Origin: Streptantibioticus parmotrematis
GTDB taxonomy: Bacteria > Actinomycetota > Actinomycetes > Streptomycetales > Streptomycetaceae
NCBI RefSeq assembly: GCF_019890615.1
Contig: NZ_JAINVZ010000001.1
Span: 372,001-436,000 of the forward strand
Direction of reading: 5' to 3'
DNA: 64,000 nucleotides
Position numbers and translations under genes: made by a program. The notes beneath the pieces were generated by a model. It was not told where the DNA came from. It worked only from the letters and a program-made list of their open reading frames with translations, and searched no databases. This document shows, piece after piece, positions 1 through 64,000 of this stretch. Position 1 is the first letter of the stretch, and every line of letters starts with the position of its first letter.

Positions 1-623
1 TTGGCGCGGAACGTCACGCTGACGTTCGCGAACAGCTCGCCGCTGCCGGACTGCCCGACGCCCAGCCGCTCGCGCACGCCACTGCGCGGGCCGTCGGCCG
101 CCACGAGGTAGTCGGTGCGCACGTTCCGGCGTCGGCCGGTGTCCCGGTCGAGGAGCACGGCGGTCACGCCCTCGTCGTCCTGCTCGAACGAGACCAGCTC
201 CGTGCCGAAGCGGATGTCGCCGCCCAGCTGCGTCGCGTACCGCAGCAGGACCGGCTCCAGGTCGTTCTGGCTGCACAGGCACCAGCCGGAGGGGCTGATC
301 CGGCCCAGCGCACGGCCGGGGTCCATGTCCTTGAAGAGCCACTCGCCCTCCTCCCCGGCGAGGGAGGCGGCCTGCAGGATGCCGTGGTTGTCCGCGAGGA
401 CGCGGGCGGCGTCGCGGATCAGCGGCTCGACGCCCGCAACCCGGAACAGCTCCATGGTGCGCAGGTTGTTGCCGCGGCCGCGGGGATGGCCCGAGGTGCC
501 GGAGTGCTTCTCGACCAGCAGGTGGCGCACGCCGAGCCGGCCGAGGAAGACCGAGGTGGACAGCCCCACCAGCGAGCCGCCGACGACGAGGACGGGAACG
601 TGCGGGGCGGGCGTGGAGGTCAT
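1..623 (-). CDS. FAD-dependent aromatic polyketide hydroxylase (3' end beyond window)
   Basis: Only the first ~207 residues are in the window; the gene runs off the left edge. The start ATG at 623 is preceded by an AGAGG ribosome site. The N-terminus carries a Rossmann FAD motif in the form GGSLVG (residues ~14-19), then RGRGNNLRTMELF and the DGPRSGVRE segment that follows the second FAD-contact motif of class A flavin monooxygenases such as TcmG. It is transcribed away from the PKS genes, exactly as the flavin hydroxylase of whiE clusters (whiE ORFVIII in S. coelicolor) is. Inferred role: late hydroxylation of the spore-pigment polyketide. The family assignment is firm; the pigment role rests on context. 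Confidence 0.9.
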   Translation of the reverse strand, partial: MTSTPAPHVPVLVVGGSLVGLSTSVFLGRLGVRHLLVEKHSGTSGHPRGRGNNLRTMELFRVAGVEPLIRDAARVLADNHGILQAASLAGEEGEWLFKDMDPGRALGRISPSGWCLCSQNDLEPVLLRYATQLGGDIRFGTELVSFEQDDEGVTAVLLDRDTGRRRNVRTDYLVAADGPRSGVRERLGVGQSGSGELFANVSVTFRA

Positions 624-797
624 GGCTGCCTCTATAACCCGGTCGTCGTTGAATGTTTCGCGGTTCACCCGGATGGCTCACATAAATCGCGCTGATCGGA
701 TGAATCTGCCCATGGTCGAACAACGTGAGCCTTGGCCCCATCGAGGTTCGGCAATCGACGACAGTCGGTGTGCGACGACGTTGACGGAAGGGTGAGC
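624..797. promoter_or_regulatory. Divergent promoter region between the hydroxylase and the pigment operon
   Basis: This 174-base non-coding stretch separates two divergent transcription units and must hold both start sites. In S. coelicolor the matching whiE interval carries two sporulation promoters, one of them sigma-F dependent (established knowledge). I could not find a convincing sigma-F-type hexamer pair here. It is locally less GC-rich than the genes (around 620-700), as promoters in this genome tend to be. Confidence 0.6.
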
Positions 798-1901
798 ATG
801 ACTTCGCCGACCACGACGGTCTCGCAGTCCGCCCTCGACGACTCCCGGCTCCGTGTGGTGCTGCTGGTGGACGTCGTCAGCGGTGCGGAGGACCGTTTCC
901 TGGAAGCCTACGCGCAGATGTCCCGCCGGGTCAGCGCGGTCCCCGGCCACCTCAGCGACCAGTTGTGCCAGTCGATCGAGAACCCCTCGCAGTGGCTGAT
1001 CACCAGCGAGTGGGAGAGCGCCCTGGCGTTCCTGGCCTGGGTCGACAGCCCCGTCCACCTGGAGATGGTGGAACCCATGCACGGATGCGTGCGCGACACC
1101 CGGTCGCTGCGCTTCAGCGTGATGCGCGAGACGCCCGGCGGCGTCCCGGTGACCGAACACCTCACGGCCCCGCCACGGCGCGGCGACGGTGTGGTGCGGC
1201 ACGCCATCACCTTCACCGTGCGGCCCGGCAGCGAACCGGCCGTCGCCGACATCCTCGCCGGGTACACCTCGCCGCAGCCGGTGGTCGACGACACCACACG
1301 GCTGTGCCGCACCACGTTGTTCATGCACCGCAACCGCGTCGTGCGCGCCGTCGAGGTGCGCGGCGAACTCGTGCGGGCACTGCGGCACGTGGCCGCGCAG
1401 CCCGAGGTGCGCGCGGTCGAGAAGGCCATCGACCCGTACCTGGAACAGGAGCGGGACCTGAACGACCCGATCTCCGCGCGGACCTTCTTCGCGAACGCCG
1501 CGCTGCCCGCCGTGCACCACGTGGGCGTGCCCGCCGACAGCGCGGAGGGCCTGCGGCGGCACGCGCTGCTCTACCCGGCCAAACCCGGCTGCGGCCCGGC
1601 CGTCGCCAGGTTCCTCGCCCGGCACGACGAGCGCGGCGCCGCGCGGCCGGACGAGCCGGTCGCGGCGGCCACCGTCTTCCTCCGCGACGACCTGGTGGTG
1701 CGGCTGGTCGACCTGCGCGGGCCGGCCGCGGAGCATCCGGCGGAGGTCATCGGCGCGGCCGGTCCGCGCAGGACCGCCGTCCTGGCCCGGCTGCTCGACC
1801 TCCCGCCCGAGTCCGCCCCGCACGGCGCGGGCGCCGCCGAACGCCTCCTGGCCGCACACGACATGCGGCTGATCACCGACCGCCGCGCGGCCACCGGTTG
1901 A
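798..1901 (+). CDS. SchA/CurD-like protein with N-terminal ABM domain (whiE ORFI type)
   Basis: 367 residues from ATG 798, with GGAAGGG just upstream. Residues ~15-110 look like an antibiotic-biosynthesis monooxygenase (ABM) ferredoxin-like fold ([11 protein letters not shown], then [19 protein letters not shown]). From ~residue 125 onward the repeated pattern [11 protein letters not shown] and [12 protein letters not shown] is that of the SchA/CurD domain, found almost only in spore-pigment and curamycin-type type II PKS clusters. The biochemical role in the family is unclear; a part in polyketide shaping or pigment assembly is usually proposed. It is the first gene of the rightward operon, 80 bp before the cupin gene. 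Confidence 0.88.
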
Positions 1902-1981
1902 CCGCGCCCCCGACCCGCTCGACCGACCCGCCTGACCGCCCGCCCGCCCGGCGCACCGTCGCGCCGACAGGAGGAGTGATC

Positions 1982-2422
1982 GTGAACGACGCCCCGAAGT
2001 CCCCCCGCATCGTCACCCTCGCCGACACCCCGCCCAACCGCCGCCGCGGCGGGGACCTGCGGGCCATGCTCACCCCCTCGGCGGTGGGCGCGACCAGCGG
2101 ATTCATGGGCGTCGCGCTGATCGCCCCGGGGGAGCGCATCGGCGAGCACTACCATCCGTACTCCGAGGAGTTCGTCTACGTCGTCCACGGCGACCTCGAA
2201 GTCGACCTCGACGGCGCACCGCACCCGTTGCGGCCCGACCAGGGCCTGCTGGTGCCCATCGGGACCCGGCACCGGTTCCGCAACGTCGGCGACCAGCCCG
2301 CCCGCATGGTCTTCCACCTCGGCCCGCTGGCGCCCCGCCCCGACCTCGGGCACGTCGACACCGAGGAGACCCCGGCCCCCGCGCCACCGGACGCCCGCGT
2401 GCCGGGAGGCGGGGCGTCATGA
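1982..2422 (+). CDS. Cupin-domain polyketide biosynthesis protein (whiE ORFII type)
   Basis: 146 residues from GTG 1982, with a strong GGAGGAG at 1970-1976. A single cupin barrel: metal-binding motif 1 [15 protein letters not shown] (two His and Glu) and motif 2 [12 protein letters not shown]. Related cupins (WhiE ORFII, CurC) sit just before the ketosynthase in spore-pigment clusters and are thought to act in cyclisation or oxidation of the nascent chain; the precise reaction is not known. Its stop overlaps the KS-alpha start (ATGA at 2419-2422), which indicates translational coupling. Confidence 0.9.
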
Positions 2423-3687
2423 ACCGGCGCGTGGCCGTCACCGGCGTCGGCGTCGTCGCACCCGGCGGCGTGGGCGCCCCCGCGTTCTGGGACATGCTGA
2501 CCGCCGGACGCACCGCGACCCGTGGCATCACGCTCTTCGACCCCGCCGGGTTCCGCTCGCGGATCGCCGCCGAATGCGACTTCGACCCCTACGCCCACGG
2601 ACTGTCCGTCGAGGACGTCCAACGCGCCGACCGCTACACGCAGTTCGCGATGGCCGCGACCGACGAGGCGGTGCGCGACAGCGGACTCGACACCGGCGGC
2701 GAGGACCCGTGGCGGCTCGGGGTGTCCCTGGGCACCGCGGTCGGCGGCACGACCCGCCTCGAACACGACTACGTCGCGGTCAGCGACCGCGGGGCGCGCT
2801 GGGACGTCGATCCCGACCGCGCGGGACCCCATCTGCACCGCGCCTTCGCACCCAGCGCCCTCGCCTCGGAAGTGGCCGAACGCGTCGGCGCGCACGGCCC
2901 GGTGCAGACGGTCTCCACCGGCTGCACCTCGGGCCTGGACGCCATCGGCTACGCGTTCCACACCATCGAGGAGGGCCGCGCGGACGTGTGCGTCGCGGGG
3001 GCGTCCGACTCGCCCATCTCGCCCATCACGGTGGCGTGCTTCGACGCCATCAAGGCCACCTCGCCCAACAACGACGACCCCGCCCACGCCTCGCGCCCGT
3101 TCGACGCCCACCGCGACGGGTTCGTCATGGGCGAGGGCGGCGCGGTCCTGGTCCTGGAGGAGTTGGAGCACGCCAGGCGGCGTGGCGCGCGGATCCACTG
3201 CGAGATCAGCGGCTACGCCACGTTCGGCAACGCGTACCACATGACCGGGCTGACCCGGGAGGGCCTGGAGATGTCCGCGGCCATCGACGAGGCGCTGCGG
3301 CACGCCCGGCTCGATCCCACCGACATCGACTACGTCAACGCCCACGGCTCCGGCACCCGGCAGAACGACCGGCACGAGACGGCCGCAGTCAAACGGTCCC
3401 TGGGCGACCACGCCCGCACCACCCCGATGAGTTCCATCAAGTCGATGGTCGGGCACTCGCTCGGTGCCATCGGCGCGATCGAGGTCGTCGCCTGCGTGCT
3501 GGCCCTCGTGGGCGGTGTCGTCCCGCCGACCGCCAACTACGAGACACCCGATCCCGAGTGCGACCTGGACTACGTGCCGCGCCAGGCACGGCCGTCGAGG
3601 CTGCGCAACGTGCTGTCGGTCGGCAGCGGGTTCGGCGGCTTCCAGTCCGCCGTCGTCCTCGGCCGCACCGAGGGGAGCCCGCGATGA
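2419..3687 (+). CDS. Type II PKS ketosynthase alpha (KS-alpha)
   Basis: 422 residues, usual length for the family. Condensing-enzyme fold with the nucleophile in STGCTSG (Cys ~169), and downstream catalytic His/Lys motifs VNAHGSGT and [12 protein letters not shown]. It pairs with the next gene to form the minimal PKS that extends malonyl-ACP to a poly-beta-ketone. Start by ATGA overlap with the cupin gene; its own stop overlaps the KS-beta start. Position and neighbours match WhiE ORFIII. Confidence 0.97.
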
Positions 3688-4901
3688 GCGGCCGGACCGT
3701 GATCACCGGGATCGGCGTCGTCGCGCCGAACGGCATCGGGGCGGACGCCTTCTGGAAGGCCACCAAGGAGGGCGTGAGCGTCCTGGACACCATCGGCCGG
3801 GACGGCTTCGACGGACTGCCGCTGCGGATCGCCGGGCAGGTCCGCGAGTTCGACGCCACCGCGATGGTCGAGGAGCGGTACGTCGTCCAGACCGACCGCT
3901 TCACCCACTTCGCGATGGCCGCCGCCGACCTCGCCCTCGCCCAGTCCGGTCCGCCCGCCCCCGGCGGCTCACCGCTGGACGTCGCCGTGGTCACCGCCGC
4001 CGGTTCCGGAGGCGGCGAGTTCGGGCAGCGGGAACTCCAGAAGCTGTGGGGGCGCGGCTCCCGGCACGTCGGCCCGTACCAGTCCATCGCCTGGTTCTAC
4101 GCGGCCAGCACCGGCCAGATCTCGATCCGCGGCGGCTTCAAGGGCCCCTGCGGGGTGGTCGCCAGCGACGAGGCGGGCGGCCTGGACGCGCTCGCGCACG
4201 CCCGCCGCAGCCTGCTGCGCGGCACCCGCGCGGTGGTGGTCGGCGCGGCGGAGGCACCGCTCGCCCCCTACTCGGGGGTCTGCCAGCTCGGCTACGAGGA
4301 GTTGAGCCTCGTCCCCGATGCCGACCGGGCCTACCTGCCGTTCACCACGAGCGCCCGCGGGTTCGCCCCGGCCGAGGGCGGCGCGATGTTCGTCGTCGAG
4401 GACGAACAGAACGCGGCTGATCGCGGGGCGACTGCCCGCGCCGTCGTCGCCGGGCACGCCGCCACGTTCACCGGTGCCTCGCGCTGGGCGGAGTCCCGCG
4501 AGGGGCTGGCCCGGGCCATCCGCGGCGCCCTGGGCGACGCCCGCCTCGCGCCGAGCGACGTCGACGTGGTCTTCGCCGACGCGCTCGGCACCCCGTGGGC
4601 CGACCGGGCCGAGGCGCTCGCCCTGCGCGACGCCCTCGGCCCGCACGCCTCACGCGTACCGGTGACCGCCCCCAAGACCGGGACCGGGCGGGCCTATTGC
4701 GGCGCGCCGCTGCTGGACACCGCGGCGGCCGTGCTCGCCCTGGAGCACGACACCGTGCCGCCCACCCCGCACGTGCACGAGGTCTGCCACGACATCGACC
4801 TGGTCACCGAGCGGTCGCGGCCGGCCGAACTGCGCACCGCACTCGTCCTCAGCCGCGGGCTCATGGGCTCCAACGCCGCGCTCGTGGTCACCACACCCTG
4901 A
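3684..4901 (+). CDS. Type II PKS chain-length factor (KS-beta)
   Basis: 405 residues, start ATG 3684 in a 4-bp overlap with KS-alpha. It is homologous to KS-alpha but lacks the active-site Cys: the aligned segment reads [11 protein letters not shown], with Glu ~163 in the cysteine position. Most antibiotic-type KS-beta proteins have Gln here (decarboxylates malonyl-ACP and helps prime the chain); Glu is reported in some spore-pigment types, from memory. It dimerises with KS-alpha and sets chain length. The C-terminal motif [19 protein letters not shown] corresponds to the KS catalytic-His region. Confidence 0.95.
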
Positions 4902-4943
4902 CACCACCCCACCGGAAGTCACCGCTCCCCGAAGGAGGAACCC

Positions 4944-5986
<1,043 letters not shown>

Positions 5987-5987
<1 letters not shown>

Positions 5988-7777
5988 TGGATTCCGCTGA
6001 CGAGACGACCACTCCGGCGGCGCGGGCGGCCCCCAGCCACGAGGTGCCGGCATGGGTCCGCTGCGACGGCTGCGAGACGCTGATCTACGGCAAGCGGTTC
6101 GCACGGAGTTTCCGGGTCTGCCCCGAGTGCGGCGACCACGCCCGGCTCACCGCGCGCGACCGCATGGATCACCTGCTCGACGCCGGGTCCGCACGGCTGC
6201 TGGAGACCGAGGGGCCGCCCCACGACCCGCTCGACTTCACCGACACCAAGCCGTACACGGACCGGCTGGCGGAGGCCAGGGACGCCACCGACCTGAGCGA
6301 GGCGGTCCTGTGCGCCCACGGCACCATCCAGGGGCAGCCGGTGGTGGCGGCCGTCATGGACTTCCGGTTCCTCGGCGGCAGCCTCGGCTGCGGCGTGGGC
6401 ACCCGCATCACCCACGCGGCCCGCACCAGCCTGCGGACACGCGTGCCGCTGCTGCTGGTCACCGCGTCCGGCGGGGCCCGGATGCAGGAGGGCGCGCTGT
6501 CGCTGATGCAGATGGCCAAGACCGCACAGGCACTCGCCGACCTCGACGAGGCCGGGATCCTGGTCGTCTCGCTGATCACCGACCCGACCTACGGAGGCGT
6601 GGCCGCCTCGTACGCGACCCTCGCCGACGTCATCCTCGCCGAACCCGGCGCGCGGCTGGGGTTCGCCGGACCCCGGGTCATCGAACAGACCACCCGGGAA
6701 CGGCTCCCGGCCGGATTCCAGACGGCGGAGTTCCTGCTCGGCCACGGCCTCGTCGACGACGTGGTGCCGCGCGCCGCCCTGCGCGGGCGACTGGCCAACC
6801 TGCTGGCGCTGTGCCGGCCGGGAACGGAGCCGGGGCCCGGTCAGCCGGAGTCCGGTCAACCGGCGCCCGGTCAACGGGAGTCCAGCCTTCCGGAGCCCGC
6901 CGACGCCGAGTCCGTGGCCGAACGGCCACCCGGCAAGGACGCGTTGCTGCGGAGTCTGGAGGACCTGCCACGGCGTGAGGCGTGGGAGACGGTCCGGCTC
7001 GCCCGGCACCCCGACCGGCCCACGACGACGCAGTACGCGGAACACCTGCTGGAGGACTTTCACGAACTGCACGGGGACCGCTCCGCCGCGGACTGCCCGG
7101 CGCTCATCGGCGGTCCCGGCAGGCTCGACGGCCATCCGGTGATGCTCATCGGCCACGACAAGGGCGGCCCGCGTCTCGCCGAACGACAACGCTGTCACTT
7201 CGGCATGGCGACCCCCGCGGGCTACCGCAAGGCGGCGCGGTTGATGCGCATGGCGGCCAAACTCGGCCTGCCCGTCGTCGCGTTGATCGACACACCCGGC
7301 GCCAACCCGGGCGCCGACGCCGAATCCGGCGGGCAGGCCGTCGCCATCGCGGAGAACCTGCGGCTGATGTCGCGGCTGCCGGTGCCGATCATCGCGGCGA
7401 TCACCGGCGAGGGCGGCAGCGGCGGAGCGCTCGCCCTGGCCGTCGCCGATCGCGTGCTGATCAGCGTCAACGGCATCTACTCGGTCATCAGCCCGGAAGG
7501 CTGCGCCGCGATCCTGTGGAAGGACGCCGAGGCGGCCCCGGAAGCCGCCAGCGCCCTGCGACTGCACGCCCGCGACCTGCTGCGCCTCGGTGTGGTCGAC
7601 GGGGTCGTGCCGGAGCCCGCGGGCGGCGCGCACCAGGACCACACCGAGGCCGCCGCGCTGCTCGGCAGGGCGCTCACCACGACCCTGCGGGGGCTGGTGC
7701 CCTGGGACCCCGAGGAACTGCTGCGGGCCCGGCACGAACGATTCCACCGCTTCGGACTGGAAGAGACATCACAGTGA
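5987..7777 (+). CDS. Acetyl-CoA carboxylase carboxyltransferase, AccD-AccA fusion
   Basis: 596 residues from ATG 5987, RBS GGAGGAG. N-terminal half is the AccD (beta) part: a four-Cys zinc ribbon (CDGC ... CPEC, residues ~25-47) and crotonase-fold core with [11 protein letters not shown] and [15 protein letters not shown] Pro/Gly/Gln-rich linker (~residues 280-310) of degenerate short repeats leads to the AccA (alpha) part with [19 protein letters not shown] and [18 protein letters not shown]. It transfers CO2 from biotin to acetyl-CoA, making malonyl-CoA. Placement inside the PKS operon points to a dedicated precursor supply. The usual streptomycete housekeeping enzyme has separate AccA2/AccB/AccE components. 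Confidence 0.95.
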
Positions 7778-8352
7778 AGACCAACAGCGAAAAGTGGACC
7801 GAACCGATCGTGCGCGCCCCGCTGGACGAGCACGAACCACGGCCTGAACACCCGCCGCGCCAGGCCGACGTCGAGCGGCTCTGCCACGGCGTCGCCGACC
7901 TCGCGCGCACCTTCGACGAGCCACCGCGCCGGATCAGGCTGCGCAGCGGCACGGCCTGCGTCGAGGTCGAGTGGCCCGCGGCCCCCGCCGCCCCGGCGCC
8001 GCTCCCCACAGGTCCGACGGGACTCGCCTCCGCGGACCGGCAGGAGCACGCCGCGACCGGCCGCACCGCGGACGACGGCGCCGGACGCGACACCACGCAC
8101 TACGTGAACGCGCCCGGCGTGGGCACCTTCTACCACGCCTCCGAGCCCGGCGCGCCCGCGTACGTCTCGGTCGGGGACGTGGTGCGGCCCGGGCAGCCGG
8201 TGGGCGTGCTGGAGGTCATGAAGATGATGAGCACCATCGAGGCGGACGCCGCCGGGCGGGTCGTGGAGGTCCTCGCCAAGGACGCCCAGGGAGTCGAGTA
8301 CGACCAGCACCTGATCGCGCTGGAACCGCTCGCCACGACCCCGGAGGAGTGA
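7774..8352 (+). CDS. Biotin carboxyl carrier protein of acetyl-CoA carboxylase
   Basis: 192 residues from GTG 7774, which overlaps the carboxyltransferase stop (GTGA). N-terminal ~60 residues (helix ...[15 protein letters not shown]... as in AccB), a Pro/Ala-rich flexible linker, then the biotinyl domain with [22 protein letters not shown] and biotinylation site EVMKMM (Lys ~150). Swings carboxybiotin between the biotin carboxylase (next gene) and the AccDA fusion. Confidence 0.95.
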
Positions 8353-8358
8353 ACCGCC

Positions 8359-9717
8359 GTGTTCTCCACCGTACTTGTCGCCAACCGCGGCGAGATCGCC
8401 CTGCGCGTCGCCCGCGCCTGCCGTGAACTGGGCATCCGTACCGTCGCGGTGTACTCCACCGCCGACCGCGACTCCGCGGTGGTCCGGTTCGCCGACGACG
8501 CGGTGCACATCGGGCCCGCACCGGCCAAGGCCGGGTACCTCAACATCCCCGCCGTCGTGGAGGCCGCCCGGCTCGTGGGCGCCGAGGCGCTGCACCCCGG
8601 CTACGGGTTCCTGTCCGAGGATCCCGACTTCGCGGAGGTCTGCGAGGCGGAGGGCATCACCTTCATCGGGCCCTCGCCGCAGGTGATGCAGCGTCTCGGC
8701 GACAAGGCGGCCTGCCGCGCGCTGATGGCCGACGCGGGACTGCCGGTCCTGCCGGGCAGCACCGGCGCCCTGACCTCGGCGGCGGAGGCCAAGGACGTGG
8801 CGCGGCACACCGGTTACCCGGTCATCCTCAAGGCGGTGGCCGGAGGCGGCGGCCGGGGCATGGCCGTCGTCCGCGACCCCGCCGACCTGGTCGCGGCCTA
8901 CCGCGCCACCCGCGCCCAGGCCTTCGCGGTCTTCGCGGACGACCGGCTGTACCTGGAGCGGTACGTGGAGCAGGCCCGCCACGTCGAGGTGCAGGTGCTG
9001 TGCGACCGGCACGGCGGCGCCGTCCACCTGGGAGAGCGGGACTGCTCGGTGCAGCGCCGCCACCAGAAGCTCATCGAGGAGTCCCCGGCCCCCGGACTGA
9101 CCCCCACGCTGCGCGACCGGATGTGCGAGACGGCCGTGCGCGGCGCGCTGGCCGCCGGGTACACCGGCGCGGGCACCTTCGAGTTCGTCCTCACCCCGGA
9201 GGACGACTTCTACCTGATGGAGGTCAACTGCCGCCTCCAGGTGGAGCATCCGGTCACCGAGATGGTCACCGGCATCGACATCGTCAGGGAGCAGATCCTC
9301 ATCGCCGACGGACAGCGCCTGGCCTTCCGTCAGGAAGACGTCGTGCCCAGGGGAGTCGCCATCGAGTGCCGGGTCAACGCGGAGGACCCGGCCCGCGACT
9401 TCGCGCCCGCCCCCGGCACGCTGACCGAGTTCGTCCCGCCGGGCGGCCCGTTCGTACGGGTCGACACCCACGCCTTCGCCGACTGGCAGGTCGGACCGCA
9501 CTACGACTCGCTGCTCGCCAAGGCCGTGGTGTGGGCGCCGGACCGCGAGCAGGCCAGGGCCCGGATGGACCGGGCGCTGGGGGAGTTCAGGATCGACGGC
9601 GCGGGGATGCGCACCACGTCGGAGTTCCTGCGCTCGGTCCTGGCCCATCCGCGGTTCCGCGCCGCCTCCCACACCACGTCCCTGGTCGCGGCGATGGCCG
9701 ACGAGGCGGCGGTCTGA
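8359..9717 (+). CDS. accC: Acetyl-CoA carboxylase, biotin carboxylase subunit
   Basis: 452 residues, the usual stand-alone AccC length. Begins TVLVANRGEIALRVARACRELG; ATP-grasp glycine loop KAVAGGGGRGM (~158-168); metal/catalytic segment MEVNCRLQVEHPVTE, where the usual NTRIQVEH is NCRLQVEH. ATP-dependent carboxylation of biotin on the carrier protein. Six bases after the carrier gene, so same operon. This completes all enzyme functions of acetyl-CoA carboxylase in three consecutive genes. Confidence 0.96.
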   Translation: MFSTVLVANRGEIALRVARACRELGIRTVAVYSTADRDSAVVRFADDAVHIGPAPAKAGYLNIPAVVEAARLVGAEALHPGYGFLSEDPDFAEVCEAEGITFIGPSPQVMQRLGDKAACRALMADAGLPVLPGSTGALTSAAEAKDVARHTGYPVILKAVAGGGGRGMAVVRDPADLVAAYRATRAQAFAVFADDRLYLERYVEQARHVEVQVLCDRHGGAVHLGERDCSVQRRHQKLIEESPAPGLTPTLRDRMCETAVRGALAAGYTGAGTFEFVLTPEDDFYLMEVNCRLQVEHPVTEMVTGIDIVREQILIADGQRLAFRQEDVVPRGVAIECRVNAEDPARDFAPAPGTLTEFVPPGGPFVRVDTHAFADWQVGPHYDSLLAKAVVWAPDREQARARMDRALGEFRIDGAGMRTTSEFLRSVLAHPRFRAASHTTSLVAAMADEAAV

Positions 9718-9755
9718 CACCCGAGGTCCCCACCCACGCGGGACGGCGGGAGAAT

Positions 9756-9771
9756 TGAGTGCGCGTACTCA
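9756..9771. promoter_or_regulatory. 16-bp near-perfect palindrome upstream of the acyltransferase gene
   Basis: TGAGTGCGCGTACTCA reads as an inverted repeat with a single mismatched pair (TGAGT-N6-ACTCA). It lies 38 bp after the accC stop and 67 bp before the GTG of the acyltransferase, in a non-coding interval, so it is placed to be an operator or promoter element for that gene. No regulator is identified. Confidence 0.45.
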
Positions 9772-9838
9772 TGACGCGTGCCGTGGGCCACCGCCACAGT
9801 GGGCGGTCAGCCGACACACCGTGAGGGAAGGGCCGACC

Positions 9839-10501
9839 GTGCTCACTTCAACCGCCGCCGCCGTGGTCCCCGTCTTCGGCAGGCTGACGATCAGCGACGA
9901 GGCGGGTGACGCCCTCGCGTCCGGCGGCATCGTCGCCGCCAACCACACCTCGCTCGCCGACCCCGCCCTCGTGCTTGCCGCCCTGCACCGCGTGGGTGTG
10001 CGGCCTGTCGTGCTCGCCGCCGCCGGGCTGTGGCGGATCCCGCTGCTGGGCCGGATGCTGACCCGCGAGGGCTGCGTCCCCGTCCACCGGGACTCCGGTC
10101 GCGGCGCGATCGCGCTGGAGGCCGCGACCGCGGCGCTCGCCGCCGGGCGGCACATCCTGATCTACGGCGAAGGCAGGCTGCCGCGCCGCCGGGACGCGGG
10201 CGAGGCGGCGCCCGAGACGTTCCGGTCCGGTCTCGCGCGCCTGGCGCTGGAGTCCGGTGCGCCGGTCCTTCCGGTCGGGCAGGCCGGAGCCCGCAGATTC
10301 GCCTCCGGCCACGGCGTCAAGCAGGTCTCCGGTGTGCTGACCGCGCCGCTGCGCCGGCCCAGGGCCCACGTGCACTTCGGCGCGCCGGTGCACCTGACCG
10401 GCAGGGTGCCGGACGCCACCGCCCAGGCGCGCGACGCGGTGACCGCCGCGTGGCGCACGGCCGTCGAGACGCTGGGGGAGCCGGTGGTCCTCGCGGCCTG
10501 A
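9839..10501 (+). CDS. PlsC-like 1-acyl-glycerol-3-phosphate acyltransferase family protein
   Basis: 220 residues from GTG 9839 after GAGGGAAGGG. Acyltransferase motif I NHTSLAD (the HX4D catalytic pair, residues ~40), motif II around GCVPVHRDSGRG, motif III YGEGRLPRR in place of the common FPEGTRS. The family transfers acyl groups from acyl-CoA or ACP to lysophosphatidate or other alcohols at the membrane. It is short and lacks a clear membrane anchor. It lies downstream of the pigment/ACC operon but 121 bp away with a palindrome between, so it may have its own promoter. Whether it serves the pigment pathway (for example acylating the product) or lipid metabolism is open. Confidence 0.82.
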   Translation: MLTSTAAAVVPVFGRLTISDEAGDALASGGIVAANHTSLADPALVLAALHRVGVRPVVLAAAGLWRIPLLGRMLTREGCVPVHRDSGRGAIALEAATAALAAGRHILIYGEGRLPRRRDAGEAAPETFRSGLARLALESGAPVLPVGQAGARRFASGHGVKQVSGVLTAPLRRPRAHVHFGAPVHLTGRVPDATAQARDAVTAAWRTAVETLGEPVVLAA

Positions 10502-10538
10502 GGGGGCGTCACCGGGCGTGGGCCGTGGGCGTCCGGGC

Positions 10539-10559
10539 CATGTGCCTCATCGGCACGTG
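10539..10559 (+). terminator. Small hairpin after the acyltransferase gene
   Basis: CATGTGCC / GGCACGTG arms (8 bp, one G-U) around a 5-base TCATC loop, 38 bases past the acyltransferase stop. No U-tract, as is common for streptomycete terminators. Plausible weak terminator. Confidence 0.4.
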
Positions 10560-10573
10560 AAGCGGCGCCACCA

Positions 10574-10612
10574 CGACATCGGGTGGCAGTTGTAGGGGTT
10601 CCCCCAATGTCG
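10574..10612 (+). promoter_or_regulatory. Inverted repeat in the leader of the peptide gene
   Basis: CGACAT (10574-10579) and ATGTCG (10607-10612) flank a G-rich then C-rich interior (CGGGTGG ... CCCCCA) that can extend the stem. A second tight hairpin, CGGTCGG-AAGA-CCGACCG, follows at 10642-10659. Both lie between the acyltransferase and the 33-residue peptide ORF, in what would be its promoter or 5' leader. They may be an operator, a leader structure, or chance pairing in GC-rich DNA. Confidence 0.35.
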
Positions 10613-10733
10613 CGATTCCGCGTGAGTGCCAGGCTGCTGTCCGGTCGGAAGACCGACCGCAGCGCGGTAACGCGCAATCGCGTCACGGACGTCCCACCCG
10701 GGGCGTCCGCGTGTCCTCAGGACGGAGAACCCG

Positions 10734-10835
10734 ATGAAGAAGATCGCCATCCGCAAGCCCGGTTCCGTGCGTCTGACCTCCGCCGCCCACGCGCTCTACG
10801 GCGGCTCCTGCGGCATCATCATCGCCAAGGCCTGA
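10734..10835 (+). CDS. Candidate RiPP or signalling-peptide precursor (33 residues)
   Basis: Short ORF, ATG 10734 preceded by GGAG at 10724-10727, ending TGA 10833-10835. The N-terminal half is strongly basic (MKKIAIRKPG, then VRLTS), like a leader; the C-terminal half is small and hydrophobic with one Cys: ALYGGSCGIIIAKA. A double glycine precedes the Ser-Cys, a typical processing site, which would release SCGIIIAKA. It is followed by a hairpin and then a PqqD-like/M50-type metalloprotease gene, the usual setting of a ribosomally made, processed peptide. I do not recognise a family. The coding call rests on RBS, position and context; modification and cleavage are inference. Confidence 0.7.
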   Translation: MKKIAIRKPGSVRLTSAAHALYGGSCGIIIAKA

Positions 10836-10857
10836 CGCGTCGGCGCGTTACCGCGAA

Positions 10858-10889
10858 GGAGAGCCCGGTCCACGGGGGCCGGGCTCTCC
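10858..10889 (+). terminator. Strong hairpin between peptide gene and metalloprotease gene
   Basis: Perfect 11-bp arms GGAGAGCCCGG / CCGGGCTCTCC around a 10-base loop, 22 bases after the peptide stop and 48 bases before the next GTG. This is a partial terminator or stabilising 3' stem of the kind that lets a precursor peptide be made in excess over its processing proteins. Confidence 0.72.
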
Positions 10890-10937
10890 TCCCGCCCCCA
10901 CGGTCCACCCCGCCGAACCGACTGGAGCGCACCGGCC

Positions 10938-12254
10938 GTGTCCACCGTGATCCCAGGCGACGAACTCCCCGGCGAGCCGGTACCGTCCGGCGAGGCCGCA
11001 CCCGTCGGCGCGTCACCCGGCGACGTGCCGACGGGCGGCGCCCCGGCGCCCGTACCGCCCGGCGCGCCCGTCCGCCTGTACCCGCTGACCTATCTGGACG
11101 AGGGCGACGAGGTCACCGTGGGCCGCCCCGACATCGACTCCTACGCGGTGCTGCCCGCGGACGGCGCGGCACTGCTGCGCCGGCTCGGCGACGGTGTTCC
11201 GCCCGCTCAGGCCGCCGCGTGGTACCGGCAGACCTACGGCGAGCCCGTCGACATCGACGACTTCGTGGACACGCTGCGGGAGCTGGACTTCGTCCGGGAG
11301 ACCGGCGACGACGCGGAACCGGCGCCCCGGCCGGTGCGATGGCGGGCCCTGGGCGCCGCCGTCTTCTCACCCGTCGGCGCGATCTGCCTCGCCGCGCTGC
11401 TGACGGCATGGGTGGTGGCCATGGTCCGCTCACCGGCGCTGGTCCCCACGTACCACAACCTGTTCTTCACCCGGTACATGACCGTCCTCGAACTGGTCAC
11501 GTTCGTCTGCCAGTTCCCGCTGATCCTGCTGCACGAGGCCGCCCACGCGCTCGCCGGGCGACGGCTCGGGCTGCGCTCCCGGCTGTCCATCGGGCGGCGC
11601 CTGTACTACGTGGTGTTCCAGACCACGATGGACGGCCTGGTGTCGGTGCCGCGCCGCAAACGCTACGTGCCGATGCTCGCCGGAATCCTCACCGACCTCG
11701 CCGTCCTCGCCGCGCTCACCCTGGGCGCTGCGGCCACCGAAGGGCCGGACGGCACCCCCTCGACGACCGGACGCATCCTGCTGGCGCTCGCCTACATGAC
11801 GCTGCTGCGGGTGTCGTGGCAACTGTGGTTCTATCTGGAGACCGATCTGTACTACGTCGTCGTCACCGTGCTGGACTGCGTCGACCTGCAGGCCACCGCC
11901 CGCGACGTGCTGCGGCAACGGTTCAACCGGATACTGGGCCGCCCGCACACCGTGCCGGACGAGACACGGTGGCATCCGCGCGACCTGTCGGTCTCGCGCT
12001 GGTACTCCTGGCTGCTGCTGGTCGGCTGGACCGTCTCGATCGGCACGCTGCTCGCGGGCGTGCTGCCGGTCGCCGTACGGGTGCTGTCCACCGTCCTGGG
12101 ACGCCTGGTCACCTCCCACACGCACGGCACCGCCGGCCTGCTGGACAGCGTGGGCTTCCTCGTCATCAACATCGCCCAACTCGCCGTCATCGCCCACCTG
12201 GTGCGACGCGAACGCCACGCGCGCCGGACCCGGCCGTCCACCGTCCCGTCCTGA
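10938..12254 (+). CDS. PqqD-like domain / M50-type membrane zinc metalloprotease
   Basis: 438 residues from GTG 10938. A disordered Pro/Gly/Ala-rich start (1-45) leads to a PqqD/RRE-like winged-helix region (~46-120: GDEVTVGRPDIDSYAVLPADGAALL ... DIDDFVDTLRELDFV pattern). Then several membrane segments (~140-160, 182-198, 225-260, 285-310, 350-420). Zinc motif HEAAH (199-203) in a hydrophobic segment, and a second acidic ligand candidate Asp303 in ETDLYYVV, the equivalent of the S2P-type DG motif. It resembles 'putative peptide zinc metalloprotease' proteins found with RiPP precursors. Expected role: recognise the 33-residue peptide through the PqqD-like part and cleave it in or at the membrane. 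Confidence 0.85.
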   Translation: MSTVIPGDELPGEPVPSGEAAPVGASPGDVPTGGAPAPVPPGAPVRLYPLTYLDEGDEVTVGRPDIDSYAVLPADGAALLRRLGDGVPPAQAAAWYRQTYGEPVDIDDFVDTLRELDFVRETGDDAEPAPRPVRWRALGAAVFSPVGAICLAALLTAWVVAMVRSPALVPTYHNLFFTRYMTVLELVTFVCQFPLILLHEAAHALAGRRLGLRSRLSIGRRLYYVVFQTTMDGLVSVPRRKRYVPMLAGILTDLAVLAALTLGAAATEGPDGTPSTTGRILLALAYMTLLRVSWQLWFYLETDLYYVVVTVLDCVDLQATARDVLRQRFNRILGRPHTVPDETRWHPRDLSVSRWYSWLLLVGWTVSIGTLLAGVLPVAVRVLSTVLGRLVTSHTHGTAGLLDSVGFLVINIAQLAVIAHLVRRERHARRTRPSTVPS

Positions 12255-12268
12255 CCGGAGGAACACCC

Positions 12269-14470
12269 ATGACCGTGACGCCCCGGCACCAGTGGATCGA
12301 GGCCCCGCGCCGGTCCCAGCGGGCCAGGACCGCCGAACTGGCGCGAACCACCCAGGAGTTGACGCCGGTCGTCGACGCACACCGGCGGCTGCGCGGCCCC
12401 TACACGGCGGCGGGCACCATCGCGCGGGCCCTGGTTCCCCTGATCCTGGAAACGGCACCCGGCACGGTGACCGACCACACCATCGAACTGCTCACCGTGG
12501 CACCCGAGTTGCGCGGCACCGTGCCCGCCACCCGGGAGACGCTCACCTCGCTCGCCGTGCCCGAGGAGCGCACCCGCTTCTACTCCCGGCTGCGCACCCT
12601 GCGGATCGCGCACGGCCTCGCCGAGTTCCTGCGCGATCACGCCGCGAACGCCCCGGGCGGCCCGTACGGCCTGACCGTCGAGAACGTGCACGCCGCCGAC
12701 GCGACCGACCGCGAACTGCTGGCCGTCCTGCTGCGCAGGATCGACCCCGCGCTGCTGCGCCTGACCCTGTGCGGCGCCCCCGACGGCGCGGAGGCCGCGG
12801 AAGGCACCGAGTCGCTCGCCGAGGCCCTGGAACGCCACGCCGAACGGGTCGAGCCCCTGCCGCTCAGCGAGGCCGACACGCTCGTGCTCTCCGGTTCGCG
12901 GGACCTCGCGTGGGAGTACATCGCCTCCGACTGCACCGACGACACCCCTGCGCTGAAGGCCGCCTACCACGCGCTGCCGCTTCCCGAACGCGCCGCGCTG
13001 CACGACCGCAGGGCGGCGGAACTGGAGGCCACCGGCGAGGCGTCCCTCCTGCTCGGCGCCGTCCCGTACCACCGCGAACACGGCACCGATCCGGCCGGCG
13101 TCGGAGTGCGCGCCCTGCGCACCGGGCTCGACACCTGCATCGACACCGGCTTCTACGAGGCCACCGTCGACTTCGGCAGACGCGGGCGCGCGCTGGTCGA
13201 CCAGGACCGCGACCGCGACCAGTGGTGGGCGTTCACCACCAAGATGACCACCTCGCTCGCGGCGCTGTCGCGCCCCGAGGAGGCCGAGGCGCTCTACGAC
13301 GAGGCCCGGGCCCTGTGCGCCGACCCGGCCGTCCACCTCCAGGCCGCCTACGCCACCGCCATGCTCTACACCCGCCACCACGGCACCGAGCGGCGCGACC
13401 ACCAGACCGCGCTCGGCTGGATCAACGAGGCCATCGCCCTCTCCACCCTGCTGCCCGACGAGCGGCAACGCGCCTTCCACACCGTCTTCCACCAGAACGG
13501 CCTGGCCCTCATCGAGAACCACCTCGGCCGCCCCGAGGAGGCGTTGCGCCTGGTCACCGAGGGACTGGCGCGCCTGGAGCGGGAGTTGGGCCCGGACGAG
13601 CACCGGCTGCACCGCTCCGTGCTGCGCTACAACCGCGCCCAGGTGTACGCGGGCCTCGGCCGCCTCGACGAGGCACTCGACGACTTCACCGACGTCATCG
13701 CCGAGGACCCCAACTACCCCGAATACCACTTCGACCGGGCGGGCGTGCTGCGGCGGCTCGGACGCGACGACGAGGCGCTGACGGAGTACGAGACCGCGAT
13801 GCGGCTCAGCCCGCCCTTCCCCGAGCTGTACTACAACCGCGGTGACCTCAGAGCGGCCCGTGGGAACGTCGACGGGGCGCTCGCCGACTTCGCCTACGTC
13901 CTCGACATCGAGCCGCGCTACGTGGACGCCCACGTCAACCTGGCCGGGCTGCTGGTGGAGATCGGCGACACCCGGTGGGCGGCCGAAGTGGTCGCCGCCG
14001 GGCTCGCGGTGGACCCCGCCAACGCCTACCTGCTGTGCCTGCTGGGACGCCTGGAGTCGGAAGCGGGCCACGCCGACCGGGCCCGCGCCGCGCTGGACGC
14101 CGCCGTAGCGGCCGACCCGCGCTGTGCCGAGGCCCTCGCCACCCGCGCGGTCCTGTCCTTCGAGACCGGCGACCTTCCGGGAGCCGTCGAGGACTTCAGC
14201 CGTTCACTGGAGATCGCGCAGGATCCGGTCGTGCTCTTCAACCGCGGCAGCGTCCACGAAGAACTGGGCCGCTGGAAGGAGGCCGCCGCCGACTTCGACC
14301 GCGTCGTGGAACTCGACCCGGAGGGGCCGGACGGCTGGCTGCGGCGCGGCGCGTGCCGGTTGCGGCTCGGCGACGAACCCGGCGGCCGGTCCGACCTGCG
14401 GCGCTTCACCGCGCTGGCGCCCGAGCGGGCCCCCGAGGCGGTGGCGCTCGGCGCCCCGGCGGGCGGCTGA
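12269..14470 (+). CDS. TPR protein with degenerate ATPase-like N-terminal region
   Basis: 733 residues, ATG 12269 with GGAGGAAC 6 bases upstream and only 14 bases after the protease stop. Residues ~1-320 resemble the ATPase part of LAL/STAND regulators: VENVHAADATDRELL looks like Walker B and the following region, followed by LLRLTLCGAP; no Walker A P-loop and no DNA-binding HTH are present. Residues ~330-730 hold about eight TPR units (for example YNRAQVYAGLGRLDEALDDFTDVIAEDPN). It may bind the peptide or the protease, or act as a TPR sensor. No enzymatic function can be assigned. Confidence 0.8.
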   Translation: MTVTPRHQWIEAPRRSQRARTAELARTTQELTPVVDAHRRLRGPYTAAGTIARALVPLILETAPGTVTDHTIELLTVAPELRGTVPATRETLTSLAVPEERTRFYSRLRTLRIAHGLAEFLRDHAANAPGGPYGLTVENVHAADATDRELLAVLLRRIDPALLRLTLCGAPDGAEAAEGTESLAEALERHAERVEPLPLSEADTLVLSGSRDLAWEYIASDCTDDTPALKAAYHALPLPERAALHDRRAAELEATGEASLLLGAVPYHREHGTDPAGVGVRALRTGLDTCIDTGFYEATVDFGRRGRALVDQDRDRDQWWAFTTKMTTSLAALSRPEEAEALYDEARALCADPAVHLQAAYATAMLYTRHHGTERRDHQTALGWINEAIALSTLLPDERQRAFHTVFHQNGLALIENHLGRPEEALRLVTEGLARLERELGPDEHRLHRSVLRYNRAQVYAGLGRLDEALDDFTDVIAEDPNYPEYHFDRAGVLRRLGRDDEALTEYETAMRLSPPFPELYYNRGDLRAARGNVDGALADFAYVLDIEPRYVDAHVNLAGLLVEIGDTRWAAEVVAAGLAVDPANAYLLCLLGRLESEAGHADRARAALDAAVAADPRCAEALATRAVLSFETGDLPGAVEDFSRSLEIAQDPVVLFNRGSVHEELGRWKEAAADFDRVVELDPEGPDGWLRRGACRLRLGDEPGGRSDLRRFTALAPERAPEAVALGAPAGG

Positions 14471-14477
14471 CGGGGGA

Positions 14478-14516
14478 GCGCCCGCGCCGGGGGCCTGCCG
14501 GGTCCGGCGCGGGCGC
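14478..14516 (+). terminator. Terminator closing the peptide/protease/TPR operon
   Basis: Perfect 13-bp arms GCGCCCGCGCCGG / CCGGCGCGGGCGC with a 13-base loop, 7 bases after the TPR gene stop. It separates that operon from the LAL regulator downstream. Confidence 0.85.
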
Positions 14517-14628
14517 GGTATGACGGTGGGAGGGACCGGCGCCGCCTCGGGGCGGCGGACGGGGCCGGGCGGGGCGACCCGCCACGGGTGTCGTGCCCCG
14601 GGAGGAGTCCCGCGGCTTCGGGGGAGCC

Positions 14629-17484
14629 ATGGAACGAGTCGACCCAGGCGGACGTACGGCTCATGCGCACCGGGCACGGGCGGCCGGGCCGCGCGCGGCC
14701 TTCCCGGAGCGGGCCCTGCCCGTCCCGATGACCGGCCGGGACCGCGAACTCGCCCGCGTGCTAGAGGCGTTGACCGGCACCGACTCGGGAGGGACACCGT
14801 TCGTCGAGGTCACCGGCGACCCGGGGACCGGCAAGAGCCTTCTGCTCACCGAGGCGTGCGAACGCCTCGCGGCCCGGGGCACGGTCGTCATCCGCTCCGA
14901 CGCCGCGCGCGTCACCGGCGCCGTGCTGTCCGTGCTGCCCGCCCGCAGCCGCTCCGGACGGCGGCTCCTGCTCGTCCTGGACGACCTGCACCGCGCCACC
15001 CCCGAAGCGTTGGACGCGTTGCGCCGCCTGCGCCCGGCCGTGCTGTGCGCGTACCGCGCCCGCCGCACGCCGCCCGGCCTGGCCCGGCTCCTGCGGGAAC
15101 TGCCGGCCGACCGCGAACGGGTGGGCGTCGACCTCGGCCCGCTCGACCCGGCCGACGCCCGGCGGCTGACAGGCCTGCCCGTGGACGGCGAGGACGCGGC
15201 CTGGTGCGCCCGGGCCGGCGGGGGAGTGCCGCGCCACGTCATCTGGGTGGCGCGCAGCCCCCGCCTGCCCTCGGCGGCACGACGCCGCGCGGGGGACGGC
15301 TTCACCGACCTGCTGCCGCTGCCCGCGCACCCGGTCGTGGACGCCGAACTCGACGCCCTGGACGGCGTGTTGGGGCGGGTCGCCCGTGCGGCCGCGGTGG
15401 TCGGCGACCCCTTCGCGGCCGAACCCACGGCCGCCGTCGCGGGCGTGGACGCCGCGACGTTCCTCGCCGCCGTCGACGAACTGGTCCGGCGCGATCTCGT
15501 ACGACCCGACACCGAGGGCTGCGGTCTGCTGCGCTTCCGGCACCCCCTGGTACGCGCCCGCCTCTACCAGCGGATGCCTGTCGCCGACCGCCTCGTGGCC
15601 CACCGGCACGCCGCCACCCTGCTCGCCGCGACCGGCACGCCCGCCGCGCGCGCCCGCCATCTGTCCCGGTGTGCGCCGGCCACCGATGCCGAGGCCGCGG
15701 CGGCGCTGGCGCGGGCGGCGGCGCGCGACCTGGACCGGTACCCGGCCCGGGCGGTGGTGTGGGCGGGCGAGGCGCTACGACGCCTGCCCGCACGGGCGGC
15801 CCGCGAGCGGAGCCGGACGCTGGTGCTGCTCGCGGAGGCGCTGGGCTCCGACGGACGCCTGCGCGAGGCGCGGACGGTGCTGGGGACCGCGGCCGCCGCG
15901 GCGGCCGACCCCGGGCAACGAGCCGCCGTGGCACGCCTGAGCGCGCGCTACGCCCGCCTGCTGGGGCGGCACGCCGAGGCGGCCGACGCGCTGGGCCGGG
16001 AACCCACGGGCGGCGGGGATCCGGACTCCGCCGTGCGCGACCCCTTGACCCGGGCGGGCCTGCGGTGGGAGGCGGCCGTCGGCGCGCTGGCCGCGGGGGA
16101 CACGGCCACGGCCCGGCGGTCGGCCACGCAGTCATGGGACTTCCCGCGCCCTCAGGCCCCGGACTCGCGGCTGCGCGGTGCGGTACTGCGGGCGGCGACG
16201 GAGGCGTTCGATCACGGCCCACGCGTGGCCGATCACCAACTACTGGGCGTCGTGCGGGAGTTCGACGCCCTGCCCGATCCGGCGCTGGTGCCGATGCTGG
16301 ACGCCGTGATCCTCACCGCCGCGGCGCGCCGCGCGGTCGGTCCCACGACGGAGGCCGCGCGGCTCGCCGACCGCGCGGTGGGAATCGCCCGGCACGCGGG
16401 TCAACGCGGCGTGCTGCCGGACGCGTTACTGGTCAAGGCCGCCGCACTCCTGGACCTCGGCGCGCTCGACGCGGCCGTCGCCTGCTGCGGTGACGCGGCG
16501 CGCCTGGCCCGGGACACCGGGGCCGCGGAACACACCGGTGGGGCGCTCGCGCTGCTGGCGGAGTGCGAACGCCACGGCTCGGGGAACGGCCCCGGCGCCG
16601 CGTACCAGCAGGCGCGGCGCGCGCTGGAGGGCCGCCCGGCCTCCCGGCTCACCGTCCTGGCGCGCGCCCGGCTGTGGTCGGTCTCGCCCGCGGGGCGGGC
16701 CTGCGGTCTCGTGGCGATCGCAGGCGGCGAGGGCCTGCCGGGGCTCGACCGCTGTGAACGCCCGCGCTGGATGCGGGTGCTGGCCGAGGCGGAACTGCGC
16801 GGCGGGGACGCCGAGGCCGCCCGGGTCTGGGCGCGCCGGGCCGCGGAGGCCGCCGCCGACCTCGGCTCTCCCGTGCAGACGGCGCACGCGCTGGCGGCGG
16901 GGGCCGCCGTCGCGCTGGCCCGCGGCGGCTTCCCGGCGGCCGGGGGCGCGGCGCGTTCGGCGGCGGCGGCGTTCGGGCGGGCGGGGCTGGCGCTGGAGGA
17001 GGGCGCGGCGCTGCTGTCGCTGGCCCGCGCGCTCGCGGGGGAGTGGCGGTGGGCGCTGGTGCCGCCGGTGCTGGCCAGGGTCCGCGGCATCGCCGCCGAG
17101 TGCGGCTCCCGGCGGCTGCACGGGCTGGCGGTGGCGGAACAGCGCAGGGTGATGTCGCTGGCCGGGCGTGTGCCGGAGGGCGCGCGGACGTTCGCCGACC
17201 CGCCCGGCGGCGGCACCGAAGCGGTACCCGCGACGAGCGCCGGGGAGGCGGTGGGAGCCCTGCCGCCGCGCGGTGGACCGCCCGTCCTCACCCGCCGCGA
17301 GTCGCAGATCACCGGACTGGTCGCCAGCGGCCTGCCGAACAGTCAGGTGGCGGCCCGACTCGGAGTCAACGCCAAGACCGTCGAGGCCCATCTCACCCGG
17401 ATCTACCGCAAGTTGGGCGTCACCCGGCGCTCGTCCCTGGTCTCGCTGCTCACTGCGGGGACACCCGGCGGGCCCGAATCCTAG
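14629..17484 (+). CDS. LAL-type LuxR-family transcriptional regulator (AAA ATPase + HTH)
   Basis: 951 residues from ATG 14629 (GGAGGAG at 14601-14607; GTG 14593 is the alternative start). Walker A GDPGTGKS at ~63-70, Walker B VLDDLHRA, a long helical TPR-like middle, and a C-terminal LuxR HTH (~885-940: LTRRESQITGLVASGLPNSQ, then VNAKTVEAHL). Large ATP-binding LuxR proteins are often pathway-specific activators that sense a ligand. It lies just after the peptide operon terminator, so the peptide system is one candidate target; the pigment cluster is another. Its end faces the next LAL gene 20 bp away. Confidence 0.93.
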   Translation: MERVDPGGRTAHAHRARAAGPRAAFPERALPVPMTGRDRELARVLEALTGTDSGGTPFVEVTGDPGTGKSLLLTEACERLAARGTVVIRSDAARVTGAVLSVLPARSRSGRRLLLVLDDLHRATPEALDALRRLRPAVLCAYRARRTPPGLARLLRELPADRERVGVDLGPLDPADARRLTGLPVDGEDAAWCARAGGGVPRHVIWVARSPRLPSAARRRAGDGFTDLLPLPAHPVVDAELDALDGVLGRVARAAAVVGDPFAAEPTAAVAGVDAATFLAAVDELVRRDLVRPDTEGCGLLRFRHPLVRARLYQRMPVADRLVAHRHAATLLAATGTPAARARHLSRCAPATDAEAAAALARAAARDLDRYPARAVVWAGEALRRLPARAARERSRTLVLLAEALGSDGRLREARTVLGTAAAAAADPGQRAAVARLSARYARLLGRHAEAADALGREPTGGGDPDSAVRDPLTRAGLRWEAAVGALAAGDTATARRSATQSWDFPRPQAPDSRLRGAVLRAATEAFDHGPRVADHQLLGVVREFDALPDPALVPMLDAVILTAAARRAVGPTTEAARLADRAVGIARHAGQRGVLPDALLVKAAALLDLGALDAAVACCGDAARLARDTGAAEHTGGALALLAECERHGSGNGPGAAYQQARRALEGRPASRLTVLARARLWSVSPAGRACGLVAIAGGEGLPGLDRCERPRWMRVLAEAELRGGDAEAARVWARRAAEAAADLGSPVQTAHALAAGAAVALARGGFPAAGGAARSAAAAFGRAGLALEEGAALLSLARALAGEWRWALVPPVLARVRGIAAECGSRRLHGLAVAEQRRVMSLAGRVPEGARTFADPPGGGTEAVPATSAGEAVGALPPRGGPPVLTRRESQITGLVASGLPNSQVAARLGVNAKTVEAHLTRIYRKLGVTRRSSLVSLLTAGTPGGPES

Positions 17485-17504
17485 GGACGTCACCCCGAGC
17501 CGCC

Positions 17505-20381
17505 TCACGGCGTGCGCGCGGCGCCTGGCGCTGTCGTCGTGCCGTCGCCGGAGATCTCGTGCGTGCCCATCGCCACGAGAGCGGAGCGAGACGTCACCCC
17601 GAGCTTGCGGTAGGCCCGGGTCAGATGCGCCTCGACCGCCTTGACGGTCACGTGCAGCCGGTCCGCCACCTGCGCGTTGGTCAGACCTGAGCGCACCAGC
17701 GTGACCACGTCGTGCTCTCGGTGCGTCAGGCCCGCCGGGCGCACCCGCTCGCCCGGCGGGGTCGCGGCGGCGGGCGGGCGGACGTCCGCCGTGCTCGACG
17801 GGCTCAACTGGCCGTAGCGGTACGCCGCCCGGTCGGCCAGGCTCCGGGCGCCCCCGGCGTCGCCGATGGTCCAGGCCCGCGACAGCTCCGTCCGCGCCGC
17901 CCCCACCCTTCCCGAGGCGGCCCGCGCCTCGGCGGCCAGCAGTCGGCAGCGCGCCTCCTCCAGCGGCTGGCCGCAGCGCTCGAACGTCGCCGCCGCCCAC
18001 CGCGCGACCGAGGCCGCGCCGACCGGATCGCCGGTGCGCAGCAGCAGTTCCGCCCGTGCGGCCAGCGCGTGCCCCCGCTGGGCGGGCAGCGCGACAGCGG
18101 CCGCCCGCGTCAGCGCCTCCCGTACCAGGGGCTCCGCCTCGTGCGGCCGTCCGAGCAGCATCAGCGCCTCCGCCTGCACGGCGAGCCACATCGGCAGGGC
18201 GCACACGTCGACCCCCGGCATTCCCGGGCCACCGCCCGCGTCGTCCAGGATCCGCAACGCCTCCAGCGCGTCGCCCTCCAGCAGCCTGACCCGGGCCAGG
18301 ATCCGCCGGGCGACCCCCGTCCACCAGCCACGGCCCCGGCCGCCCAGCCGCACCGCCTGCTCCGCCACCGCAGCCGCCCCCGCGGGACCGTCCCGCCACA
18401 GCAGCGCCCCGGCCCGCATCGACAACGCGAACGCCAGCATCGGATCACTGCGCAGCAGGCGGCTGCGCTCCTCCGCCTCGTCGGCGGCGCGCAGGGCCGC
18501 GCGCACGTCACCGAGGCGCAGGACGGCGAGGATCTGGCCGACGAGCAGATACGTCGACAGATGACTCTGCCCGGTGCGTTCCGCGGCCCGCAGCCCCCGG
18601 GTGAAGTGTTCACTCGCCCGCCCGGGCTGCTCCAACAGCACCTGCGCCCAACCGAGTTGACCCAGACAGTCCAGCAGCGGCGCAAGCTCCTCGTCGGAGC
18701 GGCCGGACAGCAGCCCGGTGGCCTGCCGCGCGGCTTCAAGGGCGTGCGGAACGCTGCCCCGGCAGGCCTCGACGAGGGCCCGGGTGCCCAGTGCGAGCAG
18801 CCGCGCCTCGTCGGCGACGGATCCGTCGGCGGCCGCCCGCACCGCCCGCCGCACGTGGCCGACCGCCTGGTGCCGTCCCGCCAGCACCTCGCAGGACGCC
18901 CGCAGCGCCAGCACCGACGGCAGGTCGGGGCCACCGCGCCGCGACTCCTCGTGGAGCACGGCGGCACCCTCCTCGTACTTGCCCTGCATCCGGTCGACCA
19001 GCGACAGCAGCCGCAACGCTGCCGCCCGATGCGGTGCATCGGACGGCAGCGCCGCCAGCAGATCGTGCAGGATGCGCCGCCCGCGTTCGAGGTCACCGGC
19101 CGCCGCGCAGGCGTGCGCCAGCAGCAGCGACAGCTCGCACCGCGCCTCGGACTCCTCTTCCGGGAGCAGGGGCAGCGCGCGGCTGAGCCAGTGCGCGGCC
19201 GACGCCGGAACGCTGGTGAGCACCGAACGGGCCGCCCGGACCAGTACCGCCGCCGCCTCCCGGTCGCCGGGCGCGGCGCTGCGCGCGACGTGCGGGGCGA
19301 GCGCGGTCGCGGGCGCTCCGCGTTCCGCCAGCGCGGCGACGATCCGCCGATGGGTGACCAGCCGCCAGCCGGGGCCCGCGTCCTGGTAGACGGCGTGACG
19401 CAGCACGGGGTGCCGGAAGCACAGCAGCCGGCCGCCGGAGGGCTCTGGGCGCACCAGGTCGCGTTCCCGCAGCCCGTCCAGCAGCGCCGCCGCGTCGGGC
19501 GCCTCGGCGTGGGCGAGCCCGCTCACGAACTCCGGGTCGAAGGGGTCGCCGACGACGGCGGCCGTGCGCAGCACCGCCAGCGGCGCCGGGTCGAGCGCGC
19601 GGGCCTCCGCGAGCAGCACCTGCGCGACCGCGTCGGCCACGTCGCCGGGCGGGCCGTCCGCCTCTCCGTGCCCGTCCGCGGCCCGCAGGCCCTCGGGCCC
19701 CGCGGTCATCAGGGCCCGGGCGTACAGCGGATTGCCCTCGCAGCGGGCGTGCAGCCCGGGCGGGCAGAAGGCGCCGAGGAAGCGGGCGAGCGCGGCCACG
19801 TCCTCCTCCGACAGCGGCCGGGGCACGATGCGCTCCCGGTGGAAGGCGGCGGAGGTCCCGGCCAGGGCGTCGACCAGCAACTCGCCCGTCTGGCGCGGCC
19901 GGTGGGCCACAGCGATCATCAACGGCCGGGCGGGCGTGCCGCGCAGGATGTGCCGGAGCAGTTCCAGCGAGCCGTTGTCCGCCCAGTGCAGGTCGTCGAG
20001 GACGACGACCACCGGGCCGCCGCCACCGAGTCCGTCGAGCCGTTCCGCCATCTCCCGGTGGAACCGGCCACGTTCGAGCCCGGGAAGCGAGCCCGGGGGC
20101 GGTGGGGACGCCTCGCCGTCGAGGAACGCGGCGAACGCCGAGAAAGGACGGGCCCGTTCGTACTCGCTGCACCGCCCGGCGACCACGGTGGCCCCGCCGC
20201 ACCGGGCGATCCTGGCGAGTTCGTCCAGCAGCCGGGTCTTGCCCATCCCGGGCTCACCGGTGATCTCCATCAGGACCGACCGACCCTCGCCCAGGCAGGC
20301 GAACGCCCGCTGCAACCGGCGCAGTTCGCTCCCGCGCCCGACGAGACCGTGCGCGTCCGCCGTACGTCTTCGGCCACTCAT
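17505..20381 (-). CDS. LAL-type LuxR-family transcriptional regulator (second copy, convergent)
   Basis: 958 residues. Walker A TGEPGMGKT (41-49), Walker B VVVLDDLHWAD, signature-like FDPEFVSGLA region, a long helical-repeat middle, C-terminal HTH (~880-935: LTHREHDVVTLVRSGLTNAQ, then LHVTVKAVEAHL). Similar in length and domain order to the upstream LAL gene, with the same YRKLGVT end of the HTH, so the pair may descend from one duplication, though the sequences are now far apart. Start ATG 20381; upstream is non-coding. Confidence 0.93.
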   Translation of the reverse strand: MSGRRRTADAHGLVGRGSELRRLQRAFACLGEGRSVLMEITGEPGMGKTRLLDELARIARCGGATVVAGRCSEYERARPFSAFAAFLDGEASPPPPGSLPGLERGRFHREMAERLDGLGGGGPVVVVLDDLHWADNGSLELLRHILRGTPARPLMIAVAHRPRQTGELLVDALAGTSAAFHRERIVPRPLSEEDVAALARFLGAFCPPGLHARCEGNPLYARALMTAGPEGLRAADGHGEADGPPGDVADAVAQVLLAEARALDPAPLAVLRTAAVVGDPFDPEFVSGLAHAEAPDAAALLDGLRERDLVRPEPSGGRLLCFRHPVLRHAVYQDAGPGWRLVTHRRIVAALAERGAPATALAPHVARSAAPGDREAAAVLVRAARSVLTSVPASAAHWLSRALPLLPEEESEARCELSLLLAHACAAAGDLERGRRILHDLLAALPSDAPHRAAALRLLSLVDRMQGKYEEGAAVLHEESRRGGPDLPSVLALRASCEVLAGRHQAVGHVRRAVRAAADGSVADEARLLALGTRALVEACRGSVPHALEAARQATGLLSGRSDEELAPLLDCLGQLGWAQVLLEQPGRASEHFTRGLRAAERTGQSHLSTYLLVGQILAVLRLGDVRAALRAADEAEERSRLLRSDPMLAFALSMRAGALLWRDGPAGAAAVAEQAVRLGGRGRGWWTGVARRILARVRLLEGDALEALRILDDAGGGPGMPGVDVCALPMWLAVQAEALMLLGRPHEAEPLVREALTRAAAVALPAQRGHALAARAELLLRTGDPVGAASVARWAAATFERCGQPLEEARCRLLAAEARAASGRVGAARTELSRAWTIGDAGGARSLADRAAYRYGQLSPSSTADVRPPAAATPPGERVRPAGLTHREHDVVTLVRSGLTNAQVADRLHVTVKAVEAHLTRAYRKLGVTSRSALVAMGTHEISGDGTTTAPGAARTP

Positions 20382-20522
20382 TTCCGACCCCCCGTAGGCC
20401 GCGTCCCACCGCGTGAGCCGAGGCTAGTGCGCGGGGCGGACCGTACTGCGGTGGTGTGCGCGGAATGACCGGAACTCTCTCATGGCCTTCGGTCGCCGCG
20501 AGCGTCGCGGTACGGGAGCGGG

Positions 20523-20557
20523 CACCGTGGGGCACGCGTGACACGCGCCCCACGGTG
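20523..20557. terminator. Terminator hairpin downstream of the DUF4232 gene
   Basis: Perfect 11-bp arms CACCGTGGGGC / GCCCCACGGTG, 13-base loop, 8 bases past the end of the leftward DUF4232 gene. Confidence 0.85.
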
Positions 20558-20565
20558 ACGAGGCG

Positions 20566-21087
20566 TCAGGAACTCGGCTTGGTCAGCGAGAGCGCGGTGA
20601 CCGACAGCCGGCCGGCACCGACCGGCTCCTTGAACGCCACCGTCTTGTACGTACGGGCGTTGGGCGGCGTGACGACCAGGTAGCTGGAGTGGGTGATCTG
20701 CGGGTACGCGGTGGCCCACGACAGATCGGCCCAGGCGTCGGCGCCCGGCTTGAGGGTGAGGGTGCGCACGCCCGGCGTCGGGTCGAAGTACGTCGAGCCC
20801 CACGTGACGTCGGACTTGAGCGTCTTGTGGGCGGAGTCCTGGAGGCCGAGGCCCGGGTAGCCACGCAGCAGACAGGTGTGACCGCTGGTGTTGGTGAAGC
20901 GCAGGAACACGCCATCGTGGCTCATCCCCGCCTGTCCCGGTGCGTTCTGCACGGTGACGCGCAGTCCGCTGGTGTCGCAGCGCGGCGCGGAGACCGCCTG
21001 GTGGGGCGTGGCGGCCTGGGCGGACGTGACGCCCAGGCCCACGGTTGCTGCGGCGGTTACGGCCGTCAAGGCCAATATGCGACGCAT
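20566..21087 (-). CDS. Secreted DUF4232-domain protein
   Basis: 173 residues. Sec signal peptide (MRRILALTAVTAAATVG, with AQA cleavage near residue 25) followed by one DUF4232 domain: a conserved Cys pair (RCDTSG ... HTCLLRGYPGLGL) and the closing YLVVTPPNARTYKTV strand. DUF4232 proteins are exported, often lipoprotein-like, in actinomycetes; no function is established. Monocistronic, with its own terminator. Confidence 0.9.
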   Translation of the reverse strand: MRRILALTAVTAAATVGLGVTSAQAATPHQAVSAPRCDTSGLRVTVQNAPGQAGMSHDGVFLRFTNTSGHTCLLRGYPGLGLQDSAHKTLKSDVTWGSTYFDPTPGVRTLTLKPGADAWADLSWATAYPQITHSSYLVVTPPNARTYKTVAFKEPVGAGRLSVTALSLTKPSS

Positions 21088-21283
21088 ATGGTGTCCTTAC
21101 CTGAGGAGTGGTCGTGGGTGAACCGGATCCCCGTTCGCCCGGAATGCGGGCGCGTCACCCGCAGACAGGATGGACGGCTTCTGTGACCGGACCGCAACAA
21201 CCCTGACCCGTCCTGGTAACCGGCGATCCACGTCACCCGGGCGCCACTTCGGCCCCACTTCGGCCTCGCCAGTGCGTGACGGA

Positions 21284-22156
21284 TCAGCTCAGCCAGGAAG
21301 CCGTCAGCTGCTGGACGCGCGAGCCGTCGAGGTCGGCCAGCTTGGGGGCGACGAGGTCGCGGGCCTCGGCGGAGGTCTGCGCGCGGAACGGCGGCCGCTC
21401 GGCGGTGAGCACCTCGACGACCGCCGCCGCGGCGTCCGCCGAGGACTGCGCGCCCTCGAAGGACGCCATCACGTGGTCGAGATAGCCCTTGAGCGACGGC
21501 GCGTACGGACCGGCCGCCTCGAGCAGGGCGGGGACGTCGATGTCCAGGTTGGCGACGAACTCGCTTGCCACGGCGCCCGGTTCGATCACCGAGACGCTCA
21601 CTCCCACGGCGGCCGCCACCGGAGCCAGGGACTCCATGAAGCCTTCGGCGGCGAACTTGGCCGCGCAGTAGGCCTCGTTGAACGGCTGGCCGACGATCCC
21701 GCCCACGCTGGTGACCGTGATGACCCGGCCTCCGGTGGCGCGCAGCAGCGGCATGGCCGCGCCGGTCAGCTCCACCACGCCGAAGAAGTTGACCTCCATC
21801 GCCGTGCGGAACAGCTCGGTGCCGACGCGTTCGACCGTGCCGACCGCTCCGGCGCCCGCGTTGTTGACGACCGCGTCCAGGTGACCGTGCTCGGCGATCA
21901 CCTCGTCCAGGCAGGCGGTGATCGCATCGCGGTCGGTCACGTCGAGTCGTTTGACGTGGACGCGCTCGGCGACGCCCGCGGCGGTCGCGGCCTCACGCAG
22001 CGCGCCGGACCGGGCCGGATCGCGCAGGGTGGCGACGACCGTCCAGCCCGCCTGCGCGGCGGCGACCGCGGCGGCCAGGCCGATGCCGGTGGAGGTGCCG
22101 GTGATCAGGACGACCTTGGGGGTGGGGGAGGCGGAGGAAGGCATGGCGTTGCTCAT
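21284..22156 (-). CDS. Short-chain dehydrogenase/reductase
   Basis: 290 residues from ATG 22156. Classical SDR: cofactor loop TGTSTGIG (~18-25), NNAGAG, catalytic Ser in VTSVGG and the YxxxK motif as YCAAK. Because the first loop is followed by Arg/Asp-containing turns (LRDPARSG), NADP(H) is plausible. Substrate unknown. Divergent from a MarR-type gene with two palindromes between them, so likely controlled by it. Confidence 0.93.
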   Translation of the reverse strand: MSNAMPSSASPTPKVVLITGTSTGIGLAAAVAAAQAGWTVVATLRDPARSGALREAATAAGVAERVHVKRLDVTDRDAITACLDEVIAEHGHLDAVVNNAGAGAVGTVERVGTELFRTAMEVNFFGVVELTGAAMPLLRATGGRVITVTSVGGIVGQPFNEAYCAAKFAAEGFMESLAPVAAAVGVSVSVIEPGAVASEFVANLDIDVPALLEAAGPYAPSLKGYLDHVMASFEGAQSSADAAAAVVEVLTAERPPFRAQTSAEARDLVAPKLADLDGSRVQQLTASWLS

Positions 22157-22189
22157 TTCTGGTGAGAGGCGCGAGGACGGTTTCACATC

Positions 22190-22228
22190 TGTGCGTGCAC
22201 ACACACCGTACGACTTCCGTGCGCGCAC
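22190..22228. promoter_or_regulatory. Two palindromes between SDR and MarR genes (candidate MarR operators)
   Basis: TGTGCGTGCACACACA (22190-22205) centres on TGCA with partly matched arms, and GTGCGCGCAC (22219-22228) is a perfect 10-bp palindrome. They share GTGC/GCAC half-sites and lie in the 96-bp divergent interval, just before a TACAGT -10-like hexamer 7 bases from the MarR ATG (possibly leaderless). Confidence 0.55.
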
Positions 22229-22252
22229 ACGCAACCCGCTACAGTGGTCGGC

Positions 22253-22747
22253 ATGGCACGCACGGACCTCACCCTGGGAGAGCTCACCGCCCGCGACCAC
22301 GCCTTCTACGGGCTGGTGTGGGCCAGTACGACCCTGACCGCGCGCGTCGACCGCGCCCTGGCGCGCGCCCACGACCTGCCCCTGTCGTGGTTCGAGGTCA
22401 TGCTCTGGCTCAGCGTCCAGGTCGAGCCGGTCGCCGCCTCCGACCTGGGGGAGAAGACCCTGCTCAGCCGCAGTCAGGTCTCCCGGGTCGTCGACGCCCT
22501 CCAGGCCCGCGGGCTGGTCGAGCGCATGCCGTCGCCGACTGACGCGCGCTCGGTGCGGGTCGGGCTGACCCAGGCGGGGCGTCGGGCGTTCGCCGAGGCC
22601 GACGCGACCCGGCGCGAGACGCTGGCGGAGGTCTTCGACGACCGCCTCGACGACGCGGACATCGAGGCGCTGGGAACGGTGTGGGACAAGCTCAAGGCGT
22701 CAGCACCGCCCGACGCGCCCACCTGCGGGGCTTCGCCCGCGGGCTGA
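22253..22747 (+). CDS. MarR-family transcriptional regulator
   Basis: 164 residues from ATG 22253 (an in-frame GTG/ATG slightly upstream is possible). Winged helix: LGEKTLLSRSQVSRVVDALQ recognition helix, then GLVERMPSPTDARSVRVGLT wing. Divergent from the SDR gene, the classic layout for a MarR repressor that controls its neighbour and itself in response to a small phenolic or similar ligand. No clear ribosome site; may be leaderless. Confidence 0.92.
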   Translation: MARTDLTLGELTARDHAFYGLVWASTTLTARVDRALARAHDLPLSWFEVMLWLSVQVEPVAASDLGEKTLLSRSQVSRVVDALQARGLVERMPSPTDARSVRVGLTQAGRRAFAEADATRRETLAEVFDDRLDDADIEALGTVWDKLKASAPPDAPTCGASPAG

Positions 22748-22770
22748 GGCGCGGTCGCGCTTTCGCGAGC

Positions 22771-22850
22771 TTGGCGTTCGTGGGGGTTGGCGTTCGTGGC
22801 GCTTGGTGTTCGCGGCGCCTGGCGTTCGCGGCGCCTGGTGGTTCGCGCGT
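22771..22850. repeat. 16-bp degenerate tandem repeat, about five copies
   Basis: Units of 16 bases modelled on TTGGCGTTCGTGGCGC occur head to tail from 22771 (units at 22771, 22787, 22803, 22819 and a more divergent one at 22835). Non-coding, between the MarR stop and the hydrolase start. Purpose unknown. Confidence 0.75.
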
Positions 22851-22915
22851 TCGCGACGCCCGGTAGCCTTGCCCGATTTTCCTTCCACCTCCTTCCACCT
22901 CCACGGACGTGATCC

Positions 22916-23548
22916 ATGGCTCCCGCTTCCCCGACCTGCTGGGCCGACCTGGCCGCGCGCCGGGCCGAAGGCGTCGAATTCCGCAGGGTGTGGCGCAGCG
23001 CGCCGGGCTCCACCCTGCTCCATCTGGCGATACACGGCGGCGGTATCGAACCGGGGACCACGGAACTCGCCGACGCCGCCGCCGGTCGGGCCGACCACTT
23101 CTACTCGCTGGAGGCGTTGCGCAGCACCGGCAACGCCGCGCTGCACCTGACCTCGACGCGCTTCGACGAGCCGAAGGCGCTGGCCATGGTCCGCGAAGCC
23201 GAGCACGTCGTGTCTTGGCACGGCGCCGGTGGCGAGGCGCCCGTCACCTACCTCGGCGGCCGTGACGAGGCACTGCGCGACGCGATCGGGCAGGCCCTGT
23301 CGGCAGCGGGCTTCGCCGTCGCCCTCGCGGGGTCCGACATCGACGCGAGCAACCCCCGCAACATCTGCAACCGCAACGCGCGCGGTGGCGGCGTCCAGTT
23401 GGAGATCAGTACGGCGCAGCGCAAGGCGTTCTTCGCGCGCGGCGATCTCTCGCGCGCCAACAGGGGCAGGAGGACAGCCGAGTTCAGCGCCTACGTGACC
23501 GCTGTGACGAGTGTCCTTCCGGGCGGGGGAACGCCCGGCGGGAGGTGA
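22916..23548 (+). CDS. Poly-gamma-glutamate hydrolase family protein
   Basis: 210 residues from ATG 22916. Matches the PghP/YmaC-type zinc peptidase family: LAIHGGGIEPGTTELADA (zinc His and Glu), the second His in VVSWHGAGG, and NICNRNARGGGVQLEIS with the later Glu. Members cleave gamma-glutamyl polymers; some are phage-borne. No signal peptide is visible, so it may act in the cytoplasm or leave by another route. Stands alone between a tandem repeat and a convergent rhomboid gene. Confidence 0.9.
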   Translation: MAPASPTCWADLAARRAEGVEFRRVWRSAPGSTLLHLAIHGGGIEPGTTELADAAAGRADHFYSLEALRSTGNAALHLTSTRFDEPKALAMVREAEHVVSWHGAGGEAPVTYLGGRDEALRDAIGQALSAAGFAVALAGSDIDASNPRNICNRNARGGGVQLEISTAQRKAFFARGDLSRANRGRRTAEFSAYVTAVTSVLPGGGTPGGR

Positions 23549-23581
23549 GAGGGCTGCCGGACGCTCCCGCCCGCAGCCCTC

Positions 23582-24301
23582 TCACCCCGGCAGGCGTGCC
23601 GCAGGCTCCTCCGGCTCTCCGGGCCGCGCCGTGGACCAGGCCTCCAGATCGACCGCACCCTCCCACAGGGCCAGCCCGACGCCGAGCACACAACCCACCA
23701 GGACGCCCACGCCGTGGTTGTTGGTGATCGCGCACAGCACGATCCCGGCGAGCGGCACCAGCAGGGCCAGTTTGCGCAGCGCGGCGTCGGGGCCGCGCAG
23801 GGCATAGACGACGGCCAGGGCGCCGACCAGGCCGCAGATGGCCACCGAGTTGCCGGCGCCGTGCTTGCTCCAGCTCGCCAGGCTGACGGCCTGCGCGGCG
23901 ACCCCGCTCACCAGGTAGACGAGGAGCATGCGCACCGACCCGAACAGCCGCTCGGCCACCGGGGCCACGGCGATCAGGGCGGCCAGGTTGAACAGGATCT
24001 GGATCCAGCCCGACGACTCGACCAGCAGCGCGCTCGGCGCCCGCCACCACGGCCCGTCGGGGACCCGCTCCAGGTGGTGCAGGACGGCGGGCGCGATGGT
24101 CTGCACGACGGCCATCGCCGCCATGAGGACCACCAGGACCGAGGCGACGACCGGCAGCGGGCGCTGCCAGATCCGGCGGACCAGTTGGGGGCCGGCGACC
24201 TGCTCGGTGGGCGCCGTCGCCGCCACCAGGACGCGCATGCCCGGGACGACGACGGCCGCGGCGCAGGCGTAGAGAAGCACAGTTCCCGTACTCATGCTCA
24301 T
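23582..24301 (-). CDS. Rhomboid-family intramembrane serine protease-like protein
   Basis: 239 residues with about seven hydrophobic segments. Rhomboid hallmarks can be read: ILFNLAALIAV (conserved Asn region), AGNSVAICGLVGAL, which aligns with the usual GASGAIFGL (Ser is the nucleophile), and NNHGVGVLVGCVLGVGLA for the catalytic His helix. The GxSG glycine after Ser is Val. Expected to cleave membrane proteins within the bilayer; activity is likely but the Ser loop is not canonical. Confidence 0.85.
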   Translation of the reverse strand: MSMSTGTVLLYACAAAVVVPGMRVLVAATAPTEQVAGPQLVRRIWQRPLPVVASVLVVLMAAMAVVQTIAPAVLHHLERVPDGPWWRAPSALLVESSGWIQILFNLAALIAVAPVAERLFGSVRMLLVYLVSGVAAQAVSLASWSKHGAGNSVAICGLVGALAVVYALRGPDAALRKLALLVPLAGIVLCAITNNHGVGVLVGCVLGVGLALWEGAVDLEAWSTARPGEPEEPAARLPG

Positions 24302-24412
24302 GGTCCCAGCCTGCCAGAAGCGATGGCCGGACCACAGATGTCACCGAACTCGGCGCGTCCCCAGTCGTGTTGCGGGCCGAGGGCGCCCTCGGCCCGCGTC
24401 CTTGCGACGCGG

Positions 24413-25756
24413 TCAGAGTCCGACGTCGCGGCTGCTGAGGTCCGCCAGCGACTCGCGCCGGACCAGCAGCCGGGAACGACCGCCGTGGACGGCGACCACG
24501 GGCGGCCGGCCGACCAGGTTGTAGGCCGACGCCATCGACAGGTGGTACGCGCCCGCCGCCGGTACGGCGATCAGATCGCCGGGGCGGGTGTCGGCCGGGA
24601 GCCGGACGTCGCCCGCGATCACGTCGCCCGCCTCGCAGTGCCGGCCCACCACGGTGGCCGTCATCGTCCGGTCGCCGCAGGCGCGGCCGACGAGCCGCGG
24701 CGCGTACCTGACCCCGTACAGCGCGGGCCTGGGGTTGTCGCTCATCCCGCCGTCGACCGCGACGAAGACATGTCTGCCGTTGTGCTTGACCGCCAGTACG
24801 CGGTACAGCACCACGCCCGCGGGGCCCGCGATCGCGCGGCCGGGCTCCACCGTCAGGCGGGGCGCGGGCAGACCGGCGGCGGAGCAGCTGCGGTGCACCT
24901 CCACGCCCAGCCGGGACGCCAACACCGCGATGTCCAGCGGCCGTTCCCCCGGGCGGTAGGCGATGGAGTGCCCGCCGCCCATGTTCAGCTCGGGCAGGCT
25001 GACACCGTGCTGCTCCCTGATGCGGGCCATCAACCCCACCACCCGGCGGGCCGCCAGTGGATACGGCTTGACCGAGTCGATCTGCGAACCCAGGTGGCAG
25101 TGGAGACCGGTCAGCAGCAGCCGGGGCTGGCCCAGGATGCGTGCCGCGGCGTGCGACGCCGAGCCGTCCGCGATGGGCACGCCGAACTTCTGGTCGGCGG
25201 TGCCGGTGCGGACCGCGGCGTGGCCGCCCGCCCCGATGCCCGGTGTGACACGCAGCAGCACCTTCTGGCGGCTGCCCGACGGCACCTCGGCGGCCAGCCG
25301 GGCGATCTCGCTCGTGCTGTCCACGACGATCCGGCCCACCCCGAGCCGTAGCGCCGCACGCAGGTCACCGGGGCTCTTGGCGTTGCCGTGCATGATGACG
25401 CGCTCCGGCGGGAAGCCGCTGGTGACGGCGAGTTCGAGCTCCCCGGCCGAACACACGTCCAGCGACAGCCCCTCCTCGTCGATCCAGCGCACCATCGCCC
25501 GGCACAGGAACGCCTTTGCCGCGTAGGCGACCTCCGCGCCCCGGAACACGGCGCGGTAGCGCCGACAGCGGGCCCGCACTTCGGCCTCGTCGAGGACGTA
25601 GGAGGGCGTGCCGAACTGCTCGGCCATCTCGGCGAGTTCGACGCCGCCCACGCTGAGGCCGCCGTGCGGCGTCGGACGAGCGGAGGCGGGCCACAGGGCC
25701 GACTCCGCGTCGTTCAGCCGCCCTTCGGCGCGGGGTTCCACCAACTGCACACTCAT
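24413..25756 (-). CDS. lysA: Diaminopimelate decarboxylase (PLP fold III)
   Basis: 447 residues from ATG 25756 (GAGGAGG 8 bases upstream; GTG 25762 is too close to it). PLP lysine in YAAKAF, HGNAKSPGDLR, HCHLGSQI, phosphate loop GGGHSIAY, EPGRAIAGPAG, the substrate Cys in GRHCEAGD, and DGGMSDNPRPALYG: all the class motifs. Decarboxylates meso-diaminopimelate to lysine. Streptomycetes usually have the main lysA next to thrC/hom; this copy sits with a SAV_915-like gene, so it may be a paralogue with another amino-acid substrate or role. Confidence 0.9.
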   Translation of the reverse strand: MSVQLVEPRAEGRLNDAESALWPASARPTPHGGLSVGGVELAEMAEQFGTPSYVLDEAEVRARCRRYRAVFRGAEVAYAAKAFLCRAMVRWIDEEGLSLDVCSAGELELAVTSGFPPERVIMHGNAKSPGDLRAALRLGVGRIVVDSTSEIARLAAEVPSGSRQKVLLRVTPGIGAGGHAAVRTGTADQKFGVPIADGSASHAAARILGQPRLLLTGLHCHLGSQIDSVKPYPLAARRVVGLMARIREQHGVSLPELNMGGGHSIAYRPGERPLDIAVLASRLGVEVHRSCSAAGLPAPRLTVEPGRAIAGPAGVVLYRVLAVKHNGRHVFVAVDGGMSDNPRPALYGVRYAPRLVGRACGDRTMTATVVGRHCEAGDVIAGDVRLPADTRPGDLIAVPAAGAYHLSMASAYNLVGRPPVVAVHGGRSRLLVRRESLADLSSRDVGL

Positions 25757-25769
25757 CGCCACTTCCTCC

Positions 25770-26177
25770 TCAGCCGATCCACAGCGCGACGGCGTCGATC
25801 AGCGCCGCGGCCCCCGTGACGCGGATGACACCGACCATGCGGGGATCCCAGTCCCGCCAGAACGCGTGCGCGTCGCCGGTCGCCGCGGTGGTCGGCGGCG
25901 CGGAGAACCGCGGGTCGACGACGACCTCCGACACGCCGAGCGGTTCGGTCAGGGCGCGCAGCGCGGGCTCGGCGAGCGTGACGCACGCCTGCGCGGAGCC
26001 GAGGGTGTCGGCGAGCCGCTCGCGCGTCGTGAAGCCGACCGCGGTTCGGCCGCCCAGCGGCGTGCGGAACAGACGGGCGGTGCAACCGGCGGGCCCCGGC
26101 CGGACGGGCACGTACAGTCGCCCGGCCGGGACGCGTTCCGAGGGCTCCGGGTCGTCGTCGCACAGGTGCTCGGTCAT
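25770..26177 (-). CDS. SAV_915-family hypothetical protein
   Basis: 135 residues from ATG 26177 (GAGGAGA RBS). Motifs RLYVPVRPG, LFRTPLGGRTAVGFTTRERL and SEVVVDP recall the small SAV_915/SseB-like proteins common in streptomycetes; function unknown. A C-terminal hydrophobic stretch (AAALIDAVALWIG) is present. Ends 13 bases before the lysA-like start, so the two are co-transcribed. Confidence 0.75.
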   Translation of the reverse strand: MTEHLCDDDPEPSERVPAGRLYVPVRPGPAGCTARLFRTPLGGRTAVGFTTRERLADTLGSAQACVTLAEPALRALTEPLGVSEVVVDPRFSAPPTTAATGDAHAFWRDWDPRMVGVIRVTGAAALIDAVALWIG

Positions 26178-26555
26178 GGGATTTCTCCTCGCGGAAGGTC
26201 GTCGGCGCGAGCCGTCAGGCGCGGCCCGAGCGCACTACTGACGCTATTCCCGCTGGTCCGGAGGGTGCGCCGAGCCCTGACGCGACGTTGACGCCATGAG
26301 CTGAGGCTTTGACGCGAAGGCCACGGCGCCGGGGCGCCGCCGCTGGTCAGGAATCCGGGCGCGACTCCCGGAGCAGACCGAGCGGCACCGGCCCCCGATG
26401 GAGCACTGCGGAACGTCACCCACGGCAGCAGCGGCTCGTCCGGCCCGATGTCCCGCAGCCCTGGCCCGCGCGCAGGTCCTTCACCGCATAACGTGCCGTC
26501 ACCGCCGAGCGCCCGCAACGCCGTTCCGTGGGGTGTATGTCCTATTCTCGCCGAT
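26178..26555. other. 378-bp divergent intergenic region
   Basis: Holds the promoters for the leftward SAV_915/lysA pair and for rightward ltrA. Near the right end TATTCT at 26543-26548 sits 7 bases before the ltrA GTG, suggesting a leaderless transcript. No convincing gene on either strand. Confidence 0.5.
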
Positions 26556-27863
26556 GTGTCGGTGAGCGAGGGCAATGGGCGCGGCGGGATCGGCCGGGAG
26601 GGCGGTGGCCTCGGTGGGCGGAGGACGCGCGGTCCCGGTGGCGGCGGGGCCGACCGGATCCTTCCGGCGGACCGTGGCTTCGCGGGCCACCGGGCGACCT
26701 CCATCGAGCTGCTCTTCGACCTGGTCTTCGTCTTCGCGTTCTCCCAGATCTCGTCCTTCCTGGTCCACCGCCAGAGCACGGCCCAACTGGGCCAGGGCCT
26801 GGTCATCCTCACCCTGCTGTGGTGGGTGTGGGCCGCGTACGCCGCGCTGGGCAACCAGGCGCGGGGCGACACGGCCGTGGTCAAGATGGGCTTCACCGCC
26901 GGGATGGCGGCCATGTTCATCACGGCGCTGGCGATCCGCGAGGCATGGAGCGACGCGCCGGGCGGCCTGTACGCGCCGCTGGTGTTCGTGTACGGCATCA
27001 TCGCCAACCGCGTCGTCTACTGCCTCCTCGCCTTCCACATCGCCGACGACGACCCCCAACTCCTCGCCTACGTAAGGCGTTCGGCGGTGCGCATGGCGGT
27101 CACCAGTGCGGCCCTGCTGGTCGGCGCGGAGCGGGCGGGCACCTCGCAGCTCGTGCTGTGGACGCTGGCCGCGGTGGCGGACTGGCTGATGCCGCGGCTC
27201 GTTCCGGCGGATCGCGGGTGGCCGGTACCGAACGCCGCGCACTTCGCGGAACGGCACGGACTGATCCTCATCATCGCCATCGGGGAGCTGATGATCTCAG
27301 TGGGCGACGGCGTCTCGGTCAACCAGGAGGGCCGGCATGTCGCGCTGAGCCTGCCCGTGATCGAGACCGGCGTGTACTGCATCGTGCTGGCGGTGTGCCT
27401 GTGGTGGCTCTACTTCGACTTCGTCGGACCGCCGGCCGCCCGGCGGCTGAGTGTGCTGCACGGCAGCGACCGCACGCGCTTCGCCCGCAGGGCCTACGGG
27501 CTGCTCCACTTCCTCCTGATCGCCGGAGTGGTCTACATCGCCCTCGGCCTGGAGGAGGTCATCGACGTGCTCCAGCGCACCCCCGACCACCCCGACCTGC
27601 ACGCCCCGCTGCCGTGGAGCGCCCTGGTCGCGCTGTACGGGGGTACGTGCGCGTACCTGGCGGCGGGGCCCGCCATCCAGCGCCTGAGCACCCGGGCCCC
27701 CTCCGTACTCCAACTGGGGGCCGCCGTGCTGTGCCTGGCGTTCCTGCCGGTGGCCCACGAGGTGAGCGCGCTCGCGGCGCTGGCCTTCGTGGCGGGCCTG
27801 CTGGTCGTCCTGGTCAGCACGGAGGGCCTGCGCCGGGCACACGCGGGTCTCGAGTGGTGGTGA
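26556..27863 (+). CDS. Low temperature requirement protein A (LtrA) family membrane protein
   Basis: 435 residues from GTG 26556. Gly-rich start, then the LtrA signature HRATSIELLFDLVFVFAFSQ and about eleven membrane segments, with AERHGLILIIAIGELMISVG in the middle and LWWLYFDFVGPPAARR. The family was named from a Listeria cold-growth mutant; its transport function is not known. Ends convergent with the acyl-CoA synthetase gene, with a strong shared terminator. Confidence 0.93.
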   Translation: MSVSEGNGRGGIGREGGGLGGRRTRGPGGGGADRILPADRGFAGHRATSIELLFDLVFVFAFSQISSFLVHRQSTAQLGQGLVILTLLWWVWAAYAALGNQARGDTAVVKMGFTAGMAAMFITALAIREAWSDAPGGLYAPLVFVYGIIANRVVYCLLAFHIADDDPQLLAYVRRSAVRMAVTSAALLVGAERAGTSQLVLWTLAAVADWLMPRLVPADRGWPVPNAAHFAERHGLILIIAIGELMISVGDGVSVNQEGRHVALSLPVIETGVYCIVLAVCLWWLYFDFVGPPAARRLSVLHGSDRTRFARRAYGLLHFLLIAGVVYIALGLEEVIDVLQRTPDHPDLHAPLPWSALVALYGGTCAYLAAGPAIQRLSTRAPSVLQLGAAVLCLAFLPVAHEVSALAALAFVAGLLVVLVSTEGLRRAHAGLEWW

Positions 27864-27912
27864 CGACGCGGCCGCGGCGCTCAGCCCGCCATGGCAACGG
27901 AGTTGGGCGCCT

Positions 27913-27951
27913 GGCCGGGCGGTCCGTGCCGACAAGACGGACCGCCCGGCC
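27913..27951. terminator. Bidirectional terminator hairpin
   Basis: Perfect 15-bp arms GGCCGGGCGGTCCGT / ACGGACCGCCCGGCC with a 9-base loop, between the convergent ltrA and acyl-CoA synthetase genes. Confidence 0.9.
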
Positions 27952-28055
27952 GTGCCCCCGCGGGATCCGAGCCCGGGCCCCGCGAGTCGAAGGCCGCCGG
28001 AGACACGAGGCGGCGGGGTTGCGGGACGCTCGGGACGCGAGACGGCGGGGCCGCC

Positions 28056-29603
28056 TCAGGACACGGTACGCGCGGCCGCCTCGTCGCGCCGCCGCAGCTC
28101 CTTCTTGTCCGGCTTGCCCGCGTCCGTGAGCGGAAGGGCGTCCACGAACGTCACCCGCTCCGGTTCGTACATCGCGCCGCGCTCGGCACGCACCCAGGCC
28201 CGCAGGCCGTCGGCGTCGAGGTCGGCGCCCGGCACACGGACCACGGCGGCGTGCACGCGTTCCATGTGGTCGGCGTCCCGGACCCCGAAGACGGCGCTCT
28301 GCCGCACCTGCGGATGGGCGTTGATCAGGTCCTCCAACTCCGTGGTGTACACGTGCCCGCCGACCACCACGATCATGTCCTTGATCCGGTCGACGATCGT
28401 CAGGTAGCCCTCGTCGTCCAGGTAGCCGACGTCCCCGGTGTGCAGCCAGCCGTCCCGCAGGACCTCGGCGGTCAGCTCGGGCTGCTTCCAGTAACCCGCC
28501 ATGATCTGCGACGAACGCACGCAGATCTCACCGTGCTCGCCGGTCGGCAGGTCGCGTCCGGACGGGTCGCGGATGGCGACCTCGACGCCTTCCAGTACCC
28601 GCCCGGCCGTACGCAGCCGCTCCGGTCGGTCCGGGTCGTGCTCGTCGGCGGGCAGCACACTGATGCCACCGGCCTCGTTCTGCCCGTAGAACTGCATCAG
28701 CACCGGCCCGAACCTGCGCACCGCGTCGACGATCCGGGTGGGCGACGCCTGGCAGCCGCCGTAGACCACGCTGACGAGGCTGGAGGTGTCGGTGGCCGCC
28801 GCGTCGGGGTGGTCCATCAACTGGTAGAGCAGCGGCGGCAGAAGGAACAGGTGGGTGATGCGCTCGCGCTCGATCGTCGCCAGTGCCGAGGCGGCGTCGA
28901 AGTCCTCCAGCAACACCACGACGCCACCGGACTGGAGGGTGGTGTCGGCGAGATAGCCCGCCGCGTGCGCGAGCGTGGTGCACACCAGCTGCCGGTGCTG
29001 CCCCTCACGGTCCTCACCGAGCCGACCGCGCCAGCCGTTCATGTGCGCGAAGGTGGTGCAGATGCCCTTGGGATGGCCGGTCGTGCCGCCGGTGTGGCGG
29101 ATGATGCAGATGTCGTCCTGCTCGGCGATACCGGCCAGCGGTTCGGCGGACTGCTGCGACGCCAGCTCCAGCAGGTCCGTCCCGTTCTTCGCGGTGCCCA
29201 GCACGAGCACGTCGGCGACCGGCGCCTGCTGCGTCACCTCGGCCGCGCGCTCCGCGTACCGCGGGTCGACGATCAGCGCCCGCGTCTCCACGTCACGCAC
29301 GATGGCGGCCTGGACGTCCGCCGACAGCTTGTTGTAGAGGTGGTTGACCCGGCATCCCACGAGGTTCGCCGCGTAGCGGGCCGCGATGGTCTCCGGCAGG
29401 TTCCCGCACAGCAGCGTCACGGTGTCACCGCGTCCGAGGCCCCTGGCCCGCAGCGCACGGGCCATCCGGTGGACCAGATCACGGAACTCACCCGCGGTGA
29501 CCCGCCGCCCCTCGTGGACCAGCGCCTCCCGCCCCGGGTCGGCCTCCAGGGCGTCGAGAGTCTCCTCCACGTAGGTGCGGAAATCGTCGGCGGCATCGGA
29601 CAT
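28056..29603 (-). CDS. AMP-binding acyl-CoA synthetase / fatty-acid-CoA ligase
   Basis: 515 residues from ATG 29603, with GGAG 7 bases upstream (revcomp). ANL-fold motifs: P-loop HTGGTTGHPKG, VYGGCQASP, FYGQNEAGG, GWLHTGDVGYLDDEGYL, hinge VDRIKDMIVVVGG, and C-terminal catalytic Lys in TDAGKPDKKEL. Activates a carboxylic acid to the acyl-CoA through an acyl-adenylate. The close neighbours give no pathway; a fatty acid or aryl acid is possible. An inverted repeat 26 bp upstream suggests repressor control. Confidence 0.92.
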   Translation of the reverse strand: MSDAADDFRTYVEETLDALEADPGREALVHEGRRVTAGEFRDLVHRMARALRARGLGRGDTVTLLCGNLPETIAARYAANLVGCRVNHLYNKLSADVQAAIVRDVETRALIVDPRYAERAAEVTQQAPVADVLVLGTAKNGTDLLELASQQSAEPLAGIAEQDDICIIRHTGGTTGHPKGICTTFAHMNGWRGRLGEDREGQHRQLVCTTLAHAAGYLADTTLQSGGVVVLLEDFDAASALATIERERITHLFLLPPLLYQLMDHPDAAATDTSSLVSVVYGGCQASPTRIVDAVRRFGPVLMQFYGQNEAGGISVLPADEHDPDRPERLRTAGRVLEGVEVAIRDPSGRDLPTGEHGEICVRSSQIMAGYWKQPELTAEVLRDGWLHTGDVGYLDDEGYLTIVDRIKDMIVVVGGHVYTTELEDLINAHPQVRQSAVFGVRDADHMERVHAAVVRVPGADLDADGLRAWVRAERGAMYEPERVTFVDALPLTDAGKPDKKELRRRDEAAARTVS

Positions 29604-29628
29604 CGGGGGGCTCCTGCCTCGGTCGATA

Positions 29629-29645
29629 GATTGCCTCGGGCAATC
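29629..29645. promoter_or_regulatory. Inverted repeat upstream of acyl-CoA synthetase gene (candidate operator)
   Basis: GATTGCC-TCG-GGCAATC: perfect 7-bp arms with a 3-base centre, 26 bp before the start codon. This is typical operator size and position for a TetR- or MarR-type repressor; no such regulator is adjacent. Confidence 0.6.
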
Positions 29646-30077
29646 GAACACGATGCCTGTGGCTGCTCTGTGACGACAAATGGCTTCGTCGCCACCCGAC
29701 GGAAGGAAGAAAGGATCAAGCCACCCCTTACCGGCCCGCGGAAATGATGTACAGGCCATGGAAGGCGCCACTCCGCCCGCCTCGGGCTGTCCCGGACGCG
29801 GCGCAGGGCCGCACGGAAACTGTCTGGTTCCGGGTCCGAACGCAGGTCACCCGGCTGAGCGACCGGTTTTCCTTGGGTGTGACGAGGCTCGACCTGAAGC
29901 CCGTGCCGCGGCCGTCGAGGGCGGGTCGGGCCCCGGTCCAGGGCCGAGGCGGCGGGCTCCGGCGAGCCGACCGGATGCGGCTGAGGGACACGGCCGTTGC
30001 CGATACGGTGGGCGTGCGCGGGAAGCGGTGGGCCGACCCGTGGCCGACGGACCGGTACGAGAAGTGGGGGGCGGCAC
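29646..30077. other. 432-bp region before the STAND-TPR gene
   Basis: Non-coding by eye. Contains a locally AT-richer patch (about 29640-29760, the rear of the leftward promoter). The last part just before 30078 is G-rich and supplies the GGGGGG ribosome site of the next gene. Open frames here lack RBS and codon bias. Confidence 0.4.
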
Positions 30078-32234
30078 ATGGTGGACCCTGCATCGCTGAC
30101 GGCGATCACCACGGTGCTCGGGGCAGTGGGCGGTGGGCTGGCCAACGAGGCCGGGAAGGCCGCGTGGGAATCGGCGGGCGTCCTGATCCGCCGCATCGCG
30201 GGCCGGGAGGTGCAGGCACCCACCGACGCCGACCAGCGCGTGGCCGTCGCCCGCGTCGTCCACGACGGCATCCGCCGCGAGCCCGCGCTCGCCGGCGCCT
30301 GGCAGGTCTTCGCCAGCGGCGTCCCCCGCAGCGTCCCCGGCGCGGCCGCACCCCAACTGCTGCCGCTCGCCGACCGGTTCTTCACCGACCGCCGCGACCC
30401 CCTCAAGACGCTGGACCAGGAGTACGGCCGCGAGTTCGACGGCAGCCCCCGCGCGATACTGCTGCACGGGCCCTCGGGCATCGGCACCAGCGCGCTCGCC
30501 GTCCAGTGGGGATGGCGGGAGCCACGCCGCTTCCCCGACGGCAGACTGTACGCGGACCTGCGCGGCCTCTCACCGGACACCGCGTCCGACGCCGCCACCG
30601 TGCTCGCCCACTTCCTGCGCAAACTGGGTGTCGCCGACGCCGAGATCCCCCCGACGACGGCCGACCGCGCCGACCGCTTCCGCGCCGAAGTCGCCGAACG
30701 GCGGCTGCTGGTCGTCCTCGACCACGCCCACTCCGCGGCACAGGTCAAGCCGCTCCTGACCGCCGCGCCGGGAGTGTTCACCGTCGTGGTGGCCCGCAGG
30801 CCCCTCGCCGGACTGGACCTGCTCGCCGTACCGCTCGGGCCGCTGACCGAACGCGACGCGCTGCGCCTGCTGACCGGCGTCGCGGGCAAGCCCGCCGTCA
30901 CGGCCGCCCGCCCGGTGCTTCCCTCGGCGCTCGCGCGCTGCGCGGGTTCGCCCTTCGCCCTCCGGGCGCTGGCACCCCGGCTGGCCGAACTGCCCCCGAC
31001 AGCCCAGCAGTTCGCAACGGCGGGGGAGCCCGTCGCGGACGACGCCGACCGCGATCCGGTACGGGACGCCGTTCACGACCTCTACCGCGGCCTTCCGCCC
31101 GAGGCCGCCCGCGCCTACCGGCTGCTCGCGGTACGGCCCTGGCCGTGGATCACCGCCGGGCCGGCGGGCGCGGCGCTGAACGTTCCGGAGGCCGAGGCCG
31201 CCGACCTCCTGGCGCGACTCGCCGGACACCGGCTACTGGACACCACCGACGGCGTTCGCTACGCCTACCGGCCCAGTGTGCGGCGGCACGCCGAAGGCCT
31301 CGCCCTGCGCGAGGAGGGCATCGCGGCCTGCGCCGGAGCCGTCCGCAGGATGACGGCGTGGCTGCTGGGGTTCGCCGTCACCGCGGACCGCTCGGCCCAC
31401 CCCGACCGCTGGTGGCTCGGACCGCTCTACACCTCCCTGCCACCGGGGCCGTACGGCGACGACCAGAGCGCCGCGCTCACCGCTCTGGTCGACGAGCTCG
31501 ACGTCCTGGTCGAAGCGGTGCGCGCGGCGGACGAGTTGGAGGACCCGGCCACCGCCTGGCAGCTGTGCGAAGCCATGTGGGCCGCCCAGTTGCGGGCCGG
31601 TCGCCACGACCAGGTCATGCCCGCGCTCCGCGTCGGGGCCCGGGCCGCCGACCGCCTCGACCCGGACTCGCGCGTCGCCGGGCGCCTGCACACCCAGCTC
31701 GCTCTGGCCCTGATGGAGCGTCGGGAGTACGGCGACGCGTCCGCTGAACTGCGCACCGCGGCCCGGGCGGAGCGCGTCGCGGGCCATCTGCGCGGACAGG
31801 CGACGGCGTTGGAGACCCTCGGCCTGCTGCGGTTACGGCAGTGGCGCCACGAACAGGCCCTCGGCCTCTTCGAGGAAGCGGCCGACACCCTCGACGGCGT
31901 CGGCCCGGACGACGAGGGCCACGCGGACCTGCCCCGGGCCAGGGCCCTGCTGCGACGCCACCGCGGCCGCGCCCTGCGCGGTCTCGGCCGCCGCCGGGAA
32001 GCGCGTGACCTGGGCCGGGAAGCGCTGGAGTACTTCCGCGGCGACGGCCACGACCCGTACAACGCCGGACGGACGCTGACCGATCTCGCCGAGATCGAAC
32101 TCGACGCCCAGGACTACGCGGCGGCCGTCCCCCTCCTCGACGAGGCGATCGCCACCCTCGCCGCCCAACGCGCCGGCTACCACGTCGCCCGCCTCAAGGC
32201 TCTGCGCGCGGCTTGCGTCAGCGCCGGAGGCTGA
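30078..32234 (+). CDS. STAND/NB-ARC-like ATPase with TPR repeats
   Basis: 718 residues from ATG 30078. N-terminal ~100 residues (LGAVGGGLANEAGKAAWESAG) of a type common before NB-ARC domains in streptomycetes; NB-ARC-like core ~120-400 with P-loop position HGPSGIGTSA (131-139), where Thr137 stands in place of the essential Lys, and Walker B LLVVLDHAHS; a winged-helix-like region ~400-440; TPR-type repeats ~470-715. STAND proteins are ATP-driven switches in regulation or immunity. Loss of the P-loop Lys suggests it binds nucleotide poorly or works as a scaffold. No DNA-binding or effector domain is visible. Confidence 0.85.
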   Translation: MVDPASLTAITTVLGAVGGGLANEAGKAAWESAGVLIRRIAGREVQAPTDADQRVAVARVVHDGIRREPALAGAWQVFASGVPRSVPGAAAPQLLPLADRFFTDRRDPLKTLDQEYGREFDGSPRAILLHGPSGIGTSALAVQWGWREPRRFPDGRLYADLRGLSPDTASDAATVLAHFLRKLGVADAEIPPTTADRADRFRAEVAERRLLVVLDHAHSAAQVKPLLTAAPGVFTVVVARRPLAGLDLLAVPLGPLTERDALRLLTGVAGKPAVTAARPVLPSALARCAGSPFALRALAPRLAELPPTAQQFATAGEPVADDADRDPVRDAVHDLYRGLPPEAARAYRLLAVRPWPWITAGPAGAALNVPEAEAADLLARLAGHRLLDTTDGVRYAYRPSVRRHAEGLALREEGIAACAGAVRRMTAWLLGFAVTADRSAHPDRWWLGPLYTSLPPGPYGDDQSAALTALVDELDVLVEAVRAADELEDPATAWQLCEAMWAAQLRAGRHDQVMPALRVGARAADRLDPDSRVAGRLHTQLALALMERREYGDASAELRTAARAERVAGHLRGQATALETLGLLRLRQWRHEQALGLFEEAADTLDGVGPDDEGHADLPRARALLRRHRGRALRGLGRRREARDLGREALEYFRGDGHDPYNAGRTLTDLAEIELDAQDYAAAVPLLDEAIATLAAQRAGYHVARLKALRAACVSAGG

Positions 32235-32273
32235 CGGTGCTGTGCGCGGCGTGCGTCAGCGCGGGGGGCTGAC
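32203..32273. repeat. 33-bp imperfect direct repeat across two convergent gene ends
   Basis: Copies at 32203-32235 and 32241-32273 agree at 29 of 33 bases (both contain GCGTCAGCGC and end GGCTGAC). The first copy includes the stop codon of the STAND gene; the second covers the end of the convergent transferase gene. Looks like a local duplication. Confidence 0.75.
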
Positions 32274-34059
32274 CGACACGGTGTGCGCGGCCGAGCCCGT
32301 CACGACGACGAGCCCGGTCGCCACCAGCTCCCGCGCCGTACGGCCTTCGGCCCGGGCGCCGTGCAGCGCGGACACCCACGCGGTGGGATCGCCGCCGCCC
32401 GGCTCCCCGGTGAGCCGGAGCGTCACGCCGTCGCGGGTACGCACCACACACTCGGTGGGACCGGTCACGTACGCCGCGACCGAGCAGTGCGGAAACCGCG
32501 CCAGCGTCCGCACCGCCCAGGCCTCCGGGCCCTCCAACCGGGGGTCGTCACCGGGGCCCTGACGGTGAATCACATCCGCGTGGGAAAGCACTCCGGGGTC
32601 GAGGGTGTCCTCGTGGACCGCCGTGTGCACGTACCCGGACGCGCCGTCGGGCTCGTGGCGCGGATCGGCGTACCGGGTCACCGAGACCCCGTTCGCCGCC
32701 ACCCGCGTCACCACCCGCACCGGGGCGGTGCACACACGCGGTTCGTACGGCGGCAACGGCAGCGGGTCCAGCAGCGCGGGCCCGGTGGGTTCGTCGAGTC
32801 CGGCCAGCTCGTAGAAGGCGCGGCGCAGGAGTGCCGCCGACTCGCCCGGCGCCGACGTGGTGAACTCGGCCGGCCCACGCAACGGCCGATGGGAGGCGAT
32901 CACCGTGGCCAGCTGCTTCTCCAGCGGCCCGTACGCGTCGAGCCGCGGTGCCTCACGGACGAACGCCGCCACGGGGGAGTCCTCGTCGAGCGTGTGGTGT
33001 GAAGCGGTCCCGACCAGCACCGGCGTGCCGAGCGCCGCCGCGTAGTACGAGACGCTGCCGAAGTCGCCGATCACCACGTCGGCGGCGATCACGGCCTGAC
33101 GCCAGCCTTCGAGCGGGTCCACCAGCGCCAGACCGGCACGCCGCGCCCGGTCCGTCCACGCGCGGACCTGGCCCGGCCCGTGCCCCTGCCAGATGTTGGG
33201 ATGCAGGACGGCGGCCAACCGGTACTCGTCCAGGGGGAGTTCGGAGACCAGGCGGGGGAGGAGCGCGGGCAGCAGGTCCTCGGCACCGCCGTCGCCGAAG
33301 AGCGAATCAGGGTTCCAGGTCGAGTTGAGCACCACCAGGCGCTGACCGTCGTGGACCCCGAGCGCCCGGCGGAAGCGGTCCCGGTGGCAACGCGCGGCGA
33401 GCATGCGGTCGAAGCACGGGTCCCCGGCGAGGACAGCGGCGGGAGCGGCCTCGGGACAGGCCGCACGCAGGCGGTCCAGCTGCTCGGGATGGGAGAGGAC
33501 GAACGCGTCCGCCACCGGGTCGCCTTCGGGGGTGAGCAACCAGTCAGGCGAAAGCCCGAAGACCGGCTTCCGGCTTCCGGCTTCCGGCTTCCGGCTTCCG
33601 GCTTCCGGCTTCCGGCTTCCGGCTTCCGGCTTCCGGCTTCCGGCTTCCGGCTTCCGGCTTCCGGCTTCCGGCTTCCGGCGTTGCCAGCCTTTTATTATAT
33701 CCAATTCCGTGCGAAAGCACCGCCAACTTCCCTCGTAGGGAATGGAGTTGGCCTCCGAGGCTCGCCGAGATCGCCAGGTCCACCGGTGTGTCCAGCGCCT
33801 GCTCCCACGGAAGAACCGGCACTCCGACGGCGGCGAGCAATTCCCCGACACCGCCCTGGAAGGGCGAGGACCCCGTGCACGTCGCGAGCAGCTGAACGCG
33901 GAAGTCGTCGCGGAACAACGGCAGTACGTCCAGAAGGCGCGTCGCCGACGTGACGTTGTGCACCACGAAAAGAACGCGTCGGCACAGGCCCCGCGTGGCC
34001 CACCGCACCGCCTCGTCCCCGACCGGCACCCGGAGCCACCCGAACCCGGCTCGGGTCAC
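32256..34059 (-). CDS. CDP-glycerol glycerophosphotransferase-like protein, split by a 7-bp repeat (frame OFF)
   Basis: Start GTG 34059 with GAGGAGG upstream. The first ~126 codons (RRVLFVVHNVTSATRLLDVL, DLAISASLGGQLHSLRG, LSHGIGYNK) read into 16 CCGGCTT repeats and stop at 33544. The C-terminal part (VFGLSPDWLL, VLNSTWNPDSLFGDG, GDFGSVSYYAAALGTPVLVG, as in TagB/TagF-type GT-B transferases) lies in another frame and ends at 32256. The whole span is 1804 bases; removing one repeat gives 1797, an open 598-residue protein. Such enzymes add polyol-phosphate to wall teichoic-type polymers; here a cell-envelope role is inferred. An error in repeat counting during assembly is possible. Confidence 0.85.
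33563..33679. repeat. Heptanucleotide tandem repeat, 16 copies of CCGGCTT (plus 5 bases)
   Basis: Sixteen identical units from 33563 to 33674 with a partial CCGGC to 33679. On the coding (minus) strand the unit is AAGCCGG and, being 7 long, three units encode a 7-residue repeat (KPEAGSR) in every frame without a stop. Each gain or loss of a unit shifts the frame. Flanked on the gene-start side by an AT-rich patch with rare codons (33680-33712). Confidence 0.97.
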
Positions 34060-34164
34060 GGACGCCTCCTCGTGCCGGTGGACTCATCGCGCGGTGTCGG
34101 TGAGTTCATCGCGCGTTCGGCCGATCACCCTAGCGCACCGTGCCGTCACCGCCGGGGTGACCGC

Positions 34165-35373
34165 CTACCAGGTCACCGGCAGCCGTACCGGTCCGCGCGC
34201 CGCATGGCCCTCGCGCCACGCGATGTCGGCGTCCGGCACGGCCAGTCGCAGTCCGGGGAAGCGGCGCACCAGTCCCCACAGGGCTTCCTGCAACACCACC
34301 CGCGCGAGCGGGGCCCCGAGGCAGCGGTGCATGCCGTGGCCGAACGCCAGGTGCGAGGGCGCCGGCCGGGTCACGTCCACCGCGTCGGGCCGGTCGACGC
34401 CCGCCGCCCGGCGGTTGGGCGTCGCCAGGGCCGCCATCACGACCTCCCCGGCGCGGACCGTCACACCGCCGATCACCACGTCCTCGGTGGCGAGCCGCGG
34501 CAGCGCCCCGGGCACGGTGGGCGCGTACCGCAGCAGTTCCTCCACGGCGTCGGGCACCCGGTCGGGCTCGGCCACCAGCAGGTCCCACTGCTCGCGCTCC
34601 CGCAGCAACACCAGCAGGTTCACGCATATCTGCTGTGCGGTGGTCTCCAGGCCCGCGCCCAGCAGGAAGACCGCGAGGCCGACCAGTTCCTCCGGGGTGA
34701 GCCGTTCGCCCTCCTCGCAGACCGCGGCCAGCGCGCTCAGCAGGTCGTCGCCGGGCTCACGACGCTTGCGTTCCAGCAACGAGACGAGGTAGCCGACCAT
34801 CCGCCCACGCCGCTGTGCGACCTCCTGGGCCGAGTACGCGGAGACGTTCAGCAGCGTCTCCGTTCCGCCGAAGAACTCCTGGCGGTCCGCGTACGGCACG
34901 CCGATCCACTGGCACACCGCCATCACCGGCAGCGGGGTCGCCAGCAACGGCACCAGGTCGGCGGGCGCCCCGGTCCCGGCCACCTCGTCGAGCAGCGCAC
35001 CGACCCGGTCGCGCGCGAAGGGCCGCACGTCCTCGACCCGCCGGGTGGTGAACGCGGACGCCACCAGCCTGCGCAGCCTGGCGTGGTCCGCGCCGTCGGC
35101 CGCCGCCATGCCACCGGACACCTGCGGGATCTCGAAGACCTGTGCCGACGGATCCGCGACGTAGGCGGCCCGACTGAACCGGGGATCGGCCAGCATCGCG
35201 CGCACGTCCTCCGGCCGGCTGAGCAGCCAGGCGGTGACCCCGGTCGGCGTGGTGATCCGGGCGACCGGCTGCGCGCCCGCGATCCGCGCCAGGGCGGGGG
35301 CCGGGTCCGGGCCGCTCATGTCCGCGAAGGGGAAGTCGTGCACGGCCTGCGGCACCGTCTGCGTTGCGGTCAT
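34165..35373 (-). CDS. Cytochrome P450
   Basis: 402 residues from ATG 35373 (GAGGG 7 bases upstream). I-helix oxygen motif [10 protein letters not shown], ExxR in EELLRYAP, heme-Cys loop [15 protein letters not shown], and the C-terminal RLPVTW. Bacterial class I P450 needing ferredoxin partners (none adjacent). Divergent from the single-module NRPS, so it probably oxidises the NRPS-bound amino acid or its product. 105 bp separate its stop from the transferase gene start. Confidence 0.95.
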
Positions 35374-35639
35374 CAAGAGGCCCTCTTCGCTGCTGTCGCC
35401 GGTCTACGGGAACGGGCTGCCGCGGTCGGTCGTCACCGCGTGGCCCGGTCGGCCAGTCTCGCCCGCCCCTCTCGACTCCGGCTCACCCCACGCCTGATCG
35501 CCCCTTCCCAGGTCGCGACGGCCCTCGCCGAACCCCTCGCGCCGGGCTCCACCGCCCCTCCGACCCCGTTCCATCCCGGCCCACGAGGCTCGAACCCCTA
35601 GGCGATGCAAGAGCCGTGTCTCCAGGGGGAGTTCTCAGC
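35374..35639. promoter_or_regulatory. Divergent P450/NRPS promoter region
   Basis: 266 bp, no gene. Must contain both promoters. I see no clear inverted repeat. The NRPS ribosome site is GGGGGAG at 35625-35631. Confidence 0.45.
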
Positions 35640-38600
35640 ATGACCGATGTCCAGGGCGCCCGTACCGACGTCCACGGCGACGGGGAGCCGTCGCGGCCGC
35701 TGACCGCGGCCCAGGCCGGGGTCTGGTTCGCCCAGCAGGTCGACCCGGCCAACCCGATCTACAACACCGCGGACTGGCTGGAGATCCACGGCCCCGTCGA
35801 CCCGGTGCTCTTCGACCGCGCGGTGCGGATGACGTACGAGGAGGCCGACGCGCTGCACGTGCGCTTCGTGGAGACCGACGCGGGACCACGGCAACTCACG
35901 GCATACGACGCCGACGTCCCCCTGCCCGTGATCGACGTGAGCGGCGAGCCGGATCCCGTCGCGGCGGCCGAGGCGTGGATGCGGGCCGACATGGCGACCC
36001 CGGTCGGGCTGACCGACGGGCCGCTCTTCGCCTTCGCCCTCTTCCGGGCCGGTGACGCCCACTGGCTGTGGTACCAGCGCGGCCACCACATCGTGATGGA
36101 CGGCTACGGCGGCGCCCTGTTCGTACGGCGCGCCGCCGAGGTCTACGACGCCCTGCTCGCCGGTGAGCCCTCGGCCTCCGGAGCGCTGGGCTCGTCCCGG
36201 CGACTGCTCGACGAGGACCTGGCCTACCGCGCGGACGAGGCGTTCACCGAGGACCGCGCGTACTGGACGGCCCAACTCGCCGGTCAGGAGCCGCCGGTGG
36301 GGCTCGCCAGGCGGGACGCCAGGATGTCGCACGCCTTCCTGCGGCGCACCGCGACCGTGGCACCCGAAGCGGCCGACCGCCTGCGGACCGCCGCCCGCGC
36401 CCTGAAGGTCGGACGCCCGGCGCTGATCATCGCCGCGGTCGCCGCGTACACCCACCGGCTCACCGGAGCGCCCGAGGTGACGCTCGGCCTGCCGGTCACC
36501 GCCCGCAAGACCCTGGCCGCCCGCACGACACCGGCAATGACGGCGAACGTGCTGCCGCTGCGACTGCCGACCAGCCCGGCGACCACGCTCGGCGAACTCG
36601 TCAAGGAGGTGTCGGCGACCAGCCGCCAGGCGCTGCGGCACCAGCGGTACCGCACCGAGGACATCCGCCGCGACCTGAGCCGCGCCACGGCCGACCGCCG
36701 CCTGTTCGGTCCCGTCGTCAACATCATGCCGGTCGACGAGGCCCTGGCCTTCGGGGGCCACCGCACCACCGCGCACAACCTGTCCAACGGTCCCGTCGAG
36801 GACCTTGCCATCGTCGTCTACGAGGAGCCGGACGGCGCCGGGCTGCGCATCAACTTCAACGCCAATCCCGCGCTCTACGACGAGGACGAACTCGCCGCCC
36901 ACGAAAGGCGGTTCACCGCCTTCCTCGACACCGTCGCCGCGACCGCCGCCGACACGCCGCTGGGCCGTGTCGAAACGCTGGGCGAGGACGAACGACGCCT
37001 GGTGCTGGGCGAGTTCGCCGGTACGGTCCGTAGCGCGCCGCGCCTCACCTTCCCCTTGCTGTTCGGCGAGCAGAAGCGCCGTACGCCGAACGCCACCGCC
37101 GTCGTGGCGCACGACGCCGTGATGACCTACCGGCAGCTCGACGCCCGCGCGGAACGGCTGGCCAGGGCGCTGACCGCGCGCGGCGCGGGCCCGGGCCGGA
37201 TCGTCGGCATCGCCCTGCCGCGGTCCGCCGAACTCGTCGTCGGCCTGCTCGCGGTCCTCAAGTCCGGAGCCGCCTACCTCCCGATCGACCTCGACTACCC
37301 CGCCGAGCGGCGCGAGTTCATGCTGTCGGACAGCGGTGCCACGTTGTTGCTCACCACCGCGAGCGTGGCGCCTCCACGCAGCGAGTCGGGTCCGCGGCAC
37401 CTGGTGCTCGACGGTCACGGACGGGTGGCCGGTCCCGAACTCCCGCGCGAGGCAGACGCGTTGACGTCACCGGCCCCCGAGGACGCCGCCTACGTCGTCT
37501 ACACCAGCGGCTCCACCGGCGTCCCCAAGGGTGTCGTCGTGGAGCACCGTGCCGTCGCCGACTACCTGACCTGGTGCCGCCAGGCCTACCCGGACCTGCG
37601 CGGAGCCACCCTGCTCCACACCTCGTTCTCCTTCGACCTGACCGTCACCGCGCTGCTGGGGCCCCTGGTGAGCGGCGGAGTCGTGCAGCTCGCCGCGCTG
37701 GAGGACGGCGTGGAGGGCCTGCCCGGCGCCACCCCGGTGACGTTCCTCAAGGCGACCCCGAGCCACCTCCCGCTGCTCACCGCACTGCCCGCCGACCGGT
37801 CCCCCCACGGCACGCTCGTGCTCGGCGGCGAGGAACTGCGCGGCACGGCACTGCGCGAGTGGCGCCGCGCCCACCCCGACGTCACGGTGATCAACGCCTA
37901 CGGCCCCACCGAGGCGACCGTCAACTGCGCCCAGTACCGCCTCCCGCCGGACGCGCCGCTGCCCGAGGGCGCCGTTCCCATCGGCCGCCCGTTCCCCGGA
38001 ACGCGGGCCTACGTCCTCGACGCGGCGCTGCGGCCGATGCCCGTCGGCACGGTCGGCGAACTGTACGTCGCGGGCGCCGGACTCGCGCGCGGCTACCTCG
38101 GACGGCCGGGCCTGACCGCCTCGCGCTTCGTGGCCGATCCGCACGGCGCCCCCGGCAGCCGCATGTACCGTACCGGCGACCTCGCGCGCTGGCGTGCCGA
38201 CGGGGAGCTGGAGTTCGCCGGACGAGCCGACACCCAGGTCAAACTGCGCGGCTACCGGGTCGAGTTGGGAGAGATCGAGGCGGCCCTGACGGTGCTGCCC
38301 GGTGTTTCCCACGCCGCGGCGGCCGTACGCGACGACCGGCTCGTCGGCTACGCGGTCGCCGCCGACGGCGGCCCGGGCGTCCCGGGCGACGCGAGGCAAC
38401 GTCTTGCGGCCCGGCTGCCCGCACACCTCGTCCCCGCGCGCGTCGTCACACTGGCCCGGCTGCCGCTGACCGCCAACGGCAAGTTGGATCGCACGGCGCT
38501 GCCCAGCCCGGCCGCGACCGGGCCAGGCGGCGGCGGACGGGCGCCGCGCAGCCCGCAGGAGGAGATCCTGTGCGCCCTGTTCGCCGAGGTGCTGGACCTG

Positions 38601-39647
38601 CCCAGGGTCGGCGTCGACGACGACTTCTTCGACCTCGGCGGCCACTCGCTGCTCGCCGCCCGCCTCATCGGCCGGATCCGCGACGCCCTCGGCGTCCAAC
38701 TGGGCCTGCGCGCGCTGTTCGAGGCGCCCACCGTCGCCGCCCTCGGGTCACGCCTGAACGTCGACACCCGCGACGACGCCTTCGACGTGCTGCTCCCGCT
38801 GCGCGCGGGCGGCAGCCGGCCCCCGCTGTTCTGCATGCACCCCGCCGGGGGCCTGAGCTGGTGCTACTCCGGCCTGATGCGGCATCTCGGCCCGGACGTG
38901 CCGATCTACGGACTCCAGTCGCCGGTGCTCGGCGCGGGCGGCGACCCGGCCGAGAGCGTGGAGGATCTCGCGGAGCGGTTCCTCACCGAAGTGCGCGCCG
39001 TCCAGCCGCACGGCCCGTACCACCTGCTCGGCTGGTCGTTCGGCGGAACGGTCGCCTTCGCCATGGCGACGCGCCTTCAGGCGGAGGGCGAGGAGGTCGC
39101 GTTCCTCGCGATGCTCGACTCCTACCCCTCCGGCTTCTGGGACGACGGCTACGCGCCCGACGAACGGATGGCCCTCAACACCCTTCTGGAAGTGGCTGGT
39201 TGCGACTTCGACGACCTCGGCAACGCCCAGCTGGAGCAGGACGGCGTCCACGACGTCGTACGGCGTGAAGGCGCCACCGTCATCGAGATCCTGCGCAGGG
39301 CGGGCAGCGTCCTGGCCAACCTGGAGGAACGCCATCTCGCCTCGTTCGCCGAGATCTTCAGCAACAACGCGCGGTTGCAGCGCTCCTTCTTCCCCGCCCG
39401 CTACCACGGCGACGTGCTGTTCTTCACCGCCGACCTCGGCCGCGGCCCCGACTCGCCCACCGTCGACCTGTGGACTCCGTACGTCATCGGTGCCATCGAC
39501 AACCACCACGTGGAATCCACGCACAACAACATGACCCAGCCCGGGCCGCTCGCCGCCATCGGCCGCGTCCTGGCCGACCGCCTGCCCCGGCCGACGGCAC
39601 CGCAGACCGGTGCCGGTACGCAAGCGGACCGCCGGGCGGCCGGCTGA
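35640..39647 (+). CDS. Single-module NRPS, C-A-T-TE (EntF-like)
   Basis: 1335 residues from ATG 35640. Condensation domain ~20-440 with HHIVMDG (~148); adenylation ~455-960 with [31 protein letters not shown] and [13 protein letters not shown]; carrier Ser ~1002 in [12 protein letters not shown]; thioesterase ~1065-1310 with GWSFGG (Ser ~1132). The read-off specificity residues begin D-L-T-K, with V, G, A, V, N later, as in Asn/Asp-activating domains (moderate certainty). The C domain needs an acyl or aminoacyl donor from another protein not found here. No MbtH partner nearby. Product unknown; a small acylated or cyclised amino acid is plausible. Confidence 0.96.
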
Positions 39648-39727
39648 CCCACCACGCCGCTGTCGGCGGGCCCCGCACGCCGAGGCCCGCCGGGACGGTG
39701 CGGCGTCCGGCCGCCTAGGGTGTGAAC

Positions 39728-40216
39728 ATGGCCGACACCCACACGTACGACATCGCGGTCGAATGGACCGGCGACCTCGGCCCGGGCACGGCCGATTACC
39801 GCGTCTACAGTCGCGACCACGAGGTCCTCGCCGCCGGAAAGCCCCCGATCGCGGCCTCCGCCGACCCCGCCTTCCGCGGCGACCCCGCGCGCTGGAACCC
39901 CGAGGAACTGCTCGTCGCCTCGGTCGCCCAGTGCCACATGCTCTGGTACCTCCACCTGTGCGCCACCGCGGGCGTGGTCGTCGTCGACTACGAGGACCAC
40001 GCCCATGGTGTGATGACGATGGACGAGACCGGAGGCGGCGGCCGGATCACCGAGGTCGTCCTGCGCCCCGAGGTGACGGTGGCGGACCCGGCCATGACGG
40101 ACAAGGCCCGAGCCCTGCACGGCGAGGTGCACGCCGTGTGCTTCATCGCCCGCTCGGTGGCCTTCCCCATCCGCCACGAGCCGTCCGTGCACGTCCTGGA
40201 CGCGGAGGACGCCTGA
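39728..40216 (+). CDS. OsmC-family peroxide-reductase-like protein
   Basis: 162 residues. Redox Cys in SVAQCHMLWYLHLC and a second in HAVCFIARSV, with the NPEELLVASVAQC helix typical of OsmC/Ohr thiol peroxidases. The start ATG 39728 follows TAGGGT (39716-39721), a -10-like hexamer, suggesting a leaderless message; GTG 39722 is the alternative. Reduces organic hydroperoxides in the cytoplasm. 80 bp after the NRPS but probably a separate unit. Confidence 0.9.
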   Translation: MADTHTYDIAVEWTGDLGPGTADYRVYSRDHEVLAAGKPPIAASADPAFRGDPARWNPEELLVASVAQCHMLWYLHLCATAGVVVVDYEDHAHGVMTMDETGGGGRITEVVLRPEVTVADPAMTDKARALHGEVHAVCFIARSVAFPIRHEPSVHVLDAEDA

Positions 40217-40232
40217 GCGACGCGCCCGCGCC

Positions 40233-41798
40233 TCACGCGGCGTCCGGTCGCTCCAGCAGGTCGCCGACCACCGCAGCGACCTCTTCGGCCCGGCGCCGCG
40301 GGTCGTGGTCGGTACCGGCCCAGGCGATGCGGGCGTCCGGGCGGATCAGGACACTGGTGACGTCGTGCCAGCCCTCCGCCGAGGTCTCGCGCTGCACGCC
40401 GACGGCGTGGTGGGCGATGTCGTGGCGAGTCGCCATCGCCGAGGCGAGCGGCGTGTGACGGCCGTCGAGGTCCAGCAGCACCAACTCACCGCCGTGCAGC
40501 AGCTGATGGGGAGTACACACCTCGTCCGCGCCGGAGCGCAGCGCGAGCCCGGCGAGCCGTGTGCCCGCCATCGGGTGCGCCGGTGCGGCGTCGGGCCGGT
40601 CGCAGGTGGTGTAGCGCGGATCGCCGAATCCGGCCACGCGCCGGGCCCACATCAGGTTCGTCTCCGGGTGGGCCAGGGCCTCGGAGAAGGCGTCGCGCAA
40701 CGCGACCTCCTCCGGCGTCTCGGCGCTGAACAGCGCGCTCTGGGCACGGGTGTTGTCCATGACCGCGGCACCCGCCGGACGCCGCTCGGCGTCGTAGGTG
40801 TCGAGCAGCGCGTCCGAGGCACGTCCCCGCACGGTCGCGGCGAGCTTCCAGCCGAGGTTGGCGGCGTCCTGGATGCCGAGGTTCATGCCCTGGCCGCCCG
40901 CGGGGAAGAACATGTGGGCCGCGTCTCCGGCGAGCAGGACCTGCCGCGAGCGGTACGTCGTGGCCTGCCGCGTGGCGTTGCCGTACTGGGAGAGCCACAG
41001 CGGTGAGTGCATGCCCATGTCGTGGCCCACCACGGCACGGGTCCGCTCCCGCGCCTCGTCCAGGGTGAGGGGCGCGCCGACGCCGTGTCCCTTGGTGGCG
41101 TTGGAGAGCCCCGCGATGCGGTACATCCCGTCACCGAGCGGCGCCGCGAGCACGACACCGGCCGGCCCGCGCACCATCAGCGGGTCGCCGGGCCCCGGAG
41201 GGTCGGCGAGGGCGACGTCGGCCAGCCAACCGGTCATCGTGGTGTCCGTGCCGGGGAAGCCGATCCCCGCGGCCTGGCGCACCGCGCTGCGGGTCCCGTC
41301 GCATCCCACCACCCAACGCGTGCGCAACGTCGTGTGACCGCCGTCGGCGCGGACGACGAGTTCGACACCGGCGTCGTCCTGGGCCAGTGAGATCACTTCC
41401 TGCCCACGTCGGACCTCCGCGCCCCTCGACGTGGCGTGTTCTTCCAGGAGTTGCTCGGTGACGTACTGGCTCAGCGCCAGCGAGAACGGGTGGACGGCTC
41501 CCACGCGGCGGAAGTCCAGCCTGGTGCCGGCGGCACCGAAGTGCCCGGTCGGCACGGGGATCCCGCGTTCTATGAAGCGGTCGGCCAGGCCACGCGTGGC
41601 GAAGGTGTCCAGCGTGCCCGCCTGCATGCCCACGGCTCGTGAACGCGCGTCGCGCGTCGTGGCCTTCTCCAGGACCAGCACCGAGACCTCGTGCAGCCGC
41701 AGCTCGGCGGCGAGCCAGAGCCCGACCGGCCCGGCGCCCACCACGACGACGTCGGCGTCCACGCGGGAGGTGGTGGGGGTTTCGTGCGTCGTCGTCAT
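40233..41798 (-). CDS. FAD-dependent aromatic monooxygenase (TetX/rifampicin-monooxygenase type)
   Basis: 521 residues from ATG 41798 (GAGGA upstream). FAD Rossmann motif VVVGAGPVG (~19-27), DG motif VVGCDGTRSAVRQAAG, GD motif LLAGDAAHMFFPAGGQGMNLGIQDA, and a C-terminal thioredoxin-like end. Class A flavin hydroxylase acting on a phenolic or polyketide; such enzymes often inactivate antibiotics. Two TTGTCC-N3-GGACAA sites just upstream and a TetR gene before it point to ligand-induced expression, as in tetracycline-type resistance; the substrate is not known. Confidence 0.93.
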   Translation of the reverse strand: MTTTHETPTTSRVDADVVVVGAGPVGLWLAAELRLHEVSVLVLEKATTRDARSRAVGMQAGTLDTFATRGLADRFIERGIPVPTGHFGAAGTRLDFRRVGAVHPFSLALSQYVTEQLLEEHATSRGAEVRRGQEVISLAQDDAGVELVVRADGGHTTLRTRWVVGCDGTRSAVRQAAGIGFPGTDTTMTGWLADVALADPPGPGDPLMVRGPAGVVLAAPLGDGMYRIAGLSNATKGHGVGAPLTLDEARERTRAVVGHDMGMHSPLWLSQYGNATRQATTYRSRQVLLAGDAAHMFFPAGGQGMNLGIQDAANLGWKLAATVRGRASDALLDTYDAERRPAGAAVMDNTRAQSALFSAETPEEVALRDAFSEALAHPETNLMWARRVAGFGDPRYTTCDRPDAAPAHPMAGTRLAGLALRSGADEVCTPHQLLHGGELVLLDLDGRHTPLASAMATRHDIAHHAVGVQRETSAEGWHDVTSVLIRPDARIAWAGTDHDPRRRAEEVAAVVGDLLERPDAA

Positions 41799-41832
41799 CG
41801 TCAGCCCGTCCTCGTTGTCGTTGACGTTCCTG

Positions 41833-41889
41833 TTGTCCGTTGGACAAGGGGAGCATGGCATGCGGTAGCAGATGTTGTCCAGTGGACAA
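41833..41889. promoter_or_regulatory. Two copies of operator TTGTCC-N3-GGACAA
   Basis: 15-bp perfect-arm inverted repeats at 41833-41847 (centre GTT) and 41875-41889 (centre AGT), centre to centre 42 bp, or four helical turns. They lie 35-91 bp upstream of the FAD monooxygenase start, in a 313-bp gap after the TetR gene. Very likely the TetR binding sites; the same face of the helix suggests cooperative binding. Confidence 0.8.
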
Positions 41890-42111
41890 GGGGATGGCTC
41901 GGGGTACACCCGGTCGGGAGGGGAGCGCGTGCGCGGACAGGGTGGCGCGTGCGCGCCGGAACGGTGTGCGGCGCGAGTGATCGCCGTCGAGGCAGGGGGA
42001 GTTCGGCCGGTACGCCGCGACTGTTCAGGGGGTGCCGAAGAGGGGCAGGCGGGCTGTCCGGCGGCGCCGCCGCAATCTCCGTCCCCGGTTGTTAAGGGAG
42101 TTGACGCCCCG

Positions 42112-42708
42112 TCAGGCAGGGGCGTTCAGGAGTGCGCGGAGGCCGAACGCGAATCGCTGGTCGAAGTCGTCCGCCGTGAGATGTGCCGAGGTCTCGGGGT
42201 CGGAGAGGTTCGGGTACGGGCCCGTGGCGACCGCCGCCCGCACGGTCTCGGCCTGCACCTGCTCATCGGTCTGCTGCTCGATGGTCAGGCCGAGGACGAA
42301 GTAGAAGACGGACCAGTGCAGCCAGACAGCCGTGCGCGGGTCCCGGCCGAGTTCCTTGAGGGCGCCGACGGACGCGTCGGCGAACGTGAGCGCGTGGGGG
42401 CCGGTGTTGGTGAGCCCGCTGAGCAGGCGGGCGCCGTCGCGGTGCGCCAGCAGTGCGCCGCGCAGCCGTTCCCACAGCAGGGTCAGCCGCTCGTGCGGTT
42501 CGGCCGGAAGGTCCGCGTCGGCGGCGGGGGCGACGATGCGCTCGGAGAGCAGTTCCAGAAGCCCCTGCTTGTTGCCGACGTGCCAGCGGACGGAGTTGTG
42601 CCGCACGCCCAGGCGGTCGGCGACGGCGCGCAGGGTCAGTGCGTCCAGCCCGTCGTCCTGGAGCACGGCCGAGGCTGCGTCGGCGATGGCTTCCGTGGTG
42701 ACGGCCAT
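42112..42708 (-). CDS. TetR-family transcriptional regulator (TetR class)
   Basis: 198 residues. HTH ~20-45: LTLRAVADRLGVRHNSVRWHVGNKQGLLELL, close to the tetracycline-repressor subfamily (longer C-terminal ligand domain with HWSVFYFVLGLTIEQQ). It is upstream of and in the same direction as the FAD monooxygenase, separated by the two operators; expected to repress it until its ligand is bound. Confidence 0.93.
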   Translation of the reverse strand: MAVTTEAIADAASAVLQDDGLDALTLRAVADRLGVRHNSVRWHVGNKQGLLELLSERIVAPAADADLPAEPHERLTLLWERLRGALLAHRDGARLLSGLTNTGPHALTFADASVGALKELGRDPRTAVWLHWSVFYFVLGLTIEQQTDEQVQAETVRAAVATGPYPNLSDPETSAHLTADDFDQRFAFGLRALLNAPA

Positions 42709-42747
42709 GCCCTCGACTCCTCACGTCCACAACGGCTCTTGGCCACT

Positions 42748-42777
42748 GTACAGGGAGCAGGCGTACAGGGAGCAGGG
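42748..42777. repeat. 15-bp direct repeat upstream of the TetR gene
   Basis: GTACAGGGAGCAGGC (42748) followed at once by GTACAGGGAGCAGGG (42763), 14 of 15 identical. Lies 40 bp before the TetR start in the gap shared with the HxlR gene. Function unknown; distinct from the TTGTCC operators. Confidence 0.6.
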
Positions 42778-42886
42778 CGGTCGCCCGCGCCGGAGTTCGG
42801 GCAGGCCGGATGCCACGGGTCGTGAGCGTGGCGAAGCAGCTCCAGGTTAGCGTGGGGCCCGTATCCGCTGCGGTAGAGGAGTCGGC

Positions 42887-43264
42887 GTGACCACCGGAGG
42901 CACCGTGTCAGAGGTTTCCGAGGGAATCAGCGTGCTCGCCCACTCGGTTCTCGCGAACGTCGCCAACAAGTGGGCACTTCTGGTCATCGACACTCTGGGC
43001 ACCGAGACGCTGCGGTTCGGCCAGGTCAAGTCGCGGGTGACCGGCATCAGTCACAAGATGCTCGCCCAGACTCTGCGCAATCTGGAGCGGGACGGAATCG
43101 TCGACCGCACCGCGTACGCCACCGTGCCGCCCCGGGTGGAGTACCGCCTGACCGAGGCCGGACGGGAGCTTCAGCGAACCGTTCACGGGATCTGCCACTG
43201 GACCCGCAGTCACCTGGACCACATCGAGACCGCCCGACGGCGCTTCGACGCGGCAGACGCGTAA
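42887..43264 (+). CDS. HxlR-family winged-helix transcriptional regulator
   Basis: 125 residues from GTG 42887, RBS GAGGAG. Typical HxlR/MarR-like fold: ANKWALLVIDTLGTETLRFGQVKSRVTGISHKML (helix-turn-helix), then wing DRTAYATVPPRVEYRLTEAGREL. No metal-binding Cys. Such proteins regulate an adjacent stress or detoxification gene; the VOC protein gene 181 bp downstream, with its own promoter, is the obvious candidate. Confidence 0.93.
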   Translation: MTTGGTVSEVSEGISVLAHSVLANVANKWALLVIDTLGTETLRFGQVKSRVTGISHKMLAQTLRNLERDGIVDRTAYATVPPRVEYRLTEAGRELQRTVHGICHWTRSHLDHIETARRRFDAADA

Positions 43265-43265
43265 C

Positions 43266-43283
43266 GGCGGGACACATCCCGCC
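43266..43283 (+). terminator. Short hairpin after the HxlR gene
   Basis: GGCGGG / CCCGCC arms with a 6-base loop, 1 base after the stop codon. Confidence 0.6.
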
Positions 43284-43381
43284 CGCGTCCCGCGCGCGCC
43301 GGGGGCCCGGCCCCTCGTTCGGCAGCACCGTGCGGCGTGTGTGGTCACCTTCAGGTGCCTTGCTCACCAAAAAGTGCGTTC

Positions 43382-43410
43382 TTGCAGGTCAACCGCACCT
43401 TTCTTACGGT
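43382..43410 (+). promoter_or_regulatory. Promoter of the VOC gene
   Basis: TTGCAG (43382-43387), 17-bp spacer, TACGGT (43405-43410), 36 bp before the GTG at 43446. Good vegetative-type spacing; the spacer and flanks repeat the segments GTGCG/CGCAC, a possible HxlR site. Confidence 0.6.
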
Positions 43411-43445
43411 GTGCGAGAAGCCAGCACCGAGCAGGGGAGTCCGAA

Positions 43446-43820
43446 GTGGCCATTCTCAAGACCTACGCGCGCCTGTGGAGCGAAGACCTGGACGCGGCGT
43501 TGCCTCCGCTCGTCGAACTGGTCGGAGAGGAGCCCCACCTGCGGCTCCCCTTCGGTGAGGTCGAACTGGGCGCCATCGGCGACTTCCTGGTGATCGCGGC
43601 CACCCCGCAGGCCGCCGCGAACCTTCCCAGGGCGACCGCGACCGTCGTCGTGAGCGACCTCGGTGAGACTCAGGCGATGCTCGCCTCGCACGGCGCCGAG
43701 GTCACCTTCGGCCCCACCCAGGGGCCGACGGGCTCCTACTTCTATGCCCGGCACGCCGACGGCTCCGAAGTCGAGTACGTCCAGTGGAGGCCCGAGCTGG
43801 TGGCCCGGATCCTTACCTGA
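43446..43820 (+). CDS. VOC (glyoxalase-like) family protein
   Basis: 124 residues from GTG 43446, RBS GGGGAG. Two-half VOC fold: KTYARLWSEDLDAALPPLVEL with an early strand, FGEVELGAIGDFLVIAA, then TATVVVSDLGETQAMLASHG and EVEYVQW at the end. Could be a dioxygenase, isomerase or antibiotic-binding member; metal ligands are not clear. Preceded by an HxlR regulator and its own promoter, followed by a strong terminator. Confidence 0.88.
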   Translation: MAILKTYARLWSEDLDAALPPLVELVGEEPHLRLPFGEVELGAIGDFLVIAATPQAAANLPRATATVVVSDLGETQAMLASHGAEVTFGPTQGPTGSYFYARHADGSEVEYVQWRPELVARILT

Positions 43821-43858
43821 GTCCGGCCGTCCGTCGGCCCGGCCATCGACGCCGCCGT

Positions 43859-43894
43859 CCTCGGCATCGGTGGCGGCCGCCACCGATGCCGAGG
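43859..43894 (+). terminator. Terminator after the VOC gene
   Basis: Perfect 16-bp arms CCTCGGCATCGGTGGC / GCCACCGATGCCGAGG with a 4-base GGCC loop, extendable by GCCG/CGGC past one bulge, 38 bases after the stop. Confidence 0.92.
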
Positions 43895-44051
43895 CGGCCG
43901 TCACCGCTCTTTCACGCTGCGGACGGTGGCCGTGGAGCGGGTGGCTCAAGCGCGATGCCGGTGCGATGCGCCGACCGATGCCATACCCCGCCGCAACGAG
44001 GGAACGCTACCGCCCGCCGGTCGACGGCGCGGAAGTCGCGGGTGGGGTACG

Positions 44052-44318
44052 TCAGTTGCAGACGCCGCTGTTGCCGAAGGCGGGGTTGAGGATGCCGATG
44101 ACGTTGACGGTGTTGCCGACCAGGTTGATCGGGACGTTGAGCGGGACCTGGATGGCGTTGCCCGAGACGACGCCCGGCGACATGGCGGCCTTGGCCGCCG
44201 CGACGCTGCTGCAGCCGTGGGCGTGGTGGTGGTCGTTCGCCGACGCCGTCGTGGCGGACGCGCCCGCGGCGACGCCCGCCGCCAGGATGACGAGGGCGGC
44301 CTTCTTGGCAGTGCGCAT
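44052..44318 (-). CDS. Short chaplin (hydrophobic aerial-hypha surface protein)
   Basis: 88 residues from ATG 44318 (GAGGAGA RBS). Sec signal peptide ending near ASA (residue ~27), then a single chaplin domain: GCSSVAAAKAAMSPGVVSGN, VPLNVPINLVGNTVNVIG, FGNSGVCN, with the two Cys for the intradomain disulfide. Exported and assembled as amyloid-like fibres on aerial hyphae and spores. Also a strong marker that the host is a sporulating streptomycete. Confidence 0.96.
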   Translation of the reverse strand: MRTAKKAALVILAAGVAAGASATTASANDHHHAHGCSSVAAAKAAMSPGVVSGNAIQVPLNVPINLVGNTVNVIGILNPAFGNSGVCN

Positions 44319-44664
44319 GGAAAGTTCTCCTCTTGTCGTTCCGCGGCCGCCGCTGCGGCCACACCGGGGCAAACGCCTCAACGGGCCCCGATGACACGCG
44401 TTCCGTCGCCGATACCACCGGACGGCGTAAGGACGTGCCCGATGCGGACGCGTGGAGCGCCCGTCCGGGCCGCGGAGACGGCATAGTCGCAGGCCAGAGA
44501 CGGGGTGGCTATCTTGGGATCAGCTGATTGTCGGGCTGGCGCCCGATCGCCGGGGAGGCGTCCGACCGTGGGGAGGCGCCCGCCCCGAGGCGCATCGAGG
44601 GCGGTTCGCCGCCGGTTTCACGAGAACACGCGACGGACCGCCCTCCGGTGCCGGGTGACGAGTC
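44319..44664. other. 346-bp region between chaplin and catalase genes
   Basis: Upstream side of the chaplin gene and downstream side of katE (both leftward). No ORF with RBS and codon bias. Contains the palindrome TCAGCTGA near 44520. The chaplin promoter must lie near 44330-44420 but I cannot point to its hexamers. Confidence 0.4.
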
Positions 44665-46938
44665 TCAGACCGTGGCGGGGAAGCGGTCCCACACGCGGTG
44701 CAGTGCCAGGAGCTCCTTGACCTGACGCAGCACGGCGTCGGCGTCGTCAGCCGTGACCACGCCCGGTGCCTCGACCGGGACGCCTGCCGCCCGCAGCGTG
44801 GCCACACCGTCGTTCCACGCACCGAGCGCCTTGCCGTGACGGAAGGCCTCGGACAGCATCAGGCTGACACGGGGATCGACCCGGCCCGCGCCGGGCGCGT
44901 GACCCACCTTCGCGTCACGTGCCCCCGGCGCGTCGCTGCCCGGTGCGACCGAGCCGCTGAGCAGCAGCGCGTCGAACTCCACCGACCGGGTGGCCGCGAA
45001 CGTGCGCTGCACGGTGACGGCGTCCTCGCCCTCGCCGAGCTTGCCGCCGACCGGCGCGACCACCAGCGGCACCATGTCCGCCTCCAGCACGGCGTCGCGC
45101 AGCGAGCGGACCGCCGCCAGATCACTGTCGGGACCGGCCACGATGCCGACGACGCGCCCGTCCAGCGGCCAGCTCCGGCCGATCTGGGACAGTGCGGGGC
45201 TCGGCTCGACGGCGGCGAGGGCCTCGCTCGCCGCCGGCGCCGGAAGGCCCAGCCCCGCGGCGACCTCCTCGCACAGCCGCGTGTCGATGTTGGCCAGCAC
45301 CCGCAGGGCGCGTTCCTTGATCGCCTGCTCGTAGCACTTGCTCAGCTCGAAGGTGTACGCGGAGATGATGTGCTCACGCTCCGGCGGGGTCATGCTGAGC
45401 CAGAAGCGGCGCGGCTGGCTGAAGTGGTCCGCGAACGAGGCCGGTGCCTTGCGGCTCTTCGTCGCCGCGGGGATCCCGACCGCCGCCTCGATGTACGCCC
45501 CGGTGTCCGCTCCGGCCTGGAACGGGCAGCCGCCGTCGAGGGAGTTGGGCCGGTACGGGGCGACACCGCGGTGCACGGCGGTCTGGTGCATCCCGTCGCG
45601 CAGCATGTCGTTGACCGGCGCGTGGGTGCGGTTGATCGGGATCTGGGCGAAGTTCGGACCGCCCAGTCGGCTGATCTGGGTGTCGAGGTAGGAGAAGAGC
45701 CGCCCGGTCAGCAGCGGGTCGTCGGTGATGTCGATACCGGGGACGAGATGACCGGGGTGGAAGGCGACCTGCTCCGTCTCGGCGAAGTAGTTCGACGGAT
45801 TGGCGTTGAGCGTCAGCAGACCGATGGGCTGCACCGGTGCCAGCTCCTCGGGCACGATGTTCGTCGGGTCGAGCAGGTCGATGCCCTCGAAGGTCTGGTC
45901 AGGGGTGTCGGGGAAGGTCTGGATCCCGAACTCCCACTGCGGGTACGCGCCGGCCTCGATCGCGTCGGCCAGGTCACGCCGGTGGAAGTCCGGGTCCATG
46001 CCGTTGATGAGCTGCGCCTCCTCCCACATCAGGGAGTGCACGCCCAGTTTCGGCTTCCAGTGGAACTTCACCAGGGTCGTCGCGCCCTCGGCGTCCACCA
46101 GCCGGAAGGTGTGGATGCCGAAGCCCTCCATCATGCGGTACGAACGCGGGATACCGCGGTCCGACATGTTCCACAAGGTGTGGTGGGTGGCCTCGGTGTG
46201 CAGGGTGACGAAGTCCCAGAACGTGTCGTGGGCGCTCTGCGCCTGGGGAATCTCACGGTCCGGGTGCGGCTTGCCGGCGTGGATCACGTCGGGGAACTTG
46301 ATGGCGTCCTGGATGAAGAAAACCGGAATGTTGTTGCCCACCAGGTCGAAGACGCCCTCGCTGGTGTAGAACTTCGTGGCGAAGCCACGGGTGTCCCGCA
46401 CGGTGTCGGACGAGCCACGGGATCCCAGCACGGTGGAGAACCGCACGAACACCGGTGTGCGCACGTTCTTGCCCAGGAACGCCGCCCTGGTGACGTCGGA
46501 GGCCGTTCCGTATCCCACGAAGACGCCGTGCGCGGCGGCACCGCGGGCGTGGACGACCCGCTCGGGGATGCGCTCGTGGTCGAAGTGGGTGATCTTCTCC
46601 CGCAGATGGTGATCCTGCAACAGCACAGGACCGCGTTCGCCGGCCTTCAGGGAGTGGTCGGTGTCGTACAGCCGCGCGCCCTGCGCCGTGGTGAGGTATT
46701 CGCCGCCCTGAGCCACGTCGGCCTGGTCGGCACCGGTCTCCTGCCCCGTCGGGCTCAGTGTGTCGGGGCCGCTCTGATCCGGCTTCGGCGGCAGCGGACC
46801 CGTCGGCTCGGTCGGCTCCTCCACCGTCGGCGTGCCCGGCGAGGGCCTGCCCGGCACCCCCTCGGGGGGCCCGGCGTCACCGCGCAGCTTGCCGGCGACG
46901 GCCTCCGCCGCGGCCTTGACCGGGTTGGAGTCGTTCAT
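44665..46938 (-). CDS. katE: Large-subunit catalase (KatE/HPII type)
   Basis: 757 residues from ATG 46938, RBS GGAGGAG. Pro-rich start (~1-75), catalase core with RVVHARGAAAHG (distal His), VRFSTVLGSRGSSDT, NNIPVFFIQDAIKFPD (Asn), proximal Tyr in LFSYLDTQISRLGGPNFAQ, and a C-terminal DJ-1/PfpI domain (~600-757, VVGIVAGPDSDL) seen only in large-subunit enzymes. Degrades H2O2 in the cytoplasm, usually under stationary-phase or osmotic control. A class II amidotransferase gene lies upstream, same direction, 170 bp away. Confidence 0.96.
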   Translation of the reverse strand: MNDSNPVKAAAEAVAGKLRGDAGPPEGVPGRPSPGTPTVEEPTEPTGPLPPKPDQSGPDTLSPTGQETGADQADVAQGGEYLTTAQGARLYDTDHSLKAGERGPVLLQDHHLREKITHFDHERIPERVVHARGAAAHGVFVGYGTASDVTRAAFLGKNVRTPVFVRFSTVLGSRGSSDTVRDTRGFATKFYTSEGVFDLVGNNIPVFFIQDAIKFPDVIHAGKPHPDREIPQAQSAHDTFWDFVTLHTEATHHTLWNMSDRGIPRSYRMMEGFGIHTFRLVDAEGATTLVKFHWKPKLGVHSLMWEEAQLINGMDPDFHRRDLADAIEAGAYPQWEFGIQTFPDTPDQTFEGIDLLDPTNIVPEELAPVQPIGLLTLNANPSNYFAETEQVAFHPGHLVPGIDITDDPLLTGRLFSYLDTQISRLGGPNFAQIPINRTHAPVNDMLRDGMHQTAVHRGVAPYRPNSLDGGCPFQAGADTGAYIEAAVGIPAATKSRKAPASFADHFSQPRRFWLSMTPPEREHIISAYTFELSKCYEQAIKERALRVLANIDTRLCEEVAAGLGLPAPAASEALAAVEPSPALSQIGRSWPLDGRVVGIVAGPDSDLAAVRSLRDAVLEADMVPLVVAPVGGKLGEGEDAVTVQRTFAATRSVEFDALLLSGSVAPGSDAPGARDAKVGHAPGAGRVDPRVSLMLSEAFRHGKALGAWNDGVATLRAAGVPVEAPGVVTADDADAVLRQVKELLALHRVWDRFPATV

Positions 46939-47108
46939 GGGTGGTCTCCTCCTGCGTGGACGGCAACGCCTCATGGGTCACCGGACGCGACGGGTCCAAA
47001 CGGGAAGACGGCAACGTCACTCAGGCGGGCCACCACGCGTCGGGCGGTCCGCCCTCGCCGGATCGCCGCGCCCACCACCACCGCGCCCGTCACGTGGCTG
47101 GTCGGCCG

Positions 47109-47978
47109 TCACGCGGACTTCTGCGAGGCGGCGGCATCGGGTCGCAGGTCGTCGAGGGTGAGCCGGTGGGACGGGGGATCGGGGAGGATCACCTGACGGT
47201 CCGTGCTCAGATCGGCGCCGACGTGGAGGAGCTCACCGGGCCGCAGGAGGGACCAGTGGGGGTTGTCGTCCATGGGCTCGCTGGCGACGACGACGGAGGG
47301 CCGGTCGGCCAGGTGCGCCGAGTGGACGCGCAGGTGGCCGTGGCTTCCGCTGTGGTCCAGGTGCCGGCCGCCGTGCTGCCCGCCGGCGCGGCGCTCCAGC
47401 ACGTACAGGTCGTGGGTGTCCGGGTAGCGCAGGGCCCACAGCTGGTCGACGCTGATGAGGACCAGGTTCAGGGCGTAGACGGGCACGTTCTCCGCGATCC
47501 AGCGGGCGGCCTGCCGGATGCCCGCGGAGACGTCACCGCCGTTCGCACGGATCTCCCGGGTGATCAGGGCGAAGAACCGCTCCGAATCGGTGTCGCCCCG
47601 CACCAGCGACCGGTCCTGGCCCAGGTGCCGGTCGAGCGCGTCGACGCCCTCGATGACGCCGTTGTGCGCGAAGAGCCGCCCGTCCTGCGCGAAGGGGTGG
47701 GTGTCGAGGAGGTTCAGACCGCCGGTGGAGGCGAAGCGCACATGAGCCACGAAGGTCGTCGACTCCTCCCGCCTGGCCTCCTCGGCGAAGGCCCGGTCCT
47801 CGAAGGCCGCGATGGGGGCCTTCTCGACGCGTGGGATGCCATCGGCCCCGAAGTACCCCAGCCCGGTGCCGTCCGGGTCGCGGTGGCTCTGCCGACTGAG
47901 GCTGTCCGGTGCGTCCAGCAACCAGAACGTGGCACGGGCGCGCCGCGGTGCACAGCTGAGACCGAACAGACGGCACAT
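47109..47978 (-). CDS. Class II glutamine amidotransferase
   Basis: 289 residues. The mature N-terminal nucleophile is Cys2 (MCRLFGLS), followed by the Ntn-hydrolase features HVRFASTGGLN, THPFAQDGRLFAHNG and GDTDSERFF. Same family as EgtC (ergothioneine pathway) and YafJ. No other ergothioneine genes are adjacent, so a different gamma-glutamyl substrate is possible. It lies upstream of katE on the same strand. Confidence 0.92.
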   Translation of the reverse strand: MCRLFGLSCAPRRARATFWLLDAPDSLSRQSHRDPDGTGLGYFGADGIPRVEKAPIAAFEDRAFAEEARREESTTFVAHVRFASTGGLNLLDTHPFAQDGRLFAHNGVIEGVDALDRHLGQDRSLVRGDTDSERFFALITREIRANGGDVSAGIRQAARWIAENVPVYALNLVLISVDQLWALRYPDTHDLYVLERRAGGQHGGRHLDHSGSHGHLRVHSAHLADRPSVVVASEPMDDNPHWSLLRPGELLHVGADLSTDRQVILPDPPSHRLTLDDLRPDAAASQKSA

Positions 47979-48455
47979 GGATTCCTCCTCGGGACGAAGG
48001 CCGACCGGGGGTGGCCGACCTGAGGTCGCTCAGGGAGCGGGGCGGAAGCTCCGTCGCGCACGAGCCATGCCTCCCCGCCTGCCCACACGCTCCGCGGCGA
48101 CGCCTTCGACGCTTTCGACGCCTTCTACGGCTTCGACGCCTCCGACCACCCGTCGCAGCGCGCTACGACGCACTCCGTCCGCCGCGAACTCGTTCGTGCT
48201 GCTGCGGACACATGCGGCCGTCGTGGGTCCTCCCCGAGACGGGCATCCGCTCCTGACGCAACGTCATGTTCCCTGGGCAGAAGCTGAATCATGCCGGTCG
48301 ACCCCGAGACGACCCGTACGCCGAAGTGACCACTCCGCCCTCCCGACGGCTACCAGAGGCTGACCCCACAACGGGCACACAGAGTGATCCGGAGGCCCTG
48401 GCCCCGCGGATACGTTCGTGACCGTTCCCCCCACGACGATCATGAGGACGGACGC
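47979..48455. other. 477-bp divergent intergenic region with a 9-bp repeat
   Basis: Between the leftward amidotransferase and a rightward TPR gene. At 48099-48140 a 9-base motif (GACGCCTTC and variants) repeats almost five times. A leftward open frame of about 45 codons across it has only a poor ribosome site. Promoters for both flanking genes are expected here; no clear hexamers. Confidence 0.4.
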
Positions 48456-49511
48456 ATGTACGGCAAGGCATCGGCCCCGGAGTACCAGGGCGCCCTGCGG
48501 GCGCGGCTGTCGGTGAACTCCTCCTACGAGGAGGTGCTCGCGCAGGCGGCCGAGGAACAGCGGCGCTCGGTCCTGGAGTATGCGCGCGCCGGCCTCGCCA
48601 TGGCCGAGGCGCACCGCCGACTGGGCCAGGCGGAGGCGGCCGAACGCGCCTGGCGGGACAGCTACCGGGCCGCCGCCCGCGCGGGAGACAGCGGGGCGAT
48701 GGCCTGGGCCCTGTGGAGCGGCGGCACGCTGGCCCGCCAGCGCGGCCGGCTGGCGCTGGCCCGGCGCTGGCTGGCGGCCGCCGCGGCGTGCGCGGAGACC
48801 GGCGGGGACCGCGTGGCGCGTGGCTACGCGCTGGCCGGTCTGGCGGAGACGGGCCGCATCCAGGGCGACTACGCCGCCGTCGCCGAACTGCACGAACGTC
48901 TGCTGGCCGAGGCACGCGCACACGGCGAGCCGCGGCACGCCGTGTGGGCGCTGGAGGGCATCGCGCAGATGCGACGCAACTCGGGCGACCACGACACGGC
49001 CCTGGCGCTGTTCGAGGAGGCCGCCGACATCGCGAAGCGGGCCGACGACGCCCGCGGCCGGGCCTGGGCGTTGCGTGGCATAGCCGACGTGCTGTCGGTG
49101 CGGGGCGAGACGGACCGGGCGCTCGACCTGCTGAGCGAGGCCGAGGAGACCTGCCGTGCGATGCGGCTGGACAGCGCGCTCGCGTACAACCACAAGATGC
49201 GGGGCAACGTGCTGTTCCGGGCCGGACGGTACCAGCGGGCCCAGGAGACGTACGCCGGTGCCCTCGCCGAGTTCCGGGCGATCGACGAGCCGCGCGGTGA
49301 GGCTCTGGCACGGCTCGGCCTGGTCAAGTCCCGCGCGATGCTGGGCACTTGCTCCCCGGACCGCACCGCCGCCGAACTCGACGAACTGGACGGCACCTTC
49401 GAACGCATCGGCCTGCACCACGCCCGCGAGATGGTGGAGAGGTTCCGCACCGAACACGGCCTCACCGCCGGACCCCCGACGGCCCGGACCCACGACGGCC
49501 TCAGCGCGTAG
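48456..49511 (+). CDS. Tetratricopeptide-repeat protein
   Basis: 351 residues from ATG 48456 (GAGG upstream). All-helical: at least seven TPR-like units of ~40 residues (for example YALAGLAETGRIQGDYAAVAELHERLLAEA; ALEGIAQMRRNSGDHDTALALFEEA; RGNVLFRAGRYQRAQETYAGALAEF). No signal peptide, HTH or ATPase motif. Similar to the repeat part of LAL or SARP regulators but free-standing, so probably a protein-interaction scaffold. Partner unknown. Ends convergent with the response regulator gene. Confidence 0.85.
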   Translation: MYGKASAPEYQGALRARLSVNSSYEEVLAQAAEEQRRSVLEYARAGLAMAEAHRRLGQAEAAERAWRDSYRAAARAGDSGAMAWALWSGGTLARQRGRLALARRWLAAAAACAETGGDRVARGYALAGLAETGRIQGDYAAVAELHERLLAEARAHGEPRHAVWALEGIAQMRRNSGDHDTALALFEEAADIAKRADDARGRAWALRGIADVLSVRGETDRALDLLSEAEETCRAMRLDSALAYNHKMRGNVLFRAGRYQRAQETYAGALAEFRAIDEPRGEALARLGLVKSRAMLGTCSPDRTAAELDELDGTFERIGLHHAREMVERFRTEHGLTAGPPTARTHDGLSA

Positions 49512-49532
49512 TGCCGCGTGCGGCGAGCACCG

Positions 49533-50228
49533 TCACGACGGTGTGACGAGTCGCGTCTCGTAGGCGAAGACGACCGCCTGGACGCGGTCGCGGAGTTCCA
49601 GTTTGACCAGGACCCGGCCGAGGTGGGTCTTGACGGTGGCCTCGGCGAGGTGGAGGTCCGTGGCGATCTCCGCGTTGGACTTGCCCTTTCCCACCTCCGT
49701 GAGGATCTCCCGCTCGCGCGCGGTCAGCCGTCCCAGGCGATCGTCGGTCGGTTTGTCCGCGGTGGGCAGTTGGTGCGCGCAGGTCTCCAGGAGCCTGCGG
49801 GTCACCCGGGGCGAGACCACGGCGTCCCCGGAGGCGACCGTGCGGATCGCGGCGAGCAGTTCCTCGGGCCGGGCGTTCTTGATGAGGAAACCGGAGGCAC
49901 CGGCCCGCAGCCCGGCGAAGGCGTACTCGTCGAGGTCGAACGTGGTGAGGATGAGGACCTTGGTCTCCGGGCGAGCGGTGATGATCCGCGTCGTGGCCTC
50001 GATGCCGTCCATGCCGGGCATGCGGACGTCCATCAGCACCACGTCGGGCCGCGACCGGCGCGCCAGGCGGACCGCCTCCGCCCCGTCGCCCGCCTCGCCG
50101 ACCACCGTCAGGTCCGGTTGCGAATCCAGGACGAGGTTGAACGCCACGCGCATCAACGGCTGGTCGTCGACGAGCAGGACACCGATCGGCGGGCCCTCCT
50201 CGGGTACGTCGTCCTCGCCCGCGCTCAC
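49533..50228 (-). CDS. NarL/LuxR-type response regulator
   Basis: 231 residues from GTG 50228. Receiver ~15-130: VDDQPLMR (acidic pair), phospho-acceptor Asp67 in VVLMDVRMPG, Thr in LTTFD, Lys in LIKNA. C-terminal LuxR HTH ~165-220 (LTAREREILTEVGKGKSNAE). GTGA overlap with the kinase gene upstream; last gene of the four-gene operon. Expected to control the ABC genes and itself. Confidence 0.96.
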   Translation of the reverse strand: MSAGEDDVPEEGPPIGVLLVDDQPLMRVAFNLVLDSQPDLTVVGEAGDGAEAVRLARRSRPDVVLMDVRMPGMDGIEATTRIITARPETKVLILTTFDLDEYAFAGLRAGASGFLIKNARPEELLAAIRTVASGDAVVSPRVTRRLLETCAHQLPTADKPTDDRLGRLTAREREILTEVGKGKSNAEIATDLHLAEATVKTHLGRVLVKLELRDRVQAVVFAYETRLVTPS

Positions 50229-51484
50229 CCTGTTCCCCTCTGTTCCCCGTCGAACCGCTCCTCGGCCCGCGCCCCACCCGACCGCCCGACCGGCTCGCCG
50301 AGGCTCAGGCAGGTGGCGACCCGCCAGCCGCCGTGGGGGAGTGGCCCCGCCTCGACGACGGCGCCGTAGGCCGCGACCCGGTCCCGCATCCCCGCGATGC
50401 CGTGGCCGCCTTCACCGCCGACGGTCACCGGCCGCCCGTCGTCCCGTACCTCGATCCCGATCCGGTCGTCCCGGCAGCTTACGCGGACCGTCGCCCGCGC
50501 CCCGGGCGAGGCGTGCTTGAGGGTGTTCGTCAGCGCTTCCTGCACGAGGCGGTAGACGGTCAACTGCGCGGCGGCGGAGGCGTTTCGCGTGCCGCCTTCG
50601 ACGGTCAGCCGCACCGGCAGCCCGGCGGCCCGCACCTGGGCGGCGAGGGCGTCGAGCTGGGCGATGCCGGGCTGCGGGTGGCGCACCGCGTCCGGTTCGT
50701 CGGGGCGCAGCTTGCCGAGGAAGCGGCGCATGTCGGTGAGGGCCTGCCGACCGGTGTCGGAGACCTGGTCCATCGCCGTGACCGCCTTGTCCGGTGAACG
50801 CGGCACGGCGAACTTCGCGCCGTCGGCGAGCGCGACCATCACCGACAGGCTGTGTGTGACGATGTCGTGCATCTCGCGGGCGATGCGGGCGCGTTCGCCC
50901 GCGACGGCGAGTTGGGCGCGCTGGTCGCGTTCGCGCTCGAGACGGGCCGCGCGGTCCTCCAGGGCGGCGAGGTACGCGCGCCGGGTGCGCAGGTTCATGC
51001 CGATGACACCGGCCGCCACGGCCATGCCGGACAGTGCGACGAACGCCTTGACGCCCGCGTGCCCCGGAGGCGCGAAACGCATCGACGCCAGCACGATGCC
51101 CGACTCCAGCACACCGGCGGCGATCCAGGTCCTGGTGCGGTCGCAGTGGGCCGCGACCGTGTAGAGGGCGACGAGCAGCGCGACGTCACCCGGGATGATC
51201 ATCCCGTACAGCCACTGGCCGAAGGCGACCGCCGCGACGACGCCGAAGACGACCCAGGGCCCCTTGCGCCGCCAGGCCAACGGCACCATGATCGCCGCCT
51301 GGAACGCGAGCAGCACGGGATGGTGACCGAAGTACCACCTCGCCGGGGCGGTGGTCGCCAGCAGCAGCAGGACGGTCAACAGCGCGTCGGCCAGGAGCGG
51401 ATGGCCCGCCAGCGTCCCGCGCAGGCCGGGACCCCGGTGCGGCGGACGCGCACCGGGGCCGGACGGCTGGTGTGGTGATGTCAC
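50225..51484 (-). CDS. Sensor histidine kinase (HisKA_3 type)
   Basis: 419 residues from GTG 51484, which overlaps the permease stop (GTGA). Five membrane segments (~30-190, starting LADALLTVLLLLATTAPARW), dimerisation/phospho-acceptor REMHDIVTHSLSVM (His ~230), HATPase with EALTNTLKHA and GGHGIAGMRDRV. Partner of the following response regulator. The four-gene layout with an ABC-2 exporter recalls BceRS/DesKR-type systems that sense envelope stress or antimicrobial compounds. Confidence 0.95.
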   Translation of the reverse strand: MTSPHQPSGPGARPPHRGPGLRGTLAGHPLLADALLTVLLLLATTAPARWYFGHHPVLLAFQAAIMVPLAWRRKGPWVVFGVVAAVAFGQWLYGMIIPGDVALLVALYTVAAHCDRTRTWIAAGVLESGIVLASMRFAPPGHAGVKAFVALSGMAVAAGVIGMNLRTRRAYLAALEDRAARLERERDQRAQLAVAGERARIAREMHDIVTHSLSVMVALADGAKFAVPRSPDKAVTAMDQVSDTGRQALTDMRRFLGKLRPDEPDAVRHPQPGIAQLDALAAQVRAAGLPVRLTVEGGTRNASAAAQLTVYRLVQEALTNTLKHASPGARATVRVSCRDDRIGIEVRDDGRPVTVGGEGGHGIAGMRDRVAAYGAVVEAGPLPHGGWRVATCLSLGEPVGRSGGARAEERFDGEQRGTG

Positions 51485-52299
51485 GCGTCCCGCCGCTTGA
51501 GTACCACCGCTCCCGCCACCAGCGCGGCCACCGCGTACAGCGCGAAGACCAGGAAGCCGGTCCACGGCGTCAGTTGGTGCGCCTCGGTGTGCAGGGTCAG
51601 CAGCGACTCGCCCGCGTTGCTCGGCAGGTACTGGTTGACGTGGTCCGCCCAGGACGACGGCAGTGCCTCGGCCAGTGCGGGCAGCACCAGCAGGACGCCG
51701 AAGACACTCGCGATGCCGCCCGGCGTCGACCGGACCACGGCGCCGAGGCCCACGCCGAGCAGGCCGACGACGGTGAGGTAGAGCGCGGTGCCCAGGACGA
51801 TCCGCGTCACTCCGGGCGCGGTGAGGGAGACCTGGATGTGCTGTGCGGACAGCACCGCCTGGCCCGCGGAGAAGGCGACGACGGAGGCGATCGCCATCAG
51901 CACGACGGTGACGACGGCGAAGACCGCGGCCTTCGCCCACAGCACCGGCAGACGGCGCGGCACCGCGGAGAGCGTCGCGCGGATCATGCCGGTCGAGTAC
52001 TCGCCGGTCACCACCATGACGCCCAGCACACCGACCGCGAGCTGCGCGATGCGGTATCCGGCGAGGCTGCGCGAGGCCGCCTCGAAGTGCGCCTTCTCCG
52101 GCGGCGGCATGGTCGCCCAGTGGCTCTCGGTGGCCCAGCAGATCAGCATGCCGAAGCCGATCATCGCCACGATGGCGACCAGCAGGGTGATGTACGTGCT
52201 GCGCAGTGTGCGCAGTTTGATCCACTCGGAGGTGAGCACCCGGACCTGGGTGACGCGCCCGCGCGGGACGACGACTGCGGTGGTGGGCAGCGTGCTCAT
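51481..52299 (-). CDS. ABC-2 type transporter permease
   Basis: 272 residues. Six membrane segments; begins VRVLTSEWIKLRTLRSTYIT, the ABC-2 N-terminal signature, and GEYSTGMIRATL in the middle. Start ATG 52299 overlaps the ATPase stop by 4 bp. Forms an exporter with the ATPase; cargo could be an antibiotic or lipid. Confidence 0.95.
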   Translation of the reverse strand: MSTLPTTAVVVPRGRVTQVRVLTSEWIKLRTLRSTYITLLVAIVAMIGFGMLICWATESHWATMPPPEKAHFEAASRSLAGYRIAQLAVGVLGVMVVTGEYSTGMIRATLSAVPRRLPVLWAKAAVFAVVTVVLMAIASVVAFSAGQAVLSAQHIQVSLTAPGVTRIVLGTALYLTVVGLLGVGLGAVVRSTPGGIASVFGVLLVLPALAEALPSSWADHVNQYLPSNAGESLLTLHTEAHQLTPWTGFLVFALYAVAALVAGAVVLKRRDA

Positions 52300-53240
52300 A
52301 CGGCGGTTCCTTCGGCTACGGCGGTCTCGGCGGCCGGGACCGCCGCCTGGTACTCCACGGCATCCCTGGTCAGTTCCATGAACGCCTCCTCCAACGAGGC
52401 GTGCTGCGGGGTGAGTTCGTAGAGCACCACGCCGTGCTCGGCCGCGATCCGGCCGATCTGCTCACTGTCGAGACCGGTCACGTTCAGGACCCCGGACTCC
52501 GCACTGGTCACCGTCACGTCCGGACCGGACAGCTGCGCGCGCAGCAGTCCCGCGTCCGGTGTGCGCACCCGCACGGTGTCGCTCGACGCCTGCCGGGTGA
52601 ACTCGGCGACGGAGGTGTCCGCGATGAGCCGCCCGCGCCCGACGATGATCAGGTGCTCGGCGGTGAGGGCCATCTCGCTCATCAGGTGCGAGGAGACGAA
52701 GATCGTGCGGCCTTCCGCGGCCAGGCTCTTGAGCAGGTTGCGGATCCACAGGATGCCCTCGGGGTCGAGGCCGTTGACCGGCTCGTCGAGGATCACCGTG
52801 GCCGGGTCGCCCAGCAGCGCGCTGGCGATGCCGAGCCGCTGCCCCATGCCCAGCGAGAAGCTGCCGGCACGCTTGCGCGCCACGTCACCGAGACCGACCA
52901 GCTCGATCACCTCCTCCACCCGGGAGCGGGGGATGCCGGTGGTGGCGGCGAGAGCGAGCAGGTGGTTGAAGGCGCTGCGGCCGGTGTGGATCGCGCGGGC
53001 CTCCAGCATCGCCCCGACCTCGTGCAGCGGCGCGGGGTGGTCGGCGTACGACTTGCCATTGACCAGGGCCCGTCCCGAGGTCGGCGTGTCCAGACCCAGC
53101 AGCATGCGCATGGTGGTGGACTTGCCGGCGCCGTTGGGGCCGAGGAAGCCGGTCACCACACCGGGCCGCACGGTGAAGCTGAGGTCCTCCACGGCGGTCT
53201 TGGGTCCGTAGCGCTTGGTGAGTGCGGTGGCTTCGATCAT
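52296..53240 (-). CDS. ABC transporter ATP-binding protein (drug/lipid exporter type)
   Basis: 314 residues. Walker A GPNGAGKSTTMRML (~35-44), signature FSLGMGQRLGIASALLG, Walker B VILDEPVNGLDPEG, switch His in FVSSHLMSE, and an ATPase-specific C-terminal ~80 residues. First gene of the leftward operon ATPase-permease-kinase-regulator, all joined by 4-bp overlaps. Confidence 0.96.
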   Translation of the reverse strand: MIEATALTKRYGPKTAVEDLSFTVRPGVVTGFLGPNGAGKSTTMRMLLGLDTPTSGRALVNGKSYADHPAPLHEVGAMLEARAIHTGRSAFNHLLALAATTGIPRSRVEEVIELVGLGDVARKRAGSFSLGMGQRLGIASALLGDPATVILDEPVNGLDPEGILWIRNLLKSLAAEGRTIFVSSHLMSEMALTAEHLIIVGRGRLIADTSVAEFTRQASSDTVRVRTPDAGLLRAQLSGPDVTVTSAESGVLNVTGLDSEQIGRIAAEHGVVLYELTPQHASLEEAFMELTRDAVEYQAAVPAAETAVAEGTAV

Positions 53241-53427
53241 GCGGGGGTGCTTCCTCGGGTAGGCGGACTCGGCGCCACCACGCTAGGGGCCCCGCCTGTG
53301 CGCGCACGATCCTCACCGGTCGCAACCTTCACCGCCACGGGTGCGCCCGTGGTCGTACGGGGGTACGCCCGGAGGCGTACGAGCGGCACCCCCGCCGCCG
53401 GACCGCCGACGCCTCCGCCGCGCCGGG

Positions 53428-53892
53428 TCACTCCTCGAGCGCTCGCGTCATGCGGTCGAAATCCTCCAGGAGCGCGGCGAGCCGGCGAGGCGCGATGGCA
53501 TCGGTCATGCGGGCCTCGATGGCATAGACGGCCTTCTGCGCCGCACGCAGCACACGTCGGCCCTCCGGGGTGAGGGTCGTGGGACGGGCACGGCCCGCCT
53601 CGACGGTGTCCGGACGCTCGATGAGCCCGGCGGTCTGCAAACCGCGCATCACCACGTTCATGGACTGCCGTGTGACGAACGTGGCGCGGGCCAGGTCGGC
53701 GTTGGACATGCCGGGACGCGCGGCGAGCACTTCGAGACACGCGTACTGCGGCACGGTCAGGCCGTGCTCCCGCAAGGCCTTGTCCATGGCCCCGCGTAGT
53801 GCGGCGTGGGCGCGTTTGAGCCGGTAGCCCACGTGGGAGAGCACGTCGTCGTCGGCCGGGTGCGGTGTGGCCACGGGCGGCCTGCCTTTCAT
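53428..53892 (-). CDS. MarR-family transcriptional regulator
   Basis: 154 residues from ATG 53892. Winged helix: MSNADLARATFVTRQSMNVVMRGLQ recognition helix, RPDTVEAGRARPTTLT wing. Divergent from the VOC protein gene; one of two identical-pattern inverted repeats covers its own start codon, so autorepression is very likely. Confidence 0.94.
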   Translation of the reverse strand: MKGRPPVATPHPADDDVLSHVGYRLKRAHAALRGAMDKALREHGLTVPQYACLEVLAARPGMSNADLARATFVTRQSMNVVMRGLQTAGLIERPDTVEAGRARPTTLTPEGRRVLRAAQKAVYAIEARMTDAIAPRRLAALLEDFDRMTRALEE

Positions 53893-53953
53893 GTCAGCAC
53901 TTTGACATCTGAGTGGTGGTGTCCTACCGTCGATTATGTCAAAGTCCTGACAT
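53891..53953. promoter_or_regulatory. Two copies of operator ATGTCA-N6-TGACAT
   Basis: 18-bp inverted repeats at 53891-53908 and 53936-53953 with identical six-base arms and different centres, 45 bp apart. The first spans the MarR start codon; the second lies 59-76 bp before the VOC ATG. Classic MarR-type divergent operator pair. Confidence 0.85.
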
Positions 53954-54011
53954 TGAATCCATCGGATCCAGGATCCAGGATCCGTCGAACCCAGGAGAGA
54001 GAAGGTCCCCC

Positions 54012-54380
54012 ATGTCCATCACTGTCGACGGCCCCGACTTCGTGGCCCTGCAGGTGCGTGACGTGGAAGCCGCGGCGCGGTTCTGCGAGAAGCACCTCGG
54101 CCTCGTCCGCGTCCCCGCCTCGCCCCCCGGCGCGATCGTGTTCGACACCAAGCCCTGCCCGATCGCGGTGCGTGAGCTCCTGCCGGGCACCGATCTGGAC
54201 GCCGGCCGTCCGGGTCTCGGGGTCGCCCTGTGGTTCTCCACCCCCGACGCCCACGCGCTGCACGACCAGCTCGTCGCGGGCGGCGTCGAGATCCTCACCC
54301 CCATCAGCGACAGCCCGTTCGGCCCGGTGTTCTCGTTCACCGGCCCCGAGGGCTACGTCCTGACCGTCCACGGAGCCTGA
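54012..54380 (+). CDS. VOC (glyoxalase-like) family protein
   Basis: 122 residues from ATG 54012 (GGAGAGAGAAGG upstream). VOC fold: FVALQVRDVEAAARFCEKHLGLVRV, then GLGVALWFSTPDAHALHDQLVAGGVEI and SFTGPEGYVLTVHG. Probable small-molecule binding or resistance protein controlled by the divergent MarR. Two bases separate its stop from the glycosylase gene. Confidence 0.92.
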   Translation: MSITVDGPDFVALQVRDVEAAARFCEKHLGLVRVPASPPGAIVFDTKPCPIAVRELLPGTDLDAGRPGLGVALWFSTPDAHALHDQLVAGGVEILTPISDSPFGPVFSFTGPEGYVLTVHGA

Positions 54381-54382
54381 CC

Positions 54383-55333
54383 GTGCCCTCGGCCTCCTTC
54401 ACCCCCGAGGGACCGTACCGCCTGGCGTCGTCCATCCGGTTCCTCGAGGGGTTCACCCCCGCCTCGTACGAGCAGGTGGCCGACGGTGTGCTGCGGCTCG
54501 CGTTCCCCGCCGACGACGGGCACAGCGTGATCGGCTGCGCGATCAGCCAGAAGGAGGCGGGGGACACCCCGTCGGCGGCCGTTTCGGCGCGGTTCACCGT
54601 GCACCGCGACGGCCGCACCGTCCCGGCCGCCGCGGGCACCCCGGCGCACGCCGCGGCGCGCTCCCAGATCGCCCGGATCCTGTCCCTGGACGTCGACGGC
54701 ACCGGCTTCCCCGCCCTGGGCGAGACCGACCCGGTCGTCGCCGGGCTCCAGGCCGACCACCCCGGACTGCGACCCGTCTGCTTCCACTCGCCCTACGAGG
54801 CGGCCGTGTGGGCCGTCATCGGCAACCGCCTGCGCGTGTCCCAGGCCGCCGCCGTCAAAGCCCGCCTCGCCCGTGACTACGGCCAGGCCGTCGACGTCGC
54901 CGGACAACGGCTGCACGCCTTCCCCACCCCCGAGGCCCTGCGCCGCCTCGACCGCGTCGACGGCCTGACCGGCACCAAGGTGGAGCGCCTGCACGCGATC
55001 GCCGAGGCCGCCCTCGACGGACGTCTCGACGCCGCCGCCCTGCGCGCCCAGCCCGCGGAGTTCGCGCTCACCGACCTCAGGGAACTGCCCGGCATCGGCC
55101 CGTTCTCCGCCGAACTCGTCCTCATCAGGGGCGCGGGACACCCTGACGTCTTCCCGGCAGCCGAGCCACGCATCCACCGGGCCATGGCCGTCGAGTACCG
55201 CCTCGACGCGGACACCGCCGCCGACCCCGCCCGCCTCGCGCGGATCGCCGACGCGTGGCGGCCCTACCGCAGCTGGGTCGGGTCGCTGCTGCGCGTCCGC
55301 GCTCACGAACGTGCGACGAGTGGGCCCGTCTAG
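54383..55333 (+). CDS. DNA-3-methyladenine glycosylase 2 family protein (AlkA-like)
   Basis: 316 residues from GTG 54383, with GGAG 7 bases upstream and only 2 bases after the VOC stop. N-terminal ~120 residues of AlkA type, then the HhH-GPD fold: VWAVIGNRLRVSQAAAVKARL, hairpin LRELPGIGPFSAELVLIRG, and HPDVFPAAEPRIHRA. In E. coli AlkA the catalytic Asp lies in the segment after DVF; here that stretch reads PAAE, so Glu appears to replace it. Excises alkylated purines; activity may differ from the family norm. Co-regulated with the VOC gene under MarR. Confidence 0.9.
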   Translation: MPSASFTPEGPYRLASSIRFLEGFTPASYEQVADGVLRLAFPADDGHSVIGCAISQKEAGDTPSAAVSARFTVHRDGRTVPAAAGTPAHAAARSQIARILSLDVDGTGFPALGETDPVVAGLQADHPGLRPVCFHSPYEAAVWAVIGNRLRVSQAAAVKARLARDYGQAVDVAGQRLHAFPTPEALRRLDRVDGLTGTKVERLHAIAEAALDGRLDAAALRAQPAEFALTDLRELPGIGPFSAELVLIRGAGHPDVFPAAEPRIHRAMAVEYRLDADTAADPARLARIADAWRPYRSWVGSLLRVRAHERATSGPV

Positions 55334-55343
55334 CCGGGCAGCC

Positions 55344-55386
55344 GTGTTCCGTCCCCCCTCCCATGGCGGAAGCGGGGACGGAACAC
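55344..55386. terminator. Bidirectional terminator hairpin
   Basis: Perfect 13-bp arms GTGTTCCGTCCCC / GGGGACGGAACAC, 17-base loop, between the convergent glycosylase and secreted-protein genes. Confidence 0.9.
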
Positions 55387-55400
55387 GCTTGCCGCGAGCG

Positions 55401-57450
<2,050 letters not shown>

Positions 57451-57454
<4 letters not shown>

Positions 57455-57479
57455 CCGCGCACTTACCTCTGGGTAACAC
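57451..57479 (+). promoter_or_regulatory. Promoter of the DUF6230 gene with embedded TTACC-TCTG-GGTAA operator
   Basis: TTGACC (57451-57456), 17-bp spacer, TAACAC (57474-57479). The inverted repeat at 57463-57476 fills the spacer and overlaps the -10, so bound repressor would block RNA polymerase. The -35 overlaps the TetR stop codon. Confidence 0.7.
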
Positions 57480-57627
57480 TGCGATCGCCGCCCGCGTACG
57501 AGTGGTGCGCCTCGGTCCTCCTCTGCCAGGGACTCCAGGACCCGGCCCTCATCCGTACGCGCACGCTGTCCGCGCCAGGGCAACGCATGGAACGGCTGTC
57601 CCACGACACGCCACACCTGGAGTTCCC

Positions 57628-58251
57628 ATGGCTTCGAACAGCGTCCCACCCACCACCGCCCGGGTCGGCAGAGTCCGCCTGCGGCGGGCAGCGATCATGG
57701 CGGGCCCCGCCGCCGCCGCGGCCGCCGTCCTGGTGGTGCTCACCGCCCAGGGCGCGATCGCCGCGCAGTTCTCGATCTCCGGCATACCGTTCACCGTCAC
57801 GGCCAAGCAGCTCCAGGGCAACGGATTCGAGCAGTACGGCGGTCTCGACAACATGGCCGACGGCAGCCCGAACGCCGGGGACTCCGGTGGCCAGGAGGTC
57901 GTCGTGGTCTCCGCGATCAAGGACGCCACGCTCACCGACCTGTGCCAGAGCGTCAACCTCGGCGGCATCAACATGGTCATCCGGGCGGGCACCGGCAGCA
58001 CTCCGGTCTCCGCGCACGACCTGGTCACCGACTCCTCCGTGATCAGCGGTGACGCGGGCTTCAAGAACATCGAGATCGGCGGCGACGCGAGCACCTTCAC
58101 CAAGGGCGACTCCAAGGGCCCCTCCGGCGACTTCGGCCAGCAGGCCGACACCGTGACCATCGACAACCTGCGGCAGACCAACTACGCCACGACCGCCGCC
58201 ACCTTCAAACTGCCCGGTCTCCACCTGAGCTTCAAGAACGACGGCTGCTGA
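57628..58251 (+). CDS. DUF6230 family exported protein (often mislabelled cholesterol esterase)
   Basis: 207 residues. N-terminal membrane segment/signal (~22-45, MAGPAAAAAAVLVVLTAQGA), then a ~160-residue beta-rich domain: FSISGIPFTVTAKQLQGNGF, LTDLCQSVNLGGINMVI and a final Cys. Typical of actinomycete DUF6230 proteins, which are almost always followed by a DUF6114 gene. Role unknown; an envelope or cell-surface function in sporulating hyphae is a guess. GGAG 5 bases before the ATG. Confidence 0.92.
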   Translation: MASNSVPPTTARVGRVRLRRAAIMAGPAAAAAAVLVVLTAQGAIAAQFSISGIPFTVTAKQLQGNGFEQYGGLDNMADGSPNAGDSGGQEVVVVSAIKDATLTDLCQSVNLGGINMVIRAGTGSTPVSAHDLVTDSSVISGDAGFKNIEIGGDASTFTKGDSKGPSGDFGQQADTVTIDNLRQTNYATTAATFKLPGLHLSFKNDGC

Positions 58252-58254
58252 CCC

Positions 58255-58722
58255 ATGACCGACCCGGACCAGGCCGTCACCCCTGACGCCGACGCCGACG
58301 CCCAGGCCGACGAGTCCGCCCACCCCGCGGAGCCCGGGGTGGGGAGGTGGCGGGCCTGGCGCGGCCGACGGCCGTTCGCCGGCGGTGTGCTCGTCACGCT
58401 GGCGGGAGCCGAGATCCTCGCCACGGAGAAGGCGTCCTTCGGCGTGATCGTGCACATCGGCATGCAAGGACTGAGCGGCTACCTGATTCCCGTGGTGATG
58501 GTGGTCTGCGGCCTGCTCCTGCTGTTCAACCCGGCCCAGCGGCTCTTCTACTCGATCCTCTCCGTGCTGCTGACGCTGGGCAGTTGGGTGACGTCGAACC
58601 TCGGCGGCTTCTTCATCGGCCTGCTGCTCGGCCTGGTCGGCAGCTGCCTGTCGTTCGGCTGGCTGCCGGACCAGGCCCCGCGCCGCAGAAGGTGGGGCCG
58701 CCGCGCCCCCAGCACTTCGTGA
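58255..58722 (+). CDS. DUF6114 family membrane protein
   Basis: 155 residues, ATG 3 bases after the DUF6230 stop. Acidic N-terminus (~1-40), then four hydrophobic segments: PFAGGVLVTLAGAEILA, GYLIPVVMVVCGLLLLF, FYSILSVLLTLGSWV, GFFIGLLLGLVGSCLSF; basic C-terminal tail. Partner of the DUF6230 protein, probably anchoring or exporting it. Confidence 0.92.
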   Translation: MTDPDQAVTPDADADAQADESAHPAEPGVGRWRAWRGRRPFAGGVLVTLAGAEILATEKASFGVIVHIGMQGLSGYLIPVVMVVCGLLLLFNPAQRLFYSILSVLLTLGSWVTSNLGGFFIGLLLGLVGSCLSFGWLPDQAPRRRRWGRRAPSTS

Positions 58723-58733
58723 GGCCGCGCGAG

Positions 58734-58765
58734 GAGGCGCGTCGCCCCCAGCGGCGACGCGCCTC
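58734..58765 (+). terminator. Terminator after DUF6114
   Basis: Perfect 13-bp arms GAGGCGCGTCGCC / GGCGACGCGCCTC with a 6-base loop, 11 bases after the stop. Confidence 0.9.
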
Positions 58766-58966
58766 TTCGCGTGCCCGACGCCGTCCCGGCAGCCCGTCAC
58801 CGGCGGGATCCACGTCACCCCAGGACCACCCGGTCCCGGACGCCCTGCCCCGCCCCGCCCACGCGCCGTCGCGACCGTACGCGACGTGGACGCGCGAGCG
58901 CGTCCCCGGACCGGGGACGCGCTCCCCGGCTGGTGGGCCGCGCAGGGTATCCTGCCGCGTGGCCAG

Positions 58967-58990
58967 TTTTGTTGTCCTATGACAACGAAA
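58967..58990. promoter_or_regulatory. 24-bp imperfect palindrome upstream of the hybrid kinase
   Basis: Core GTTGTC-CTAT-GACAAC (58971-58986) with perfect 6-bp arms, extending to ten bases each side with one mismatch. It lies about 90 bp before the kinase ATG, in a 355-bp non-coding gap. Candidate operator; resembles but differs from the TTGTCC site of the TetR at 42 kb. Confidence 0.6.
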
Positions 58991-59077
58991 GTGGTGCGGT
59001 TGTTCCACCAACCACTGTCCGCCCTGGTCGGGCGGTCGCGACTGGGCCGGGGCCCGCGTAGCGGAAGAGACTGGGAA

Positions 59078-63667
<4,590 letters not shown>

Positions 63668-63759
63668 GACCGGACCGCAGACCGAGACGCCCGCACGACC
63701 CGGTTCCGCTCCCCTCGAGTCCCCTCGAGCCGGAACCGGGCCTCGGACCGAGGAGCGCA

Positions 63760-64000
63760 GTGAGCAGCGACCAGTGGCCCGCCGTACCCGTCGACGCGAC
63801 GGACGCGGCCGACACGACGGGGACGCCCCACCCGCGGGAGGCGATCGACGCATCGCCGACGGCGATCCCGGCCGTGGACGACGCGTCCGACAAGCAACTC
63901 GGCCGCCTGGCCGCCACCGTGGCGCGGCTGCGCGAGGAGGTCGAGCAGGCCCACGCCGCCGCCGACGGACGCGCGCTCGTGGAAATGGCCCGGGGCGTCC
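63760..64000 (+). CDS. Probable ANTAR/GAF-type regulator (5' end only)
   Basis: GTG 63760 with GAGGAG 6 bases upstream; the first 80 codons are visible and the gene runs off the right edge. An acidic, disordered start (~1-48) precedes QLGRLAATVARLREEVEQAH (coiled coil) and AADGRALVEMARGV, which is how ANTAR-domain RNA-binding or SpoIIE-type signalling proteins begin. It probably works with the hybrid kinase 93 bp upstream. The rest of the protein is not in the window. Confidence 0.7.
   Translation, partial: MSSDQWPAVPVDATDAADTTGTPHPREAIDASPTAIPAVDDASDKQLGRLAATVARLREEVEQAHAAADGRALVEMARGV

Follow-up and report, generated by a model that had tools for sequence, protein, structure and literature searches.

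Our data show that the window, a stretch of 64,000 nucleotides from Streptantibioticus parmotrematis, carries a plus-strand operon of three genes: a peptide ORF, a TPR gene and, between them, a gene for an RRE-M50 membrane protein. This trio is conserved, its peptides are split into leader and tail with Cys and Tyr in the tail, and in other loci it is linked to genes of FMN enzymes and PF02441 flavoproteins. It is probably a RiPP-type peptide maturation module, in which the leader would dock on the RRE, the TPR protein would hold the tail and the site-2 protease would release a short product.

The operon and its conservation

All parts named in the original prediction (a basic 33-residue peptide with double Gly and Cys, an adjoining hairpin, a membrane protein with HEAAH and a large TPR protein) are present in the operon (Table 1). 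The peptide has a pI of 10.6 and the C-terminal end GGSCGIIIAKA, and GGAG lies upstream of its ORF. Pfam and NCBIfam searches placed it in no family. The ORF goes beyond chance, since homologues occur in 25/150 genomes (its own counted) and the entropies of the three codon positions over 72 distinct leader DNAs (0.52, 0.30 and 0.97 bits) form a coding pattern.

Table 1. Features of the three-gene operon, in window coordinates
Feature	Position	Strand	Basis and remarks
Precursor peptide ORF, 33 aa	10734..10835	+	leader ~residues 1-16, tail 18-33; sequence and codon pattern
Hairpin, perfect 11-bp stem, right behind the peptide stop	10858..10889	+	-31 kcal/mol
RRE-site-2 protease (M50-like) membrane protein, 438 aa, GTG start	10938..12254	+	predicted fold, catalytic residues
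RRE (PqqD-like) domain, residues 42-122	11061..11303	+	structure match; Pfam PqqD in some members
HEAAH zinc site, residues 199-203 of the protease	11532..11546	+	sequence, alignment
TPR protein, 733 aa: putative STAND-like N-terminal domain without P-loop (weak evidence), then TPR superhelix	12269..14470	+	model, Pfam
11-bp GC hairpin 3' of the TPR gene	14480..14514	+	sequence; no T run

Peptide, RRE-M50 and TPR genes are adjacent in 27/27 loci. Among 80 named loci (Actinobacteria, one Chloroflexota) the leader peptide was found in 79 and the M50 and TPR pair in all, and a family sample gave 93/94 and 94/94, respectively. The check proposed originally, whether the short ORF is kept beside orthologous proteases, is thus borne out in all three sets. 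In the 31 loci having only distant M50 relatives, neither a leader (0/31) nor a TPR partner (0/31) was found. Counted as leader misses were L114 and L196 (both on contigs of 6273 bases), where protease and TPR are present and a degraded leader is followed by the tail RLTTACYYSCSQA. In L054 both protease and TPR are fragmentary; L081 was left out of gene calling, and L232, with no TPR gene call, was skipped in locus collapsing. A leader was found in 9/20 TPR-centred loci (L274-L293), whose flanks were too short, as the window's own locus L276 was among those missed.

Apart from the clusters of protease, TPR and flavin reductase and two of BTAD type, every gene cluster is confined to 8/80 loci or fewer, and exporter and immunity genes likewise stay within that number. 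SARP/BTAD-type genes are present in 28/80 (cluster 3) and 14/80 (cluster 4) loci, Pfam confirming a single member per cluster, and regulator types vary from locus to locus. In this genome the trio neighbours a type II PKS cluster, and LuxR-type regulators adjoin the operon. An Rfam scan of 10400-14700 and a PADLOC scan gave no match.

Strong stems, unrelated in sequence, follow the peptide in 41/62 nonredundant named loci (median 12 versus 5.3 in mononucleotide shuffles). The hairpin in the window may be an attenuator, and its position behind the peptide ORF suggests that the peptide is probably produced in excess over its enzymes. Of the strong terminator proposed earlier for the operon, the GC hairpin stands and possibly marks the operon end, but it has no T run and a consensus scan found no intrinsic terminator; neither did it find a sigma-70-type promoter.

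Peptide tails and neighbouring flavoenzymes

Among 65 distinct peptides the leader hardly varies, whereas the tail is hypervariable: residues 1-15, Ala18 and Tyr22 are constant, as is a Cys at a variable place. The family has more than 100 distinct tails, many with a single Cys, and some loci carry several precursor copies. Both Cys and Tyr are present in the tails of 118/118 counted peptides, against at most 73/111 tails in shuffles; leader matches scoring below 20 bits in the named loci and below 15 bits in L176-L239 were removed before counting, and the 118 leave out peptides of L146-L175. Two exceptions to this rule were found: an extra ORF of L167, a locus of that latter range, with a leader-like start and a tail without Cys and Tyr, and a relative whose protease is 40.6% identical, which has M50 and TPR genes and a tail without Cys or Tyr. 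The cut behind the double Gly, put forward originally to yield a 9-residue product, is unsupported, because this motif is not kept in the family: Gly occupies residue 23 in 17/65 and residue 24 in 9/65 distinct peptides.

The absence of a modification enzyme, noted in the original prediction, holds for the window neighbours scanned, but flavoenzymes are frequent across the family. The thirteen neighbours scanned in the window (within 798-20315) include no modifying enzyme and, specifically, no lanthionine synthetase; the window carries a minimal form of the module with no tailoring gene. Elsewhere, 47 of the 61 tested genes next after TPR encode FMN enzymes (37 flavin reductase, 6 OYE and 4 FMN_red, among the families listed, best 25 of 40), compared with 2 flavin reductases among 61 upstream control genes (among the families listed, best 25 of 77), the control being 61 of 105 upstream genes chosen without a formal rule. 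Three FMN families thus recur at the same position, and 13 of the flavin reductase genes share one short overlap, of a few bases, with the TPR stop.

The presence of an FMN enzyme goes with where the tail carries its Cys. From 142 loci, 110 remained at 90% protease identity and 105 were scored, loci with an unknown next gene and no FMN match being dropped; 52 have an FMN enzyme and 53 have none. The link to Cys position is significant (n = 105, Fisher exact test, P-value = 2e-11; 0/2000 tree simulations reach the value, in both directions): 16/64 early-Cys loci lack an FMN enzyme, while 4/41 late-Cys loci have one and 37/41 do not, with the early/late limit chosen after inspection of the list. 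A PF02441 flavoprotein gene was found at five loci, all with peptides ending in Cys; as these share a similar leader, they may represent few independent events, and C-terminal-Cys loci L223, L225, L226 and L232 lack the gene.

Predicted folds of the protease and the TPR protein

In its predicted structure (pLDDT 88.8) the membrane protein appears to join an RRE to a domain resembling site-2 proteases, in keeping with the PqqD/RRE-like and M50-type reading of the original prediction. Model residues 45-122 resemble the leader-bound lasso B1 RRE (5v1u, Z 10.2) and residues 183-384 resemble RseP (9j82, Z 8.6) and SpoIVFB (Z 7.9); Foldseek alone gave no match for the model at E ≤0.001. Features of site-2 proteases (M50 clan), HExxH and a distal Asp in a membrane-helix domain, are present, and H199, E200, H203 and D303 are invariant in 49 alignment rows; D303 is presumably the distal Asp that serves as a zinc ligand. 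Among sequence families, Pfam PqqD matches 13/49 members (E up to 0.5, best 8e-4) and Pfam M50 weakly matches 19/49 (E up to 0.5), and the window protease has no match in NCBIfam and just a weak M50 match in Pfam. Site-2 protease substrates usually have a membrane segment; judged by eye, the peptide has none and would be an unusual substrate.

The C-terminal part of the TPR protein model (pLDDT 95.2) is a TPR superhelix, and Pfam TPR families match 46/46 members. There is weak evidence that the N-terminal domain may resemble a STAND ATPase without P-loop: AAA_16 matches 38/46 members at E up to 0.5 (lowest value 5e-6, and 0.08 for the protein of the window; Pfam families for the 46 being the best 25 of 78), and Walker A is found in 0/46. 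Weak six-frame matches (E ~1e-6 to 1e-8) land on one stretch of this domain, in long ORFs. Fold searches with the whole protein were filled with TPR repeats, which swamped the domain, and Pfam and NCBIfam matches of the window protein are mostly generic TPR families. We also considered the domain as a relative of the neighbouring LuxR/STAND regulator; profile comparison was not significant.

Relation to known systems and proposed role

The trio of peptide, RRE-M50 and TPR was not found described among the literature matches listed, which cover subscription papers to a small extent; the original reading as an apparently undescribed RiPP-like operon is thereby supported. The closest known protein is the daptide protease MpaP, in which an RRE also precedes an intramembrane site-2 protease and whose gene likewise lies next to short precursor ORFs in Actinomycetota (PMC10036551). 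The same paper lists an ELExMEAP precursor motif, a C-terminal Thr and recurrent aminotransferase, dehydrogenase, methyltransferase and ABC transporter genes. In contrast, the motif is absent from our 65 distinct peptides, of which one ends in Thr; none of the three enzymes is among the 13 scanned window neighbours, the recurrent set including the ABC transporter was not found, and no recurrent cluster of others exceeds 8/80 loci. TPR protein and Cys/Tyr tails distinguish the trio from daptides. Membrane M50 proteases also process RiPP precursors in pearlins (TglG, TmoG) and epipeptides (EpeP), according to the accessible portion of PMC10885120; unlike there, no PEARL or radical SAM enzyme was seen among the 13 neighbours. 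In TMcins the site-2-clan protease TmcP takes off a RiPP leader in the membrane, but the precursor has a transmembrane helix, which our peptides lack by eye, and the text available from this preprint mentions no RRE on TmcP (PMC13252029). In the parts available, PMC7470986 and PMC12710340 mention neither M50 nor TPR, and PMC12707348 and PMC12424672 have different TPR proteins in RiPP clusters.

RiPP traits are present: a short precursor whose leader is conserved and whose core varies, processing genes alongside and, in the model, an RRE domain in a cluster protein, which is frequent in RiPPs although not universal. The constant leader would dock on this RRE, as its fold suggests, and the TPR protein would hold the variable tail; Asn residues conserved along its superhelix would fit contacts to the backbone that do not depend on side chains. 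Where present, the FMN enzyme or PF02441 flavoprotein may modify the Cys/Tyr tail, as its association with particular tails suggests. Cleavage by the site-2 protease near conserved Ala18 would release a short product with Cys and Tyr at the membrane, which may be a signal or an antibiotic.

A short peptide, M50-type processing and a TPR protein also occur together in SHP/Rgg and other RRNPP signalling systems. It is conceivable, if unlikely, that here too the protease trims a pheromone which re-enters the cell and binds the TPR protein, which in turn controls a regulator encoded nearby. The structure matches of the TPR protein include Rap with a bound peptide (8rte, Z 19.0), and SARP/BTAD-type genes and LuxR-type regulators would provide targets. 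However, these matches are unspecific, with LGN, OGT and MamA scoring higher than Rap; the window TPR protein, with its putative STAND-like domain, has no HTH among its 23 matched families; the regulators are not constant between loci; and an RRE on the protease together with linked flavoenzymes points to biosynthesis. We regard as quite unlikely that maturation is by proteolysis only, perhaps with oxidation to a disulfide or a bound metal, next to functionally unrelated flavoenzymes. It would fit the 13 scanned window neighbours without a modifying enzyme, the late-Cys loci without FMN enzyme and the many single-Cys tails, but not the recurrence of three FMN families at one position, the shared overlap with the TPR stop or the tie between PF02441 and C-terminal Cys. 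Within the favoured reading of a RiPP-type maturation module, we tentatively suggest, at somewhat less than even confidence, a new RiPP class. Its defining chemistry would act on tail Cys and Tyr, maturation would always require the P-loop-less STAND-TPR protein in a role not known before, and FMN enzymes would be accessories for particular tails.

In this trio, soil bacteria seem to have a route to small processed peptides that has apparently not been described. The module is compact and widespread, and miners keyed to modifying enzymes would probably miss precursor-protease-TPR loci, since it has no recognised modifying enzyme. With more than 100 distinct tails, the Cys and Tyr rule and exchangeable flavoenzymes, it offers a three-gene system in which its chemistry and the part played by the TPR protein can be tested.

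Conservation of the peptide, protease and TPR genes

The ORFs, hairpins and motifs of the original prediction were all found at their positions (see table). The peptide ORF behaves as a gene, since its homologues occur at 28 places in 25 of 150 genomes (own genome counted) and variation among 72 distinct leader DNAs falls mostly in the third codon position (entropies of 0.52, 0.30 and 0.97 bits for the three positions). Protease and TPR protein follow the peptide without exception in the window and in 26 further loci (27/27, with fragmentary copies in locus L054); the largest other gene cluster in these loci has at most nine members.

Scanning the protease alignment against one genome per species gave 144 relatives. 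In the best 80 of these 144 (the named set) protease and TPR genes are both present in every locus (79 by clustering, L081 by tblastn), and a leader peptide lies upstream of the protease in 79. Hosts include Streptomyces, Kitasatospora, Lentzea, Streptosporangium, Actinoplanes, Nocardia, Micromonospora and the chloroflexotal Ktedonobacter robiniae, whose trio (L081, tail ending LYGICIY) suggests transfer between phyla. Within the host's family, 103 of 394 genomes hold a protease match of any strength, and full-length scores fall into two groups (E below 1e-100 or above 1e-74). Loci with a close protease, a count that includes the own genome and repeats of named loci, have the leader in 93 of 94 cases and a TPR match in 94 of 94; the short ORF is thus conserved beside orthologous proteases, as the original prediction expected. 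Loci with only distant protease relatives have neither (each 0/31, two of the 31 being cut by contig ends). In a sample spanning the phylum a protease match was found in 5 of 396 genomes: the own genome, a typical trio with a distant second copy lacking the TPR gene, a trio with another leader, a distant protease without TPR gene and a weak match.

In 41 of 62 nonredundant named loci the stop codon of the peptide gene is followed by a strong hairpin (p 0.05 in comparison with mononucleotide shuffles, with a median stem of 12 as compared with 5.3 in the shuffles). The stems differ in sequence, so form rather than sequence is kept.

The operon and its neighbours in the window
Feature	Positions	Strand	Content
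Type II polyketide genes	798-10501		SchA/CurD protein, cupin, two ketosynthases, carrier protein, cyclases, carboxylase subunits, acyltransferase
Peptide	10734-10835	+	33 residues
Membrane protease	10938-12254	+	RRE-M50
TPR protein	12269-14470	+	
Large AAA_16/LuxR regulator	14728-17484	+	convergent with the next, same cluster
Large AAA_16/LuxR regulator	17505-20315	-	convergent with the preceding, same cluster

The operon sits between the polyketide cluster and the two LuxR-type regulators, whose cluster also adjoins the trio in L035, L055 and L076. Among named relatives the closest is Streptomyces sp. ICBB 8177 (L055; protease identity 95%), with a neighbourhood matching that of the window as judged from gene sizes; L035, in genome G001, shares neighbours with the window by clustering.

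Predicted folds of the protease and the TPR protein

Both AlphaFold2 models are confident. In that of the protease (mean pLDDT 88.8), residues 45-122 resemble the RREs of lasso systems in their leader-bound form (5v1u, Z 10.2, rmsd 2.3 over 78) and residues 34-121 PqqD (5sxy, Z 7.9), while the predicted membrane part resembles RseP (residues 183-384; 9j82, Z 8.6, rmsd 5.5 over 167) and SpoIVFB (residues 133-377; 8vjm, Z 7.9). Plain Foldseek E-values are weak (best 0.13), so the site-2 assignment leans also on H199, E200, H203 and D303, invariant in a 49-row alignment.

The TPR protein (mean pLDDT 95.2) is modelled as a long superhelix, like many peptide-binding TPR proteins (LGN, Z 23.3; OGT, Z 20.5; Rap, Z 19.0). 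Four of its Asn residues (410, 455, 523 and 658) do not vary across a 46-row alignment and may be comparable to the 'Asn ladder' of OGT. From sequence, residues 1-250 could represent a STAND-type ATPase domain in which the P-loop has been lost: AAA_16 was matched in 38 of 46 proteins, mostly weakly (best 5e-6), and Walker A in none of the 46.

A distant M50 group (31 loci, about 30% identical; L240-L271, L265 apart, and L273) has neither TPR partner nor leader match. Most listed loci carry a protein of ∼370-400 residues directly upstream, annotated as ThiF family in L273 (annotated plasmid NZ_CP108732.1, with a BTAD regulator too); together they are a second uncharacterised pair. In L143 a 25-residue peptide, MKKLVVRKLEPIKTSANADCVPAAA, lies on the minus strand just upstream of a distant M50 gene (9580-8297). 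No TPR gene was found after it, and a two-gene form is possible.

Peptide tail and optional enzymes

The named set yields 65 distinct peptides, in which residues 2-4, 7, 8, 10 and 12-15 are near-fixed and residue 6 is Val or Ile. The tail is variable except for Ala18 (58/65) and Tyr22 (56/65). Among 118 distinct peptides from named loci and L176-L239, every one has both Cys and Tyr from residue 18 onward; shuffling pooled residues of 111 distinct tails gave both in 58 on average and 73 at most (2000 runs). The rule is not circular, because the detecting HMM was built on residues 1-16. Its exceptions lie outside the 118. One is an additional leader-like ORF, perhaps a decaying copy, beside three intact precursors in L167; the other is L272, an outlying relative surrounded by transposases on a plasmid from Streptomyces sp. 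NBC_01450, with both a protease and a TPR gene and the leader MRKISVRRTEPIKVTS. Neither of these two tails contains Cys or Tyr. Some loci hold 2-4 precursor copies (L057, L177, L185). The proposed cleavage after a double Gly, giving a nine-residue Cys product, is not supported: across the 65 peptides the Gly pair before Cys is unconserved.

A same-strand gene follows the TPR gene within 300 bases in 61 of 110 nonredundant loci. Among the matches listed, 37 of these are flavin reductase-like, 6 of old-yellow-enzyme type and 4 NADPH-dependent FMN reductases; 61 upstream control genes include, among the matches listed, 3 flavoproteins of family PF02441 and 2 flavin reductases. An FMN enzyme occurs in 48 of 64 loci with Cys before or adjacent to Tyr versus 4 of 41 with later Cys (Fisher 2e-11), an association that none of 2000 simulations of the traits along the protease tree reached in either direction, though these figures are flattering, since the early/late limit was picked after seeing the list. 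A flavoprotein of PF02441, the family of LanD/EpiD but also of other decarboxylases, was detected in 5 of the 205 loci searched (L049, L228, L229, L233 and L234; three by Pfam, two by similarity), each time divergent from a C-terminal-Cys peptide; it is absent from four other such loci. In L223, L225 and L226, with peptides ending GTWPWC or GTWPFC, a GNAT gene (by Pfam in L223, by similar sequence in the others) lies directly upstream on the same strand, and a PF02441 gene is lacking. The tail would be a substrate for chemistry; the best evidence for this is the FMN and PF02441 linkages, which are correlations.

Relation to known RiPP systems

Daptides also have an RRE fused to a site-2 protease, MpaP, which takes off the leader (PMC10036551); membrane proteases of the M50 type are at work in pearlins and epipeptides (PMC10885120), and TMcins are matured by a site-2-clan protease (PMC13252029). 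As far as the available portions of these papers go, this leader, the Cys/Tyr tail and a TPR partner are described for none of the four. Daptide membership is ruled out by precursor motif and enzyme set, and none of the literature matches listed deals with the trio.

The RiPP idea is well supported. We consider it probable that the trio is a RiPP-type maturation module for which no published description was found, present in the window in minimal form. Our confidence in this, and in the bolder reading that follows, is slightly reduced because the limit for the Cys position was set post hoc, because L167 holds an exception and because Foldseek scores are weak. More tentatively, and with somewhat greater doubt than belief, the family might be a new RiPP class, in which chemistry would take place on the tail Cys and Tyr, the TPR protein would be an obligatory maturation factor and the FMN enzymes would be tail-specific additions.
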